Below, piece after piece: positions 1 to 52,619 of a stretch of 52,619 nt of DNA (positions are counted from its first letter, which is position 1; every line of letters begins with the position of its first letter). The stretch is taken from NCBI GenBank assembly GCA_902798105.1, contig CADBVG010000001.1:1-52619 (forward strand). Reading direction: 5' to 3'. The position numbers were made by a program, and so were the translations under genes. The notes under the pieces are model-generated. The model was not told the origin of the DNA, did no database searches, and saw only the letters and a list, made by a program, of their open reading frames with translations. The stretch is from an uncultured Eubacteriales bacterium (GTDB lineage Bacteria; Bacillota; Clostridia; Christensenellales; Aristaeellaceae).

Positions 1-95
1 ACTCCGCAGGCTTGCTGGCGGCAAGTCAAGGAGGCTTGACGCAGTCAGGGCGGAAAAGATGCCCACAGAATCGCTGGTTTAAACTGAGAGGAGTA

Positions 96-548
96 TTACT
101 GGATCTGGATGGCGCGGGCCTCGGGGATGGCCTTGGCCTCCTGCTTGGGAAGGGTCAGCTTCAGCACGCCGTCCTTGAATTCGGCAGTGATGTCCTCTTC
201 GCGGATGCCCTCCACGTTGAAGGCACGGCGCATGCTGCCGCAGCGGCGCTCGCGATAGAGGTACTTGTCGTCCTCGCCCTTCTCTTCCTTCTTCTCGTCG
301 TAGTCGGCGGAGATGGTCAGCGTGCCGTTCGACACTTCCACCTTCAGGTCGTCCTTGTTGACGCCGGGCATGTCGGCTTCCAGGGTATACCGGTCGCCCT
401 CGTCCTTCACGTCCACCTTCATGGCCTGGTCGGGACGGACCATGCCGAAGCCATCAAAGAAGGGCTTGAAGAAATCGCTGGTGAAGTCGTCGAAGAAGCC
501 ACGGGGCGCCACATTGCGATTGCTGCGATAAGGAACCATATTCAACAT
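96..548 (-). CDS. Small heat-shock protein, Hsp20 family
   Basis: ATP-independent holdase chaperone expected to bind unfolding cytosolic proteins. The 150-residue product has an N-terminal arm with the FFDDF segment, an alpha-crystallin domain (about residues 45-145, with the typical ADMPGVNKDDLKVEV and DGVLKLTLPK strands) and a short C-terminal tail. A longer reading to position 656 exists, but the start at 548 is chosen because an AAGGGAGG ribosome binding site lies just upstream and the extra 36 residues are not Hsp20-like. Single-gene unit divergent from the epimerase, with its own promoter at 646-673. No CIRCE element was seen. Family assignment is firm. Confidence 0.95.
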   Translation of the reverse strand: MLNMVPYRSNRNVAPRGFFDDFTSDFFKPFFDGFGMVRPDQAMKVDVKDEGDRYTLEADMPGVNKDDLKVEVSNGTLTISADYDEKKEEKGEDDKYLYRERRCGSMRRAFNVEGIREEDITAEFKDGVLKLTLPKQEAKAIPEARAIQIQ

Positions 549-645
549 AATTATTGCCTCCCTTTCGCTCCTGTTTCCGGTTCGGAGCGCTGTTGTTATT
601 GTGGTCGTCGGAGGCCCTTTCCATGCCCTCCCGCTGACAATAATT

Positions 646-673
646 ATTATAGTCAAAAGTCAAAGAAAGTCAA
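646..673 (-). promoter_or_regulatory. Sigma-A-type promoter for the Hsp20 gene
   Basis: On the minus strand TTGACT (673-668) and TATAAT (651-646) are separated by 16 bp, about 100 bp before the Hsp20 start. The match to consensus is nearly perfect; use in vivo is inferred. Confidence 0.65.
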
Positions 674-719
674 TAGCCTATTCTCGATTTAACATATAAT
701 AAACAAGTCTGCCCCTGCC

Positions 720-747
720 TTGACAGACAGGGGTGATTAGGTTATCA
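720..747 (+). promoter_or_regulatory. Candidate promoter for the epimerase gene
   Basis: TTGACA at 720-725 and TTATCA at 742-747 with a 16-bp spacer, upstream of the epimerase. The -10 element is weak, so this is a moderate call. Confidence 0.4.
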
Positions 748-791
748 TCATTTATAGGTGTCTATATAAGAATGTTCTGGAGGAATCAACC

Positions 792-1874
792 ATGGCTAAG
801 ATACACGTGAACCTGGACGGCAGAACGATACTGGTCACCGGCTCCCCCGGCTTTATCGGAGCCAATCTGGTGCTGCGTCTGCTCAGGGCGATGAAGGGCG
901 GCACGGTGATCAGCCTGGACAGCATGAGCGACTACTACGATCCCGGCCTCAAGGCATATCGCCTCGGCCTGATAGAAGCCGCGGCAAAGGCTTCCCCGGC
1001 GAACCACGTCTTCATAAAGGGCTCCATCGCCGACAAAGCCCTGCTAGATGGCCTCTTCGAACAATACCGGCCCGACGTGGTGGTGAATCTTGCCGCCCAG
1101 GCCGGGGTGCGCTACAGCATCGACCACCCGGAATCCTACATTGAGACCAACCTGGTGGGCTTTTTCAACATCCTGGAGGCCTGCCGACACCATCCCGTCG
1201 CCCACCTGGTCTACGCCTCCTCCTCATCTGTATACGGAGGCAATAAAAAGTTACCCTTCAGCACCGATGACAGGGTGGACCACCCCGTCAGTCTGTATGC
1301 CGCCACGAAGAAGTCCAACGAGCTGCTGGCCCACAGCTACGCAAAGCTCTACGACATCCCCTGCACCGGCCTGCGGTTCTTTACCGTCTACGGCCCCGCG
1401 GGGCGGCCGGACATGTTCTACTACTCCGCCACGGAGAAGTTGTTGCGGGGTGAGACCATCCGGATATTCAACTACGGCAACTGCCTGCGGGACTTCACCT
1501 ATATCGACGACATCGTGGAGGGCGTATACCGTGTGATGCAGGGCGCGCCCGAGCGCCGAAAGGGCGAGGACGACCTGCCTGTGCCCCCCTACGCGCTGTA
1601 CAACATTGGCGGCGGCAAGCCGGAGAACCTGCTGGACTTCATCGCCGTGTTGCAGCGGGAACTGGTGCGCGCGGAGCTGCTGCCCGCCGATTACGACTTC
1701 AATGCCCACCGGGAACTGGTGCCCATGCAGCCCGGAGACGTGCCCGTGACCTTTGCCGACGCCGCCGCCCTGGAGGCCGATTACGGCTTCCGCCCCGCCA
1801 TCGGGATCCGGGAGGGGCTCAGGCGGTTCGCAGAGTGGTACAAGGCGTATAAGGAATTGAATACCGATCATTAA
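792..1874 (+). CDS. NAD-dependent epimerase, UDP-glucuronate 4-epimerase-like
   Basis: Extended short-chain dehydrogenase/reductase acting on nucleotide sugars in the cytoplasm; closest in pattern to the UDP-glucuronate 4-epimerases that supply galacturonate for surface polysaccharide. The 360-residue protein has the NAD-binding glycine motif TGSPGFIGANL near residue 17, the catalytic YxxxK as YAATKKSNE near residue 175, and the GLRFFTVYGPAGRPDM substrate-binding segment that is typical of this subgroup. A GGAGG site lies 8 bp before the ATG. It is monocistronic, followed by a strong hairpin. Substrate identity is inferred from family resemblance only. Confidence 0.88.
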   Translation: MAKIHVNLDGRTILVTGSPGFIGANLVLRLLRAMKGGTVISLDSMSDYYDPGLKAYRLGLIEAAAKASPANHVFIKGSIADKALLDGLFEQYRPDVVVNLAAQAGVRYSIDHPESYIETNLVGFFNILEACRHHPVAHLVYASSSSVYGGNKKLPFSTDDRVDHPVSLYAATKKSNELLAHSYAKLYDIPCTGLRFFTVYGPAGRPDMFYYSATEKLLRGETIRIFNYGNCLRDFTYIDDIVEGVYRVMQGAPERRKGEDDLPVPPYALYNIGGGKPENLLDFIAVLQRELVRAELLPADYDFNAHRELVPMQPGDVPVTFADAAALEADYGFRPAIGIREGLRRFAEWYKAYKELNTDH

Positions 1875-1881
1875 TTATGCA

Positions 1882-1950
1882 GCGACGCCTGCGCCGCCAC
1901 CGTTCCCCCTACATACAGGGGAGACCGTGGCGGCGCAGGCGCCTTCTTTC
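1882..1950. terminator. Bidirectional hairpin between convergent genes
   Basis: Long GC-rich inverted repeat (GCGCCTGCGCCGCCAC paired with GTGGCGGCGCAGGCGC) followed by a short T-rich run, lying between the convergent epimerase and symporter genes. It is followed at about 1951-1984 by a short tandem repeat of CTCTGAACTCTAAA. Confidence 0.75.
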
Positions 1951-1982
1951 AACTCTAAACTCTGAACTCTAAACTCTGAACT

Positions 1983-3374
1983 CTATCCCAGAATTCCCTT
2001 GTCCGCGTTCTTCAGCGTCGGGATGGGGGTATTGTCCAGGTCGTTGATATGGCTGCCGGAATACTTTTTTGTCTCCTTGGCAATGACGCCGGAGAGCAGC
2101 AGCACCGCGAAGATATTCGGGATCGCCATCAGGCCGTTCATGAGGTCGGCCAGGTCCCACACCACGCCGATCTTCAGCAGCGAGCCCACGAACACGCCGA
2201 TGACCCACAGGATCTTGTAGGGCAGTATGATCTTCTCGCCAAACAGGTACACCGAGCAGCGCTCGCCATAGTAATACCAGCCCAGTATGGTGGAGAAGGC
2301 GAAGGTGATCAGGCCCACCACCAGCACCGGCAGGCCCACGCCGGGGATCATCGAAAACGCCTGGCTGGTCAGCACGGAGCCGTCGCCGGACAGGCCGTCG
2401 ATGTGGGGGTACTTGATGATGCAGCTCACCAGCACCAGGCCAGTCATCAGGCAGATGACCACGGTGTCCCAGAAGGTACCGGTCATGGAGACCAGCGCCT
2501 GGCGCTTGGGGTTGCGGGTCTTGGCCGCGGAGGCCACCAGCGGGGCAGAGCCCATGCCGGACTCGTTGGAAAACAGGCCCCGGGCAAAGCCATAGCGGCA
2601 GGCGCTGGCGATGGTGCTGCCGATGAAGCCGCCGCCCACGGCCTTCGGGGTGAAGGCGGAGCTGAAGATGACCCCAATGGCCTGGCCCAGCACGTCACCG
2701 TTCATGATCAGTATGGCCAGGCAGCCCAAAAAATAGAACAGCGCCATGAAGGGCACCAGCTTTTCGGACACCCGGGTGATGGACTTGATGCCGCCAATGA
2801 TCACCAGGCCCACCAGCGCGCTGAGCACGATGGCCACAGCGATCGGGGGCACATGGAAATTCTGGGTGATGTTGCCCACCACGGCGTTCGCCTGCACCAT
2901 GCAGCCGATGCCGAAGCCGCAAAGCGAAGCCAGCAGCGCAAACAGTATGCCCGCCCAGCGGGCGTGCAGGCCGCGGTCCAGCGCGTACATCGCGCCGCCG
3001 ATCATGGTGCCGTTCTCGCTCTTGACGCGGTACTTGACGCCGATGATGGTCTCGGCATACTTCGTCGCGATGCCGAAAACGCCGGTCAGCCACATCCACA
3101 GCACCGAGCCGGGACCGCCCAAGGCGATGGCCGTGCCGACGCCCACGATGTTGCCCGTGCCAATGGTGGACGACAGCGCCGTGGTCAGCGCGCCGAACTG
3201 GGACACGTCGCCCTCGCTGTCCTCGTCCTTGGTCACGCTCATCTTGATGGCCTTGAAGATGTCCTTCTGGATGAAGCCCGTACGGATCGTCATAAAAATG
3301 TGCGTTCCAAACAGCAGGATAATCAGCGGCCAGCCCCAAAGAAAGCCGTCCAGCTTGGCGATAATTTCAGCCAT
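1983..3374 (-). CDS. Sodium:alanine/glycine symporter (AGCS family)
   Basis: Polytopic inner-membrane carrier that imports alanine or glycine with sodium. The 463-residue sequence shows the hydrophobic segment pattern of the family, including the early SSTIGTGNIVGVGTAIALGGPG signature region, GMGSAPLVASAA and the ILGWYYYGERC stretch near the end. The start at 3374 is preferred to one 21 bp upstream because AGGGAGGAATGTAAC precedes it at normal spacing. It stands alone between a terminator hairpin and a divergent thioesterase gene. The exact amino acid substrate cannot be read from the sequence. Confidence 0.93.
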   Translation of the reverse strand: MAEIIAKLDGFLWGWPLIILLFGTHIFMTIRTGFIQKDIFKAIKMSVTKDEDSEGDVSQFGALTTALSSTIGTGNIVGVGTAIALGGPGSVLWMWLTGVFGIATKYAETIIGVKYRVKSENGTMIGGAMYALDRGLHARWAGILFALLASLCGFGIGCMVQANAVVGNITQNFHVPPIAVAIVLSALVGLVIIGGIKSITRVSEKLVPFMALFYFLGCLAILIMNGDVLGQAIGVIFSSAFTPKAVGGGFIGSTIASACRYGFARGLFSNESGMGSAPLVASAAKTRNPKRQALVSMTGTFWDTVVICLMTGLVLVSCIIKYPHIDGLSGDGSVLTSQAFSMIPGVGLPVLVVGLITFAFSTILGWYYYGERCSVYLFGEKIILPYKILWVIGVFVGSLLKIGVVWDLADLMNGLMAIPNIFAVLLLSGVIAKETKKYSGSHINDLDNTPIPTLKNADKGILG

Positions 3375-3502
3375 GTTACATTCCTCCCTTGTCATCTGTT
3401 TAGTATATTACCACAAAATGCCGTTTGAGGCAAGCAGTGATTTGTTATTGCATTTTTCCGTTGTTGGCGTATAATGTTAAAAAACACCCAGGAGGATTGG
3501 AT

Positions 3503-3910
3503 ATGCCCGTATTTGAAAGCATTGACCATGCCCGCGCCTATTTTGATGGCGACCGCTTCGCGCTGGAGAACGGCATAACCCTCGATGAAATCGCCCCGGG
3601 CCGCGCCGTTTGCAGTCTGAACATCGAAGCCCGGCACCGCAATGCCGAGGGCGGCGTGATGGGCGGGGCCATATTCACCCTGGTCGACCTGGCCTTCGCC
3701 GCCGCTGCCAACGACATCCACCGCCCCACCGTGGCCCAGCAGGTCAGCATGAACTTCCTCAGCGGCAGCCGGGGAAGCGCGCTGACCGCCCGGGCGACCT
3801 GCCGCAAGGACGGGCGCAGCAGCTGCGTTTACAACGTGGATGTCAGCGACGACCTGGGGCGCGACATCGCCCAGGCCACCGTCACAGGGTTCAAGCTGGG
3901 TATTAAATGA
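3503..3910 (+). CDS. PaaI-family hotdog thioesterase
   Basis: Probable acyl-CoA thioesterase of the hotdog fold. In the 135-residue product the NAEGGVMGGAIFTLVDLAFAAAAN segment corresponds to the conserved HGG-type region and central helix of the family, with Asn-Ala-Glu-Gly-Gly in place of the usual His-Gly-Gly. The start at 3503 follows AGGAGG at 3490-3495; an upstream in-frame extension is not protein-like. Its last 8 bp overlap the convergent peptide deformylase gene. The substrate is unknown. Confidence 0.85.
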   Translation: MPVFESIDHARAYFDGDRFALENGITLDEIAPGRAVCSLNIEARHRNAEGGVMGGAIFTLVDLAFAAAANDIHRPTVAQQVSMNFLSGSRGSALTARATCRKDGRSSCVYNVDVSDDLGRDIAQATVTGFKLGIK

Positions 3911-4313
3911 TCACGCCCTCCAGGTGGTCCACCTCGTGCTGTATGACCTGGGCGATCCAACCCGAAAAGCGCTGCCGCCTCGGCTTCCAGCCGTCGTCCA
4001 GCCAGGCGACCTCGATGTTCTGGTAGCGCTTCGCCCTGCGCTTGCCGTCCAGGGACAAGCAGCCCTCCTCGGCCTCGTAGGGCCCGTCCCGCCTGACGAT
4101 CTGCGGGTTGTACATCACCATATCCATGGGGCCCATGCTGACGATGATAACGCGCTTTCGCACGCCGATCATGTTGGCCGCCATGCCTACGCAGCGCTCC
4201 CGGTTTGCGGCCAGCGTGTCCCGCAGGTCCCGCCCCACGGCGCCATCCGACGGCACCGCGGCGTCGGATTTTTGACCAAGGAACAGCACATCCCTGATGA
4301 TCGGGCGAATCAT
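3903..4313 (-). CDS. def: Peptide deformylase, short Clostridia-type variant
   Basis: Removes the formyl group from nascent peptides. The 136-residue protein shows the three deformylase motifs: GMAANMIG (about residue 43), EEGCLSL (about residue 82) and QHEVDHLEG near the C-terminus with the HExxH-type metal site. In classical enzymes motif 1 reads GLAAPQIG; here Pro-Gln is Asn-Met, so the catalytic glutamine is absent. I recall this GMAANMIG form in other Clostridia, so it is a subfamily feature rather than damage. A GAGGGGAG site precedes the start. Confidence 0.88.
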   Translation of the reverse strand: MIRPIIRDVLFLGQKSDAAVPSDGAVGRDLRDTLAANRERCVGMAANMIGVRKRVIIVSMGPMDMVMYNPQIVRRDGPYEAEEGCLSLDGKRRAKRYQNIEVAWLDDGWKPRRQRFSGWIAQVIQHEVDHLEGVII

Positions 4314-4966
4314 ATTACTCCCCTCCCCCTCAACTGTATTGCCTTTATTTTAACACCCTCCACCATCCTCCTTCCATCACAGGCCGGTAATATTTTCCGT
4401 GAAGCGCAGCGCCCGCAGGGGTTGTCCCAAACGCGCATCTCACGATATAGGCACACCGTGAATGAAAGGCCGGGATGTAACGGCGGTGCCTGTGCCGCCA
4501 CGGCGTATCGTTCACAATATGGCTGCCGATGGCAGCACAAGCACACCTGCAAAGTGTATTCGCGATTCAATGCTCACATATTTGATGACATTACCGCAGG
4601 GAGGCGTCCCAAAATGCGCATATCACAATGTGAACACGCCATGAATGAAAGACCGGCATGTAGCGGCGGCGCCTGCGTCGCCACGTTATATTATTCTAAA
4701 CATGGAGGCGATGGCAGCGCAAGCATTGCCGCCGCGCACACCATAAGTCGCCATTCCATCGTTTTTCGACAGCAAACCTCAATACAGCGATTATGTCACG
4801 GCATGGTATCAATCTGTCGCCATACGGTGCCCGATGCGTACCGCTGCATCGGTTTTGCCAAACCAGGGCGCGCTTTGAGATATCTACCTCCATCCGCAGG
4901 CGGACCGGGAAACCCAGCCTGACCGCAAGGTGATATGTTAAATATCGCAATCCATTCCACAGCCTA
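4314..4966. other. Gene-free chromosomal stretch before the tRNA pair
   Basis: No credible gene is seen on either strand. Open frames here are short or lack ribosome binding sites. The notable content is an imperfect direct repeat described separately. Confidence 0.6.
4415..4735. repeat. Two diverged direct copies of a ~135-bp intergenic repeat
   Basis: Copy 1 begins at about 4415 and copy 2 at about 4596 (offset about 181 bp). Shared blocks include GTCCCAAA, GCGCAT.TCAC, ATGAATGAAAG.CCGG.ATGTA, CGGCGG.GCCTG and GATGGCAGC.CAAGCA. In one frame both copies would encode a similar peptide (NERPxCxGGACxAT), but no start or ribosome binding site supports translation. Confidence 0.6.
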
Positions 4967-4996
4967 TGGACAAAACGGATGCGATTGTGGTATAAT
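4967..4996 (+). promoter_or_regulatory. Promoter for the tRNA-Thr/tRNA-Pro unit
   Basis: TGGACA at 4967-4972 and a perfect TATAAT at 4991-4996 with an 18-bp spacer, about 30 bp before tRNA-Thr. Confidence 0.65.
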
Positions 4997-5026
4997 TCTT
5001 AATTGTCAGCGGCGGTTAATTGTCGC

Positions 5027-5102
5027 GCCAATGTAGCTCAGTTGGCAGAGCAGCGGTTTCGTAAACCGCAGGTCAAGGGTTCGAGTCCCTTCATTGGCTC
5101 CA
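5027..5102 (+). tRNA. tRNA-Thr (anticodon CGT)
   Basis: A full cloverleaf can be drawn. The acceptor stem is GCCAATG paired with CATTGGC, the anticodon stem is GCGGT/ACCGC around loop TTCGTAA, and the T-arm contains GGTTCGAGTCC. The anticodon CGT reads ACG. The 3' CCA is encoded at 5100-5102. Confidence 0.95.
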
Positions 5103-5108
5103 CGCCGA

Positions 5109-5185
5109 CGAGGTGTAGCGCAGTTTGGTAGCGCGTTTGGTTCGGGACCAAAAGGTCGCAGGTTCAAATCCTGTCACCTCGACCA
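5109..5185 (+). tRNA. tRNA-Pro (anticodon CGG), prophage integration target
   Basis: Cloverleaf with acceptor CGAGGTG/CACCTCG, an anticodon arm around TTCGGGA (anticodon CGG, reading CCG), T-arm GGTTCAAATCC and encoded CCA at 5183-5185. Its 3' part from 5141 is repeated exactly at the far end of the prophage, so integration restored a functional tRNA. It is cotranscribed with tRNA-Thr. Confidence 0.95.
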
Positions 5186-5190
5186 CAAAA
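5141..5190 (+). repeat. attL: 50-bp core repeat in tRNA-Pro
   Basis: Identical over 50 bp to 45625-45674. It starts in the anticodon loop, ends just after CCA, and lies next to the integrase gene, as expected for tyrosine-recombinase integration into a tRNA 3' end. Confidence 0.93.
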
Positions 5191-5226
5191 TCAGTGCATC
5201 ATGTGAAACGGTGCGCTGATTTTTTT
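5189..5226 (+). terminator. Terminator after tRNA-Pro, supplied by the prophage
   Basis: A 10-bp stem (AATCAGTGCA with TGCGCTGATT, one G-U pair) is followed by seven T residues. After integration it ends the tRNA transcript in place of the original hairpin, now beyond attR at 45672-45708. Confidence 0.8.
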
Positions 5227-5259
5227 GTGCGGATGTCACAAGAAAAAAGGGTGTGAAAA

Positions 5260-5303
5260 TGCACCCATCGGGCGATGGGTGCAGGATGGGTGCGGAGGGT
5301 GCA
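5260..5303. promoter_or_regulatory. Candidate integrase arm-type sites near attL
   Basis: Repeats of ATGGGTGC(A/G): inverted at 5260-5268, direct at 5275-5283 and 5286-5294, plus a partial AGGGTGCA at 5296-5303. The same motif recurs near attR at 44990, 45479 and 45492, which fits arm sites of attP. Binding is inferred. Confidence 0.5.
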
Positions 5304-5307
5304 GCTG

Positions 5308-6585
5308 CTATTTGTCGGGGCCGGCGTCTTCCTGGGCGTCGGGCTGGGCGGTGGCGCGGTCCAGGATCGTCTGCATGGCTGCGGCGCTGTCAGCGTCCCG
5401 GCGCTTCAGCGCGTGGGCGTAAATGCGCAGCGTGGTGGATGCGTCTTTGTGGCCCATGCGGGACGCCACGGCCACGGCGTCGATATTGTTGGCAAACAAC
5501 AGGGTGGCATGAGTGTGGCGCAGCTGGTGGAAGGTCACATCGAAGCCGTGCTTTTTCGTGAACCTGCGGAACCATTTGGAAACGGTGTCATGGTGCAGCG
5601 GTGCCCCGTCCCAGTTACAGACGATCAGCCCTTCCCCGCGCCACCGATCCCCCATGAGCCTGGCCAGGTCTTCATGCTGCTTTTTTGTTTCGTCCAGCAG
5701 GGCCATCATGCCGGCGGGCAGCGTGATGTCGCGTTCACTGTCCACCGTCTTTGTCTCTCCGACGAATGAGCCGGATCGGCCTGTATATTTCAGAGCTTTG
5801 GAGATGTCGATCCTGCAATGCTTGAAATCGACATCCGCCCAGGTCAGCCCGTCCACTTCGCCCAGGCGCAGGCCGCATGTGAGGGCCAGCAGCACCGCGC
5901 ACCGATATGACAGCGAATCCACGCCGGACAACAGGCGCAGCAGCTCCACGGCCTGATCGTCGTCCAGGTACTTCACGCGCTGGCGGCGAAACGTGGGCCG
6001 GTCCACGTTCACCATGGGATTGCGCCACAGTATTTCCCATTTGACGGCGTGATCCAGCATGGTGTCCAGGACATCGTAATAAGAAGCGAGGGTCCGACCC
6101 GACAGGGGCCTGCCCGGATCGGCGGACAGCTTCGCAACGTCGGAGGGTCGGCGGGCCTTCTTCAGCTGGGCGTCGTCCATGCGGGTGGTGATCCTGCCCT
6201 CCGCTTTGATTTGGGCCATGAAGTCGGCCAGCATGGCCGTGGTCAGTTTGTCCACGGGGATGTCGCCCAGCTTTGGCAGTATTCGACAATCCAGCATGTG
6301 CTGGTAATTGGCAGCGGTGACCGGGGACAGATTGGCGTCAACGTGCCGGCGCATCCACAGCGCGGCCAGGTCCCGGACCGTCATGCTGCTGTCCGGGCGG
6401 GCCTTCCCATTTTCCACATCCACCTCCAGCTGGCGCAGCGCCTTCTCCGCCTGGCGGCGCTGTTGCGAGACGGACATGGCGGCGTTGAATTTCAGCGACC
6501 GCCTGATCCAGCGGCGCTTCCCCTCTTCATCATAGACCTGGACGCCCACGCGCCAGCTGTTCCCGCGCTTTTCAATCGTGCCCAT
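5308..6585 (-). CDS. int: Phage tyrosine integrase
   Basis: Site-specific recombinase that integrates and excises the prophage at tRNA-Pro. The 425-residue protein has an N-terminal arm-binding region (residues 1-60), a SAM-like core-binding domain (about 68-185) and a catalytic domain with R240 in TCGLRLGEV, H353 and R356 in HQLRH, H379 in MGHK and the nucleophile Y389 in LRIYAH. AAGGAAGGATATT precedes the ATG. It reads toward attL from within the prophage. A set of GTGTTAC repeats lies upstream of it at 6632-6715. Confidence 0.96.
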   Translation of the reverse strand: MGTIEKRGNSWRVGVQVYDEEGKRRWIRRSLKFNAAMSVSQQRRQAEKALRQLEVDVENGKARPDSSMTVRDLAALWMRRHVDANLSPVTAANYQHMLDCRILPKLGDIPVDKLTTAMLADFMAQIKAEGRITTRMDDAQLKKARRPSDVAKLSADPGRPLSGRTLASYYDVLDTMLDHAVKWEILWRNPMVNVDRPTFRRQRVKYLDDDQAVELLRLLSGVDSLSYRCAVLLALTCGLRLGEVDGLTWADVDFKHCRIDISKALKYTGRSGSFVGETKTVDSERDITLPAGMMALLDETKKQHEDLARLMGDRWRGEGLIVCNWDGAPLHHDTVSKWFRRFTKKHGFDVTFHQLRHTHATLLFANNIDAVAVASRMGHKDASTTLRIYAHALKRRDADSAAAMQTILDRATAQPDAQEDAGPDK

Positions 6586-6631
6586 AATATCCTTCCTTCC
6601 ATGAAAAGTATATGGGGGGTGTATTGTTTTC

Positions 6632-6715
6632 AGGTGTTACGTGTTACGCAAAAATCCCTTCCATAATAACACCTGCAAAAATGACGTGTTATTATGTGTA
6701 GCATGGACGTGTTAC
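6632..6715. repeat. GTGTTAC repeat cluster upstream of the integrase
   Basis: AGGTGTTAC at 6632-6640, GTGTTAC at 6641-6647, inverted TAACACCT at 6667-6674, GTGTTA at 6686-6691 and GTGTTAC at 6709-6715. The same motif recurs at about 45312-45445 beside attR. The arrangement suggests binding sites for integrase, excisionase or a regulator. Confidence 0.55.
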
Positions 6716-6764
6716 AACCCCCGGAACACACCACGAAACGTCACAAAATGAGACGAAATGAAAC

Positions 6765-6791
6765 TTAAAAGGCGGGGCTTTCGCCCCGCCT
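6765..6791 (-). terminator. Terminator after the two-HTH regulator gene
   Basis: Perfect hairpin GGCGGGGC-TTTC-GCCCCGCC (6771-6790), just past the stop of the minus-strand gene ending at 6795. It is followed on the minus strand by a short T run. Confidence 0.75.
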
Positions 6792-6794
6792 AAG

Positions 6795-7388
6795 TTAATC
6801 ATTCTTTTCTGTTAGAATGTCGTTTAGTAATTTGCTTATTATTTCCATGTCGGAAGAATACTGCAATACTAATGCAATTATTGCTTTCTTCCTGTTGTCT
6901 GGTGTTCTATCATTATAATCAATATAATCAAATAATAGTTCCATAGGAATACCACATTTTTCAGAAATAGTCATCGCATCATCATAAGGAAGCAAATGCC
7001 CAGTTTCATAGCTGATAATATCATCAACAGGTATGCCCAACATATTAGAAAAATCAGAAATAGAAAGGCATTTCTTCATCCGATAATTCTTTAAGACAAT
7101 GGCAGACGGAATAACAGGCATGTGCCAAGGTATACGGCTATCATCCTCAAGTAAAACTATTTGACCATCCAAGAGACAATCAATAGAAATACCAAGATCT
7201 GATTGCAAGTTGAGAAGTGCCCGCCCGTTAGGTAATTCGCTGGGAGTAGAAATCCATTTGTTTACAGATGCCAAAGAAACACTTGCTATCCTCGCCAACT
7301 CAGACTTCGATATGTCAAATATCTCACATATAGCAAGATAAGGATTTGTTTTATTACTGGTCCTGACAGGATCATAAATACGATTCAT
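6795..7388 (-). CDS. Protein with two helix-turn-helix regions, AT-rich
   Basis: 197-residue probable DNA-binding regulator. The first helix-turn-helix is at about residues 25-65 (ISKSELARIASVSLASVNKW) and a second XRE-like one at about 100-150 (LSISDFSNMLGIPVDDIISYETG). The C-terminal part has no recognised domain. Its base composition is clearly more AT-rich than its neighbours, which suggests separate acquisition (a moron gene). It may be a second repressor or an exclusion factor; the target is unknown. It is transcribed away from a divergent promoter region at 7390-7418. Confidence 0.7.
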   Translation of the reverse strand: MNRIYDPVRTSNKTNPYLAICEIFDISKSELARIASVSLASVNKWISTPSELPNGRALLNLQSDLGISIDCLLDGQIVLLEDDSRIPWHMPVIPSAIVLKNYRMKKCLSISDFSNMLGIPVDDIISYETGHLLPYDDAMTISEKCGIPMELLFDYIDYNDRTPDNRKKAIIALVLQYSSDMEIISKLLNDILTEKND

Positions 7389-7389
7389 A

Positions 7390-7418
7390 ATGACACCTCA
7401 TAATACTTGTGATATAAT
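7390..7418 (+). promoter_or_regulatory. Candidate promoter for the 57-residue small ORF
   Basis: ATGACA at 7390-7395 and a perfect TATAAT at 7413-7418 with a 17-bp spacer. It points at the small plus-strand ORF starting at 7473. Its -35 nearly abuts the start codon of the minus-strand gene ending the region at 7388. Confidence 0.55.
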
Positions 7419-7472
7419 CAATTTTACCGCGGACAATACAGCCGGAGAATCTCCAGCGGAGAAGAGGAAGTC

Positions 7473-7646
7473 ATGTCACATACATATCAGGTCATTGTCT
7501 TTCCGTCTGCGACGGCAACGGGCATGTTTGACATCGTGATCCTGATGGATCATCGTTGGGTGTGCTGCGTTTATCGAACTCAAGATCAACAATCCGTTGA
7601 ACTAATAAGATCAGCTCTGGCACGTCTGCTGGCAGCGGACGATTGA
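7473..7646 (+). CDS. 57-residue small ORF antisense to the repressor 3' end
   Basis: Not recognised. The ATG is preceded by GAGGAAG and by a consensus-like promoter. The product has a hydrophobic strand-rich first half (YQVIVFPSAT, FDIVILMDHRWVCCVYR) and an amphipathic helical end (SVELIRSALARLLAADD). It overlaps the last 155 bp of the repressor gene on the opposite strand, so one of the two readings may be spurious there. The order and normal-looking composition favour a real small protein. No function is assigned. Confidence 0.45.
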   Translation: MSHTYQVIVFPSATATGMFDIVILMDHRWVCCVYRTQDQQSVELIRSALARLLAADD

Positions 7647-7941
7647 CAGGTATGCCAGCGCGTGCAGCTAACGCAATAGCGATGGCCCGTTCCCGATCAT
7701 CAGGGGACGGGTCTTTTTCTGTGTCATAGTATTGGACAGAGCAATCAGACAAACCAACCAAGTAATCAATGGACACATTAAAAACTTTGGCAAGAGCGAT
7801 AAGCTGATCAATGTCAGGCTGAAACTTTCCTTTAACCCACCGTGAAACAGTTTGTTGAGAAACGCCAACCTTTTCCGCTAAAGCAATCTGCCTATAGTCA
7901 TATTGTTTCATCAGGCTATGCAGCCGTTCGGAGAATGTCAT
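7492..7941 (-). CDS. XRE-family phage repressor (CI-like)
   Basis: Probable prophage maintenance repressor. The N-terminal 65 residues form an XRE helix-turn-helix (QIALAEKVGVSQQTVSRWVKG, then IALAKVFNVSIDYLVG). The C-terminal half has no S24 protease domain, so induction is unlikely to use RecA-type autocleavage. GGAGGTGG precedes the ATG. It is transcribed leftward from a promoter back to back with the early lytic promoter, with ATGCGTA operators between and over both. The 149-residue reading has a polar, poorly conserved-looking tail where the antisense small ORF lies. Confidence 0.85.
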   Translation of the reverse strand: MTFSERLHSLMKQYDYRQIALAEKVGVSQQTVSRWVKGKFQPDIDQLIALAKVFNVSIDYLVGLSDCSVQYYDTEKDPSPDDRERAIAIALAARAGIPVNRPLPADVPELILLVQRIVDLEFDKRSTPNDDPSGSRCQTCPLPSQTERQ

Positions 7942-7959
7942 TTTACCACCTCCAAGAAT

Positions 7960-7988
7960 ATGTTACAACGAAAATGCGTAAAAGTAAA
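7960..7988 (-). promoter_or_regulatory. Repressor-maintenance promoter
   Basis: On the minus strand TTTACT (7988-7983) and TAACAT (7965-7960) with a 17-bp spacer upstream of the repressor. Operator motif ATGCGTA 7974-7980 lies inside the spacer. Confidence 0.5.
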
Positions 7989-8025
7989 ACATCTTTAATG
8001 CGTATTTTGGTTGACGCATACGCAT
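7974..8025. promoter_or_regulatory. Three-site operator region (ATGCGTA/ACGCAT)
   Basis: ATGCGTA occurs at 7974-7980 and 7998-8004, and the inverse ACGCAT twice in tandem at 8014-8019 and 8020-8025. The first two sites are 24 bp apart. They cover both divergent promoters, like a lambda right operator. Binding by the flanking XRE proteins is inferred. Confidence 0.6.
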
Positions 8026-8039
8026 TTTATGGATATAAT
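8011..8039 (+). promoter_or_regulatory. Early lytic (PR-like) promoter
   Basis: TTGACG at 8011-8016, a 17-bp spacer and perfect TATAAT at 8034-8039. It drives the Cro-like gene and the replication genes. The double operator motif occupies the -35 region and spacer. Confidence 0.75.
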
Positions 8040-8061
8040 ATCCAGTACGGAGGTGATAGCA

Positions 8062-8307
8062 TTGAATATGCGTGAAGCAAGAAAAGAAAGAGGCTACACA
8101 CAAAGTGCATTGGCCACCCAGGTCGGTGTTTCGCAACAGCAAATAGCCAAATATGAGGCAGGTACAAGCGTGCCTCCAAAGAAGGTCATTGCAAAGCTGG
8201 CCCAGGCCCTGGAGCTGACGCCATACGAGACATGGGAAATGTTTTATGGCGATGGCATAGCCGACGACAATGAGCTGACCGAGGCAGCAGAAAATAAGGA
8301 GGTATAA
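8062..8307 (+). CDS. Cro-like XRE regulator (TTG start)
   Basis: First gene of the early rightward operon. The 81-residue protein is almost entirely an XRE helix-turn-helix (MREARKERGYTQSALATQVGVS, QQIAKYEAGTSVPP) with an acidic tail. The TTG at 8062 is preferred because GGAGG lies at the right distance; an ATG two codons later is possible. A longer reading upstream would run into the promoter. By position it should act as the Cro counterpart to the minus-strand repressor. Confidence 0.8.
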   Translation: MNMREARKERGYTQSALATQVGVSQQQIAKYEAGTSVPPKKVIAKLAQALELTPYETWEMFYGDGIADDNELTEAAENKEV

Positions 8308-8310
8308 CCC

Positions 8311-9042
8311 ATAAAGCACAAGTACACCACCTATCTCTACATCATCACCGATCCCAACACCGGCAGCGTTTACATGGGGAAGATACAGCACGGCAACCCG
8401 GACCTGGAAGTGGTGAAGCAGTCGATCCGCGCCGATTTGTTTGGCGCAAAGTGCGACACCAGCGACATCATCCTGATGGACGTGACAGACCGCGACACCG
8501 AGGCCCCGGACCTGATCGTGGCCCTTGACGGCGAGCGCGACGCGCTGCGGATGGCCAAGTACAACGTGAAGACCGAGAGGTATGTCATGCCGGTGAACAG
8601 CATCAGGGTGGAAATCGAGGATGGCACACCGTGGTTTCCGCATGGCGATGAAGACAGCGGCAGAGACGTTCACATGATGGAGGCGGGCAAGCTATTCGCC
8701 AAGCACCTTGCCAGGCTATTGGAGAATGGCACGCTGACCGTGATCAACCTGGTAGCCACGAAGCAAGAGATCATGGACGGCATGGTGCCGAGCTGCATTG
8801 GAAGAGAGGATGACCAATACTACTATCTGAATCCCGCCACGACTTACAGGATGGTGATCGAAAACACAGAGGGCGCAAGGTTTGGCAGTGCGCGTATCAC
8901 GATGTGTGGCATGAAGAAGCTGGGACTGTTGAAGGGCGATAACAAGAGCGGCTGCACGAAGGTGTGCCAGTATGGAAACCGCAGCCTTCGATGCCTGTGG
9001 GTAAGAAAAGCAGAATTGAACCGATACAAAGAGAGGAAATGA
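8311..9042 (+). CDS. Hypothetical early phage protein, apparent ATA start
   Basis: Not recognised; 243 residues if read from 8311. The frame is protein-like well before the first ATG at 8374 (KHKYTTYLYIITDPNTGSVY), and the previous gene's TAA at 8305-8307 is in the same frame. That leaves codon ATA at 8311, 8 bp after GGAGG at 8298-8302, as the best-placed start. The product is mostly soluble, with a region near residue 125 rich in His/Asp/Met and a Cys-containing C-terminus (CGMKKLG, CTKVCQYG, LRCLW). It lies between the Cro-like gene and a two-HTH protein. Confidence 0.6.
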   Translation: MKHKYTTYLYIITDPNTGSVYMGKIQHGNPDLEVVKQSIRADLFGAKCDTSDIILMDVTDRDTEAPDLIVALDGERDALRMAKYNVKTERYVMPVNSIRVEIEDGTPWFPHGDEDSGRDVHMMEAGKLFAKHLARLLENGTLTVINLVATKQEIMDGMVPSCIGREDDQYYYLNPATTYRMVIENTEGARFGSARITMCGMKKLGLLKGDNKSGCTKVCQYGNRSLRCLWVRKAELNRYKERK

Positions 9043-9045
9043 ACA

Positions 9046-9369
9046 ATGAAGCTGAAGACGATCCCCGAGGCGGCCAAGGCCCTGGGCATGACCGCTTCGC
9101 AGCTGCGGCGGAGGGTCCAGGCCGGGCAGTACCCGAGCTATGAAATCAACGGGCGCGTGATGGTGGACGTGGACGAGCTGGCCAGGATCGTGGAGATCGA
9201 GCGGGGCAGCATCGGGATCGCGGAGGCCGTGAAGCTGACCGGGCTGTCCGAGGGCATGATCCGCAAGGGCGTCCGGGGCGGCTTCCTACCCTACATCAAG
9301 GTCGGGGGCGGCATCCGATTCATACCGGCCCAGCTGCTGGACGCGCTGGAGGGAAAGAAAAACAGCTAA
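9046..9369 (+). CDS. Tandem excisionase/MerR-type helix-turn-helix protein
   Basis: 107-residue DNA-binding protein made of two similar units. Unit 1 (about 1-48) has TIPEAAKALGMTASQLRRRVQAG then YEINGRVMVDVDEL; unit 2 (about 58-103) has IAEAVKLTGLSEGMIRKGVRGG then IKVGGGIRFIPAQLL. Both follow the HTH_17 pattern of helix-turn-helix plus wing. It could be an excisionase or a replication factor that loads the adjacent primase; position just upstream of the primase/helicase supports the latter. The start follows AGAGGAAATGAAC. Confidence 0.75.
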   Translation: MKLKTIPEAAKALGMTASQLRRRVQAGQYPSYEINGRVMVDVDELARIVEIERGSIGIAEAVKLTGLSEGMIRKGVRGGFLPYIKVGGGIRFIPAQLLDALEGKKNS

Positions 9370-9382
9370 AGGGGCTTGAACC

Positions 9383-12178
9383 ATGGATATAAGAGAGTTT
9401 GTCAGCTACCTGCATGTGGCCAAGGGGCCGGACGGAAACGGGGAATACCTGTGCCGCTGTCCGGCCCACGATGACCGCCAGGCTTCGCTGTGCGTGGGCA
9501 CCGGCGAGGGCGGGCGCATCCTGGTGAAGTGCCAAGCAGGATGTGACACGCGGGACGTGGTGAAGGCCATGGGGCTGAAGATGTCGGACCTTTACGCGGA
9601 CGGCAAGCCGGCGGGCAAGCCCAGCAGACCGGCAGCGGCAAAGCCCGCGCCGGGGCCGGAGCCTCCGCCAGCCAAGGGCGCGGCCAAGCAGAAGCCCCTG
9701 GGCAAGCTGGTGAAGGCATACCCCTACACCGACGAACAGGGCCAGGTGCTTTTTGAGGTCTGCCGCTTCGAGGCGGAGGAAAACGGCCACCGCGTGAAGA
9801 CGTTCAGGCAACGCCATAAGGACCCCGGCAACCCGGCAGCCAAGCAAGGCGGCTATGTGTGGAACATCAACGGGGTGCGCAGCGTGATCTACCGGCTGCC
9901 GGAGGTGCTGGCCGCCATCCAGGCCGGAAAGACGATCTACCTGGTGGAGGGCGAAAAGGACGCCGACACCCTGGCCGCCGCCGGCTTCGCCGCCACGACC
10001 AACCCCGGGGGAGCCTCCAAGAGCGGGGCGAGTAAATGGCTGCCGGAACACACCCGGCTGCTGACCGGGGCGCATGTGGTGATCCTGCCCGACAATGACG
10101 CGGCGGGCATCAATGACCGCAAGCAGGTGGCCACGCAGCTGGGCGCGGTGTGCAAGAGCGTGAAGCTGCTGGACCTGCGGAAAGCCTGCCCCACCCTGCC
10201 GACCAAAGGCGACATCACCGATATGCTGGAGATCATGGGCAAGGTGGAGGGCCTGAAGGCGCTGCGAACCCTGGAGAGCGCCACCGAACCCATGGACCTG
10301 TCCGAGGCCCAGGCCACCGCTGCCCGCGATGCCGCCGCCGCGCTGATCGGCAACGTGCCCGGCTATTGCGTGGACCATGGCTGCATCTGCACCTGGAACG
10401 ACGACACGCCGAAACGACTGTGCAACTTCACGGCCATTGCCAACGGCGTGATCACCCGAGACGACGGCGTGACAGAGGAAACCTACATCCTGGTGGATGG
10501 CTGGACCGCCAACGGGGAGCGCCTGAAGCCGGTGCGGGTGCCCGGCAAAGCCTACAAGCGCATGGACTGGATCACGGAAAACTGGGACATCCGCGCCAGC
10601 ATACTGCCCGGAAACACGGCCACCGACAAGGTGCGCTATGTGATCCAAACCGCCAACGCCGAAAACGCCCAGCGCATCCGGGAATATACACACACCGGCT
10701 GGCGCAAGATCGGCGGGCGCTGGTGCTACCTGTACCAGGGCGGGGCAATCGGGGCGGAGGGCGTGACGGTGGACCTGGCCCAGGCGCTGGACAGCTACTG
10801 CCTGGACGCCCGCTACGATCCCGAGGGCCGGAACGAAATGGACGACATGGTGGACGTGTGCAGCCTGACCATCAACATCACGCGCCGGATCAGCGTGCCG
10901 CTGGTGGCCTTCATGTTCCTGGCCCCGCTGCGGGACGCGCTGGTGCGGGCAAACTTCCCGCCATCGTTCAGCGTGTACCTGATCGGCGGGTCGGGTGCCC
11001 ACAAAAGCACCATTGCCGCGCTGATGCTGTCCTTCTTTGGGTGCTTCCGGGAATTGAGCCTGCCTGCATCGTTCCGGGACACGGCCAACTACATCACCCA
11101 CAAAGCCTTTGTGCTGAAGGACATGGTGCTGGCCGTGGACGACTACCACCCGGAAAGCAGCCTGCAAGCCCGGCGCAAGATGGAAGACACCGCCCAGCAG
11201 CTGGCCCGCGCCTTTGGTGACCTGGCCCAGCGCGGGCGCATGATGGCCGACCAAAGCCTGTCAACCTCAAAGCCACCCCGGTCCCTGGCGCTGATCAGCG
11301 GCGAGGATATGCCGAACATCCGGGAATCAGGCGAGGCCCGATACTATGTGATACAGATTGGCCCCAACGAGGTGCCCGTGGACGGAGTGATGACTGAGAT
11401 GCAGGATAAAGCAGCGGAGGGCGTCATGGCCCATTGCATGCGCAAGTATATCGAATGGCTGGCCCCACAGATGGACGACCTGCCCGGCAGGCTGGCGACC
11501 CGCTTCAAAGAGCTGCGCAGCGAATTTCAGAAAATGAACATCGGGCACAGCCGCGCCCCCGGCACCATCGCCCACCTGGTGATCGGCTATGAGATGTATC
11601 TGCGCTTCCTGGTGGAAACCGGGGTGATCGACGACCCGGACGGGGATTTCACCAGGCAGGAGCTGGCGGAGGCGGTGCGGGACATCATCGCCAACAGCAA
11701 GGCGCAGAGCCGGGACAGCAAGCAGGAGCGGCCCAGCCGCATGTTCCTGAACACCATCGGGGAAATGCTGCTGACCCGCGAGGCCAGCGTGGTGGACCTG
11801 ACCGACGCCACGGGAAAGAACAGCCCCGGCAAGGGCCACATCGGATATATGGACGCGCTCTTCTACTACCTGATCCCGGACACCAGCTACAGAATGGTGT
11901 GCGAGTTCTTCACCAAGAAGGGCGAAGCCTTCCCGCTGTCCGCCCGGATGCTGCACCGGCAGATGAGTGAAGACGACCTGCTGGTGGGCGGCGGCGACGG
12001 AAAGAACACGCGGGTGAAGCGCATCGACGGAAAGAACGCCAGGCTGCTGTGGATTCCACGGGCGAACATCGACGGCCCCAAGCCAGTGAAGGAACAGATG
12101 CGCATGGACCTGAACCAGGGAGCCGACGAACAGGCGGACGGCTTCAAGGAAGTAAACGACCCGGACAACCCATTTTGA
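9383..12178 (+). CDS. Phage primase/helicase with zinc finger, TOPRIM and DUF927-type ATPase
   Basis: Replication protein of 931 residues. The N-terminus has a CHC2-like zinc site (C24, C26, H29, C50, C54). A TOPRIM domain follows with LVEGEKDADTL (about 187-197) and ILPDNDAAG (about 234-242). The C-terminal half is a DUF927-type ATPase with Walker A GGSGAHKST (about 535-543) and Walker B-like VLAVDDYHPE. It should make primers and unwind the phage origin. It begins the main replication block with the helix-turn-helix gene just upstream and is followed by a hairpin repeat at 12181-12204. Confidence 0.9.
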   Translation: MDIREFVSYLHVAKGPDGNGEYLCRCPAHDDRQASLCVGTGEGGRILVKCQAGCDTRDVVKAMGLKMSDLYADGKPAGKPSRPAAAKPAPGPEPPPAKGAAKQKPLGKLVKAYPYTDEQGQVLFEVCRFEAEENGHRVKTFRQRHKDPGNPAAKQGGYVWNINGVRSVIYRLPEVLAAIQAGKTIYLVEGEKDADTLAAAGFAATTNPGGASKSGASKWLPEHTRLLTGAHVVILPDNDAAGINDRKQVATQLGAVCKSVKLLDLRKACPTLPTKGDITDMLEIMGKVEGLKALRTLESATEPMDLSEAQATAARDAAAALIGNVPGYCVDHGCICTWNDDTPKRLCNFTAIANGVITRDDGVTEETYILVDGWTANGERLKPVRVPGKAYKRMDWITENWDIRASILPGNTATDKVRYVIQTANAENAQRIREYTHTGWRKIGGRWCYLYQGGAIGAEGVTVDLAQALDSYCLDARYDPEGRNEMDDMVDVCSLTINITRRISVPLVAFMFLAPLRDALVRANFPPSFSVYLIGGSGAHKSTIAALMLSFFGCFRELSLPASFRDTANYITHKAFVLKDMVLAVDDYHPESSLQARRKMEDTAQQLARAFGDLAQRGRMMADQSLSTSKPPRSLALISGEDMPNIRESGEARYYVIQIGPNEVPVDGVMTEMQDKAAEGVMAHCMRKYIEWLAPQMDDLPGRLATRFKELRSEFQKMNIGHSRAPGTIAHLVIGYEMYLRFLVETGVIDDPDGDFTRQELAEAVRDIIANSKAQSRDSKQERPSRMFLNTIGEMLLTREASVVDLTDATGKNSPGKGHIGYMDALFYYLIPDTSYRMVCEFFTKKGEAFPLSARMLHRQMSEDDLLVGGGDGKNTRVKRIDGKNARLLWIPRANIDGPKPVKEQMRMDLNQGADEQADGFKEVNDPDNPF

Positions 12179-12180
12179 TG

Positions 12181-12204
12181 AAAAGCGCCAGCGCTGACGC
12201 TTTT
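12181..12204. repeat. KSASADAF-type palindromic hairpin, copy A
   Basis: AAAAGCGCCAGCGCTGACGC followed by TTTT, a self-complementary 24-mer 2 bp after the primase stop. Identical copies lie at 16759 and 23441, variants at 19963 and 30439. Confidence 0.8.
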
Positions 12205-12227
12205 GCCCATGAAGGGAGGAATGAGCA

Positions 12228-12758
12228 TTGACAGAGGTGTGGCGGGACATCCCCGAATTAGGGGGGCGCTATCAGGCCAGCAGCCTGGGCAACATCCGCC
12301 GCGTGTTCAAAACCCGGCAGCCCAGGATGCTGAAAATCTTCGAGAACCGGGGCAGCTGCCGAAACCAGTGCGTGGTCAACGTCTGCTTCACCGACGGACG
12401 CCGGCAACAGGTCACCGTGCTGCGACTGGTGGCCATGGCCTTCTACCCCGGCAAGGCGACCGGCAAAAACGTGGTGCATAGGAACGGGCTGCACCATGAC
12501 AACACGCCGGGCAACGTGCTGATCCTGGACAACACCGCCATGGGGAGGCGCTGCGGGCGCAGGGGCCGACGCAAGGCGGTCTGCATGATGGACGGCACCG
12601 GGGAGATCGTGGACGCCTTCGCATCGGTGACCGCCGCCAGCAGCTTCACCGGCATAGCGCGGGAAACCATAAGGCGGCACTGTGAACGCCTGGGCACCAA
12701 ACCGCTGCCGGACGGCATGACATTCAGGTGGGATGATGAAAGGGGGTTATGGAATTGA
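12228..12758 (+). CDS. NUMOD4/HNH homing-type endonuclease (TTG start)
   Basis: 176-residue probable DNA endonuclease. It opens with a NUMOD4-like motif (VWRDIPELGGRYQASSLGNIRRV), has an HNH_3-type core with HRNGLHHDNTPGNVLIL (about residues 84-100) and ends with a NUMOD1-like DNA-binding segment (SSFTGIARETIRRHCE). The third HNH position is Asn, as is common in this group. TTG at 12228 is 8 bp after GGAGG; an ATG just upstream is out of frame. It may be a free-standing homing nuclease within the replication block. It overlaps the next gene by 10 bp. Confidence 0.82.
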   Translation: MTEVWRDIPELGGRYQASSLGNIRRVFKTRQPRMLKIFENRGSCRNQCVVNVCFTDGRRQQVTVLRLVAMAFYPGKATGKNVVHRNGLHHDNTPGNVLILDNTAMGRRCGRRGRRKAVCMMDGTGEIVDAFASVTAASSFTGIARETIRRHCERLGTKPLPDGMTFRWDDERGLWN

Positions 12759-12967
12759 AATGCCACCGGGACCACATGACCGCGACCTGCCCGCACTTCC
12801 AGGCACGGAACGACTACCGGGGCGGGCACTGGATTCAATGCACCATGGGGCGCAGGGGCTTCAGCACCGCCTGGGAACGCAATCAGCACTACAAGGCCAT
12901 CTGCTGCGAGGGCGGCAAGGGCTGTGAATTGATCAACATTAAGAAAGTGAGGGGACCCAAGTTATGA
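12749..12967 (+). CDS. Small Cys/His-rich protein
   Basis: 72-residue protein with a possible zinc-binding set: C5, H6, C14, H16, C31, C52, C53 and C59. Not recognised beyond that. It starts 10 bp inside the end of the HNH gene and its stop overlaps the next gene's start (ATGA), which supports translation. The GGGGGTT upstream is a weak ribosome binding site. Confidence 0.6.
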   Translation: MELKCHRDHMTATCPHFQARNDYRGGHWIQCTMGRRGFSTAWERNQHYKAICCEGGKGCELINIKKVRGPKL

Positions 12968-14205
12968 AGCAGGATTTCAGGATCGTCTACATTGACCCGA
13001 ACAGGCGGCAGCTGTTTATCAGCGAACAGCCGGAGGGCGGCTATTGTGGCTATACGCAGAAAGGGAAAGAAGCCCCGCGACGCATGGCCAACGGCTACAT
13101 GAAGCGTGACGGCTACACGACCTATGAAGAGGCCGAAAAGGCCCTGGACTTGTATGTGGCCAACGCCCGCTATGAACGGGCTGGCAACTGGGAAGTTTTG
13201 GTCAATGGCAAATATGTGAGCTGGGACGACCTGTCACAGATAAAAATGGGACGACTGCCCGCGCCCAAGATTGCGCCGCCGGACGCGCTGGTGAGCCTGG
13301 CGAACATCGAATATAGAATAGCCGTTCATATCCAAGGGGCGTATGAGAACCTTTTGGAGGTCGGCAAAGCGCTGTTGGAAGCCAAAGATGCCAACCTGGT
13401 GCCGCATGGCGAGTGGGAGGCATGGGTGCAGAAAAACACCAACATGAGCGAACGCAGCGCCCAGCGGCTGATGCAAGCCGCCCGAGAGGTCCACAGCGGC
13501 AGCATGATGGCCAAGCTGCCCGTGACCAAAATCCAGGCAATCCTGGCGCTACCTGAAGCAGAGCGTGAACCGATGGCGGAAAAGGCTGTGGCCGAAAACA
13601 TGACCCTGCGGCAGCTTCAGCAAGAGATCAAAGACCAAAAGGCGAAGGTGGCCGCCCTGGAGGGCATTAATAAACGGGCGAATGAACGGGCAAACGCCAG
13701 TGAAAACAATGCCCGGCAAGCCCGGACCATGGCAGACAAGGCCATCAAACGGGCGAACGACGCGGAGCGTGAACGGGATGAGATGCGCATGGCCATGGAG
13801 GAAATGGCCAACGAAGCGCCCGCTGCCCCGGCCACCGGCATCAGCGCAGAGGCCCAGGCGGAGATCGACCGACTGAACGCAGCCCTGGCCGACGCGGAAC
13901 AGATGGCCGAATACCAGGCGCGGCAGCGGGAACAGGCCCAGGCGGAGCTGCTGGACCTGCGGACGCAGACGGCGCGGGGTGAGCTGCCGATCCAGGAAGA
14001 CCTGACCGCCGAGGCCGTGGGCATGGCAGCCCGCACCTTCATGGGGGCCGTGGGCTATGTCCCCCACTCTGACAAGCTGGTGACCATGCGGGACGCCGAC
14101 CGCCAGGAGATCGCCACCTATGCGGCGATGCTTCAGCGGTGGACTGAGGATGTGCTGCGGGTGATCAATAACGCCAGGGACGCGGTGATCATCGAGGGGG
14201 TGTAA
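12964..14205 (+). CDS. DUF3102-like coiled-coil phage protein
   Basis: 413-residue protein. Residues about 105-190 resemble DUF3102 (NLLEVGKALLEAKD, HGEWEAWVQKNTNMSERSAQRLMQAA), a module seen in phage and plasmid proteins near replication or partition genes. It is followed by a long coiled coil rich in Ala, Glu and Arg (about 200-345) and a C-terminal helical region. Its start overlaps the previous stop. Role unknown; binding to DNA or to replication partners is plausible. Confidence 0.7.
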   Translation: MKQDFRIVYIDPNRRQLFISEQPEGGYCGYTQKGKEAPRRMANGYMKRDGYTTYEEAEKALDLYVANARYERAGNWEVLVNGKYVSWDDLSQIKMGRLPAPKIAPPDALVSLANIEYRIAVHIQGAYENLLEVGKALLEAKDANLVPHGEWEAWVQKNTNMSERSAQRLMQAAREVHSGSMMAKLPVTKIQAILALPEAEREPMAEKAVAENMTLRQLQQEIKDQKAKVAALEGINKRANERANASENNARQARTMADKAIKRANDAERERDEMRMAMEEMANEAPAAPATGISAEAQAEIDRLNAALADAEQMAEYQARQREQAQAELLDLRTQTARGELPIQEDLTAEAVGMAARTFMGAVGYVPHSDKLVTMRDADRQEIATYAAMLQRWTEDVLRVINNARDAVIIEGV

Positions 14206-14207
14206 AC

Positions 14208-14630
14208 GTGGGCGACATGACGATCCGGCGAGACGACGCGCTGCCGATCCCGGCGGCGGTGGCCGAGGAAATGAAGCAGATGCGCGAAGCGCTCCAGGCC
14301 ATGGCCGGCCTGCTGCGGACGACCAACGAAACCATGGCGCAGCTTCAGCGCCAGGTGCGGCTGCTGGAGAAGGTCACCCCCGCCCAGGCCCGCGCCATCA
14401 ACCAGGCCATCAGGGAGCGGGCCACAGAGCTGTGCGCCATCTATCTGCTGCGGGGCGACGGCTGCGAGAAACCGGTGGCCGCCGCCATCCGCAAGGCCGT
14501 CAAGCTGCGCTTTGGGGCAAACACCGCAAAGGACCTGCCCCGCTGCGAGTATGAGGTGGCCCTGGCCCAGGTGCAAGGCTGGGACGATTACAAGACCATG
14601 AAGGAAATCAAAGGGAGGGCAAAGGCATGA
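14208..14630 (+). CDS. ORF6C-like phage protein (GTG start)
   Basis: 140-residue protein with an N-terminal coiled coil and a C-terminal segment KVTPAQARAINQAIRERATEL that matches the ORF6C pattern found in phage antirepressor-type proteins. The Bro/KilA N-terminal domain is missing. GTG at 14208 follows the previous stop by 2 bp with GGGGGTG upstream; a later ATG at 14217 is an alternative. Its stop overlaps the next start. It may act in regulation, but that is uncertain. Confidence 0.6.
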   Translation: MGDMTIRRDDALPIPAAVAEEMKQMREALQAMAGLLRTTNETMAQLQRQVRLLEKVTPAQARAINQAIRERATELCAIYLLRGDGCEKPVAAAIRKAVKLRFGANTAKDLPRCEYEVALAQVQGWDDYKTMKEIKGRAKA

Positions 14631-14821
14631 CAAGGGACGAAATGAAGCAGGCGCTGCGGTGCTGCATCGTCAAGGACCCCGACGACAAAAAGCGCTGCCC
14701 GGATTGCCCGTTAAGGGACCCGGCCAGCTATTGCACAAACCGGCTGTTTATCGCCGTGCTGGCCTATCTGGAAGCGGAAGAGAAAAACGCCTGCGGGCCG
14801 GACAGCTGCGGCGCAGAATAG
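14627..14821 (+). CDS. Small Cys-rich hypothetical protein
   Basis: 64 residues with Cys at 12, 13, 24, 27, 36, 56 and 61, including CPDCPLRD, suggesting a small zinc-binding module. It starts at an ATGA overlap with the previous gene and has GGGAGGG upstream. Function unknown. Confidence 0.6.
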   Translation: MTRDEMKQALRCCIVKDPDDKKRCPDCPLRDPASYCTNRLFIAVLAYLEAEEKNACGPDSCGAE

Positions 14822-14834
14822 CGGAGGCGATACC

Positions 14835-15047
14835 ATGAAGACGATCCCGAGATGCTGCGAAACCTGCCGCTATCATTTGGGCGGCGGGGATTGCAGAATC
14901 AACCTGGAAGCGGAATGTGGCAAGGGCTATTTTGAAGCATGGGAAGGAAGGGCTGACAATGAGGCAGAAAGAGCTGGCGAGGATCGGGGCCAGGCAGATG
15001 CAGGGGCAGGGCACCAAGCTGGATTTGGGCAAGGCGATGGACGTTGA
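14835..15047 (+). CDS. Small Cys-cluster protein overlapping the next gene
   Basis: The first ~40 residues look genuine: CCETCRYHLGGGDC, then CGKGYFEAWEGR. The remaining ~30 residues lie in the overlap with the next gene and are low-complexity Ala/Gly/Asp/Glu, as if out of frame. GGAGGCGATACC precedes the ATG. Either the gene truly overlaps its neighbour by 89 bp or an original stop near 14950 was lost. Function unknown. Confidence 0.5.
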   Translation: MKTIPRCCETCRYHLGGGDCRINLEAECGKGYFEAWEGRADNEAERAGEDRGQADAGAGHQAGFGQGDGR

Positions 15048-15540
15048 CATGATGCCGTTGAGCGGCAAGGAATTGAAGTGCGTGGAGTACCTGGTGGCCA
15101 TGGAAAGCCGCGTGCTGGAGGTGGGCGACGCCATGCGGGAACGGCTGAAGAAGATCCCCAACGGCTGGCGGCAGTTCCGGCTGCTGGTGTCCACGCTGGA
15201 CCGGCTGATGCCTGAAGTATACGACACGGTGCCGAACAAGACGCGCATGTACCTGAAGAACATCATGGAAAACGGCGAGGTGCTGATCCGCTTCATCCCC
15301 GTGTCACGCAATCCCGAGTGGAAGCTGGTAAAGGATGAAGACCTGGCGGTGCTGATCAACCTGGCCATGGCCGGCGAGTGCGCCATCTGCATGAAGCAGG
15401 GCCGAGAGGCCAAAAAGTGCAAGCTGTGCGGGGCGCTGGAGAACATCGCCCCGCCCAACAATGGCCACCCTGCCGGCGGGTGCGGCTACATGAACGTGGT
15501 GCTGGGCTGCGAGATTGGCCAGTATGTGAGGGAGGGATAA
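14959..15540 (+). CDS. Conserved-type phage protein with C-terminal Cys cluster
   Basis: 193 residues; perhaps DUF5651-like, from memory and not checked. The helical central part (about 40-130) is followed by a possible zinc site, CAICMKQG then CKLCG, and a Gly-rich end. GGAAGGAAGG precedes the ATG; a start 42 bp upstream is in frame but has no good ribosome binding site. It sits between small Cys-rich genes and SSB, so a role in replication or recombination is inferred from position only. Confidence 0.65.
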   Translation: MRQKELARIGARQMQGQGTKLDLGKAMDVDMMPLSGKELKCVEYLVAMESRVLEVGDAMRERLKKIPNGWRQFRLLVSTLDRLMPEVYDTVPNKTRMYLKNIMENGEVLIRFIPVSRNPEWKLVKDEDLAVLINLAMAGECAICMKQGREAKKCKLCGALENIAPPNNGHPAGGCGYMNVVLGCEIGQYVREG

Positions 15541-15543
15541 GTC

Positions 15544-15852
15544 ATGCGTGAATTTACCAACTACTATGACGAAGTGAGCGTGGAGCAGTTCAGCAACGCC
15601 CTGGTGCTGATCACCAGCACGACGCGCTATGACAGCGAAATGGTGATGACCGACAAGGAACAGATTGCCCTGGCGCGAATCCTGGCCTATGAGGGCATCC
15701 ACGGGGAAAGCGGGCACTACTTCCACGCGGTGGATTTCCTTTGGATGGCCCACCGAATCAGCACAGCCTCCAAGCTGGCACTGGACAACCTGATGGACAA
15801 CCACCTGCCCGACCTACTGAACCACAACGCAAAGGGGGATAAACATGAATAA
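15544..15852 (+). CDS. Hypothetical phage protein upstream of SSB
   Basis: 102 residues, not recognised. It is soluble, mostly helical, with a His-rich patch (GIHGESGHYFHAVDFLW). It starts 3 bp after the previous stop and overlaps the ssb start by 8 bp, so it is probably translated in the same operon. Confidence 0.65.
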   Translation: MREFTNYYDEVSVEQFSNALVLITSTTRYDSEMVMTDKEQIALARILAYEGIHGESGHYFHAVDFLWMAHRISTASKLALDNLMDNHLPDLLNHNAKGDKHE

Positions 15853-16255
15853 GGTAATCCTGATCGGCAACCTGGCGAACGACCCGGAAGCCCACACCAC
15901 ACAGAGTAGCATAAGCCGCTCGACATTCCGGCTGGCGGTGCAGCGGAAATATGCCAACGCCCAGGGGGTGCGTGAAGCGGACTTCCTGACCATCATCGCC
16001 TGGCGAAACACGGCGGACTTTTGCAACAGCTACCTGGTGAAGGGCCGCAAGGTGGCCGTGGAAGGCAGCATACAGACGCGCAGCTATGACGCCCAGGACG
16101 GGACAAAGCGCTATGTGACTGAGATCATAGCGGACAGCGTGGAAGCCCTGGGCCGGGCAAAGAGCGAAGACCCCGGCCCCGAGGAACCGGCACCGCGACC
16201 GGGCGACGGCGGACAGTTTGAAGAAGTGGACGACGATGAGCTGCCATTTTCATAA
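15845..16255 (+). CDS. ssb: Single-stranded DNA-binding protein
   Basis: Protects ssDNA at the phage fork and recruits partners. The 136-residue protein has an OB fold (MNKVILIGNLANDPE, FRLAVQRKYANAQG, DFLTIIAWRNTADFCNSYLVKGRKVAVEGSI) and a disordered acidic tail ending in DDELPFS, close to the DDxxPF partner-binding tip. GGGGATAAAC precedes the ATG. It is in the replication block after the primase. Confidence 0.95.
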   Translation: MNKVILIGNLANDPEAHTTQSSISRSTFRLAVQRKYANAQGVREADFLTIIAWRNTADFCNSYLVKGRKVAVEGSIQTRSYDAQDGTKRYVTEIIADSVEALGRAKSEDPGPEEPAPRPGDGGQFEEVDDDELPFS

Positions 16256-16301
16256 ACGGCAGCTGGCGGGAAGCAACTGAAAAGTGACGGAGGGCGGCGG
16301 C

Positions 16302-16775
16302 ATGACTATCACGGCTATGACGATTATGGAACGGTGCAAGGGGGCGGAGCGGGAGCTGCGCCTGCTGGGCGAACGGGCGGCCCGTTACCGGGACGCTTCG
16401 CAGCGGATGACCTCAACCCTGGACGGCGTGGGATCGCGGGCCACCGGCGAAAGCGACCGCATGGCTGCCATGGTGGCGGAGATCGACGACCTGGAGCGCC
16501 GAATCGTCACCAGGAACAGGGAATACAGGGCGGAGGTGGCGGCGGCCTGCAAGCTGCTGGACATGCTGCCCAGCGTGGAGGGCATCATATTGAACCGCTT
16601 CTATGTGCGCCGGCAACCACTGAAGGCCATCGCCGTGGAGCTGGGCTACAGTTACGGCTATGTGCGCAGCTGCAAGGCTGAGGGCTGCGCCCGGCTGGAG
16701 CAGGTGCCCGAGGGCGTGATCCTGGGCCTGCTGCCGTCCTGGTACATCATCGAGGATGAAAAGCGCCAGCGCTGA
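16302..16775 (+). CDS. Sigma-70-like late transcription regulator (ArpU/DUF1492 type)
   Basis: 157-residue protein. The N-terminal half is a coiled coil; the C-terminal half has a sigma region-4-like helix-turn-helix (ILNRFYVRRQPLKAIAVELGYSYGYVRSCKAEG). Such proteins activate late phage transcription, and this one is the last sizeable gene before the packaging genes. The ATG at 16302 lies 8 bp after GGAGG; an upstream GTG in frame is less well placed. Its final codons form the left arm of hairpin copy B. Confidence 0.78.
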   Translation: MTITAMTIMERCKGAERELRLLGERAARYRDASQRMTSTLDGVGSRATGESDRMAAMVAEIDDLERRIVTRNREYRAEVAAACKLLDMLPSVEGIILNRFYVRRQPLKAIAVELGYSYGYVRSCKAEGCARLEQVPEGVILGLLPSWYIIEDEKRQR

Positions 16776-16782
16776 CGCTTTT
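16759..16782. repeat. KSASADAF-type palindromic hairpin, copy B
   Basis: 24-bp palindrome identical to copies A and C. It overlaps the stop codon of the sigma-like gene and could terminate transcription. Confidence 0.8.
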
Positions 16783-16797
16783 GGAAAGGGGAACAAC

Positions 16798-17094
16798 ATG
16801 GAGAACAGAAACCATTTGCATGTGTTCATCACGGGCACATATGTGGACGACGACGGGGAAAAGCAGGAAATCAACGTGGTGCATGAAGACGTGGACTTCC
16901 TGGCCGTGAACACCTTCAAGGAAGACGCCGACAATTATGTGATGAATTGCAGCGTGGCGGGCAGATATAATATCACATACTTAGACAACATCCTGGACAA
17001 TTTCATCGAAAAGGTGGGCGATGAGCTGTTTATTGCACTGCTGGATATGGTATTGAAGCGCCGGAGAACCGCCCGGGAAGCAAAGGAACCGTAA
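16798..17094 (+). CDS. Hypothetical protein
   Basis: 98 residues, not recognised. It is acidic, with alternating strands (HLHVFITGTYVDDDGEKQEINVV) and a helical C-terminus ending in basic residues. The ATG at 16798 follows GAAAGGGGAACAAC. A longer reading from 16756 would translate the hairpin and is rejected. Confidence 0.6.
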   Translation: MENRNHLHVFITGTYVDDDGEKQEINVVHEDVDFLAVNTFKEDADNYVMNCSVAGRYNITYLDNILDNFIEKVGDELFIALLDMVLKRRRTAREAKEP

Positions 17095-17100
17095 AAACAT

Positions 17101-17148
17101 CTTACACGATCTTACACGATCTTACACGACCTGCCCTTGATCTTACAC
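17101..17148. repeat. Tandem 10-bp direct repeats (CTTACACGAT)
   Basis: CTTACACGAT at 17101-17110 and 17111-17120, CTTACACGAC at 17121-17130 and a partial TCTTACAC at 17141-17148. They lie in the gap between the early and packaging genes, where a late promoter, packaging site or replication iteron could sit. Confidence 0.75.
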
Positions 17149-17286
17149 TGGCACATGTGATAGTATACGCTCAACCGACGCGGGGAAACGGGTGGCAGCA
17201 GCGGACAGGGCTGCCGCCCGGAAAGTTTCAACAGCCATATGTTCTTCCTTCCAAACCTATCATCGTATTTCGCAACCCGCCGAGGT

Positions 17287-17322
17287 AACGCCCAGCGCAT
17301 CAGCCGCGCCTGGGCGTTTTTT
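17287..17322 (+). terminator. Terminator before the packaging genes
   Basis: ACGCCCAGCGC pairs with GCGCCTGGGCGT (one bulge), followed by six T residues. It ends early transcripts or a short leader RNA from the 17095-17286 gap. Confidence 0.75.
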
Positions 17323-17345
17323 CATAGCCGAATGGAGGGGCCGAC

Positions 17346-17519
17346 ATGACAGACGACGTGAAGGCATACGCCCCGGACTGTGACCGCTGCTGGCTGAAGG
17401 ATGTCTGTGAAGACGCGCAGCCGGGGAGCTTTTGCACGATGTGGGTGTCCAGGGAGCCGGCAGCCAAAGGGCCAGACCCCAACGAACAATGGCGAAAAGG
17501 CGAGGATGTGTATTTCTGA
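17346..17519 (+). CDS. 57-residue Cys-rich small protein before HNH
   Basis: GGAGG at 17333-17337 precedes ATG 17346. The product has DCDRCWLKDVC followed by a Cys at residue 30, which looks like a small zinc-binding unit. Its TGA overlaps the ATG of the HNH gene. Not recognised. Confidence 0.6.
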   Translation: MTDDVKAYAPDCDRCWLKDVCEDAQPGSFCTMWVSREPAAKGPDPNEQWRKGEDVYF

Positions 17520-17839
17520 TGGACTACAAGAAAAGCCACGCTTTCTATCATTCCACAGCATGGAAGGCCGCCCGCAAGGCCCGGCTGGAGATCGACGGCG
17601 GCATGTGCGTGGAATGTATGGCGGAGTTTTACCGGGGAGAGCGCCGGCACCCAAAGCGGGCCGTGATGGTCCACCACGTCCTGCCGATCACTGAGCGCCC
17701 CGACCTGGCCCTGGACCTTGAAAACATGCGGAGTCTGTGCGACATGCACCACAACCGCGAACACCCGGAAAAGGGCGGCCAGGGCAAGGCTGGCCGCAAG
17801 CACGCGAACCCGCCCAACATGCGGGTGGTCAAGGTTTAG
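17519..17839 (+). CDS. HNH nuclease of the packaging module
   Basis: 106-residue HNH endonuclease. It has the zinc ligands CVECMAEF and CDMHHNREH and the HNH core VHHVLPITERPDLALDLENMRSLC. HNH proteins directly upstream of terminase are widespread in HK97-type phages and assist cos-type packaging cleavage. The ATG overlaps the preceding stop. A longer in-frame reading from 17432 overlaps the previous gene and is not supported. Confidence 0.88.
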   Translation: MDYKKSHAFYHSTAWKAARKARLEIDGGMCVECMAEFYRGERRHPKRAVMVHHVLPITERPDLALDLENMRSLCDMHHNREHPEKGGQGKAGRKHANPPNMRVVKV

Positions 17840-17851
17840 GAGGGGGAAACG

Positions 17852-18241
17852 ATGAACGAGGCCATGAAGAAGGAACACCTTCAGCAGCTGGCGGACCCGG
17901 ACACCGGACAGATTGCCGGGCGGCTGGTGCGCATGTATGAAAGCCTTTGCGCGGCTTGCGAGAAGCGGCCTGAAGGTTTGAGCGACCAGGACCAAATGAT
18001 GGTGGCGGACATCACCACCATGGAGAAGCTGAAGCAACAGCTATATGACGACATCCGCAAGCGCGGCGTGGTGGAAGACTTCAGGAACGGACGGCAGCGC
18101 ATGATGCGCGATAACAAGAGCGTTCAGAATGTGCGGATGCTGATGGATCAGCAGCGCAAACACCTGGCCGAGCTGCGGCTGACGCCGAACAGCAGGAAAG
18201 CCGCGCAAGTGTCCCTCGATGACGGCTTCGACGACTTCTAA
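17852..18241 (+). CDS. terS: Terminase small subunit (P27-like)
   Basis: 129-residue helical protein placed immediately before the large terminase. P27-type features are a central helical region (DITTMEKLKQQLYDDI) and a C-terminal NSRKAAQVSLDDGFDDF tail. It should recognise the packaging site and regulate the large subunit. AGGAGGGGGAAACG precedes the ATG. Its end overlaps the large-subunit start by 23 bp. Confidence 0.8.
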   Translation: MNEAMKKEHLQQLADPDTGQIAGRLVRMYESLCAACEKRPEGLSDQDQMMVADITTMEKLKQQLYDDIRKRGVVEDFRNGRQRMMRDNKSVQNVRMLMDQQRKHLAELRLTPNSRKAAQVSLDDGFDDF

Positions 18242-19979
18242 AACATCCGTTTTAGACCGACTCTATGGCTATCCGGATGATGTGATTGCGGGCAGAATCA
18301 TCACAAGCCAAAAAGCGCGGCTGGCCTGTGAACGATTCAAGCGGGAGCTGGACCGCTCCAAGCATGATCCCGATTACCCATGGGAGTTTGACGAAACGCT
18401 GGCGGCGCGGCCTTCAGAGTTCATGGAGAAGTTTCTGAGGCCCACCAAAGGCAACTATGACAGTATGACCCTGTTGCCCTGGCAATGCTTTTGCGAGGGC
18501 AACATTTTCGGGTGGGTAGACAAGGAAACCCGGCTGCGGCGTTTCCGCGAAGCGCTGATCGTCGGGGGCCGTGGCATCGGCAAGACCACGCTGATCGCGG
18601 GCAATGCCACCTACGGGGCCAGCAAGGACGGAGAGCGCGGCGCGGACATCTACCTGCTGGCCAACGCAAAGGACCAGGCCAAGATCGGCTTTGAAGAGTG
18701 CTTCAAGCAGATTAAAGCCTCCCCTGCCCTGGCCAGCCGCTTCAGGCTGACCCGTGAAGGCGTATTTTATGACCGCACCAATTCGACCATCAAAGCCCGC
18801 GCATCGGACAGCAGCACCCTGGACGGCCTGAACCCCTACCTGGCCATATTCGACGAAATCCACGAATACAAAACCTGGAAGCTGATCGACGTTGTGCGGC
18901 GCGGCATGATCAAACGCCAGCAGCCGCTGACCATCTACATCACCACCATGGGCACGGTGCTGGACGGTGTGCTGACGCAGATGTATGGGCTGTTCTCCGA
19001 CGCCCTGGAAGAGGGCATACTGTCCCCCACCGTGGCGGACCGGCTGTTTGCTTTCATCTGCGAGATGGACCCCGGCGACGACCTGGACGACAGCAGCCTG
19101 TGGATTAAGGCCAACCCCTCCATGGGGGTGCTGCAAAACCGGGAAGAGCTGGAAAAGGAATGGGAACGCGCCAAGCTGGTGCCGCAAAACAAGGCCGACT
19201 TCATCACGAAGCAGCTATGTGTGACCGTGGACAGCAGCGAGGCCGCCTACCTGCCTGCGGAAATCCTGAACCGCAACCGGGGCAGCATCGGCATGGAGCA
19301 GCTGCTGGGCCGGATGTGCTACGGCGGCTATGACCTGTCCAGCCGGGAAGACTTCACCGCTGCGGTGCTGCTGTTCCCGCTGGATGACGGGCGCTGGTTT
19401 GTGCTGCATCACAGCTGGACCACCCGGCGCAAGGTGGACCTGAACAATGAAAAGATCGACTATGCGCATTTCGCCATGCTGGGCGTGCTGACCATCTGCG
19501 ACGGCGACTATGTGCCGCAGGATGAGGTCTTCAAATGGTTTAAGACGATGGCCGGGACCAACGGCAGCTATGAGGTGGTGGCCATCGGCTACGATCCGGC
19601 CAACGCCGTGTGGTGCAACCGCGCCCTGGAGGCTGAAGGCTTCGCCACTGAAGTGGTGCGCCAGGGGCCGCTGACCCTGAACGACCCCATGAAGAGCTTC
19701 AGGGAAGCGATGATGGACGGCAGGATCGTGACCAATAACGACCCCATGCTGCGCTGGTACATGCACAACGTCCGGCTGCGCAATAATTACCTGGACAAGG
19801 AAAAGGAAAACTGGATGCCCACAAAGAGCAACCGCTACCGCAAGATCGACGGCTTTGCCGCGCTGATAGACGCCTGGTGCGTGGCGCAGCAAAACATGCC
19901 GACCTACACGGGCAACCCTGACGAGATCGTGGACATTGAGGTCTACGACCTGACAGAGCTGCAAAAGCGTCACCGCTGA
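18219..19979 (+). CDS. terL: Terminase large subunit
   Basis: Packaging motor ATPase and nuclease, 586 residues. Walker A is VGGRGIGKTT (about 115-124) and Walker B LAIFDEIHE (about 208-216). The C-terminal nuclease has acidic residues in YGGYDLSSREDF and AIGYDPANAVW. The ATG at 18219 overlaps the small subunit. The last codons and stop lie in hairpin copy D. Confidence 0.94.
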   Translation: MTASTTSKTSVLDRLYGYPDDVIAGRIITSQKARLACERFKRELDRSKHDPDYPWEFDETLAARPSEFMEKFLRPTKGNYDSMTLLPWQCFCEGNIFGWVDKETRLRRFREALIVGGRGIGKTTLIAGNATYGASKDGERGADIYLLANAKDQAKIGFEECFKQIKASPALASRFRLTREGVFYDRTNSTIKARASDSSTLDGLNPYLAIFDEIHEYKTWKLIDVVRRGMIKRQQPLTIYITTMGTVLDGVLTQMYGLFSDALEEGILSPTVADRLFAFICEMDPGDDLDDSSLWIKANPSMGVLQNREELEKEWERAKLVPQNKADFITKQLCVTVDSSEAAYLPAEILNRNRGSIGMEQLLGRMCYGGYDLSSREDFTAAVLLFPLDDGRWFVLHHSWTTRRKVDLNNEKIDYAHFAMLGVLTICDGDYVPQDEVFKWFKTMAGTNGSYEVVAIGYDPANAVWCNRALEAEGFATEVVRQGPLTLNDPMKSFREAMMDGRIVTNNDPMLRWYMHNVRLRNNYLDKEKENWMPTKSNRYRKIDGFAALIDAWCVAQQNMPTYTGNPDEIVDIEVYDLTELQKRHR

Positions 19980-19986
19980 CGCTTTT
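19963..19986. repeat. Palindromic hairpin, variant copy D
   Basis: AAAAGCGTCACCGCTGACGC then TTTT, a variant of the 24-bp palindrome, overlapping the terL stop and followed by more T residues (GTCATTTTT). Confidence 0.75.
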
Positions 19987-20011
19987 GTCATTTTTGGGGA
20001 GGGATAGCAGC

Positions 20012-21208
20012 ATGGGAATTTTGGCCAGCATCAAAGCACACCGCCAGGCCAGGCGGCAGGCAAGGGCCAGGGACGAGCCTGGGCAGTATGACGTGCGCGG
20101 CGTATGGCGGACACGGGCGGACTACATGATGACCAACTCGGAGGCCATCTACGCGGCGGTGAGCCGTATCAGCAACACCATCGCGTCATTGCCGATCCAC
20201 CTATACCGGGACCGGGAAGTGATGAAAGAGCATCCCCTGGAACAGCTGATCGCCTACCGGCCCAACCCGAGCATGACCGCCTTCACGTTTCGGCAGACCA
20301 TGGAGGCCAACCGAAACAATGAGGGCAACGCCTACGCGCTGATCGTGCCCGACGCGGAGGGCCGACCGCTGCGGCTGGACGTGATCGACCCCATAAAGGT
20401 CCAGCCCATGCGGGAAATGGAAAGCCGTGAAATGTGGTACAAAATCAGCTTCGACGACGCCAAGGTGGGATGGGTCCACCATTCCAGCATGATCGTTTTG
20501 AAGCACATGAGCGCGAACGGCGAAAAGGGCATCCGGCCCGTGGACGTGCTGCGCGGGACGCTGGACTACGACGCGGACATTAAGCACTTCAGCGTGAAGC
20601 AGCTGGAGGGCGTCAGCAGCGCGGTGATCCTCAACGTGCCGGGCACCGGCCTGTCGGATGATCGCAAAAAGGGGCTGATCAAACAGTTCCTGAAGACCTA
20701 CGCGGAGAGCGGCGGCAAGGTGATCGTGCTGGAGGGCGGGATCACCGCCACCACGATGCAGCAGCCGGCGGTGGACGCCAATGTGCTGAACGTGGAGCGC
20801 GTGACCCGCAACCGCGTGGCCACCGTGTACAACATCCCGCCCCACATGCTGGGCGACTACTCGGACACCAGCTACGCCACAGCGGAACAGTCGATGCTGG
20901 AATACCTGCAAATGACCATAAACCCGATCATCGAACAGTGGGAAGAAGAATTAAACACCAAGCTGTTGACCTGGGATATGCTCAAACAGGGCTATTCATT
21001 CCGCTTTGACCTGGTGAACCTGTGGCGCACCGACACGCTGACCATGGCCAACCGCAATCAAATGGCCATCAGGTCCGGCTGGCTGCGGCCCAACGAAGTG
21101 CGGCGGCAGGATCACCTGCCGGACGATCCGGCAGGCGACACGCTGCTGATCAGCCGCGACCTGGTGCCGCTTTCCGAGGCCATCAAGGGAACCATAGAAA
21201 ACAAGTGA
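20012..21208 (+). CDS. Portal protein (HK97 family)
   Basis: 398-residue ring-forming portal at the capsid vertex. Features include the N-terminal ISNTIASLPIHLYR, then NEGNAYALI, a central GSxxLQ-like region and VYNIPPHMLGDYSDTSYATAEQSMLEYLQMT typical of HK97 portals. ATG at 20012 follows GGGGAGGGATAGCAGC. It is followed by the maturation protease and capsid genes in the standard order. Confidence 0.92.
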   Translation: MGILASIKAHRQARRQARARDEPGQYDVRGVWRTRADYMMTNSEAIYAAVSRISNTIASLPIHLYRDREVMKEHPLEQLIAYRPNPSMTAFTFRQTMEANRNNEGNAYALIVPDAEGRPLRLDVIDPIKVQPMREMESREMWYKISFDDAKVGWVHHSSMIVLKHMSANGEKGIRPVDVLRGTLDYDADIKHFSVKQLEGVSSAVILNVPGTGLSDDRKKGLIKQFLKTYAESGGKVIVLEGGITATTMQQPAVDANVLNVERVTRNRVATVYNIPPHMLGDYSDTSYATAEQSMLEYLQMTINPIIEQWEEELNTKLLTWDMLKQGYSFRFDLVNLWRTDTLTMANRNQMAIRSGWLRPNEVRRQDHLPDDPAGDTLLISRDLVPLSEAIKGTIENK

Positions 21209-21222
21209 GGATGTGGAAAACC

Positions 21223-22152
21223 ATGCCTAAGAACAGAAACCCCTCCACCCGCTTTTGGAATTACGAAGAGACGCCCGACGGCGAGCCAGCGGTGCTGCGC
21301 CTGGACGGCACCATCGCGTCGGAAAGCTGGTGGGGCGATGAAGTGACCCCGGCCATGTTCCGGCAGGAGCTGGAGGCCCACCCCGGCGACATCGTGGTGT
21401 ATATCAACAGCCCCGGCGGCGACGTGATTGCCGCTTCGCAGATTTACACCATGCTGATGGAACACAAGGGCGACGTGACTGTGAAGATCGAAGGCATAGC
21501 CGCCAGCGCGGCGTCGGTGATCGCCATGGCGGGGACCACCGTGCTGATCGCGCCCACGGCCTGGATGATGATTCACAACGCCTGGTCTATTGCCATGGGC
21601 AACAAAAAGGACATGCAGCACGAGGCGCAGGTGCTGGATGAGATCGACAAGGGCATCCGGGAAGCCTACCACATCAAAACCGGCCTGCGGGACAGCAAGC
21701 TGGCCCAAATGATGGAGGACGAAACCTGGATGAGCGCCCGCACCGCCCTGGAGCTGGGCTTTGTGGACGGCTTCATCGAGCGGGCCGAAACCCCTGTGGA
21801 GGACCCGGACGAGGACGACGACGAGGACGACGAGGAAGAAAACGACGCCCTGGCCGCCGACCCCGACGAGGACGACACCGACGAGGACGACGAGGACGAC
21901 GAGGAAGAGGACCGCATGACCGCCATGCTGCGCCGGATGCCTGCGGTGGCCTGGAGTTCCCGCCGGCAGACGATGGACCTGCGCCGGCAGCTGCGCTTCG
22001 AGGAAGCGCTGGCCAGCGCCAACCATGAGAGCCTGAAGGCGCTGCTGAACGGCAACGCCAACGGCAGCCACAAGCACGCCGACGACCTGGATGCCAAGGA
22101 AATGGCGAAGGCGGCGGCCCAGCGGCTGAAATTGCAGCTGCTGTCACTCTGA
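21223..22152 (+). CDS. ClpP-like prohead maturation protease
   Basis: 309-residue serine protease that should process the capsid scaffold. The ClpP fold shows INSPGGDVIAASQIY, the nucleophile Ser95 in IEGIAASAAS and His118 in PTAWMMIHNAW. A strongly acidic Asp/Glu linker (about 193-235) precedes a helical C-terminus that may serve as scaffold. The start could also be 12 bp upstream (21211); neither has an ideal ribosome binding site. Capsid follows directly. Confidence 0.88.
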   Translation: MPKNRNPSTRFWNYEETPDGEPAVLRLDGTIASESWWGDEVTPAMFRQELEAHPGDIVVYINSPGGDVIAASQIYTMLMEHKGDVTVKIEGIAASAASVIAMAGTTVLIAPTAWMMIHNAWSIAMGNKKDMQHEAQVLDEIDKGIREAYHIKTGLRDSKLAQMMEDETWMSARTALELGFVDGFIERAETPVEDPDEDDDEDDEEENDALAADPDEDDTDEDDEDDEEEDRMTAMLRRMPAVAWSSRRQTMDLRRQLRFEEALASANHESLKALLNGNANGSHKHADDLDAKEMAKAAAQRLKLQLLSL

Positions 22153-22177
22153 CGACCAAAGAAATGGAGGAATGAAC

Positions 22178-23419
22178 ATGCCCCGGAACATCACTGAATT
22201 GCGCGAACGCATCCGCAACATGCAGAACGAGCTGGAACAGCAGCGCGCCCAGAACCGCGCCCTGGCGGCGAACGACGCGGCCACCGTCCAGGAAATCGAG
22301 GCAGCCATGGAGCAGACCCGCCGGCTGGATGCCCGCATCCGCATCATGCAGGACGACCTGGCCGCTGAGGAAGCACACCAGCGGGAGGGCCTGAACGGCG
22401 CCCAGGGCGGCGCGGCCACGGCCTTCACCGACCGGCGCAGCGAAATCCTGCGCTCCAACGAATACGCCCGCGCCTTCGCCTATGCGGTGCAGCACGGCAT
22501 TAACCGGCGCAATGGCCGGGAAAACGAGCGCGTGCGCATCCTGTTTGACGCGCTGACCGAGGGCGGCGGCACGCCCGTGGGCAGCGATGGCGGCTTCCTG
22601 GTGCCTGAAGACATCCAGCAGCAGATTATCGAAGAGGTGCGGACCCTGAACCCCCTGGCCCAGTATTTCGGACAGGAAAACGTGACCGCCCCCACCGGCT
22701 GGCGCGTGACCGACACCGCCCCCACCAAGGGCCTGGTGGATGTCAACGAAATGGGACAGATTAACGACCACGACGATCAGCCCATGTTTGGCAAGGTGTC
22801 CTACACCACCAGCAAGAAGGCGCTGATCCTGCCGGTGTCCAATGAGCTGGCCACCGACAACGTTGCCAACCTGTTCGCCTACCTGTCCCGCTGGTTTGCC
22901 AAGAAGCTGGTGATCACCGAGAACAACATGCTGATCACCGTGCTGCGGACCCTGGTGGCCACCAATATCTCCGCCGATCCGCTGAAGGGCATCAAGAAGG
23001 CCCTGAACGTGGACCTGGACCCCGCCATCAGCGCCATGGCCACCATCATCACCAACCAGAGCGGCTTCAATGAGCTGGACAACCTGCTGGACGACAACAA
23101 GCGCCCGCTGCTCCAGCCCGATCCCACCAACGCCACCGCCAACCGCATCAAGGGCCACAGCGTGGCCATGGTGAGTGACGCCACCCTGGCGAACGTCACC
23201 AGCGGCAGCGGCGCGTCGGAAACGACGGCTGCGGACCTCTTCATCGGTGACGGCAAGCAGTTCGCCACCCTGTTCCGCTGCGGCAGCTTCGAGCTGGCCA
23301 GCACCGACATCGGCGGCAACGCCTGGCGCACCGATTCCACCGAGCTGCGCGGCATCGCCCGCCTGGGCGTGACGAAGTTCGACACCAATGCCATGGTGCG
23401 CCGGTCCCTGACCATTTAA
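22178..23419 (+). CDS. Major capsid protein (HK97 fold)
   Basis: 413 residues. The N-terminal ~100 residues form a coiled-coil delta-domain that is normally removed by the protease; the mature part begins near the ALTEGGGTPVGSDGGFLVPEDI region. Typical HK97 capsid features follow, including TSKKALILPVSNEL and the long domain up to the C-terminal VTKFDTNAMVRRSLTI. The second ATG (22178) is chosen because GGAGG is 7 bp away; the one at 22172 is too close. Confidence 0.93.
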   Translation: MPRNITELRERIRNMQNELEQQRAQNRALAANDAATVQEIEAAMEQTRRLDARIRIMQDDLAAEEAHQREGLNGAQGGAATAFTDRRSEILRSNEYARAFAYAVQHGINRRNGRENERVRILFDALTEGGGTPVGSDGGFLVPEDIQQQIIEEVRTLNPLAQYFGQENVTAPTGWRVTDTAPTKGLVDVNEMGQINDHDDQPMFGKVSYTTSKKALILPVSNELATDNVANLFAYLSRWFAKKLVITENNMLITVLRTLVATNISADPLKGIKKALNVDLDPAISAMATIITNQSGFNELDNLLDDNKRPLLQPDPTNATANRIKGHSVAMVSDATLANVTSGSGASETTAADLFIGDGKQFATLFRCGSFELASTDIGGNAWRTDSTELRGIARLGVTKFDTNAMVRRSLTI

Positions 23420-23440
23420 CGACCACGCGGCGCTGGCGTG

Positions 23441-23464
23441 AAAAGCGCCAGCGCTGACGCTTTT
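23441..23464. repeat. KSASADAF-type palindromic hairpin, copy C
   Basis: 24-bp palindrome identical to copies A and B, 21 bp after the capsid stop. It could attenuate transcription after the abundant capsid message. Confidence 0.8.
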
Positions 23465-23476
23465 GGAGGTGGACAC

Positions 23477-23725
23477 ATGAGCATCAGACGAACGGACAGC
23501 CAGCAGACCACCTGCAACGCCACGCTGGTGACCGATGAGGGCGAACGCAGGCAGGCCGCCAGCGCCACCTGCTCCATCCGGCCCGGCAGGGGTTTGTCCT
23601 TCTCCATCGACCTGATGGAGGGCGTGGAGATCACCGACGACGATAAGAAGGCGGTGGCCGACATGTTTGGGGAATACCTGATGGCGGAGCTGAAGAAGGC
23701 CAGGGACCTGGACATACCGATTTAG
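23477..23725 (+). CDS. Small protein between capsid and head connectors
   Basis: 82 residues, not recognised. It has a strand-rich first half (TTCNATLVTDEGER) and a helical acidic end (DDDKKAVADMFGEYLMAELKKA). GGAGGTGGACAC precedes ATG 23477. A start at 23438 would translate the hairpin and is rejected. Position suggests a head accessory role. Confidence 0.6.
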   Translation: MSIRRTDSQQTTCNATLVTDEGERRQAASATCSIRPGRGLSFSIDLMEGVEITDDDKKAVADMFGEYLMAELKKARDLDIPI

Positions 23726-23739
23726 GCAGGTGACGCGCA

Positions 23740-24012
23740 ATGGTGAACGTGGAATATTTGCGGCGCTTTGCCGGGGCCGACCCCGGCGAGGATGACGCGG
23801 TGCTGAAGGACATGCTGGACGCTGCGGTGGACTGGTACGAAAAGGCAGGCGTGCCCCGGACCACGCCGGGCGCGTCCTATAACTTTTGGGTGGCCAACCT
23901 GGCGGCCTGGATGTATGACAACCGTGGCAACGCGGAGGCGCTGGCCACCATTCCGGCCTATATCGTTTCCAGCGTTCACCAGCTGCGTCCCTATGATGGG
24001 GTGACGACATGA
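23740..24012 (+). CDS. Head-tail connector (HK97 gp6-like)
   Basis: 90-residue helical protein with the DDAVLKDMLDAAVDWYEKAGV pattern and a hydrophobic helix NFWVANLAAWMYDNRG typical of gp6-like adaptors that ring the portal. It starts the run of four connector genes with overlapping ends. Confidence 0.82.
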   Translation: MVNVEYLRRFAGADPGEDDAVLKDMLDAAVDWYEKAGVPRTTPGASYNFWVANLAAWMYDNRGNAEALATIPAYIVSSVHQLRPYDGVTT

Positions 24013-24347
24013 GCATTAAAGCGGGGGACCTGCGGCAGGTGGTGACGCTTCAGCGGCCAGTGAGCCGGACCAACGAAAAGGGGCGCAAGATCACCGAATG
24101 GCAGGACGTGGCCACCGTTCACGCCGGCAAGGCCGACGTGTCCGGGCGGGAGTTCTACCAGGCCCAGGCGTTTCACGCGGAGGATGTGGTCACCTTCACG
24201 CTGCGCTGGCGTGACGATGTGGCCGCCGACTGGCGGCTGGTGCATCGCGGCGCGGCTTACAACATCCTCGAAGTTAATCACCTGGGCTATATGCGGGATT
24301 TTATGCGATTGAAGTGCAGGCTGGTAACCGGGGAGGGCAACAAGTAA
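24009..24347 (+). CDS. Head-tail joining/closure protein
   Basis: 112-residue protein of the phage head-tail joining family (SPP1 gp16/HK97 gp7-type). It has LRQVVTLQRPVSRTNEKGRKITEWQ early on and AAYNILEVNHLGYMRDFMRLKC at the end. ATGA overlaps the previous stop. Confidence 0.86.
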   Translation: MSIKAGDLRQVVTLQRPVSRTNEKGRKITEWQDVATVHAGKADVSGREFYQAQAFHAEDVVTFTLRWRDDVAADWRLVHRGAAYNILEVNHLGYMRDFMRLKCRLVTGEGNK

Positions 24348-24766
24348 TGGGAACCTTTAACACCGGGGGGATCGCGGCGGAGCTGGAGAAGTTCGACGGC
24401 CTGGTAAAGGGCACGGACGAAGCCTGCCGCAAGGCCGTGGAAGCGGGCGGCAAGGCCCTGGCGGAACGGCTGAAAGAGGCAGCGCCGGTCTACACCGGCA
24501 ACCGCCGGGACATCAAGCCGGGGGCGCTCAAAAAGAGCGTGAAGGCCGGGAAAGTGGAATACAACCCGGCGGACGGCTATAACACCGACGTGGGACCCGT
24601 GGGCAAGGATCACGGGGAGCCGCTGGCCAAGATCGGCAATATCCTGGAATATGGCCGCTCCAACATGCCGGCGCAGCCATGGTTTAATCCCACGGTGAGC
24701 CGGGCAGAGGCAGAGGTCACCGGGGCGATGCAAAAAGCATTTGAGGAGGCGCAGAGCAATGGCTGA
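24347..24766 (+). CDS. HK97-gp10-type tail component
   Basis: 139-residue protein. KAGGKALAERLKEAAPVYTG and DVGPVGKDHGEPLAKIGNILEYG...PAQPWFNP match the gp10 family, which completes the neck or tail-top complex. Its ATG overlaps the previous TAA (TAATG) with GGGGAGGG upstream. Confidence 0.87.
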   Translation: MGTFNTGGIAAELEKFDGLVKGTDEACRKAVEAGGKALAERLKEAAPVYTGNRRDIKPGALKKSVKAGKVEYNPADGYNTDVGPVGKDHGEPLAKIGNILEYGRSNMPAQPWFNPTVSRAEAEVTGAMQKAFEEAQSNG

Positions 24767-25115
24767 GCTTTTGACCACCGATGTAGTGCAGCAGCACTTC
24801 TTCGAGGCCCTGAAGGACATGCCCGTGCCAGTGAGCCAACCGCCCGGCGACGCCCAGGCTGAAACCTGGATAACATTCAATGAGATTGCGGCGGACACCA
24901 GGACGGCGGGCAGCGTGGTGACACGGGTGCGCCACCTGGTACAGCTGCACGCATGGACCCACAGCGAAAACGACGACCACCGCACCGCCTTCTTCATGGC
25001 CATTGAGCTGCTGAAGGCGGCGGGGGTGCGCGTGTTCGGCTGGGGGCCGGACGACTATGAACAAGACACCGGCATCCACCATATCGCCTGCACATGCGAA
25101 TGGTGGCAGCGGTGA
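24759..25115 (+). CDS. Tail terminator-like protein
   Basis: 118 residues. The position between gp10-like and tail tube genes and the pattern ETWITFNEIAADTRTAGSV, LVQLHAWTHSENDD and a C-terminal HHIACTCEWW fit tail-completion proteins (gpU/SPP1 gp17-type). GAGGAGG precedes the start and it overlaps the previous gene by 8 bp. Confidence 0.75.
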   Translation: MAELLTTDVVQQHFFEALKDMPVPVSQPPGDAQAETWITFNEIAADTRTAGSVVTRVRHLVQLHAWTHSENDDHRTAFFMAIELLKAAGVRVFGWGPDDYEQDTGIHHIACTCEWWQR

Positions 25116-25132
25116 CGGAAATGGAGGAAAAC

Positions 25133-25741
25133 ATGGCTAATCAGCAGGGCGCAAACGCCTATTCTGAGGGATACTTTTATGGTATCCTCGACATTTACGT
25201 GGCGCTGATGACGGGCGCGGATGGTCCCAGCACGAAGCCGACCTATGGCAGCTATCAGGTGATGGGCAAGACCATCGAGGCGCAAATCACGCCCAACTAC
25301 AAAGAGGGCAAGGTGTACGCCAGCAACACCGCTACGCGCAGCGAGAAGCGGGTGGACAGCTACACCGTGAGCCTGAACCTTGACAAGATTCCCTACGCCA
25401 TCCGCGAGATCATCCTGGGCCGCTACAAGGATCAGAACGGGGTGCAGATTGTCAAGGGCAACCAGCAGGCCCCGTTTGTGGCCATCGCCTTCGCCCTGAC
25501 CCTGGACGACGGCAGCCTGGAGCTGTGGACCCTGTACAAGGGCAAATTCAGCGAACCCACGCAGGTGGGCCACACCGACGCCGACACCATCACCTACCAG
25601 CACCCGACCATCGAGGCCACCTTCATCCGCCGCGAATACGACGACGCGCTGGCGGCCATCGCCGCGACGGCTGATCAGAATGTGATGGAAACCGTGAAAG
25701 CCGGCTGGTTTACGTCGGTCTATGAGGCGAAAACCACCTGA
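25133..25741 (+). CDS. Major tail tube protein
   Basis: 202 residues. GILDIYVALMTGADGPSTKPTYGSYQVMGKTIEAQITPNYKEG and SYTVSLNLDKIPYAIREIILG match the phi13-type major tail tube family. GGAGGAAAAC precedes ATG 25133. It polymerises around the tape measure, which here is encoded 15 kb downstream. Confidence 0.88.
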   Translation: MANQQGANAYSEGYFYGILDIYVALMTGADGPSTKPTYGSYQVMGKTIEAQITPNYKEGKVYASNTATRSEKRVDSYTVSLNLDKIPYAIREIILGRYKDQNGVQIVKGNQQAPFVAIAFALTLDDGSLELWTLYKGKFSEPTQVGHTDADTITYQHPTIEATFIRREYDDALAAIAATADQNVMETVKAGWFTSVYEAKTT

Positions 25742-25759
25742 TGCAGGAAACGCCGGGCT

Positions 25760-25803
25760 TCCTGCAATTTACGCGGGGAGCCTGGCGTGGATCGCGGCCA
25801 TGA
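25760..25803 (+). repeat. 44-bp direct repeat, left copy
   Basis: Matches 44374-44417 with one mismatch. It lies in the gap between tail tube and chaperone genes. The two copies bracket the chaperone-to-tape-measure block. Confidence 0.85.
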
Positions 25804-25824
25804 ACGGGAGAAGGAGCGCAAAAA

Positions 25825-26223
25825 ATGACGGATAAAATGCAGAATGAAAGCGAAATCCGGGCGGTGGACATTACCCGCCCCCTGGACCACCTGGAGATCG
25901 ACGGCAAGGATTACCCCCTGGCCTTCGACATGGCCAGCATGAGGGTGGCGGAGGATGTCTACGAGCTGCAATACCATCGGGACCTGGGCTTTGTGGAGAT
26001 CATCAGGAAGCTGGCCGCCGGCAAGATCGGGGCCATCATGGCGGTGCTGTATGGGGCGCTGCTTTCCGGCGCAGCTGCTACCAATGCCGAGCCGCTGACA
26101 TGGGGAGATTTCAGCGACAATTTCAAGCTGACCAGCATCCCCACCGTCAAAGAGCTGCTGCTGCGCAACGTGAAGAAGGCGCTGCCGCAGGTGGAGGCCG
26201 GCGACAGTAAAGACCCTCAATAA
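25825..26223 (+). CDS. Tail assembly chaperone (G-type)
   Basis: 132-residue chaperone that should bind the tape measure during tail assembly. It has DHLEIDGKDYPLAFDMASMRVAEDVYELQ and a helical second half. A second ORF in the -1 frame continues from its end, the usual G/GT arrangement of siphophages. AAGGAGCGCAAAAA precedes the ATG. A tape measure normally follows, but here other genes do. Confidence 0.82.
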   Translation: MTDKMQNESEIRAVDITRPLDHLEIDGKDYPLAFDMASMRVAEDVYELQYHRDLGFVEIIRKLAAGKIGAIMAVLYGALLSGAAATNAEPLTWGDFSDNFKLTSIPTVKELLLRNVKKALPQVEAGDSKDPQ

Positions 26224-26450
26224 GCCGGGAGGGCAGCACGGGCAGCTTCCCATGGCTATGGCTGTACAGCGAGGCGCTGCGCAGCGGCCTGGACCCGGCC
26301 ACATTTTGGGCAAGCAGCCCCAGGGCGGTGCATCTGCTGATCCGGCAGGCGCGGAAAATGCGCGGCACCCCTGGCCGCAAGCAGGGACAGAGCGGCGGCA
26401 ATGCCCAGGAAGTCAAGCGAGTGCAGCTGAACAGGCTGCCGCATCCATAA
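26214..26450 (+). CDS. Frameshifted T-part of the tail assembly chaperone
   Basis: The -1 frame after the G gene is open from 26211 to the stop at 26448-26450 and encodes SFPWLWLYSEALRSGLDP and FWASSPRAVHLLIRQARKMRG, which is typical of the T domain. It has no usable start codon. The zero frame reads GAC CCT CAA TAA here, and the -1 frame opens only after its own stop at 26208. The likeliest slip is therefore tRNA-Pro moving from CCT to CCC (26214-26217) next to the stop. GGGAGG/CTTCCC could form a stem just downstream. The slip itself is inference. Confidence 0.7.
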   Translation, partial: PSISREGSTGSFPWLWLYSEALRSGLDPATFWASSPRAVHLLIRQARKMRGTPGRKQGQSGGNAQEVKRVQLNRLPHP

Positions 26451-26452
26451 CG

Positions 26453-26503
26453 AAAAAAACGCGGGGAGGAACGTGTTAATCAGCGTTTTTCCCCGCGTTT
26501 TTT
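26453..26503 (+). terminator. Strong terminator inside the tail operon
   Basis: AAAAAACGCGGGGA pairs with TCCCCGCGTTTTTT around a 22-nt loop. It lies right after the chaperone and before a signal-peptide gene, so transcription of the downstream tail genes would need readthrough or a new promoter. Confidence 0.85.
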
Positions 26504-26530
26504 GTATCATGAACATAGGAGGATATAACC

Positions 26531-27127
26531 ATGAAGAAGATCGTTTCCATCATCATCGCAGCCATGATGCTGCTGACCATCGCGGCCTTTGCGGAGTGCG
26601 ACACCACCGTGACCAACATCGACGCCGGCATGAACACCAGGCTGACCCCGCCCTGGTACATCTATCAGAAACAGGTCAAGGCCCTGTTTGAGCATGACCC
26701 GCAAATCATCGTCGGGGAAATCTACCAGCAGGAAAACGGGAAGGACTACGCCTTCGACATCGAGGTGCGCAGCCATGAGAAATTCCTGGCGCTGGACCGG
26801 ATGCTGATCCGCTTCAGACTGTTTGGGAACGTGGCGCTGACCATCAACCTGTTTGACGAAGAGAACGCCGACGGGGGCGCGCCCATCGACATCTGCCGCG
26901 CCCTGTTCGACGGCAACCCCATCGTGGAGAGCATCGAGGACATTGTGGACCTGGCCGGGACACATCACGGCTTTGTGGTGTTTGCGCCTAAAGTCGTCCA
27001 GTATTACGCCGACGACCTGCGGGACATCAACGGCAACGAAACGACGCTGGCGCAGGAGATCGCCCGCGAAATGTTCAAGGATATGGACGGCGTGAATTTC
27101 TGCACCGGCCAGGTGGCGGTCGGATAA
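26531..27127 (+). CDS. Signal-peptide protein inside the tail cluster
   Basis: 198 residues, not recognised. MKK followed by a hydrophobic stretch to about residue 22 (IVSIIIAAMMLLTIAAFAECD) is a clear Sec signal with a likely AFA cleavage. The rest is a soluble mixed alpha/beta domain. AGGAGGATATAACC precedes the ATG. It lies directly after a strong terminator, between chaperone and distal tail protein, where the tape measure normally sits. It may be a lysogenic conversion gene or a superinfection-exclusion protein; this is inference from position and secretion signal. Confidence 0.75.
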   Translation: MKKIVSIIIAAMMLLTIAAFAECDTTVTNIDAGMNTRLTPPWYIYQKQVKALFEHDPQIIVGEIYQQENGKDYAFDIEVRSHEKFLALDRMLIRFRLFGNVALTINLFDEENADGGAPIDICRALFDGNPIVESIEDIVDLAGTHHGFVVFAPKVVQYYADDLRDINGNETTLAQEIAREMFKDMDGVNFCTGQVAVG

Positions 27128-27162
27128 AAGGCCGGGGCAATCCGCGAAAAGGGGGTGATTGA

Positions 27163-27942
27163 GTGCTATTGAAGGAATCGGGCTTCACGTTTGGAAACAA
27201 ACACAGCCGGCGGGACATGGGGCTGATCTACGCCGAAAAGGACGGGCACATTGTGACCCCGGAAATCAAGCGGAACAGCTACAGCATCGCCGGCATGAGC
27301 GGGACGCTGCTGCTGGCCGGCGAAGCCTGGCAGCCCTTCAACCTGGAGGGCACCCTGTACCCTGCAAACGAACCGGCGACGCAGGCAGACGCCCAGGACC
27401 TGCTGCGGGACGTGGCGGCATGGCTGACCAACGGACGGCAGCGGCTGATCTTCGACTATGAGCCGAATATCTACTACATGGCGGAGCTGTCAGCGGCGAG
27501 CAAGTGGAGCTTGAAAAACTGGTTTGGCGGGGAGCTTCAGGTGCGATGGACGGCCCAGCCCTTTGCCTACAACGTGGAAGAGGACACGGCCAGCGTGGAT
27601 GTCAGCAGCGGCGGCAGCAAGAGCGTCACCCTGCGGGCCTACACTGGCCTGCCCGCCCCCCTGAAGCTGACCGTGCGGAACACCGGCAGCGCACCCATCA
27701 CGCGGGTGAGTTTCGGCGGCATCACGCTGGCGGGCATGAGCATCGGCGCGGGCAGCACCCTGGTGGTGGATTCAGAACCCCCCGCCGGGGCCAAAATCGG
27801 CAGCTCGAACGCCCTGTCATACTGCACGGCCTGGCAGCCCTACATGGTCAACAATGGCAATAACACCATCTATGTCAACCTGACCTTTGGCAGCGGCACG
27901 GCAGGGGCGAAAATAACAGCCAGCGCAAGGGGGCGGAGGTGA
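27163..27942 (+). CDS. Distal tail protein (Dit)
   Basis: 259 residues. FTFGNKHSRRDMGLIYAEKDGHIVTPEIKRNSYSIAGMSGT matches the N-terminal ring domain of Dit proteins that form the hub between tail tube and baseplate. The C-terminal part is a strand-rich domain. GTG at 27163 follows GGGGGTGATT. The tail-associated protein follows with 4 bp spacing. Confidence 0.85.
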   Translation: MLLKESGFTFGNKHSRRDMGLIYAEKDGHIVTPEIKRNSYSIAGMSGTLLLAGEAWQPFNLEGTLYPANEPATQADAQDLLRDVAAWLTNGRQRLIFDYEPNIYYMAELSAASKWSLKNWFGGELQVRWTAQPFAYNVEEDTASVDVSSGGSKSVTLRAYTGLPAPLKLTVRNTGSAPITRVSFGGITLAGMSIGAGSTLVVDSEPPAGAKIGSSNALSYCTAWQPYMVNNGNNTIYVNLTFGSGTAGAKITASARGRR

Positions 27943-27946
27943 TAAT

Positions 27947-30430
27947 TTGGAATATTTGAGCGTGTACAACCAGGACATGCAGATGCTGGCGGTGCTGGAC
28001 AACGCGGATAACATCGGCTATGACCTGAAGCATAACGACCTGTGGACCGGCTCTTTTTCGCTGGCGTCCGACGATCCGAAAAACAGCTTTTGCCAGGCGC
28101 ACAACCTGGTGAAGCTGCCGGACGGATCGCGGAACACCGGACTATACCGCATCGTCGGGATGCCCAACGGCGAGGAAACCGGCCTGGGAGGCATGAGAAC
28201 CTACAGCCTGGAGCATGTGATGGCCACGCTGCTGGACGATGTGCTGTTTGGCTACCATGAGGTGGGCGGCACCGGTGTGAACACCCGGACCGTGATGCAG
28301 TACATACTGGACCGGCAGACGACGGTGCGGTGGCGGCTGGGCACAGTGGACTTCAACGATTATTTCCAATATCACTTTGAAAATGTTTCGTTGCTTTCCG
28401 CGCTGCTGAGCCTGGGCGAAGTGCTGACGGAGGCATACACCTGGGAGTTCAACACCAACACCACGCCCTGGACGGTGAACCTGCGCAGGGCGGACGCCAC
28501 GCCGGGCTGCGGCATCCACTACGGGCGCAACCTGGTGAGCATCACCAAGAGCATGGACGCCACGGCGCTGGTGACGCGGCTGTACCCGCTGGGCTATGGC
28601 GAGGGCGTGAACCAGCTGACCATTAAGGAAGCCAACGGCGGGGTGCCCTACATCGACGCAGACACCAAGGCCACATGGGGCGTGAAGTGCAGCGTGTGGA
28701 CCGACACCCGCATCCAGGACGCGGCCACCCTGAAGGCCAGGGCGCAGCAGGTGCTGGAGGGCTACAAAAACCCATATCTGAGCTATACCGCCAAGGCGGT
28801 GGACCTGTACAAGGAAACCGGCTACAGCTGGGACAACTTCATGCCCGGCAAGCTGGTGAGGGTGATGGACGGGGAACACGGCATCAACTTCGACGCCAGG
28901 ATCGTGACCATCTCCAAGCGGGACGTGAACGGCGACCCCGGCGACATTGAAATCACCATTGCCAACACACCCAGGGACGCGGCGGACAGCATCAACACGC
29001 TGGCGGACCGGGTGGGCATCGGTGAGCTGTACAGCCAGGGGGCCACCAACCTGTTCGCCATACCCTTTGCGGACAACGCCGACGAAAGCCACCCGGCCAA
29101 GTTCCGGGTGTACATCCCGGCGGGCATGGTGCGCATCAACAAGATGCTGCTGACCTGGCAGCTGCAAGCGTTCCGGGCCTACTCGACCGGCGCGGCAGCC
29201 GGCGGCGGCACCACGAAGACCAGCACCAGCGGCGGCGGCAGCACGCAGACCACCAGCACCAGGGACACCGTGACCTATTCCAGCGAATACGGCGGGGACT
29301 GTGTGGTCAGCACCAGCCAGCGCGTCGTGGCCAAGGCTACGGACGGCAACACCGAGCTGATCGGCTGGACGTTCGGCCCAAGGGACAACGGCGTCAGCGC
29401 CGACGGCGCGGTGATGACAACCACCAAGGGAAGCAAGGACGGGCTGAACACCGGCGCGGGCACCGCCCACAACCATGGCATGGGCCACACCCACAGCATT
29501 GACAGCCATAGCCACACCGTGAAGAGCCACACCCACGGGATGGACCACTATCACAGCACCTACAGCCACAGCCACACGGTGAACAGCCATAGTCATTATA
29601 TGTGGCACTGGCATGAAGGCGGCAGCCATTACCACCAGGTCAACAGCCACTGGCACAACGTCAACAGCCACTATCACAGCATGTCCAGCGGTGCCAGTTA
29701 TACCGGCAGCACGGGCGGCAGTACGGACAGCGATGCGCCGTATACTTCCACCGAATCAGCGGGCACCGGCGGGCCGAAATACGGCGATGATTACAAGTAT
29801 TATACCGATGACGCAAGCCCCGGAACGGACAGCGCATCGCCCAACACTGGCAGCCCGAAAAACGGGACCGACGGCACCTATAAGTATTATACCGACGCCA
29901 GCAGCCCCGACACCACCGGCGTGGAACTGAACACGGGAGGCGCTAAGAGCGGCAGCAACTGGAAGACCAACACCGACAACGAAAGCAGCCACACCCACCC
30001 GCTGACCGTTCACAGCCACGGCATGGACCACTTCCACCGGCTGGCCAGCTTCACGATCCCGCCGCTGTCCATCGAGGTGCCGGCGCACGGGCACAATGTG
30101 AAAATACCCGGCCACAACCATTCCGTGACCATCCCGGCCCACACCCACGACCTGACCCTGCCGGACCACACCCACAACATCGTGTATGGCATCTATGAAG
30201 GCAAACGTGCCAGCAGCGTGACCATCAAGGTGGACGGGACCACGGTGCCGGCGTCGGAGATCACCAAGCGGGAGATCGACGTAAGCGGCTACCTGTCCAA
30301 GGATGACGCCGGCAAGATCAAACGCGGGACCTGGCACGACATCGAGATCGTGCCCAACCAGCTGACGCGCATCGAGGCCAACCTGACGGCCCAGGTGTTT
30401 GTGCAATCGGTGGGCGGCGGCGACTATTGA
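27947..30430 (+). CDS. Tail endopeptidase/tail-hub protein with His-rich HxH domain
   Basis: 827 residues with TTG start (7 bp after GGAGG). Residues 1 to about 350 resemble the prophage tail endopeptidase (Tal) family: MEYLSVYNQDMQMLAVLDN, SLEHVMATLLDDVLFGYH and PGKLVRVMDGEHGINFDARIVTISK. A Ser/Thr/Gly-rich linker follows. From about 505 to 585 and again 685-745 it carries dense HxH-type repeats (such as HNHGMGHTHSIDSHSHTV) separated by Gly/Thr-rich repeats with YKYYTD twice. HxH repeats chelate iron in T4-type short tail fibres and needle tips, so a metal-stabilised trimer is inferred. Confidence 0.82.
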   Translation: MEYLSVYNQDMQMLAVLDNADNIGYDLKHNDLWTGSFSLASDDPKNSFCQAHNLVKLPDGSRNTGLYRIVGMPNGEETGLGGMRTYSLEHVMATLLDDVLFGYHEVGGTGVNTRTVMQYILDRQTTVRWRLGTVDFNDYFQYHFENVSLLSALLSLGEVLTEAYTWEFNTNTTPWTVNLRRADATPGCGIHYGRNLVSITKSMDATALVTRLYPLGYGEGVNQLTIKEANGGVPYIDADTKATWGVKCSVWTDTRIQDAATLKARAQQVLEGYKNPYLSYTAKAVDLYKETGYSWDNFMPGKLVRVMDGEHGINFDARIVTISKRDVNGDPGDIEITIANTPRDAADSINTLADRVGIGELYSQGATNLFAIPFADNADESHPAKFRVYIPAGMVRINKMLLTWQLQAFRAYSTGAAAGGGTTKTSTSGGGSTQTTSTRDTVTYSSEYGGDCVVSTSQRVVAKATDGNTELIGWTFGPRDNGVSADGAVMTTTKGSKDGLNTGAGTAHNHGMGHTHSIDSHSHTVKSHTHGMDHYHSTYSHSHTVNSHSHYMWHWHEGGSHYHQVNSHWHNVNSHYHSMSSGASYTGSTGGSTDSDAPYTSTESAGTGGPKYGDDYKYYTDDASPGTDSASPNTGSPKNGTDGTYKYYTDASSPDTTGVELNTGGAKSGSNWKTNTDNESSHTHPLTVHSHGMDHFHRLASFTIPPLSIEVPAHGHNVKIPGHNHSVTIPAHTHDLTLPDHTHNIVYGIYEGKRASSVTIKVDGTTVPASEITKREIDVSGYLSKDDAGKIKRGTWHDIEIVPNQLTRIEANLTAQVFVQSVGGGDY

Positions 30431-30438
30431 TAACCACC

Positions 30439-30462
30439 AAAAGCGTCAGCGATGGCGCTTTT
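30439..30462. repeat. Palindromic hairpin, variant copy E
   Basis: AAAAGCGTCAGCGATGGCGC then TTTT, a fifth copy of the repeat with two or three changes, placed between the tail hub and the DGR target gene. Confidence 0.75.
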
Positions 30463-30488
30463 TGGTTTTTGGGAAAGGAGCGAAAACA

Positions 30489-33400
30489 ATGGCAGACAAT
30501 AATGTTTTGACCATGCAGGAACCCGATGAGGAATACAGCCCCATCGCCGTGAAAGACCTGGACAAAGAGCGGGTTAAACTCGGACGCCAGGGCGAGAACG
30601 GCACGCAGACCGTGGTGATCGACGCCAACGATTGGCTGGTGTCCCTCCAGGGCTGCACCTTCATGGTGGTGGCCACCCGGCCCGGCGAGCATGAGCTGTA
30701 TGTGCCGGACATCACCGTCAGCAACGGCATGATCACCTGGCCGATCATGGCCCAGGACACCGCCTGCGCGGGCGCTGGCCGGGCTGAAGTGCGGGCGCTG
30801 AAGGGCGACGCCATCAAGAAATCCAAGCTGTTCCGCACCTGGATCGAGCCGGCGCTGGACGGCGAGGTGGGCGGCACCCCGACCGTGCCCCCGAACTGGG
30901 TCAAGGAAACCAAAGAAAACCTGGAGCGCGCCAACCAGCTGATGGCGGACGCCGTGGCGGCAGCCAACGCGGCGGCGGCGGCAGCTGCCGGCCTTGACGC
31001 CGACGTGGAGGAAGCCAAGGGGCAGGCCCTGGACGCCATCACGGCGGCCCAGGCGGCGGCTGTAGAGGCCGCAGCGGCGGACATGGACGCCAGCAGGGTG
31101 GCAGCCGTGGAAGGCGCAGAGACGGCCATGGAGGCCGCAAAGGACGCGAAGCTGGAAGAGATCGACAACGCGAAGACGAACGCGGAACAGATTGCCGGCT
31201 CTGCCGTGGAGATCGCCCAGGCCGCGACCGTCACGGCGGCGCAGGCGCTGGAAAAGGCATCGAACGCCGAAAACGATTCGGCCACCTTCGCCACCGACAT
31301 CGACCTGCTGAAGGAAGGCATGGTCCGCTACGAAATGGAATCGGGCACCTATTTCGGCGGGGCTTTCCTGGACGAATCCACGAACACACTTTACTTCACC
31401 GACAACAAAGGCCGCGTGCTTTTGGAGATTGAAGACATCGGACGCGGCGGCGGCGGCGGTGGCGGCGGCGGAGACGACAGCGGCAGCGCCAGCAAGATCA
31501 GCATGAGCAACATCAGCGGCTGGCAGTCGAAGACCCTGGCCGAAGACGAAGACGGCAACGTGCCGGCCTGCCCGGTGACCTTCCTGTGGTCCAGCCTGGA
31601 GAACGACCTGCCCACCGGCAACGGCAGCCTGCGCATCAGCGTGAACGACCGTGCGGAGGCCATGCTGGAGGTGCCCCAGGGGGAAAACACCATCGACGTG
31701 GCCCCCTACCTGCGGAGCGGCACCAACATGTTCGACTTCACCGTCTACGACATCTATGGCAAAAACCGCTCCATCCGCTTCACCGTGGACCTGAAGGTGA
31801 TGTATATCACCAGCACCTTCGACAACACGCAGCCCTATAAGAGCGCCTTCCCGTTCCCCTACACGCCCAACGGCAGCGTGCGCAAGGTGGTCCACTTCGA
31901 GATGGACGGCACCGAAATCGGGACGGTGGAAACCTCCACCAACGGCCACCAGCAGAGCTTCACCGTGCCGCAACAGACCCATGGCGCTCATGTGCTGCGG
32001 GTTTGGTTTGTGGCGGAGATCAACGGCCAGACCGTGCGCAGCAACACGCTGTATTATGAGATCATCTGCATCGACCCGCTGAACACCGCGCCGATCATCG
32101 TCTCCAACTTTGGCCGGACCACGGTGCAACAGTATGAGACGCTGAAGATCGACTATAACGTGTATGATCCCATGAACCTGGAGGCCCCGGTCACCATCGA
32201 CGTGGACGGCGTGCGGGTGTCCAGCCTGACGGCCAGCCGCGAAACGCAGAGCTTCACCTACCGGGTGAGCCGCGCCGGCAATCTGACCATCGAGATCAAG
32301 AGCGGCGAAACCACGAAGACCCTTGCCCTGGAGGTCACCGAATCCGAGGTCCACCCCGAGGCCGTGACCGATCAGCTGAGCCTGCACCTGGACGCTGCGG
32401 GGCGCAGCAATTCCGAAAACGACCCGGCGGTGTGGGAATACGGCACCGGGGCCGGCAAGATCGCGGCCACCTTCGAGGGCTTCAACTGGACGCGGGACGG
32501 CTGGCAGCGGGACGGCGACGGCCTGACCTGCCTGGAAGTCATGGGCGGCAGCAAGGTGACGATCCCGGCGCTGGTGTATGGCCAGGACTTCAGGGCCACC
32601 GGCAAAACCATCGAGCTGGAGTTTATGAGCCATGATGTGCTGGACTATGACACGCCCATCATCAGCTGCATGAGCGGCAACCGCGGCTTCGAGGTCTACC
32701 CGGACCACGCGGTCTTCAAGAGCGCCCGCGCAGAAGTCAACTGCCGCTTCACCACCGACCGGCGCACGCGCCTGACCCTGGCCGTGGAGCCGCAGAGCGC
32801 CAACCGGCTGGTATACCTGTACATTGACGGCGTGTATCAGGGCATTTCGCAGTATTCCAGCACCGACAGCTTCCAGCAGGCGGACCCGGTGGGCATCACC
32901 ATTGGCGACAATCCGATGTGTGGCGTGAAGAGCTACAACACCCGCGTGTATAACCGCTATCTGACCGCCGAAGAGGTGCTGGGCAACTACATCGCGGACC
33001 GCCAGGACGCCTTCGAGATGCTGGAGCTGTACCAGCGCAATGACATCTTCGAGAACGGCAAGATCACGATCAGCAAGCTGCCGAAGGACCTGCCCTATGT
33101 GATCCTGACCGGGCCGGAATCGCCCCAGTACAAGGGCGATAAGAAGACCGTGGAAATGGTCTTCGACGAACCCACCAACGCGACGCGCCACCTGACCGCC
33201 CAGGGCGTGCTGGTGAACGTGCAGGGCACGTCTTCCCAGTATTACGCCGTGAAGAACCTGAAGATCACCTTCAAAAACGGCGCGACCGTAAACGGCCACC
33301 TGGTGATCGGCTTTACGATCCGGGACGGCAGCATCATGGTGGACACCTTCACGCTGAAGGCCGACGTGGCCAGCAGCGAATCCGCCAACAACATCGTGCT

Positions 33401-36400
33401 GGCCATCCTGTTCGACACCCTGGCCAAGCAGCTGGGCGTTAAGACCCCGCCGCAGAAGGAAAACGCCAACATCCGCCAGGGCATGGACGGCTTCCCCTGC
33501 GTGGTGTTTTGGGACTACGGCGACGGCCCCGAGTTTGTGGGCAAGTACAACTTCAACAACGACAAGGGCACGCCCGAAACCTTTGGCTTCACTGAAGGCG
33601 ATGAAATTTGGGACGTGCGCAACTTTGACAGCCAGCTGTCCAAGTTCAAAACCAACGTGTTTGATGAGAATTGGACGAACGAATATGAATCCATCTATCC
33701 GGAAGAATACTTCGATTGCTCCAAGCTCCAGGCCATGACGGACTTCATCTACAGCACCTGGCAGGAAAACGCCAGCGGCGACGCGCTGCCGGAGGCCGTG
33801 ACCTATGAGGGCACGGAGTACACCCACGACACCGCCGCCTACCGGCTGGCCAAGTTCAAGGCCGAATACGGCAACTGGTACGACCTGGACAACGCGGCCT
33901 TCTATTACGTGTTCACGCTGGTATTCCTGATGGCGGACAGCCGGCAGAAAAACGAACACCTGGCCTGGTGGCATCAGACGCAGAAATGGTGGGAGCTGAT
34001 CTACGACTGTGACACCGCCCTGGGGACCGACAACCGTGGCGCGTTGACGTTTGAATACTGGATGGAAGACATTGACCAGGTGGGCGGCGGCAACGTGTAC
34101 AACGGCCAGGACAACGTGAAGTGGGTCAACTGGCGGCAGGCGTTTTGGAAGCGGTCTGCTGAAATGTATCAGCGCATGAGGTCAAGCGGACTGTTCAGCG
34201 CCGAATACGTCAAGAGGATCTTCCACGAATGGCAGCAGGCATGGCCCGAGGCCGTTTGGAACGAAGACGGCGACTTCAAGTATGTGGCCCCGGTGCGAAA
34301 GGACGGCACCACCACCTACCTGCCCATGGCCCTGGGCAACAAGAGCGGCCAGCGCGATGAGTTCCTGGACTGGCGCTTCCCGTATTGTGATTCCATGTTC
34401 GACATGGGCGACGCGCTGCTGTCCATCCTGTTCAGGCCGTTCTACACCATCACGGAGGAACAGCGGGCCAGCGGCGACTATGACGTGATCGTGGACCTGC
34501 ACAAAAAGGGCTACGTGACCGTGATGTGGGACGACCACAAGACCGGCGGGCGCATGGTCGGGGACAATCTCAGCTGCCGCTGCGAGAACCCCTACACCTA
34601 TGCCAATGACGCCGTGTGCGCCATCCACAACGCCAAGATGGTCAAGGCCGTGCATGGCATGGAAAACCTTTACGTGCGCTTTTGGGACAGCAGTTACGCG
34701 GAGAACCTGGAGGAAGTGGTGCTGGGCAGCAACAAGGCCGGCTACCGCAACGAAGTGACCCGCGAGGTGTCCGTGGGCGCGAATAAGAAGCTGCTGAAGG
34801 TGGACATGCGCAACTGTGTGAATTTCGGCACCGGCACGCAGAAAACGCTGCCCCTGTCCCAGTGCCCGAACCTGACAACCGTCTACATGGACGGGACCCA
34901 GGTGCAGGGCGTGGACCTGCCCAACGGCGGCATCCTGGAGACGCTGCACCTGCCGGCGACCACCAGCAGCCTGGTGATCCGCAACCAGCCCCGGCTGACC
35001 GACGCCGGCCTGGTGCTGGAGGGGTGGGAAAACATTGATCAGCTGTGGCTGGAGAATATGAGCGGCCTGGACACCAAGGCCATCTTCAACCGGGTGCCCG
35101 CCGCCACGGCCATCCGCATCACCGGCTTCTACTGGGAGGCCACCGACGCGGCGGAGATCGAGGCCATCATGGACCGCCTGGACATCATGCGCGGCATCGA
35201 AATCAACGGCCAGGGCCAGGGCATGGAGGTGGACACCGCACAGATGTCCGGCACGATCCACACCAGCGCCCTGCGCGGCGACGACATTGCCAGCTGGAAG
35301 GAACGCTACCCGACCATCAACGTGGTGGCCGACCACACCAGCAGCACGCTGACCTGCAAGAGCTGGGACGGCAGCACCACCATTAAGACGATCCAGTGCG
35401 CGGACGGCGTGCCGCAGGAAGCGCTGCCGACGGTGCCGACGCGGACCTCCACGGCCCAGTACAGCTACACCGCTGTGGGCTGGAACCGGGAAATGGACGC
35501 CAGCACGGCCCAGAGTGACGCGGGAACCAACGTGCTGGAGGATCGCGTGATCTATGCGGCATACAGCCGCACGGTGCGCAGCTACACCATCACCTGGGCG
35601 AACGACGACAACAGCACCCTGGCCACCGAAACCTACAACTACGGCCAGCGGCCCAGCTACAAGGGCAGCACGCCGGTCAGCGCGGTGGACAGCAGCCGGC
35701 CCTTCACACAGTGGACCCCGACCATTGTGGACGTGACCGGCAACGCGACCTACAAGGCCAGCTACATCCCGATCTACACGGCCACCTTTGTGAAGGCGGC
35801 GGAGGATGGCGGCGGCACGCTGGAAACCAAGAGCTATCAGGACGGTCAGACGGTGACCTACACCGGCGAAACGCCCACCAGCACCCGCGAAGGCGTGAAG
35901 TTCAAAGGCTGGACGCCGGCCCTGGGAGTGATCCACGCGAATACGACCTACACGGCTGTGTTTGAAGCGTCGGGCACGATTTGGATGGACCCGAACATCG
36001 ACGTAACCAACGCCTACGCTGTACAGTGGGATTATTCGCAGAATAAGCCCGGCCTGGCCCGTGGCGGCCTGGCGGCCAGCTTTGCCGACCCGACGCCGGC
36101 CACCGACCTGACCGGCAGCGGCTCTTCGCCGTTTGACAACATCCAGCCCTGGGCGGGCATGAAGCGCTATAACGTGGTGAACGGCTCCCTGGTGCCCGAC
36201 ACCAACGCCAGCTTCGACGAAGCCGCAAACGACACGGTGGTCTACATCCCCGAGTTCTACTACAAGGTGGAGAAGAACACCGACAACACCCGGTGGACCT
36301 GGGCCATCAGCCCGACCGCAAAGACCGGCTACACAAAGCACCCCGGCAGCGGCAGGTATGTGGGCCGCTTCCACACCAGCGGCGACAGCAGCGGCGTGTT

Positions 36401-37058
36401 CAGCAAGGGCGGCGTGAACCCGCTGGCAAGCACCACCCGCGCCAACTTCAGGACGTACAGCGCGGCCAAGGGCAACGGCTGGCATCAGATTGACCTGGCC
36501 ACCTGGAGCGCCATCCAGCTGCTGTATCTGGTGGAGTTCGCCAACTGGCACAGCCAGGACCAGCTGGGCACCGGCCAGAACACCGGCAGCATCAAGGCCA
36601 CCGGCGCGACCACCGGCGCAGCCTACCACACCGTCAAGCGCAGCGGCGTAAGCAACATGTATCGGTGGATCGAAAACCTGTTCAGCAATGTGCTGACATG
36701 GGTGGACGGCTTTGTGGCTAATAACCGGGCGGCGTATGTCAGCACCGACATGGCCAGCTACGGTGAAAGCACCACCGGCATGGAGGAAACGGGAATCACG
36801 CTGCCCAGCAGCGAATACATCACCGGCCTGGGCTACAGTGAGAAATGCCCCTGGGCGTTTATCCCGGACACCGCAAGCGGCGGCAGCGCCAGCACCTACG
36901 TCACTGACCGCGTGTTCTCCTACACCGGCGTGCAGCTGGTGGCCGTTGGCGGCTTCTACAGCTCCAGCGACAACTGTGGCGTGTTCTACTTCAGCGCGGG
37001 TTGGAGCGTCACCGGAACCAACGCCTACCTGGGCTCCCGTCTCCTTTATCAGCCCTGA
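30489..37058 (+). CDS. Giant multidomain receptor-binding tail protein, DGR target
   Basis: 2,189 residues. It starts with a BppU-like baseplate-attachment domain (1 to about 135), then an Ala-rich coiled coil (about 145-265), a nine-glycine linker (about 320), Ig-like strands, a LamG/concanavalin-like domain (about 627-850; LYIDGVYQGIS, IGDNPMCG), a large unassigned middle, a leucine-rich-like section (about 1460-1540), three InlB-type beta repeats (about 1625-1827) and a C-type-lectin-like end (about 1831-2189). The final 47 residues (2140-2186) are encoded by the variable repeat. Start at 30489 follows AAAGGAGCGAAAACA. It should bind host surface ligands. Confidence 0.88.
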   Translation: MADNNVLTMQEPDEEYSPIAVKDLDKERVKLGRQGENGTQTVVIDANDWLVSLQGCTFMVVATRPGEHELYVPDITVSNGMITWPIMAQDTACAGAGRAEVRALKGDAIKKSKLFRTWIEPALDGEVGGTPTVPPNWVKETKENLERANQLMADAVAAANAAAAAAAGLDADVEEAKGQALDAITAAQAAAVEAAAADMDASRVAAVEGAETAMEAAKDAKLEEIDNAKTNAEQIAGSAVEIAQAATVTAAQALEKASNAENDSATFATDIDLLKEGMVRYEMESGTYFGGAFLDESTNTLYFTDNKGRVLLEIEDIGRGGGGGGGGGDDSGSASKISMSNISGWQSKTLAEDEDGNVPACPVTFLWSSLENDLPTGNGSLRISVNDRAEAMLEVPQGENTIDVAPYLRSGTNMFDFTVYDIYGKNRSIRFTVDLKVMYITSTFDNTQPYKSAFPFPYTPNGSVRKVVHFEMDGTEIGTVETSTNGHQQSFTVPQQTHGAHVLRVWFVAEINGQTVRSNTLYYEIICIDPLNTAPIIVSNFGRTTVQQYETLKIDYNVYDPMNLEAPVTIDVDGVRVSSLTASRETQSFTYRVSRAGNLTIEIKSGETTKTLALEVTESEVHPEAVTDQLSLHLDAAGRSNSENDPAVWEYGTGAGKIAATFEGFNWTRDGWQRDGDGLTCLEVMGGSKVTIPALVYGQDFRATGKTIELEFMSHDVLDYDTPIISCMSGNRGFEVYPDHAVFKSARAEVNCRFTTDRRTRLTLAVEPQSANRLVYLYIDGVYQGISQYSSTDSFQQADPVGITIGDNPMCGVKSYNTRVYNRYLTAEEVLGNYIADRQDAFEMLELYQRNDIFENGKITISKLPKDLPYVILTGPESPQYKGDKKTVEMVFDEPTNATRHLTAQGVLVNVQGTSSQYYAVKNLKITFKNGATVNGHLVIGFTIRDGSIMVDTFTLKADVASSESANNIVLAILFDTLAKQLGVKTPPQKENANIRQGMDGFPCVVFWDYGDGPEFVGKYNFNNDKGTPETFGFTEGDEIWDVRNFDSQLSKFKTNVFDENWTNEYESIYPEEYFDCSKLQAMTDFIYSTWQENASGDALPEAVTYEGTEYTHDTAAYRLAKFKAEYGNWYDLDNAAFYYVFTLVFLMADSRQKNEHLAWWHQTQKWWELIYDCDTALGTDNRGALTFEYWMEDIDQVGGGNVYNGQDNVKWVNWRQAFWKRSAEMYQRMRSSGLFSAEYVKRIFHEWQQAWPEAVWNEDGDFKYVAPVRKDGTTTYLPMALGNKSGQRDEFLDWRFPYCDSMFDMGDALLSILFRPFYTITEEQRASGDYDVIVDLHKKGYVTVMWDDHKTGGRMVGDNLSCRCENPYTYANDAVCAIHNAKMVKAVHGMENLYVRFWDSSYAENLEEVVLGSNKAGYRNEVTREVSVGANKKLLKVDMRNCVNFGTGTQKTLPLSQCPNLTTVYMDGTQVQGVDLPNGGILETLHLPATTSSLVIRNQPRLTDAGLVLEGWENIDQLWLENMSGLDTKAIFNRVPAATAIRITGFYWEATDAAEIEAIMDRLDIMRGIEINGQGQGMEVDTAQMSGTIHTSALRGDDIASWKERYPTINVVADHTSSTLTCKSWDGSTTIKTIQCADGVPQEALPTVPTRTSTAQYSYTAVGWNREMDASTAQSDAGTNVLEDRVIYAAYSRTVRSYTITWANDDNSTLATETYNYGQRPSYKGSTPVSAVDSSRPFTQWTPTIVDVTGNATYKASYIPIYTATFVKAAEDGGGTLETKSYQDGQTVTYTGETPTSTREGVKFKGWTPALGVIHANTTYTAVFEASGTIWMDPNIDVTNAYAVQWDYSQNKPGLARGGLAASFADPTPATDLTGSGSSPFDNIQPWAGMKRYNVVNGSLVPDTNASFDEAANDTVVYIPEFYYKVEKNTDNTRWTWAISPTAKTGYTKHPGSGRYVGRFHTSGDSSGVFSKGGVNPLASTTRANFRTYSAAKGNGWHQIDLATWSAIQLLYLVEFANWHSQDQLGTGQNTGSIKATGATTGAAYHTVKRSGVSNMYRWIENLFSNVLTWVDGFVANNRAAYVSTDMASYGESTTGMEETGITLPSSEYITGLGYSEKCPWAFIPDTASGGSASTYVTDRVFSYTGVQLVAVGGFYSSSDNCGVFYFSAGWSVTGTNAYLGSRLLYQP
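36907..37046 (+). repeat. DGR variable repeat (VR)
   Basis: 140 bp at the 3' end of the giant tail gene, aligned without gaps to 37176-37315. It differs at 15 positions, in every case where the TR has A. They fall in 12 codons: TR Asn/Tyr/Glu/His codons become Phe, Tyr, Phe, Ser, Ser, Cys, Ser, Gly, Ser, Gly, Tyr and Leu. The GC-rich invariant end CTGGGCTCCCGT is the expected homing initiation segment. Confidence 0.95.
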
Positions 37059-37064
37059 AGGGGA

Positions 37065-37084
37065 CCGGGGGCCGCAGCCCCCGG
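37065..37084. promoter_or_regulatory. Perfect hairpin downstream of VR (homing-target cruciform candidate)
   Basis: CCGGGGGC-CGCA-GCCCCCGG, an 8-bp perfect stem with a 4-nt loop starting 18 bp after VR and 6 bp after the stop. In the Bordetella phage DGR a stem of this size just past VR is needed for target recognition. No T run follows, so it is less likely to be a terminator. Confidence 0.7.
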
Positions 37085-37139
37085 AAACGTGGCCCGACTA
37101 CAGAAAGGATGATGGCTATGAAGTAGCAGCTTAATAAAA

Positions 37140-37354
37140 GGGATTACCCATGCAGTGGGCCAGGCTATGCGTTTCACCGCGTGAACTCCAACACCGGCGT
37201 GCAGCTGGTGGCCGTTGGCGGCAACTACAACTCCAACGACAACTATGGCGTGTTCTACTTCAACGCGAATTGGAACGTCACCGAAACCAACGCCAACCTG
37301 GGCTCCCGTCACCTTGTTTAATGATCCATGTTTTAGCATTGCATGGGTAATTCC
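37140..37354 (+). ncRNA. DGR template RNA with enclosing 18-bp helix
   Basis: Segments 37140-37157 and 37337-37354 pair over 18 bp without gaps (16 Watson-Crick and 2 G-U pairs; core ATTACCCATGCA with TGCATGGGTAAT). They enclose the whole TR (37176-37315). No protein-like frame covers the region. The helix should present the TR as the loop of a structured RNA used by the reverse transcriptase. The exact RNA ends are unknown; a terminator lies at 37401-37430. Confidence 0.75.
37176..37315 (+). repeat. DGR template repeat (TR)
   Basis: Non-coding 140-bp partner of VR, offset by 269 bp, between target gene and reverse transcriptase in the same orientation. It contains about 34 adenines, 15 of them changed in VR. 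Most are in AAC or AAT codons, which can mutate widely without creating a stop codon. Confidence 0.95.
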
Positions 37355-37400
37355 GCAGCACTCGCTGAAAATTCTACCGACAGGACGGGGTTTAGTAGGA

Positions 37401-37430
37401 CGGGGCCAGGCTTTGAGCCTGGCCCCGTTT
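37401..37430 (+). terminator. Hairpin between TR and reverse transcriptase
   Basis: CGGGGCCAGGCT-TTG-AGCCTGGCCCCG, a 12-bp perfect stem followed by TTTC. It may end the TR RNA or limit reverse transcriptase expression. Confidence 0.75.
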
Positions 37431-37466
37431 CGGACGACCCCGAGGTAAACAAGGAGGCATTAGATC

Positions 37467-38621
37467 ATGCCTAAGAGGGTCGGCCATCTGTATGAAAAGA
37501 TGTGCGACAAAGACCTGATCCGGGAAGCAATCAGAAAAGGAAGCAAGCACAAGAAGAAGCGCTGGGACGTTAAGCTGGTAATGAAGAAGCCGGAAAAGTA
37601 CGTGGAGAAAATCTACGACCTGGTAATTAATGGCCGCTATGTTCCCACGCCTCCAAAGATTAAACGAATACATGACAAAACCTGCGACAAGGAAAGAGAC
37701 ATCACTATTGTGCCGTTCTACCCGGACGGCATCATGCACCAGCTGGTGGTGATGGCCATGCAGGACGTGTTAATGCGGGGCATGTACCGCTGGAGCTGCG
37801 CCAGCATCCCCGGACGGGGCAACGCCTGCGCCAGGAAGTACGTGCGCAGGGCGCTGGACAACGATCCCAGGGGCACGAAATACTGCGCAAAAATGGACAT
37901 CCGGCACTACTATCCCAGCATGGACCTGGACCGGCTGATGGCGGCGCTGCGGCGCAAAATCAAGGATGAGCGCTTCCTGACCGTGGTGGAGGCCATCGTG
38001 CGCTCCAACCCGCTGCCGGGGCTGGCCATCGGCTTCTATCCCGACCAATGGCTGGCCAACTTCAACCTGGAGCCGGTGGACGGCTTCATCCTGAAGCTGG
38101 ACGGCGTGAAGTATTACGTGCGCAACATGGACGACATGGTGCTGATGGGGCCAAACAAGCGCAAGCTGCACAAGGCCGTGCGGGCCATCGACGGGCAGCT
38201 GCGGGCCGTGCTGGGCGTCCACCTGAAGGGCGACTGGCAGGTGTTTCCCGTGGACAGCCGGGGCATCAGCTTTGTGGGCTACCGTTTCCGGCACACCCAC
38301 ACCCGGCTGCGGCACAAAGCCTTCCTGCGCTTCACCCGGCAATGCAGGAAGGTGGGCCGGATCATGGCCGGGGGCGGGCTGCCGTCCTACCACGCAGCGG
38401 CGGGCATCCTGTCCAGGACGGGCAGCCTGAAGCACGCCGACTGTGTGCAGGCGCGGCAGCGCTATTTCGGGCCGCTGGACCGGCACAAGATCAAAAACGT
38501 GGTGAGGGGACGGGTGCGACATGAGCCATTTACAGGTGATCGCCAGGCTGGAGGAAATGCTGCGCATGGCGCTGGACATCGTGAACCAGCAGGCGCAGCT
38601 GCTGGAACAGCACGGCATTGA
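37467..38621 (+). CDS. DGR-type reverse transcriptase
   Basis: Copies TR RNA with adenine-directed errors for insertion into VR. The 384-residue reading shows reverse transcriptase motifs: KMDIRHYYPSMD (141-153), GLAIGFYPDQWLANFNL (185-201) and RNMDDMVLMG (219-228) with catalytic D222 and D223, then FVGYRF. The middle motif matches the DGR IGxxxSQxxAN signature except that Ser is Asp. GGAGG precedes the ATG by 9 bp. The last ~34 residues overlap a helical ORF in another frame and look out-of-frame, so the functional enzyme probably ends near residue 350. Confidence 0.93.
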   Translation: MPKRVGHLYEKMCDKDLIREAIRKGSKHKKKRWDVKLVMKKPEKYVEKIYDLVINGRYVPTPPKIKRIHDKTCDKERDITIVPFYPDGIMHQLVVMAMQDVLMRGMYRWSCASIPGRGNACARKYVRRALDNDPRGTKYCAKMDIRHYYPSMDLDRLMAALRRKIKDERFLTVVEAIVRSNPLPGLAIGFYPDQWLANFNLEPVDGFILKLDGVKYYVRNMDDMVLMGPNKRKLHKAVRAIDGQLRAVLGVHLKGDWQVFPVDSRGISFVGYRFRHTHTRLRHKAFLRFTRQCRKVGRIMAGGGLPSYHAAAGILSRTGSLKHADCVQARQRYFGPLDRHKIKNVVRGRVRHEPFTGDRQAGGNAAHGAGHREPAGAAAGTARH

Positions 38622-38688
38622 GACGGAGAGCGGGCAGCTGGAGAGAGCAGAGGAACAATTCAGGAAAGACGTGGAAGGATGGTGTTAG
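38521..38688 (+). CDS. 55-residue helical protein overlapping the RT 3' end
   Basis: ATG at 38521. The product (MSHLQVIARLEEMLRMALDI then VNQQAQLLEQHGIETE) is amphipathic and helical, ending in Cys before TAG. It overlaps the reverse transcriptase frame by 101 bp and stops 1 bp before the lysin start. Composition and periodicity favour this frame over the reverse transcriptase tail. It is far shorter than the DGR accessory protein Avd; it could be a reduced accessory protein or an unrelated tail/lysis factor. Confidence 0.6.
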   Translation: MSHLQVIARLEEMLRMALDIVNQQAQLLEQHGIETESGQLERAEEQFRKDVEGWC

Positions 38689-38689
38689 C

Positions 38690-39727
38690 ATGAACGCGGT
38701 GGAAAGAGTGATCGCGGTGGCGGAGGCCGAGATCGGCTACCTGGAGAAGAAGAGCAACAAAGACCTGGACAGCAAAACCGGGAACGCCGGCAGCGCCAAC
38801 TATACGAAATACAACCGGGACATGAAGGCGTGGGCCAAATCGGCGGGCCTGAATGACCAATGGTGCCAGAATTTCGTGGATTGGGTCTTTGTGACGGCGT
38901 TTGGCCTGGAGCTGGCCAAGAAACTGATCTACACCTTCACCAACTACACGCCGACCGGCAGCGGGGCCTTCAAAAAGAAGGACCGCTACATCAAGCGGGG
39001 CAAGGGCAAGCCCAAGCGGGGCGATGTGATCTATTTCTTCAACAGCTCCAAGGGCAGGATCGGCCATGTGGGTATCGTTTACAAAGTCACCAGCAGCAAG
39101 GTCTACACCATCGAGGGAAACACCAGCGGGGCCAGCACGCTGGTTACCAACGGCGGCGGCGTGAAGAAGAAGTCCTACAGCCTGACCTCTTCCTACATCG
39201 ACGGCTACGGCAGCGTGGATTATTCGGTGACCGACGGCAGCGATTACACGGCCCCGGAAACCACGGTGCTGAAGCTGGGCGACCGTGTGCTGAAGAACGG
39301 CAGCGAAGGCGACGACGTGAAGGAAATGCAGCAGGCGCTGATCGGCCTGGGCTACAGCTGCGGCAGCTACGGCGCTGACGGTGAATTTGGGGATTGCACC
39401 GAAATGGCGCTGCGGGCCTTCCAGGTGGCCCACGGCGTGACGAAGACCGGGAAGTATGACGCGGAAACCCACAAGGCGCTGATGGCCGCCCTGGACCGCA
39501 AGCCTGCCGACGCGGAGGAAAGCGAAGCCAGGTATGTGCAGATTGAGAAGGGAAAGAAGTGCTATGTGCGCACCGGCCCCAGCACCGACGAAAAGGCCCT
39601 GGGCGTGGCCTACAGTGAGGAAAAGCTGAAATACCTGGGCAAAACCCATGAAAACGGCTGGCATGACGTTGAGTTCAACGGCAAAAACGCCTGCGTGTCC
39701 GGGAAGTATGGAAAGCTGGTGACATGA
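38690..39727 (+). CDS. Endolysin: CHAP + peptidoglycan-binding + SH3-like
   Basis: 345 residues. The N-terminal CHAP-type amidase has Cys in NDQWCQNFVDW (about residue 59) and His in IGHVGIVYK (about 125). A PG_binding_1 domain follows (about 205-265; LKNGSEGDDVKEMQQALIGLGY, DGEFGDCTEMALRAFQ), then an SH3-like end (RYVQIEKGKKCYVRTGPS). There is no signal peptide, so export depends on the holin. Start 38690 follows GGAAGGATGG. The lysis cassette continues downstream. Confidence 0.93.
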   Translation: MNAVERVIAVAEAEIGYLEKKSNKDLDSKTGNAGSANYTKYNRDMKAWAKSAGLNDQWCQNFVDWVFVTAFGLELAKKLIYTFTNYTPTGSGAFKKKDRYIKRGKGKPKRGDVIYFFNSSKGRIGHVGIVYKVTSSKVYTIEGNTSGASTLVTNGGGVKKKSYSLTSSYIDGYGSVDYSVTDGSDYTAPETTVLKLGDRVLKNGSEGDDVKEMQQALIGLGYSCGSYGADGEFGDCTEMALRAFQVAHGVTKTGKYDAETHKALMAALDRKPADAEESEARYVQIEKGKKCYVRTGPSTDEKALGVAYSEEKLKYLGKTHENGWHDVEFNGKNACVSGKYGKLVT

Positions 39728-39939
39728 TGAGCATCGAAACGCGCATCCAGGTGGCGGTGGCGCGGGCGGACCTGTTCATCTGCAACGCGCTGCGGTGGCT
39801 GGCCATCATTGCGGTGCTGACCGTGGTGCTGCTGGTGGCGGTGATCGCCTTCAGGCGGGCCGCCCACCTCGAAGGCTACGATCCCTATTGGATCGACTAC
39901 GACGCCCCCGGCGTGGACATTACCAGCGAGGGGCCATAG
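39724..39939 (+). CDS. Small single-span membrane protein of the lysis cassette
   Basis: 71 residues with one strong transmembrane helix (about 26-44, WLAIIAVLTVVLLVAVIAF), a short N-terminal amphipathic part and an acidic C-terminus. ATGA overlaps the lysin stop. It may be an accessory holin or lysis regulator, from position and topology only. Confidence 0.65.
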   Translation: MMSIETRIQVAVARADLFICNALRWLAIIAVLTVVLLVAVIAFRRAAHLEGYDPYWIDYDAPGVDITSEGP

Positions 39940-39962
39940 AGCATCAGAAAGGGGGGATGCCT

Positions 39963-40211
39963 ATGAGGGTGTTAAGGAACGGGGACCCGGCCATGGCGCG
40001 GCCCGTGGTGCGATTTACGTGCAGAAAATGCGATTGCCTGTTTGAGGCGGAGCGGCACGAATACACCATAGAGACGGACCGAAAAAGGGGCTACTATTAC
40101 CGCGCCCGGTGTCCCTGTTGCGGCGAGTTTGTGGCCGGCGGGGAGCTGGCCGAAAAGGAAAAGAAGAAGAGGGAGGAAAAACTGACATGGAAAAGTTTTG
40201 GGAACATGTGA
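39963..40211 (+). CDS. Zinc-ribbon small protein
   Basis: 82 residues with two paired Cys motifs, FTCRKCDC and CPCCGEF, spaced like a rubredoxin-type zinc ribbon, and a Lys/Glu-rich tail. AAAGGGGGGATGCCT precedes ATG 39963 (39957 is also possible). It overlaps the holin start by 25 bp. Function unknown. Confidence 0.65.
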   Translation: MRVLRNGDPAMARPVVRFTCRKCDCLFEAERHEYTIETDRKRGYYYRARCPCCGEFVAGGELAEKEKKKREEKLTWKSFGNM

Positions 40212-40627
40212 TTGAGCTGGGCGCTGCCGTGGGCGGCATGATCGTGGGCATCTTTGGCGGCTGGACGCCCGGCAGCAAGGTGCTGGTGATCCTGATGGTG
40301 GTGGACTACATCACCGGGCTGGCCTGCGCCCTGACCGGCCACAGCACCAAAACGGAAAGCGGGCACTTTTGGAGCCAGGCGGCCTTCCTGGGCCTGCTGA
40401 AGAAATTCGTTATTATCCTGGTGATCCTGGTGGCCGCGCAGCTGGACAAGGTGCTGGGCGGCAGCGAGGGCGTGGTGCTGTTCCGATCGGCGGCGGAGTT
40501 CTTCTACATCGCAAGCGAGGGTCTTTCCATCGTGGAGAACGCCGGCCTGCTGGGCGTGCCGGTGCCCAAGGGCATCCAGCAAGCCCTGGAAGTGCTGCGG
40601 GATAAAAACGACGAAGAACACAAATAA
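40187..40627 (+). CDS. Phage holin (holin_4/toxin-secretion type)
   Basis: 146 residues. Hydrophobic segments at about 13-28, 33-52 and 72-88, the VLVILMVVDYITGLACAL motif and the later SEGLSIVENAGLLGVPVPKGIQQALE match the family. It forms membrane lesions that release the endolysin. GGGAGG precedes ATG 40187. A strong terminator follows. Confidence 0.92.
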   Translation: MEKFWEHVIELGAAVGGMIVGIFGGWTPGSKVLVILMVVDYITGLACALTGHSTKTESGHFWSQAAFLGLLKKFVIILVILVAAQLDKVLGGSEGVVLFRSAAEFFYIASEGLSIVENAGLLGVPVPKGIQQALEVLRDKNDEEHK

Positions 40628-40642
40628 CAGGAAACAGGCGCG

Positions 40643-40673
40643 GCGCTCATCCGTAAGGGTGGGCGCTTTTTTT
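40643..40673 (+). terminator. Terminator after the lysis genes
   Basis: GCGCTCATCC-GTAA-GGGTGGGCGC with seven T residues. It separates the lysis cassette from the tape-measure gene. Confidence 0.88.
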
Positions 40674-40699
40674 GTCATTGAATGAAAGGGGGGATTTGC

Positions 40700-43600
40700 G
40701 TGGCGAACAACAGCGAGGGCATCTCCACAAAAGTCGGCGTAAAAGGCGACAAAGAATATAAGGCCGCATTGCAACAGATTTCCAGGCAGCTGACAGTTTT
40801 GAATACCGACATGAAGGCCAGCCAAAGCGCCTTTGGCAGCCAGGCCGAAACCATGGGCGGGATGCAGGACAAGCTGGAAAAGCTGAATGAAATCTATGAG
40901 GTGCAGGCGAAAAAGGTTGAGCTGATCCGGGAACAGCTGGAAAAGGCCAAGCGTGAATACGGCGACAACAGCGCCCAGGCCGATCAGCTTCAGATTGCAC
41001 TGAATAAGGCCACCGCGCAGATGAACGGCACGGCCAACCAAATCGAGAAAACCAAGGGCGGGCTGGACACGCTGGCGGAGGCCCAGCAGGCCGTGGGCGA
41101 CGAAACCGACGCGGCCAACATGACCCTGAAGGAAGCGGAGCAGGTGCTGAAGGACGCCGGCAGCAGCGCGGAGGAAATGGCCGGGGCGACTGAAGACGCC
41201 GGCGACGCTGCCGGGGACGTGGGCGACGCTGCGGACGACGCTGCGGACGGCGTGGGCGGCTTTGGCGAGGCCCTGGCGGACGCTGCGGAGGCTGCCGGGG
41301 GCGTGTTCGCCACGGGCGTGGAGGCCGTGCTGGGAGCCATGGCGGCCATCGGCGGGGCCGCCGCCGCCGCCCTGGGCGAAGCCTTCCAGCTGGCCCAGGA
41401 CGCCGGCAAGTACGCCGACGACCTGATGACGCTTTCCAGCCAAACCGGCGTGGACACCGACAAGCTACAGCAATGGGAATATGCCAGCAACTTCATCGAC
41501 ACCAGCGTGGACACCATCACGGGGAGCCTGACGAAGCTGACGAAGAATATGTCCGACGCCCAGGACGGCAGCGAAAGCGCCCAGGACAAGTTTGTGAAGC
41601 TGGGCGTTTCGTGGAAGGACTTCAACGGCAACCTGCGGGACAATGAAGACGTGTTCATGGACGCCATCGACGCCCTGGGCAAGATCGAAAACCCGGTGGA
41701 GCGGGACGCCCTGGCCATGGAGCTGTTCGGCAAGAGCGCCAAAGAGCTGAACCCGCTGATCGAGGCGGGCAGCCGGGCCTGGCGGGACATGGGCAAGGAA
41801 GCCGAAGCCATGGGCACCGTGTTCAGCAAGGAAAACCTGGACAAGATGGGCGCGTTTGACGATTCCATGCAGAAATTCAAGGCCACCGGGACGGCGCTGA
41901 AAAACAGCATCGGCCTGGTGATGATCCCGGCCTTCCAGCCCCTGGTGGACGCGGCCAGCAGCAGCATGGGCAAGGTAGCGGCGGCGCTGCAAGAGGGTGT
42001 CAGCCCTGAAGAGCTGGAAGAGCTGCTGGACGAATTGATCAACACAGCCATAGACGCCTTCGACGACGTGCTGGACATGGTGGAGGACAAGCTGCCCATG
42101 GTCACCGGCCTGCTGACCCGCGTGATCAATCACATTGCGGAGGCGCTGCCCGAATTGACGCGGGTGCTGCTGCCGGCAGCGGTGCAGCTGCTGGAGAGCG
42201 TGATCAGCGGGATCACCGACAATATAGAGCCGCTGACGACGCTGGCCACGGAGCTGGTGACCAATGTGGCGGGCTTTTTGATCGAGAACATCCCGGAATT
42301 GATCGAGGCGGCGGAGAAGCTGCTGGACGGGCTGATCGACGGCATCATTGACGCGCTGCCCGAGCTGATCCCGGCGGCCATCGAGATGATCGTGAAGCTG
42401 GCGGAGGGGCTGATCCAGGGCATCCCGAAACTGGTGGAAAAGCTGCCCGAGATCGTGACGGCCATCTGGGACGGCCTGAAGGCCACCGACTGGAAGAAGC
42501 TGGGCGGCGAAGTGCTGGACGCCATACTGGGCAGCCTGGGCACCATCGGGAAGGACATCATGGACCTGCTGGGCGTGCCTGCGGACACGCAGGAAACGAT
42601 CATCGGGGCCTGGAACAGCTTTGCCGAGCTGATCAGCGGCGGCGTGCAGGGCATCTTTGGCGGCGTGGTGGACTTCCTGGGCGGGCTGTTCAATCCGCCG
42701 GCAGAGGGCGACCAAACGGCCACCAGTGAGCTATGGAACAGCTTTGCCGACCTGGTGGGCGGCGGCATCCGGGGCATACTGGGCGGCGTGGTGTCCTTCC
42801 TGGGCGGGCTGTTTGACCCGCCTGCGGAGGGCGAACAGACCACCACCAGCCAGGAATGGGGCACCTTTGCCGAGACGGTGAAGGGGGCGCTGGAAACCGG
42901 CCTGAAGGGCGCGGCGGAGCTGTTGAGCGGCGTAATCACCGGCGCGGAATCGGCAATCCGGCAAATCGACTGGGACAAGCTGGGCGAAGTCGTGGGCCAT
43001 GTGGCCAACGGGCTTTTGGACCTGACCGACGAAGCGCTTTCCGGGGCCTTTACAGCGGCACACGCGACCATAGAAGCCATCGAATGGGACAAGCTGGGCG
43101 AGACGGTGGGCCATGTGGCCAACGGGCTTTTGGACCTGACCGACACCGCGCTGTCCGGGGCCTTCACAGCGGCCCATGCGGCCATAGAGGCCCTCGACTG
43201 GGCGGGCATGGGCGAAACCCTGGCAACGGTGCCCAACGGGCTGACAAGCATCACCAAAGAAGCGCTTTCCGGGGCCTTTGAGGCGGGCTACACGGCCATC
43301 AGCGGGCTGGACTGGAAGGGCCTGGGCGACACCATAGCGGACGGCCTTAACCGGGGCTTTGGGCTGCTGGCGGGCGTGGGCGACGTGGCCCTGGGACTGG
43401 GCGAGGCCGCCGTGGGCGCTGGCCAGCAGGGCGTGGGTGCCCTGAAGGACTGGATCAAGAGCTGGCGGCAGGACGAAGAGGTGGAGAACGAGGCCACGCA
43501 GGTGGGCAGCAAGGTGATCACCGACCTGGACAGCGGCGTGAAGGATGAGGTGCCCACACTGGAAACCACGGCCAAGGAAGCCGGGGAGGCGCTGCTGAAC

Positions 43601-44272
43601 GCCATCAAGGGGGTGCTGACCGAGGAAGCCGTGAAGGCCATCGGCACCGACTTCGACAAAAACCTGGGCACCGGCATCGAGGACGGGCAGCCGGACGTGA
43701 TCGTGATCGTGCAGACGCTGGCGGACGAAACCTACAGCGCCATGGAGCAGGAAGTGGCCGCGCTGAATTTCCCGGAAATCGGCAGGCAGATGGACGCCGG
43801 AATCGCCCAGGGCGTGACCAACAATTCATGGCTGATCGAGCAGGCGGCCCGCGACGCGGCCCTGGCGGCCTATTATGCCGCCTGCGCGGCCCTGGAGGTC
43901 CACAGCCCGAGTAAAAAGGGCGACTTTTTGGGCGAAATGTTCGACATGGGCCTGGCCGGCGGCATCATGGACAACGCCGACGAAGTGGAGGATGCCGTGG
44001 GCTATCTGAACGACCTGGCAGCCGCCGACGTGGAAGACGTGAACATGCGGCTGGCCACCAACGGCAACGGCGGCGGCAACGATGGGACGGACTACGATCA
44101 AATGAAGACCGCCTTCATGGAGGCCATCGAGGAAACCGGGGCCGGCCAGCACATCTTCCAAATCGACAAAAAGACCGTGGGCGAGAGCGTGGAGCCGTAC
44201 ACCAGCCGGGCCACCCGGCAGCGGCAACAGCAGAGCGTGAAGGGGCGCACGGCAAGGCTGGTGATGGGATAA
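40700..44272 (+). CDS. Tape measure protein, displaced downstream of lysis
   Basis: 1,190 residues; GTG start after AAAGGGGGG. N-terminal coiled coil (about 10-130), an Ala/Gly/Asp-rich stretch, the conserved SSQTGVDTDKLQQWEYAS segment, then hydrophobic helices and tandem repeats: two copies of WNSFA(E/D)L..GG(V/I).GI.GGVV.FLGGLF.PPAEG and three to four ~39-residue units of WDKLGE.VGHVANGLLDLTD. The C-terminal VHSPSKKGDFLGEMFDMGLAGGI motif is typical. It sets tail length. In most siphophages it follows the chaperone directly; here the distal tail, DGR and lysis genes intervene. Confidence 0.94.
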   Translation: MANNSEGISTKVGVKGDKEYKAALQQISRQLTVLNTDMKASQSAFGSQAETMGGMQDKLEKLNEIYEVQAKKVELIREQLEKAKREYGDNSAQADQLQIALNKATAQMNGTANQIEKTKGGLDTLAEAQQAVGDETDAANMTLKEAEQVLKDAGSSAEEMAGATEDAGDAAGDVGDAADDAADGVGGFGEALADAAEAAGGVFATGVEAVLGAMAAIGGAAAAALGEAFQLAQDAGKYADDLMTLSSQTGVDTDKLQQWEYASNFIDTSVDTITGSLTKLTKNMSDAQDGSESAQDKFVKLGVSWKDFNGNLRDNEDVFMDAIDALGKIENPVERDALAMELFGKSAKELNPLIEAGSRAWRDMGKEAEAMGTVFSKENLDKMGAFDDSMQKFKATGTALKNSIGLVMIPAFQPLVDAASSSMGKVAAALQEGVSPEELEELLDELINTAIDAFDDVLDMVEDKLPMVTGLLTRVINHIAEALPELTRVLLPAAVQLLESVISGITDNIEPLTTLATELVTNVAGFLIENIPELIEAAEKLLDGLIDGIIDALPELIPAAIEMIVKLAEGLIQGIPKLVEKLPEIVTAIWDGLKATDWKKLGGEVLDAILGSLGTIGKDIMDLLGVPADTQETIIGAWNSFAELISGGVQGIFGGVVDFLGGLFNPPAEGDQTATSELWNSFADLVGGGIRGILGGVVSFLGGLFDPPAEGEQTTTSQEWGTFAETVKGALETGLKGAAELLSGVITGAESAIRQIDWDKLGEVVGHVANGLLDLTDEALSGAFTAAHATIEAIEWDKLGETVGHVANGLLDLTDTALSGAFTAAHAAIEALDWAGMGETLATVPNGLTSITKEALSGAFEAGYTAISGLDWKGLGDTIADGLNRGFGLLAGVGDVALGLGEAAVGAGQQGVGALKDWIKSWRQDEEVENEATQVGSKVITDLDSGVKDEVPTLETTAKEAGEALLNAIKGVLTEEAVKAIGTDFDKNLGTGIEDGQPDVIVIVQTLADETYSAMEQEVAALNFPEIGRQMDAGIAQGVTNNSWLIEQAARDAALAAYYAACAALEVHSPSKKGDFLGEMFDMGLAGGIMDNADEVEDAVGYLNDLAAADVEDVNMRLATNGNGGGNDGTDYDQMKTAFMEAIEETGAGQHIFQIDKKTVGESVEPYTSRATRQRQQQSVKGRTARLVMG

Positions 44273-44373
44273 TCGACCCGGACTATTACCGCATGGCCAA
44301 GGCACGGCTGGACCGGGAATATGCCCAGGTGGGACTGTGTGACCTGTTGCCAAATGAATGACGCTGCACGGCA

Positions 44374-44417
44374 TCCTGCAATTTACGCGGGGAGCCTGGC
44401 GCGGATCGCGGCCATGA
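44374..44417 (+). repeat. 44-bp direct repeat, right copy
   Basis: Same as 25760-25803 with one mismatch, located just past the tape-measure gene. Confidence 0.85.
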
Positions 44418-44438
44418 GGCCGGAACGGAGGGGATAAA

Positions 44439-44750
44439 ATGAAGGACATGATGCAAAACAGCGGCGTGGTCAAGCGCCTGCTGGAAGAAGCCATCGACCG
44501 ATGGGGCAGCGACCGGCAGATGATTAAGTGCTGCGAGGAAATGGGAGAGCTGACGCAAGCCATCTGCAAGCGCTTCGACCGGGGACCGGGCACGGATGAC
44601 GCCTTCGAGGTGGAGGCGATTGTGGAGGAAATGGTGGACGTGGAGATCATGCTGGAACAACTGCGCATGATCCTGAAGGTGGACCCGGCAATGGAACAGC
44701 GATGGCTGGAAAGGAAGCTGCGGCGCTTAATGGTGCGCCTGGGCGGCTGA
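44439..44750 (+). CDS. MazG-like nucleotide pyrophosphohydrolase
   Basis: 103-residue all-helical protein with the MazG-type metal ligands CCEEMGELTQAI (about 31-42) and IVEEMVDVEIMLEQL (about 63-77). It should hydrolyse nucleoside triphosphates to monophosphates and may adjust host (p)ppGpp or dNTP pools. GGAGGGGATAAA precedes the ATG. It is the last gene of the prophage, ended by a terminator. Confidence 0.82.
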   Translation: MKDMMQNSGVVKRLLEEAIDRWGSDRQMIKCCEEMGELTQAICKRFDRGPGTDDAFEVEAIVEEMVDVEIMLEQLRMILKVDPAMEQRWLERKLRRLMVRLGG

Positions 44751-44755
44751 CGGCG

Positions 44756-44807
44756 GCGGTGGACGTTTGCACACGACAAGGTGGTGCAAGCGTCCACCGC
44801 TTTTTTT
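44756..44807 (+). terminator. Terminator at the end of the prophage genes
   Basis: GCGGTGGACGtTTGCAC pairs with GTGCAAgCGTCCACCGC, followed by seven T residues. Confidence 0.9.
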
Positions 44808-45624
44808 GTGGGCTGTATGGGGCCTTCCTGGCCCTCACAGAGCGCAACGGAATCCTCCGCACGGCGCTGGCCAGAAGCGGAGCCTGCGGAGCGCTGGCCA
44901 GTAGACGGGCGGAGCTGCCGGCGGCAGGCCGATCAGGGGGCGCGGGCGACCCTGGGACATCCGGATGCCGGGAAGGGGTGCGGATAACAATGGGTGCGGG
45001 TGACGCGGTTTTTATGAAGCGGTCGATTTTTTACAGAATCGTGGAAACGCTGCTGAATGGACATGCGCGGGGCTGTATAGTTATACATGGGCGTCGGTGC
45101 GGACGGTGGCACGGGAGTGTCCGTTGCACATGGACGCATGAAGGTGGCGACGCTGGCGGACTCGGTGACAAGGAAAGCCCCTGGCCTTCGCCCAGCTGGT
45201 GGACCATTCCCCCCCTACCCTACAAATTGAGACATGGGGATCGAAACACCGGCAGGGGCCAAGCGTTTGCATCGCGGGGCCTTGAAATTATGAGGGGGGG
45301 CTTATTTGGGTGTAACACAAACCCCGGTTAGGTGTTACTGGAAAACATATCAGGTGTTACACCACCAGCACGGGCATATAGTGGAAGGAAAATAGCACAG
45401 TAACACATATAACACTTATAACACCTAAATAAAAGAGTATGTGTTATTTCTGTTCCGCTCCCCTGCCCTGCCCGAAACATGGGTGCAGAAAATGGGTGCG
45501 CGGAAACATCTGCGCGTCAGCCTGAAGGCCCGCGCCCGCCACGAAATGAAACACAACGATATGAAATGAAGCGGAAAAGCGCAAAATGGAACGGATTAGC
45601 ATAAAGCGGACGTTTCGAGCCATT
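44808..45624. other. Gene-free right end of the prophage with repeat sites
   Basis: No supported gene. It holds ATGGGTGC(A/G) motifs at 44990-44998, 45479-45487 and 45492-45500, shared with the attL side. Many GTGTTAC/GTAACAC motifs lie in 45312-45445, shared with the integrase upstream region. A palindrome TGTATA-GT-TATACA is at 45074-45087. Together they look like the right arm of attP and possibly a packaging-site region. Confidence 0.6.
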
Positions 45625-45674
45625 TTCGGGACCAAAAGGTCGCAGGTTCAAATCCTGTCACCTCGACCACAAAA
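45625..45674 (+). repeat. attR: 50-bp core repeat
   Basis: Exact copy of 5141-5190, containing the 3' 45 nt of tRNA-Pro without the 5' half. It marks the right prophage boundary. Confidence 0.93.
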
Positions 45675-45708
45675 GTTGGTAGGTTTGCATAAGCCTATCA
45701 ACTTTTTC
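45672..45708 (+). terminator. Original tRNA-Pro terminator, now beyond attR
   Basis: AAAGTTGGTAGGTTT pairs with AAGCCTATCAACTTT over 15 bp (two G-U pairs), then TTTC. Before integration it would have ended the tRNA transcript. Confidence 0.8.
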
Positions 45709-45921
45709 TTGTGTTTTTTTCACAGTTTTCAGACTTCTTGCGTTAGGATTTAGTTGCGTAACCGGATAAAACCGGACACCCACTTTACACGACCTCCCCG
45801 GACTGCAACGGACTTTTTTACCGGTTTTGTCTGGCCATGTCTGGTATTTTTGGGTCAGACCAATAAGAATCAGACATTAGATGTTGGAAACGGTAAGAAC
45901 CAGTCAGAACCGGACGCAGAC

Positions 45922-46116
45922 ATGCGACCTTTTGGTTCGACCAGACTTTATGTACCAAACTAATATGAGAAAAAGTTTGGTACATGGTTTTGGTATCGGC
46001 TGGTCCGCCCCCGTCGCGGGCACGCTCCGGCCTCAGTATGATGCGACCTTTTAGTTCTACCAGACTTTATGTACCAGACTTATGTTAAAAATGTTTGGTA
46101 CTCGATTTTGGTATCG
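45922..46116. repeat. Two ~77-bp direct repeats with internal palindromes
   Basis: Copies at 45922-45998 and 46041-46116. Both contain GCGACCTTTT, CCAGACTTTATGTACCA and TTTTGGTATCG. Copy 1 has a perfect 12-bp inverted repeat (45950-45961 with 45974-45985, ATGTACCAAACT). Copy 2 keeps part of it. No gene is seen in 45709-46361. Confidence 0.75.
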
Positions 46117-46290
46117 TCTTTTGGTATTCGTTGGGTTAGGTCGGCCCCTGTTGCGGGCAACGCGCTGGGTTGGGTCGATCTAAGATGGGAAAGCCCTCGA
46201 CAGGGCGAACGTGGGACTCACGGGAGGGCGAGAAAATGAGACACCCCATCAAAGTGCCGAACGGTGCGGAACGATGATGGGGTGTTTTAG
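46105..46290. repeat. Structured intergenic repeat, copy 1
   Basis: Shares GGTCGGCCCCTGT.GCGGGC, GACAGGGCGAACGTGGG, GACACCCCATCAAAG and ACGGTGCGGAACGATGA with 52128-52345. It ends in a perfect 10-bp hairpin (ACACCCCATC with GATGGGGTGT) followed by TTTT. Confidence 0.75.
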
Positions 46291-46361
46291 AGAGAAAAGC
46301 CCCAGTTCCATGTTACTCAGTGCAAAAAGGATTCGGTAGTCACAGAGCTGCTGTTTTAGAT

Positions 46362-46378
46362 GCTCTTTATCAAAGAGC
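46362..46378 (-). terminator. Hairpin after the tartrate cluster
   Basis: GCTCTTT-ATC-AAAGAGC directly downstream of the minus-strand dehydrogenase stop. The following T run is weak. Confidence 0.45.
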
Positions 46379-47440
46379 TTAAGATAAAAGCGCGACAAAG
46401 GCGTCGCCGCAGGCGGATGTCGAGGCGTTGCCGCCGAGGTCGGGTGTAAGGTTCTGCCGCATCGTCAGCATCTGTTCGATGGTGGCGACGATGCGCGAAT
46501 ACCATTCGGGGTATCCCAGGTGCTCCAGCAGCTGCCCGGCGGACCAGATCGCTGCCAGCGGATTGGCCAGCCCCTTTCCGGCGATGTCCGGCGCGGAGCC
46601 GTGGATGGGTTCAAACATGGAAGGGAATCGCCTTTCCGGATTGAGGTTGGCTCCCGCCGCCAGGCCCATGCCGCCGGAGATCGCCGCGCCGAGGTCCGTG
46701 AGGATGTCGCCGAACAGGTTGGAGGTGACCACGATCTGGAAGCGCTTCGGGTCCTTCACCATGAACATCGCTGCGGCATCCACCAGCAGGGAATGGGTCT
46801 CAACGTCGGGATAATCCCTGCCGACTTCCCCAAAGATCTGATCCCAGAAAACCATGGAATAGTTCAGCGCATTGCCCTTGCTGATACTGGTGAGCGTCTT
46901 TTTCTCCTTCCGCGCCAGCTCGAAGGCATAGCGGATGACGCGCTCGCAGCCCATCCGGGAGAACACGCCGTCCTGTATGACGACCTCCCGGGGCGTATTG
47001 GGATAGAGCCATACGCCCTGGCCGCTGTACTCTCCCTCGCTGTTTTCACGGACAAACAGCATGTCAATGTCGCCTGGCTGCGCGTCCTTCAGAGGACACG
47101 GCGCGCCGGAGAGCAGCTTCACCGGGCGAAGGTTGACGTACTGGTCAAACCCGTGACGGAGCTCCAGCAACAGCCCGCGCAGGGAGACGTGGTCCGGCAC
47201 GCCGGGATAGCCTACCGCGCCCAGAAGGATGGCGTCGCTGTGTCTGATCTGTTCCAGACCATCCGCTGGCATCATTTCTCCGGTTTTCAGATAATATTCA
47301 CAGCCCCAGGGATAATGGGTAAACTCAAAGCGGAAGCCGCCGTCCAGTTCCGCGACGGCATTCAGCACCTTGACGGCTTCCCGGATGACCTCCGGCCCGA
47401 TCCCATCTCCGGGGATGACGGCTATGCAATAGGCTTTCAA
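46379..47440 (-). CDS. Tartrate/D-malate dehydrogenase (TTG start)
   Basis: 353-residue NAD- and metal-dependent oxidative decarboxylase of the isopropylmalate-dehydrogenase fold, closest to the TtuC/DmlA group. Motifs: AVIPGDGIGPEV at the N-terminus, LLGAVGYPGVPDHVSLRGLLLELRHGFDQYVNLRPVK (substrate region), VRENSEGEYSGQG, and VVTSNLFGDILTDL with metal-binding aspartates. TTG at 47440 follows AAGGAGG; a longer reading to 47557 lacks homology. It is last in a leftward cluster with tartrate dehydratase and a carrier, supporting action on tartrate or D-malate. Confidence 0.9.
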   Translation of the reverse strand: MKAYCIAVIPGDGIGPEVIREAVKVLNAVAELDGGFRFEFTHYPWGCEYYLKTGEMMPADGLEQIRHSDAILLGAVGYPGVPDHVSLRGLLLELRHGFDQYVNLRPVKLLSGAPCPLKDAQPGDIDMLFVRENSEGEYSGQGVWLYPNTPREVVIQDGVFSRMGCERVIRYAFELARKEKKTLTSISKGNALNYSMVFWDQIFGEVGRDYPDVETHSLLVDAAAMFMVKDPKRFQIVVTSNLFGDILTDLGAAISGGMGLAAGANLNPERRFPSMFEPIHGSAPDIAGKGLANPLAAIWSAGQLLEHLGYPEWYSRIVATIEQMLTMRQNLTPDLGGNASTSACGDAFVALLS

Positions 47441-47510
47441 TGCGTTTCCCTCCTTAAACCTGCTGCAAGGGAGGCAGTTCTCATGCTGCCTCCCCTTGTG
47501 CAAATGCGTT

Positions 47511-48137
47511 TTATTTGATGAAGCCCACCTGGGCGCTGATCTTCTCGACCTGCTCATCCTTGCGCCGGTTGTATTCGATCTTTTTCTCCTCGAAGTAGTT
47601 GCGGCCTTCGGCGTCGATGGACACGATCAGCGGACCGAACTCCTTCACGCGGCAGTTCCATAGCGTCTCGGGCATGCCCAGATCGCGCCACTCGGCGCGG
47701 ACGATTTCCTCCACGCACACCGCAGCCACCACTGCGTTGCCGGCGGGGATGACGCAATGGATGCAGCCGAAGTCCTTGCAGGCGTTGGCGGTATTCTCCT
47801 TCATGCCGCCCTTGCCCACGATCACGCGAACACCGGTGGTCTTAACGAATTCATACTCGAACTTCTCCATGCGCATGGAGGTGGTGGGACCGACCGAGAC
47901 CATTTCGAACTTGTCGTCGGGCAGCGGGCGGATGATGGGACCGGCGTGCAGTATGGCGTTGTTGCGCACATCCACGGGGATCTCCCGTCCCTCCTCCACC
48001 ACGCGGCGGTGCGCCACGTCGCGGCAGGTGGTCAGGCTTCCGTCGAGATAGATGATGTCGCCGATGTGGATATCCTTCAGATCCTCCGCGGAGATGGGCG
48101 TGATGAGGACCTTCTTGCCGTCTCTGATTTCAACCAT
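47511..48137 (-). CDS. ttdB: L(+)-tartrate dehydratase beta subunit
   Basis: 208 residues, matching the size of TtdB and the C-terminal fumarase domain. GDIIYLDGSLTTCRDVAHRRV, HAGPIIRP and VGPTTSMRMEKFEYEF are the family hallmarks. It forms a heterotetramer with the alpha subunit to dehydrate tartrate to oxaloacetate. AGGAGGATATAAAA precedes the start, 21 bp after the alpha gene. Fumarate hydratase activity is the alternative, but the gene context favours tartrate. Confidence 0.87.
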   Translation of the reverse strand: MVEIRDGKKVLITPISAEDLKDIHIGDIIYLDGSLTTCRDVAHRRVVEEGREIPVDVRNNAILHAGPIIRPLPDDKFEMVSVGPTTSMRMEKFEYEFVKTTGVRVIVGKGGMKENTANACKDFGCIHCVIPAGNAVVAAVCVEEIVRAEWRDLGMPETLWNCRVKEFGPLIVSIDAEGRNYFEEKKIEYNRRKDEQVEKISAQVGFIK

Positions 48138-48158
48138 TTTTATATCCTCCTTCCGCGA

Positions 48159-49058
48159 TCAAAGCACGCAGCCCGAATGGGTGGTGATGGTGTAGTTGAG
48201 GTCTCTGTCGAAAATGATGTGGCCGCGCCGATGGCTCCAGCAGCCCACGTTTACTGCAACGCCGATGGCGGAGGGATGACGGGCGGTGTTTTCGATGTGT
48301 ACGCCCATGACGGAGTACTTGCCGCCCATGCCCTGCGGGCCGAGGCCGATGGCGTTGATGCCATCCTCCAGCAGCTTCTCCATCTTCGCGGCGCGCTCGT
48401 TCTCGTTGTGGGAGCCGATGGGCCGCATCAGGGCCTTCTTGGACAGCAGCGCGGCGGTCTCCACGGAGGTGGCCACGCCAACGCCCACCAGCAGCGGAGG
48501 ACAGGCGTTCAGGCCGTAAGAGGTCATGCGGTCCAGCACGAACTTGGTCACGCCCTCGTAGCCTTCGCCGGGCATCAGCACGGTGGCGTTGCCGGGCAGT
48601 GTGCAGCCGCCGCCCGCCATGTAGGTGTAAATCTCGCAGCCGTCCCAGTTGGGCACGATGTCCCACCAGACGGTCGGGGTGCCCTTGCCCACGTTCTTGC
48701 CGGTGTTGTACTCATCGAAGGTCTCGACGCTGTTGTGACGAAGGGGCGTGGCGAAGGTGGCCTGCACGACGGCTTCCTTCAGAAGGCTCTCCAGCTCGTT
48801 GATGAGGGGGAAGCCAGTGCCGCACTTGACCCAGAACTGCAGCACTCCGGTGTCCTGGCAGGAGGGGCGGTCCAGCTTGACGGCCAGCTCCTGGTTGCGG
48901 AACATGGTATCGTAGATCACCTTGGCCAGGGGGCTGTCTTCCTTATCGCGCAGCTCTTCCAGCTTCACGATCACGTCGTCGGGGAGCTTCTTGCCGGTGT
49001 AGCCGACGAACTTGGCCATCATGTCGGTCATCTTCCTGACCTGAGCTTCATTTGCCAT
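48159..49058 (-). CDS. ttdA: L(+)-tartrate dehydratase alpha subunit
   Basis: 299 residues (TtdA is about 300). The Fe-S enzyme domain has RPSCQDTGVLQFWV, KGTPTVWWDI, GGGCTLPGNATVL and NVGCWSHRRG; C residues in these segments are likely [4Fe-4S] ligands. Start at 49058 follows AGGAGGAATCATTCT. Together with the beta gene it makes an oxygen-sensitive class I hydro-lyase, which suits an anaerobe. Confidence 0.88.
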   Translation of the reverse strand: MANEAQVRKMTDMMAKFVGYTGKKLPDDVIVKLEELRDKEDSPLAKVIYDTMFRNQELAVKLDRPSCQDTGVLQFWVKCGTGFPLINELESLLKEAVVQATFATPLRHNSVETFDEYNTGKNVGKGTPTVWWDIVPNWDGCEIYTYMAGGGCTLPGNATVLMPGEGYEGVTKFVLDRMTSYGLNACPPLLVGVGVATSVETAALLSKKALMRPIGSHNENERAAKMEKLLEDGINAIGLGPQGMGGKYSVMGVHIENTARHPSAIGVAVNVGCWSHRRGHIIFDRDLNYTITTHSGCVL

Positions 49059-49097
49059 AGAATGATTCCTCCTTATATATGATGTAGTGTGCATTGA

Positions 49098-50369
49098 TTA
49101 CGGGAAGAAAGGGAAGGCGATGGGCAGGATGATCATGCTCACAACGGTGGCGATCACGATCAGCGGCAGGCCGGCCTTCACATAGTCCATGAAGGTGTAG
49201 TCACCAGCGCCGACCACCATGGTGTTGGCGGGCATGCCGATGGGCGTGGCGTAGGCGCAGGAGCCACCGATGACGCAGGCCATCAGCACCGCGCGGGGAT
49301 CAGCGCCCATACCCTGGGCGATGGACAGGCAGATGGGAGCCATCAAAGCCGTCGTAGCGGTATTGGACATGAAGTTGGTCATCACGCAGCAGAGTATGAA
49401 CACGATGAAGGTGAGGATCAGCGGAGAGGGATTCGCGCCCAGCATGCCGATCACCGCGTCCGCGATCATCTGGCCCGCGCCGGACTTGTCCAGCGCCGTC
49501 GCCAGGCTCAGCGTGCCGCCGAACAGGAAGATGGTCTTGAGATCGATGGATTTGAGGGCCTCCCTCTCGGGGATGACCCGGAACAGGATCAGCAGGATCG
49601 CGCCGATGCAGCCGGAGATGGCCAGCTTGATCCCGATCTTGTCCTCGAAGATCATGGCCAGCAGGGTCAGCACCAGGATCACCAGGGACATGACCTTCTT
49701 CCACTTGGGAACGTGGCTGAAGTCCACCTGCTCGTCGAACACGGAGTTGTCGTCGGACTTCGGGTCGTGATTGGGCAGCAGCTTAAACCCAATGGTGGCG
49801 TAGAAGATGATGCCGCAGATGAGGATCGGCACGCCCACGATGGCGTACTCAAAGAAGCCGAACTTGAGGCCCACGGGCTCCAGGGTGCTCTGGGCGATCA
49901 TGTTGCCGGGAGCGCCGATCAGCGACAGGTTGCCGCCCATGGCCGCCGCGAACACCAGAGGCATCAGCAGGCGAGAGCGCTTGAAGCCGGACTTGGCGGA
50001 GATGCCGATGACCACGGGAATCAACACCGCGGCGGTGCCGGTGTTGGAAAGGAAGCCGCTCATCACGCCCACGATGACCATGATGGCGATGATCAGCGCC
50101 CGTTCGGACTTGGCAAACTTCGTGACGATGCCGCCGATCTCGTTGGCCATGCCCGTCTCGAACAGCGCCCCACCCACGATGAACATAGCGACGAAGAGTA
50201 TGACGTTGGAATCAATGAAGCCCTTGAAGGCATCGCTGATTCCCAGCACGCCGGTGACGACCAGGCCCACGCACACGATCATGGACGTCAGCCCCAGGGG
50301 GATCTTCTCGGTCACAAACATGACGACCGCGAAGGCCAGAAACAGGAGTGTTATGACTGCCGGACTCAT
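49098..50369 (-). CDS. SLC13-type divalent anion transporter
   Basis: 423-residue membrane protein with about 11 hydrophobic segments. The paired loops SNTGTAAVLIPVVIG (about 108-122) and SNTATTALMAPICLS (about 341-355) match the DASS/SLC13 substrate and sodium sites. It probably imports tartrate, perhaps in exchange for succinate as TtdT does. GGGAGGAAACACAG precedes the ATG. It is first in the four-gene leftward cluster. Confidence 0.88.
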   Translation of the reverse strand: MSPAVITLLFLAFAVVMFVTEKIPLGLTSMIVCVGLVVTGVLGISDAFKGFIDSNVILFVAMFIVGGALFETGMANEIGGIVTKFAKSERALIIAIMVIVGVMSGFLSNTGTAAVLIPVVIGISAKSGFKRSRLLMPLVFAAAMGGNLSLIGAPGNMIAQSTLEPVGLKFGFFEYAIVGVPILICGIIFYATIGFKLLPNHDPKSDDNSVFDEQVDFSHVPKWKKVMSLVILVLTLLAMIFEDKIGIKLAISGCIGAILLILFRVIPEREALKSIDLKTIFLFGGTLSLATALDKSGAGQMIADAVIGMLGANPSPLILTFIVFILCCVMTNFMSNTATTALMAPICLSIAQGMGADPRAVLMACVIGGSCAYATPIGMPANTMVVGAGDYTFMDYVKAGLPLIVIATVVSMIILPIAFPFFP

Positions 50370-50490
50370 CTGTGTTTCCTCCCTTGTGTTTTATTGACAA
50401 GTCCAGTATAAGGTTTTTGGGGCAACAAATCCTCCCGATTATTCGGCACTTTTAAGAGCATCTGCCAGACAGAGCCATGAACGATAAGAG

Positions 50491-50529
50491 AAACCGGGGA
50501 TTCGTTCTGTCTGAATAATCACCCGGTTT
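50491..50529 (-). other. Leader stem-loop between regulator and transporter genes
   Basis: AAACCGGG and CCCGGTTT form an 8-bp stem around a 23-nt loop in the gap 50370-50644. It may end the regulator transcript or sit in the leader of the transporter mRNA. Confidence 0.4.
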
Positions 50530-50574
50530 TTCCCTCCAAAATATTTTGAAAGAGCGTCGTTTTTATGCAAATAG

Positions 50575-50603
50575 TGTATAAATAGGCTGATCGCATTGTT
50601 CAA
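50575..50603 (-). promoter_or_regulatory. Candidate promoter of the tartrate cluster
   Basis: On the minus strand TTGAAC (50603-50598) and TATACA (50580-50575) with a 17-bp spacer. TGTTCA and TGAACA (50598-50603 and 50624-50629 region) form an inverted pair just upstream and over the -35, a plausible AraC-type operator. Confidence 0.5.
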
Positions 50604-50644
50604 ATTACCTATTTTTATAATCTGAACAATTGGATAGTGTATTT

Positions 50645-51709
50645 TTAGGATTCGCCGGAAAGACGAATAGCGATTTTTTTCAACTGCTCCGCGATATCCT
50701 TCAGCTCCTCGTCACGTTTGCTTGTGTCAACAGTCAATTCGGGGTGCTGAAGAGAAACGACAGCAGAAGGATCAGTCATCGCCGGATCGATATAAGAGGT
50801 CAGCTTATCCATGACCCGTTGATTGTCCAACGCCACAAATATTTTCTTGAAGGTTGAATCATACCGAATGTGTTCTTTCGCCAAAGACCTCCTGTAGTCG
50901 GAAGGTGAGCGACCGAAAATCTCGCGGAATTTGGTGTTAAAGCTTTTCAGATCCTGAAAGCCATTCTCCGAGGCGATGTCCAGGATCTTTCTATCTGATT
51001 CGCTCAATGCGCGGGTCGCCTGGCGCAGACGTATGCGCGTCAGGTAATCATAGAAATTGATGCCGACATATTCCTTGAACATTTGCGAAGCGTAGGTGGC
51101 GGAGTAATTCCAGCGTTTCGCCATGTCCTGCAATGTCAGCTTTTCCCTGTACCGTTCTTCAAGGAATTGGATCATCTCATGGATATTCTTTTCGTCCTTG
51201 CGATCGGAATAGACAGCAGAATTTTGAAGCTGTGGTTGGAATTTGCTGAGAAGAATCCAGGCCAGAGCATTAAGGGCGGCACTAAAGGCAAATGTGTCCA
51301 ATGGATCGTCAGAAAAATGTGATATGAGCATCTGCGCCATGCAGTGGCGAATCTTGACGAAGCGGGAATCGTTGCGACTGGCAGCATCAGAGCAAAGCCG
51401 TATACTTCGGCGCTCGAAATCAGGGCAACCCTTTTTAAGGAAGGATGGATTAACGCGCAACAACATGATGGTGCTGTCCACGGCACGGGACAAAGTGGCG
51501 TGCCCGACGTTGGCATTGACCAGAAGAAGGTCATCCTCCTCCAACTCATACAGCATCCCGCCGGAACATACCTCCACGCGCCCGCTCAAAACGCACAGAA
51601 TCTCGATTTCTTTATGCCAGTTGTAGTGGAAGGACCCCACGTGATACACATATTCCCGCAAGAAGGGGGTTCCATCCTCGTTTGTCAACGTATAATTCAG
51701 CTGCTCCAT
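50645..51709 (-). CDS. AraC-family regulator of the tartrate cluster
   Basis: 354 residues. An N-terminal cupin sensor (YHVGSFHYNWHKEIEILCVLSGRVEV) is followed by two C-terminal helix-turn-helices (LTLQDMAKRWNYSATYASQMFKEYVG, ILDIASENGFQDLKSFNTKFREIFG) and an unusual extra tail of about 75 residues. It should sense tartrate or a product and activate the downstream leftward genes. Start 51709 follows AGAGGTCAGAT. Confidence 0.9.
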   Translation of the reverse strand: MEQLNYTLTNEDGTPFLREYVYHVGSFHYNWHKEIEILCVLSGRVEVCSGGMLYELEEDDLLLVNANVGHATLSRAVDSTIMLLRVNPSFLKKGCPDFERRSIRLCSDAASRNDSRFVKIRHCMAQMLISHFSDDPLDTFAFSAALNALAWILLSKFQPQLQNSAVYSDRKDEKNIHEMIQFLEERYREKLTLQDMAKRWNYSATYASQMFKEYVGINFYDYLTRIRLRQATRALSESDRKILDIASENGFQDLKSFNTKFREIFGRSPSDYRRSLAKEHIRYDSTFKKIFVALDNQRVMDKLTSYIDPAMTDPSAVVSLQHPELTVDTSKRDEELKDIAEQLKKIAIRLSGES

Positions 51710-51912
51710 ATCTGACCTCTGTTTATTAAGCAGGTACATAATTCAATGAGCCATATATAACACTATTATATCATGCTAAATGTGATAAGTCTATGTTTTT
51801 ATTAGGTAGCAAATGAAGGGAAAACAAGCTGATTCAAGTATTAGTCAAGACTTGTCTTTGAAGGTCAGCAAGGACTATTAGTCAGAACAGCATTTAAAAA
51901 CAATACAGCAGA

Positions 51913-51948
51913 CAAGCAGCCCCGCGATCCAATCTCGCGGAGCTGCTT
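51913..51948 (-). terminator. Hairpin after the integrase remnant
   Basis: AAGCAGCCCCGCGA pairs with TCGCGGAGCTGCTT (one mismatch) beyond the stop of the minus-strand fragment at 51961. Confidence 0.5.
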
Positions 51949-51960
51949 CTATGTCCGGCC

Positions 51961-52125
51961 TCATTCCTTCCCGGCCCTTTTCTTGAAAACGCCCTCAAGG
52001 TCAACGATAGCCTTCTTCAGCATCTCGTCCCGGACGTGAGTGTAGATGTTGGCAGTGGTCTGATAGTCGGTATGCCCGACAATCTTCATTGCGATCAGAG
52101 GATCGACGCCGCTTTCGTAGAGTAC
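51961..52125 (-). pseudogene. C-terminal fragment of a tyrosine recombinase
   Basis: The minus strand encodes YESGVDPLIAMKIVGHTD then YQTTANIYTHVRDEMLKKAI up to TGA at 51963-51961. This is the end of an integrase, with the MKIVGHT histidine and tyrosine nucleophile in NIYTHV. The frame meets a TGA just upstream of TACGAA, and the sequence then becomes the structured repeat at 52128. The rest of the gene is gone. It is unrelated to the prophage integrase and marks an older element. Confidence 0.85.
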
Positions 52126-52127
52126 TC

Positions 52128-52345
52128 ATCTTTGGTATCGCTTATTGGTCTCTACGGGGGTATTGCCACGTCGCCCCCACGTCGGCCCCTGTCGCGGGCT
52201 TTTGGTTGGGATGGCCACGTGGTCGGGCTGGATCAGAAAGCCTGCGACAGGGCGAACGTGGGGCTCACGTGGGCTGGAATACGCGACACCCCATCAAAGC
52301 TCCGCACGGTGCGGAACGATGAAGGGGTGTCGCGCCTGTCACCTA
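52128..52345. repeat. Structured intergenic repeat, copy 2
   Basis: Related to 46105-46290. It contains the inverted pairs CCCCTGTCGCGGGCT/AGCCTGCGACAGGG and ACACCCC.../...GGGGTGT with an inner CCGCAC/GTGCGG. It begins exactly where the integrase fragment breaks. Confidence 0.75.
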
Positions 52346-52619
52346 AAATGAGGGGTTCATCCTCTTTTCAAACCGAAACATGCCATCCGGGAACTGCTCA
52401 TCATCTCCCGCGAGACGATAGAGAATTCCATTGACGGCGGCGAAGCATATCGTATTATGCAGGATGGCAACCCCGCAACTACAGGGTGTCGTAAGTATGT
52501 GATTTAACAGGACGATAACACTGTCACTATTCCCTGCCAATTGGAACAGAGTGAGTAAAACGCTTCTGCATGCTTACAACGATGTCTAACTTTTCTCCTT
52601 TTGTGTCCTATTTTTGTTG
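52346..52619. other. Window end without a recognised gene
   Basis: A 65-codon minus-strand frame (52343-52540) ends in FRFEKRMNPSF but has no clear family or ribosome binding site. It may be a remnant of the same broken element. Confidence 0.35.

What the first reader, a model, noticed from the sequence alone, without database searches (positions are those of the whole stretch)
30489..38688. Complete diversity-generating retroelement in a prophage, aimed at a 2,189-residue tail protein
Target gene, VR, TR and reverse transcriptase occur in order on one strand within 8 kb. VR encodes the last residues of a C-type-lectin-like domain at the end of a very large modular tail protein. The system should rewrite the phage's host-binding surface. 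DGRs are known as a class; this target architecture (BppU-like base, LamG, LRR-like, InlB-like repeats, lectin-like end) is what looks unusual.
Basis: partly seen in the sequence, partly recalled or inferred. Interest (0 to 1): 0.93.

Follow-up and report, generated by a model that had tools for sequence, protein, structure and literature searches.

The report
Phage tail-protein diversifier with bracketed template
A gut-bacterium prophage carries a working-looking device that rewrites the tip of its very large tail protein by error-prone copying of an RNA template, and that template appears to be held between two matching RNA arms, a feature shared by many related devices and not seen, as a group, in the well-studied kind.

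Summary
In detail: target, VR, TR and reverse transcriptase lie in order on one strand of a complete 40.5-kb prophage in tRNA-Pro. VR and TR differ at 15 of 140 positions, all at TR adenines. Natural comparisons show activity: a same-genus prophage has an identical TR but a VR differing at 17 sites, all at TR adenines; two relatives differ at 19 sites in 19.8 kb, 16 in VR. The VR domain folds like known DGR variable proteins. So it is a DGR, a known kind. What looks new: the TR is bracketed by complementary, covarying arms that abut the Rfam RT-18 RNA between TR and RT. Each locus's own arms fit each other (0 of 20,000 permutations); this replicated in other loci (0, 0 and 1 of 5,000 in three families) but not in a family with avd between VR and TR (1,256 of 5,000). 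The RT also carries NMDD instead of YxDD. I propose that the helix bounds and positions the template; that role is inferred.

The parts
5141..5190 (.). attL core (50 bp), covering the 3' half of tRNA-Pro (5109-5185)
   Evidence: 50-bp perfect direct repeat with 45625-45674; tRNA by ARAGORN
45625..45674 (.). attR core (50 bp)
30489..37058 (+). DGR target gene, 2,189-aa tail protein
33141..34977 (+). CotH-like region followed by a weak LRR-like part
   Evidence: Pfam CotH E 0.00019 in the window piece (below gathering cut-off), 13 of 14 relatives match at E<=0.01, best 6.3e-11
35979..37055 (+). C-terminal C-type-lectin-like variable domain (residues 1831-2189)
   Evidence: AlphaFold pLDDT 90.9; Foldseek best hit TaqVP 5vf4 3.9e-10, ranks 4-8 Mtd variants; PHROG 5302 tail protein 1.7e-51
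36907..37046 (+). VR, variable repeat
   Evidence: differs from the G001 prophage at 17 sites, all at TR-A columns
37065..37084 (+). target-site hairpin, 8-bp GC stem with loop CGCA, 18 nt past VR
   Evidence: stems change in pairs in relatives with the CGCA loop kept
37140..37157 (+). 5' arm of the TR-closing helix
37176..37315 (+). TR, template repeat
   Evidence: identical in the G001 prophage
37337..37354 (+). 3' arm of the TR-closing helix
37356..37456 (+). Rfam RT-18 RNA (RF03021), 64.8 bits against a cut-off of 41.3; begins with hairpin CAGC-ACUC-GCUG (37356-37367) and holds UUAGUA (37392-37397)
37467..38621 (+). DGR reverse transcriptase, 384 aa; catalytic box NMDD at 38124-38135, motif 4 IGFYPDQ
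38521..38688 (+). 55-aa ORF overlapping the RT 3' end, similar ORFs in close relatives; no family match

Best explanation
This is a diversity-generating retroelement of the kind that has no avd between VR and TR. A transcript covering TR and the RT-18 spacer is bound by the RT; cDNA is primed in the spacer, the TR is copied with errors opposite adenines, and the cDNA replaces the VR, guided by the shared 3' end (IMH) and by the CGCA hairpin past the stop codon, so that the lectin-like tip of the tail protein changes. In this kind the TR is held as a loop by a long-range helix between the sequence just 5' of TR and the sequence just 5' of the RT-18 hairpin; I propose that this helix marks the 5' end of the copied template and places the TR 3' end next to the priming region. 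Shown here: the TR/VR relation, past natural activity of this lineage, locus-specific and covarying pairing of the arms, the RT-18 and target hairpins, the lectin fold (as a model). Inferred: priming in the spacer (by analogy with BPP-1), helix as boundary, receptor binding by the tip.
For: A-only mismatches 15 of 15. Same-genus prophage: TR 0 of 140 differences, VR 17 of 140, all at A. L004/L006: 19 differences in 19.8 kb, 16 in the 139-nt VR, all 16 at A (about 3e-32 for such clustering). Lectin fold and DGR variable-protein hits. RT-17 or RT-18 over cut-off directly upstream of the RT in 22 of 37 loci scanned, some near-copies, plus one locus whose RT is lost; the 5 other genomes with RT-18, one below cut-off, each have an A-biased VR/TR beside it. 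Helix: own arms pair better than other loci's arms, 0 of 20,000 permutations over 21 loci; further loci 0/5000, 0/5000, 1/5000 against 1256/5000 in the avd kind; pairs 7-12 each seen as AT, TA, CG and GC; present in the MFE and centroid folds of the window RNA, z -3.2.
Against: No reads and no experiment: activity in this strain now is not tested. No sigma-70-like promoter seen around TR, a weak test. The helix test is not decisive for single loci: 20 of 34 short-gap loci reach p<=0.1 unanchored in the first set and 33 of 72 in the further set; L025, L042, ANMV-1 and the hankyphages show no signal, and cr52_1 and vir215 only a weak one in the anchored form and none unanchored. BPP-1, of the avd kind, has p 0.078, though z -0.5. 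3 of 24 loci lack the anchor hairpin, as do 16 of 47, 19 of 34 and 2 of 7 in the further families. The L049-like set is small and its anchored test gives 79/5000. In one search loci were picked for having the anchor and the 5' arm was chosen by best pairing, which inflates paired shares; the permutations, not that table, are the test.
Confidence: 0.88

Rival explanations
1. It is an ordinary BPP-1-type DGR, and the TR arms are chance complementarity.
For: Same order of parts and A-specific mutagenesis as BPP-1. Single-locus scores overlap the cross-locus range for several loci (for example L010, L025, L042), and BPP-1 itself has p 0.078.
Against: 0 of 20,000 and, in further loci, 0/5000, 0/5000, 1/5000 permutations reach the observed sum, while the avd kind gives 1256/5000 with the same scoring. 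No bAvd found in this prophage: the two own-genome hits at E<=1 lie on other contigs. RT of another branch than the five avd DGRs in the tree.
Confidence: 0.07
2. The helix is real but serves RNA stability, processing or control of RT translation rather than the template boundary.
For: The RT-18 match runs to an AAGGAG before the RT start and the spacer folds with a strong stem, so it could tune RT expression.
Against: The arms bracket TR, the 5' arm ending 0-28 nt from it in 20 of 21 anchored loci; a stability or translation element need not do so. Not excluded.
Confidence: 0.35
3. A dead DGR: VR differences are old and the system no longer works.
For: The G001 prophage kept TR, RT-18 and VR but has no RT gene, so loss happens in this genus; the host genome also holds a decayed-looking second DGR with no RT detected beside it.
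Against: The window RT is open, TR is identical to that of G001 while VR differs only at A columns, and two relatives differ almost only in VR.
Confidence: 0.1
4. Not a DGR: VR/TR is a tandem duplication in a tail gene beside an unrelated RT.
For: None beyond the fact that repeats are common in tail genes.
Against: Adenine-only mismatches. Of 44 RT relatives and kin scanned, 37 have a VR/TR pair under a filter asking for at least 65% of mismatches at A; the 7 without one all start within 467 nt of the RT. A-only natural divergence.
Confidence: 0.01

Closest known systems
BPP-1 DGR (Bordetella phage)
   Same: Target-VR-TR-RT order, A-biased mutagenesis, lectin-fold target end, hairpin after VR, structured spacer between TR and RT (its spacer matches Rfam RF03022 Phage_DGR)
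   Different: BPP-1 has avd between VR and TR (Pfam bAvd 7.3e-36); no clear closing helix (z -0.5; p 0.078); RT box YMDD; another spacer RNA family; published loop consensus GRNA (PMC3240598, abstract and passages) against CGCA here
Rfam RT-18 (RF03021) and RT-17 (RF03020) RNAs
   Same: The spacer matches RT-18 over its full length; directly upstream of the RT in the 22 matching loci that keep one
   Different: The RT-18 model starts at the hairpin and does not include the TR or the closing helix
CotH-lectin phage proteins and DGR targets with CotH (PMC8008677, PMC4159848; one passage of each seen)
   Same: CotH-like domain with a hypervariable C-type lectin, or in a DGR target
   Different: Here one 2,189-aa member, its prophage and its RNA parts are described; catalysis by the CotH part is untested
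Lactobacillus phage LBR48 DGR
   Same: Best RT match among annotated phages (37%), RT-18 spacer, N-x-DD box NIDD
   Different: The record starts 0.8 kb before the RT and my scan found no VR/TR pair; keeps IGxxxSQ

Membership tests
Diversity-generating retroelement | TR/VR pair with substitutions confined to TR adenines | tested here: met
   15 of 15; 17 of 17 against G001
Diversity-generating retroelement | RT of the DGR group beside TR | tested here: met
   PHROG 1423 reverse transcriptase E 9.5e-93; sits among RTs of DGRs in a 40-row tree that had no non-DGR outgroup
Diversity-generating retroelement | RT signatures [ILV]GxxxSQ and YxDD (recalled as typical, not strictly defining) | tested here: not met
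   IGFYPDQ and NMDD; close relatives IGxxxNQ with NMDD. Typical rather than defining: natural VR divergence shows that the lineage works or lately worked
Diversity-generating retroelement | VR at the end of a C-type-lectin-fold protein | tested here: met
Diversity-generating retroelement | Hairpin shortly after VR | tested here: met
   8-bp stem, 4-nt loop, 18 nt past VR; loop CGCA instead of the published GRNA
Diversity-generating retroelement | Retrohoming through an RNA intermediate | not testable with these tools
   needs experiment
BPP-1 (Avd) type of DGR | avd between VR and TR | tested here: not met
   129-nt gap; no bAvd found in the prophage at E<=1
BPP-1 (Avd) type of DGR | Rfam Phage_DGR spacer RNA | tested here: not met
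   RT-18 instead
Rfam RT-18 RNA | Score above gathering cut-off | tested here: met
   64.8 against 41.3 bits
CotH kinase family (target domain) | Pfam PF08757 above its cut-off | tested here: inconclusive
   21.5 against 23.8 bits in the window piece; 13 of 14 alignment members, the window included, match at E<=0.01; structure model failed (pLDDT 43.6)
Prophage | Integrase, attL/attR at a tRNA, structural modules | tested here: met

The most novel reading that the evidence does not exclude
There are two RNA designs of DGR. In the studied one, avd lies 5' of the TR and avd message bounds the copy. In the other, represented here and seen in Clostridia, Bacteroidales and crAss-like phage loci, a covarying long-range helix closes the TR into a loop docked beside an RT-17/RT-18-type hairpin and takes over the task of bounding and placing the template without Avd at that site. 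In one branch of it the RT has also exchanged both active-site signatures (YxDD to NxDD and GxxxSQ to GxxxN/DQ) while staying adenine-mutagenic, with few A>C changes.
Probability: 0.5. Interest if true: 0.75.

Novelty: new variant of a known kind. Interest (0 to 1): 0.58.

Why it matters
How a DGR limits error-prone copying to the TR has been worked out on BPP-1, where a motif in the 3' end of avd message is said to stop the RT (PMC12875486, introduction read). A covarying helix around the TR in DGRs without avd at that place gives a concrete, testable answer for a large other group, suggests what the Rfam families RT-17 and RT-18 do, and gives a rule for finding TRs from RNA structure. The NMDD lineage is a natural case for asking how the RT active site shapes adenine mutagenesis.

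Tried and rejected
Unusual target architecture as the main point: set aside, since CotH-lectin targets are published and the region is common (193 relatives among 326 pattern matches; of the 80 kept, some near-copies, 17 had an A-biased pair). Structure of the CotH part: AlphaFold from a 4-row alignment gave pLDDT 43.6 and was not used; a 14-row profile found no credible PDB sequence match (best E 0.19). Finding RT-18 in viral contigs by an exact DNA pattern gave nothing. RT-17 in 398 genomes: one match, below cut-off. RT-18 as a wholly new assignment: weakened, since Rfam already names the BPP-1 spacer Phage_DGR, and RT-3, RT-4 and RT-14 fall between TR and RT in other DGRs. Avd in trans: the genome has a bAvd on contig C40 between its own VR and TR, with no RT found by tblastn with the window RT in the 12 of 24 kb read; I regard it as a decayed second DGR, not a partner. 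First helix script timed out with partial output; the unanchored test on wide windows was noisy, so an anchored form was made, and both forms were then run on further loci. RT tree labels H/h/n/AVD were set by hand. Mutation spectrum: A>C is 9 of 161 changes in 11 loci of the window branch (near-copies L004/L006 both in) against 312 of 1,870 in the Perkons, cr55 and VP585 loci; the 7 L049-like loci (8 of 95) were left out of that comparison. Changes are not independent and selection is not controlled, so it is only a lead.

No listing showed, by title or abstract start, a paper joining RT-17/RT-18 to DGRs or describing a TR-closing helix; searches returned no paper. The library lacks most subscription papers and bioRxiv; the BPP-1 RNA-structure papers and the paper that I recall as naming the RT RNAs (look-up by DOI not held) were not seen.
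Full report
WHAT IS THERE. The window holds what looks like a complete prophage: integrase, repressor-type regulators, primase, terminase, portal, capsid, Dit, tail endopeptidase, the 2,189-aa target, RT, endolysin, holin and tape measure, bounded by a 50-bp perfect repeat at tRNA-Pro (5141-5190 / 45625-45674), 40,484 bp between repeat starts. The 140-bp VR ends 12 nt before the end of the target's stop codon; the TR lies 129 nt further on; the RT starts 151 nt after the TR. VR and TR differ at 15 sites, all TR adenines. One of them, 37042, is A in TR and T in VR in all 8 family rows compared, so I read it as a fixed IMH/IMH* difference and the other 14 as hypermutation. Within VR 11 TR codons are AAC or AAT (the first codon listed there lies outside VR and is not counted).

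IS IT ACTIVE IN NATURE. Genome G001, same genus, has a prophage whose TR is identical to the window's over 140 nt while its VR differs at 17 sites, every one at a TR adenine. Two other relatives (L004, L006: roe-deer gut MAGs, RT 78% identical to the window's) are 99.9% identical over 19.8 kb; 16 of their 19 differences lie in the 139-nt VR, all 16 at TR adenines. G019 is identical to L006 over 3.1 kb and is not counted as independent. G001 itself has no RT: the window's 37465-38600 has no counterpart there, no Ns are present, and a genome search finds none, so its VR is presumably frozen. Variation inside the window's own population was not testable.

TARGET. The last 359 residues give a confident model (pLDDT 90.9, pTM 0.93, 16-row alignment). 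The three matches with E<=0.001 in the PDB are chains of the Thermus aquaticus DGR variable protein; ranks 4-8 are Mtd variants at E 0.006-0.06. A sequence profile also finds 5vf4 (1.1e-9). Upstream: Listeria-Bacteroides repeat E 1.7e-4, Laminin_G_3 0.011, LRR_4 0.089, all below Pfam cut-offs; BppU_N only in relative L005, 2.3e-8. The middle is CotH-like: weak in the window, but 13 of the 14 members of the alignment match. Phage CotH-lectin fusions are mentioned as unstudied in PMC8008677, and CotH is listed among DGR target domains in PMC4159848 (one passage seen of each). Thus the architecture is not new. Of the 80 loci kept for the CotH-like region (best of 193), 17 carried an A-biased VR/TR pair, four of them near-copies of one another; 7 of the 17 had an RT detectable with the window's RT, three of them only distantly, and two of the close ones are contigs already met as L012 and L013; many loci are truncated, so this is no frequency.

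TARGET HAIRPIN. Scanning 70 nt after VR for stems of at least 6 bp with 4-nt loops, the window has an 8-bp GC stem with loop CGCA, 18 nt past VR. Relatives keep CGCA with changed but paired stems (window CCGGGGGC/GCCCCCGG; L005, L013 TCCGGGGGT/ACCCCCGGA; L010, L012 CTGGGGGC/GCCCCCAG; L015 TTGGGGGT/ACCCCCAA; L004 GGGGGC/GCCCCC); L014 shows none, and the more distant loci have other hairpins or none of this form. PMC3240598 (abstract and passages) gives 7-10 bp stems, loop GRNA, 4-34 bp from VR; stem and distance fit in the window, the loop differs in its first base.

SPACER RNA. Between TR and RT lies Rfam RT-18 (64.8 bits). Of the 41 loci found with the window RT, 35 were scanned, with L044 and L046 added: RT-18 or RT-17 was over its cut-off in 23 of 37 (12 of 13, 9 of 12, 2 of 12), directly upstream of the RT in 22 and in the RT-less G001 copy in one; several loci are near-copies. 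L003, L029, L035, L037, L039 and L041 were not scanned. In genomes, RT-18 was found in 3 of 60 relatives and 4 of 398 of the phylum, own genome included in both; the five other genomes, one below cut-off, each have a pair with 77-100% of mismatches at A next to it. Other DGR spacers match RT-3 (two hankyphages), RT-4 (FP_Epona), RT-14 (BalMu-1), RT-18 (LBR48) and, for BPP-1, a family that Rfam calls Phage_DGR; the other 11 of 17 sources had no match. So RT-17/RT-18 are most simply the DGR spacer RNAs of this branch; that the spacer of a DGR is a structured RNA is known for BPP-1.

THE CLOSING HELIX. In the window 37140-37157, before the TR, pairs with 37337-37354, after it (18 bp), and the pairing ends one base before the RT-18 hairpin. 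It is in the MFE and centroid folds (z -3.2). Of 24 non-redundant loci (from 40), 21 have a hairpin of the form NNNN-NYYN-NNNN-AAA after the TR; the 20 nt before it pair with the locus's own 5' flank (mean score 28.0) better than with the flanks of other loci (18.1); no permutation of 20,000 reached the observed sum. Over 28 loci picked for having the anchor, some closely related, pairs 7-12 of the helix each occur as AT, TA, CG and GC, and hairpin pairs 1-3 covary while pair 4 is always C-G (arms chosen by best pairing there). L010 against the window shows a T-A to C-G change on both sides within an otherwise similar arm. In 51 non-redundant loci (from 74), unanchored, 20 of 34 with a VR-TR gap under 330 nt reached p<=0.1, against 2 of 16 with larger gaps, these two being L036 and BPP-1 (0.039 and 0.078); Mann-Whitney 0.0005; one locus without a defined gap left out. 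Among 16 annotated phages, LBR48 gave no pair; anchored helices were clear in cr55_1 and Perkons (z 3.9, 7.8) and weak in vir215 and cr52_1 (2.1 each); Epona had a strong unanchored helix (4.8); the other nine (Arawn, BPP-1, phiARM81mr, BalMu-1, VP585, VHML, ACA2, ANMV-1 and hankyphages BX-TP1 and jmh72, ten records) scored z 1.2 or less.

FURTHER LOCI. 258 more IMG/VR loci were fetched with four other RTs; 210 had a VR/TR pair, 117 were non-redundant and unlike the 24 discovery loci. They are not wholly unseen: the query phages Perkons and cr55_1 had been looked at, and L391 is on the same contig as L133. With the same windows and scoring: Perkons-like 47 loci, 0 of 5,000 permutations; cr55-like 34, 0 of 5,000; L049-like 7, 1 of 5,000; VP585-like 29, 1,256 of 5,000. 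By gap, both classes showed signal (33 of 72 and 11 of 45 at p<=0.1; permutations 0 of 5,000 each); 16 of the 45 long-gap loci are Perkons- or cr55-like and account for 8 of the 11, so kinship rather than gap length separates them. Anchored: hairpin in 31/47, 15/34, 5/7 and 2/29 (shuffle expectation 1.0, 0.4, 0.0, 0.8); own-arm permutations 0/5000, 0/5000, 79/5000, too few. An Avd-like ORF lay between VR and TR in 0/47, 0/34, 0/7 and 25/29 (phmmer, two Avd queries). Avd-like proteins elsewhere, such as downstream of the RT in a hankyphage (annotated so), were not searched for in these loci.

RT. In a quick tree of 40 RTs the five avd DGRs form one branch (support 94) with ANMV-1 beside it (98); helix-bearing DGRs make up most of the rest without forming one clade; cr52_1 was a partial row and L043 and BPP-1 had long branches. 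The window RT has NMDD where RTs have YxDD and IGFYPDQ where DGR RTs have IGxxxSQ (signatures recalled). The nine close relatives inspected (L004, L005, L010-L014, L079, L133) have RNMDD with IGxxxNQ; L015 has YMDD with IGFFICQ; LBR48 has NIDD with SSQ. Among the 210 further RTs, Tyr stood at that place in 65 of 67 Perkons-, 65 of 65 cr55-, 61 of 66 VP585- and 3 of 12 L049-like ones; 10 rows gave no motif; the only two with Asn (L391, on L133's contig, and L392) also had NQ. The natural VR divergence shows that this altered RT lineage is, or lately was, functional. It makes few A>C changes (9 of 161 against 312 of 1,870), a lead only.

MECHANISM. Shown: TR is constant, VR changes at A, the arms fit each other and covary, the lectin end is what changes. 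By analogy with BPP-1 (PMC12875486 introduction): the spacer recruits the RT with Avd, an adenine in it primes cDNA, and a motif in avd message stops it. Inferred: with no avd there, the closing helix stops the RT at the TR 5' end and places the TR 3' end by the spacer. A UUAGUA stood 35-44 nt from the hairpin start in 19 of 28 loci, with a related UAGUAGG or GGUAG in 7 more and none in 2; it is a candidate for the priming region, untested.

VERDICT. A real DGR lineage with natural activity: a new member of a known kind by its parts, and a variant by its RNA plan and RT active site. The helix is well supported as a conserved structure; its role is a proposal.

Noticed in passing
L071 (G000:C40:1-12000), 3350-4161: A second, decayed-looking DGR in the same host genome: VR 3350-3451, Avd ORF 3555-3977 and TR 4060-4161 (12 mismatches, 11 at A), no RT found in the 12 kb read; the VR sits in an ORF whose start looks, to my eye, like a capsid protein.
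   Followed up: partly
L072 (G001) around 10,545-10,620: Same-genus prophage with TR, closing helix and RT-18 kept but the RT gene missing, so the VR is presumably frozen.
   Followed up: partly
38124-38135: RT catalytic box NMDD instead of YxDD, going with IGxxxN/DQ instead of IGxxxSQ in this branch; A>C changes look rare there.
   Followed up: partly
40682-44272: The tape measure gene lies after the endolysin and holin genes rather than before Dit; the order appears kept in L004.
   Followed up: no
L003 / L004 (JAFURY010000094.1): One MAG contig carries the same phage stretch twice, 41,085 bp apart, as expected from a circular or concatemeric phage genome of about that size.
   Followed up: no
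38521-38688: 55-aa ORF overlapping the RT 3' end with similar ORFs in L004 and L010; possible small accessory, no family match.
   Followed up: partly
L049 888-1429: A DGR of another genome with what may be two VRs for one TR (15 of 17 and 26 of 40 mismatches at A).
   Followed up: no
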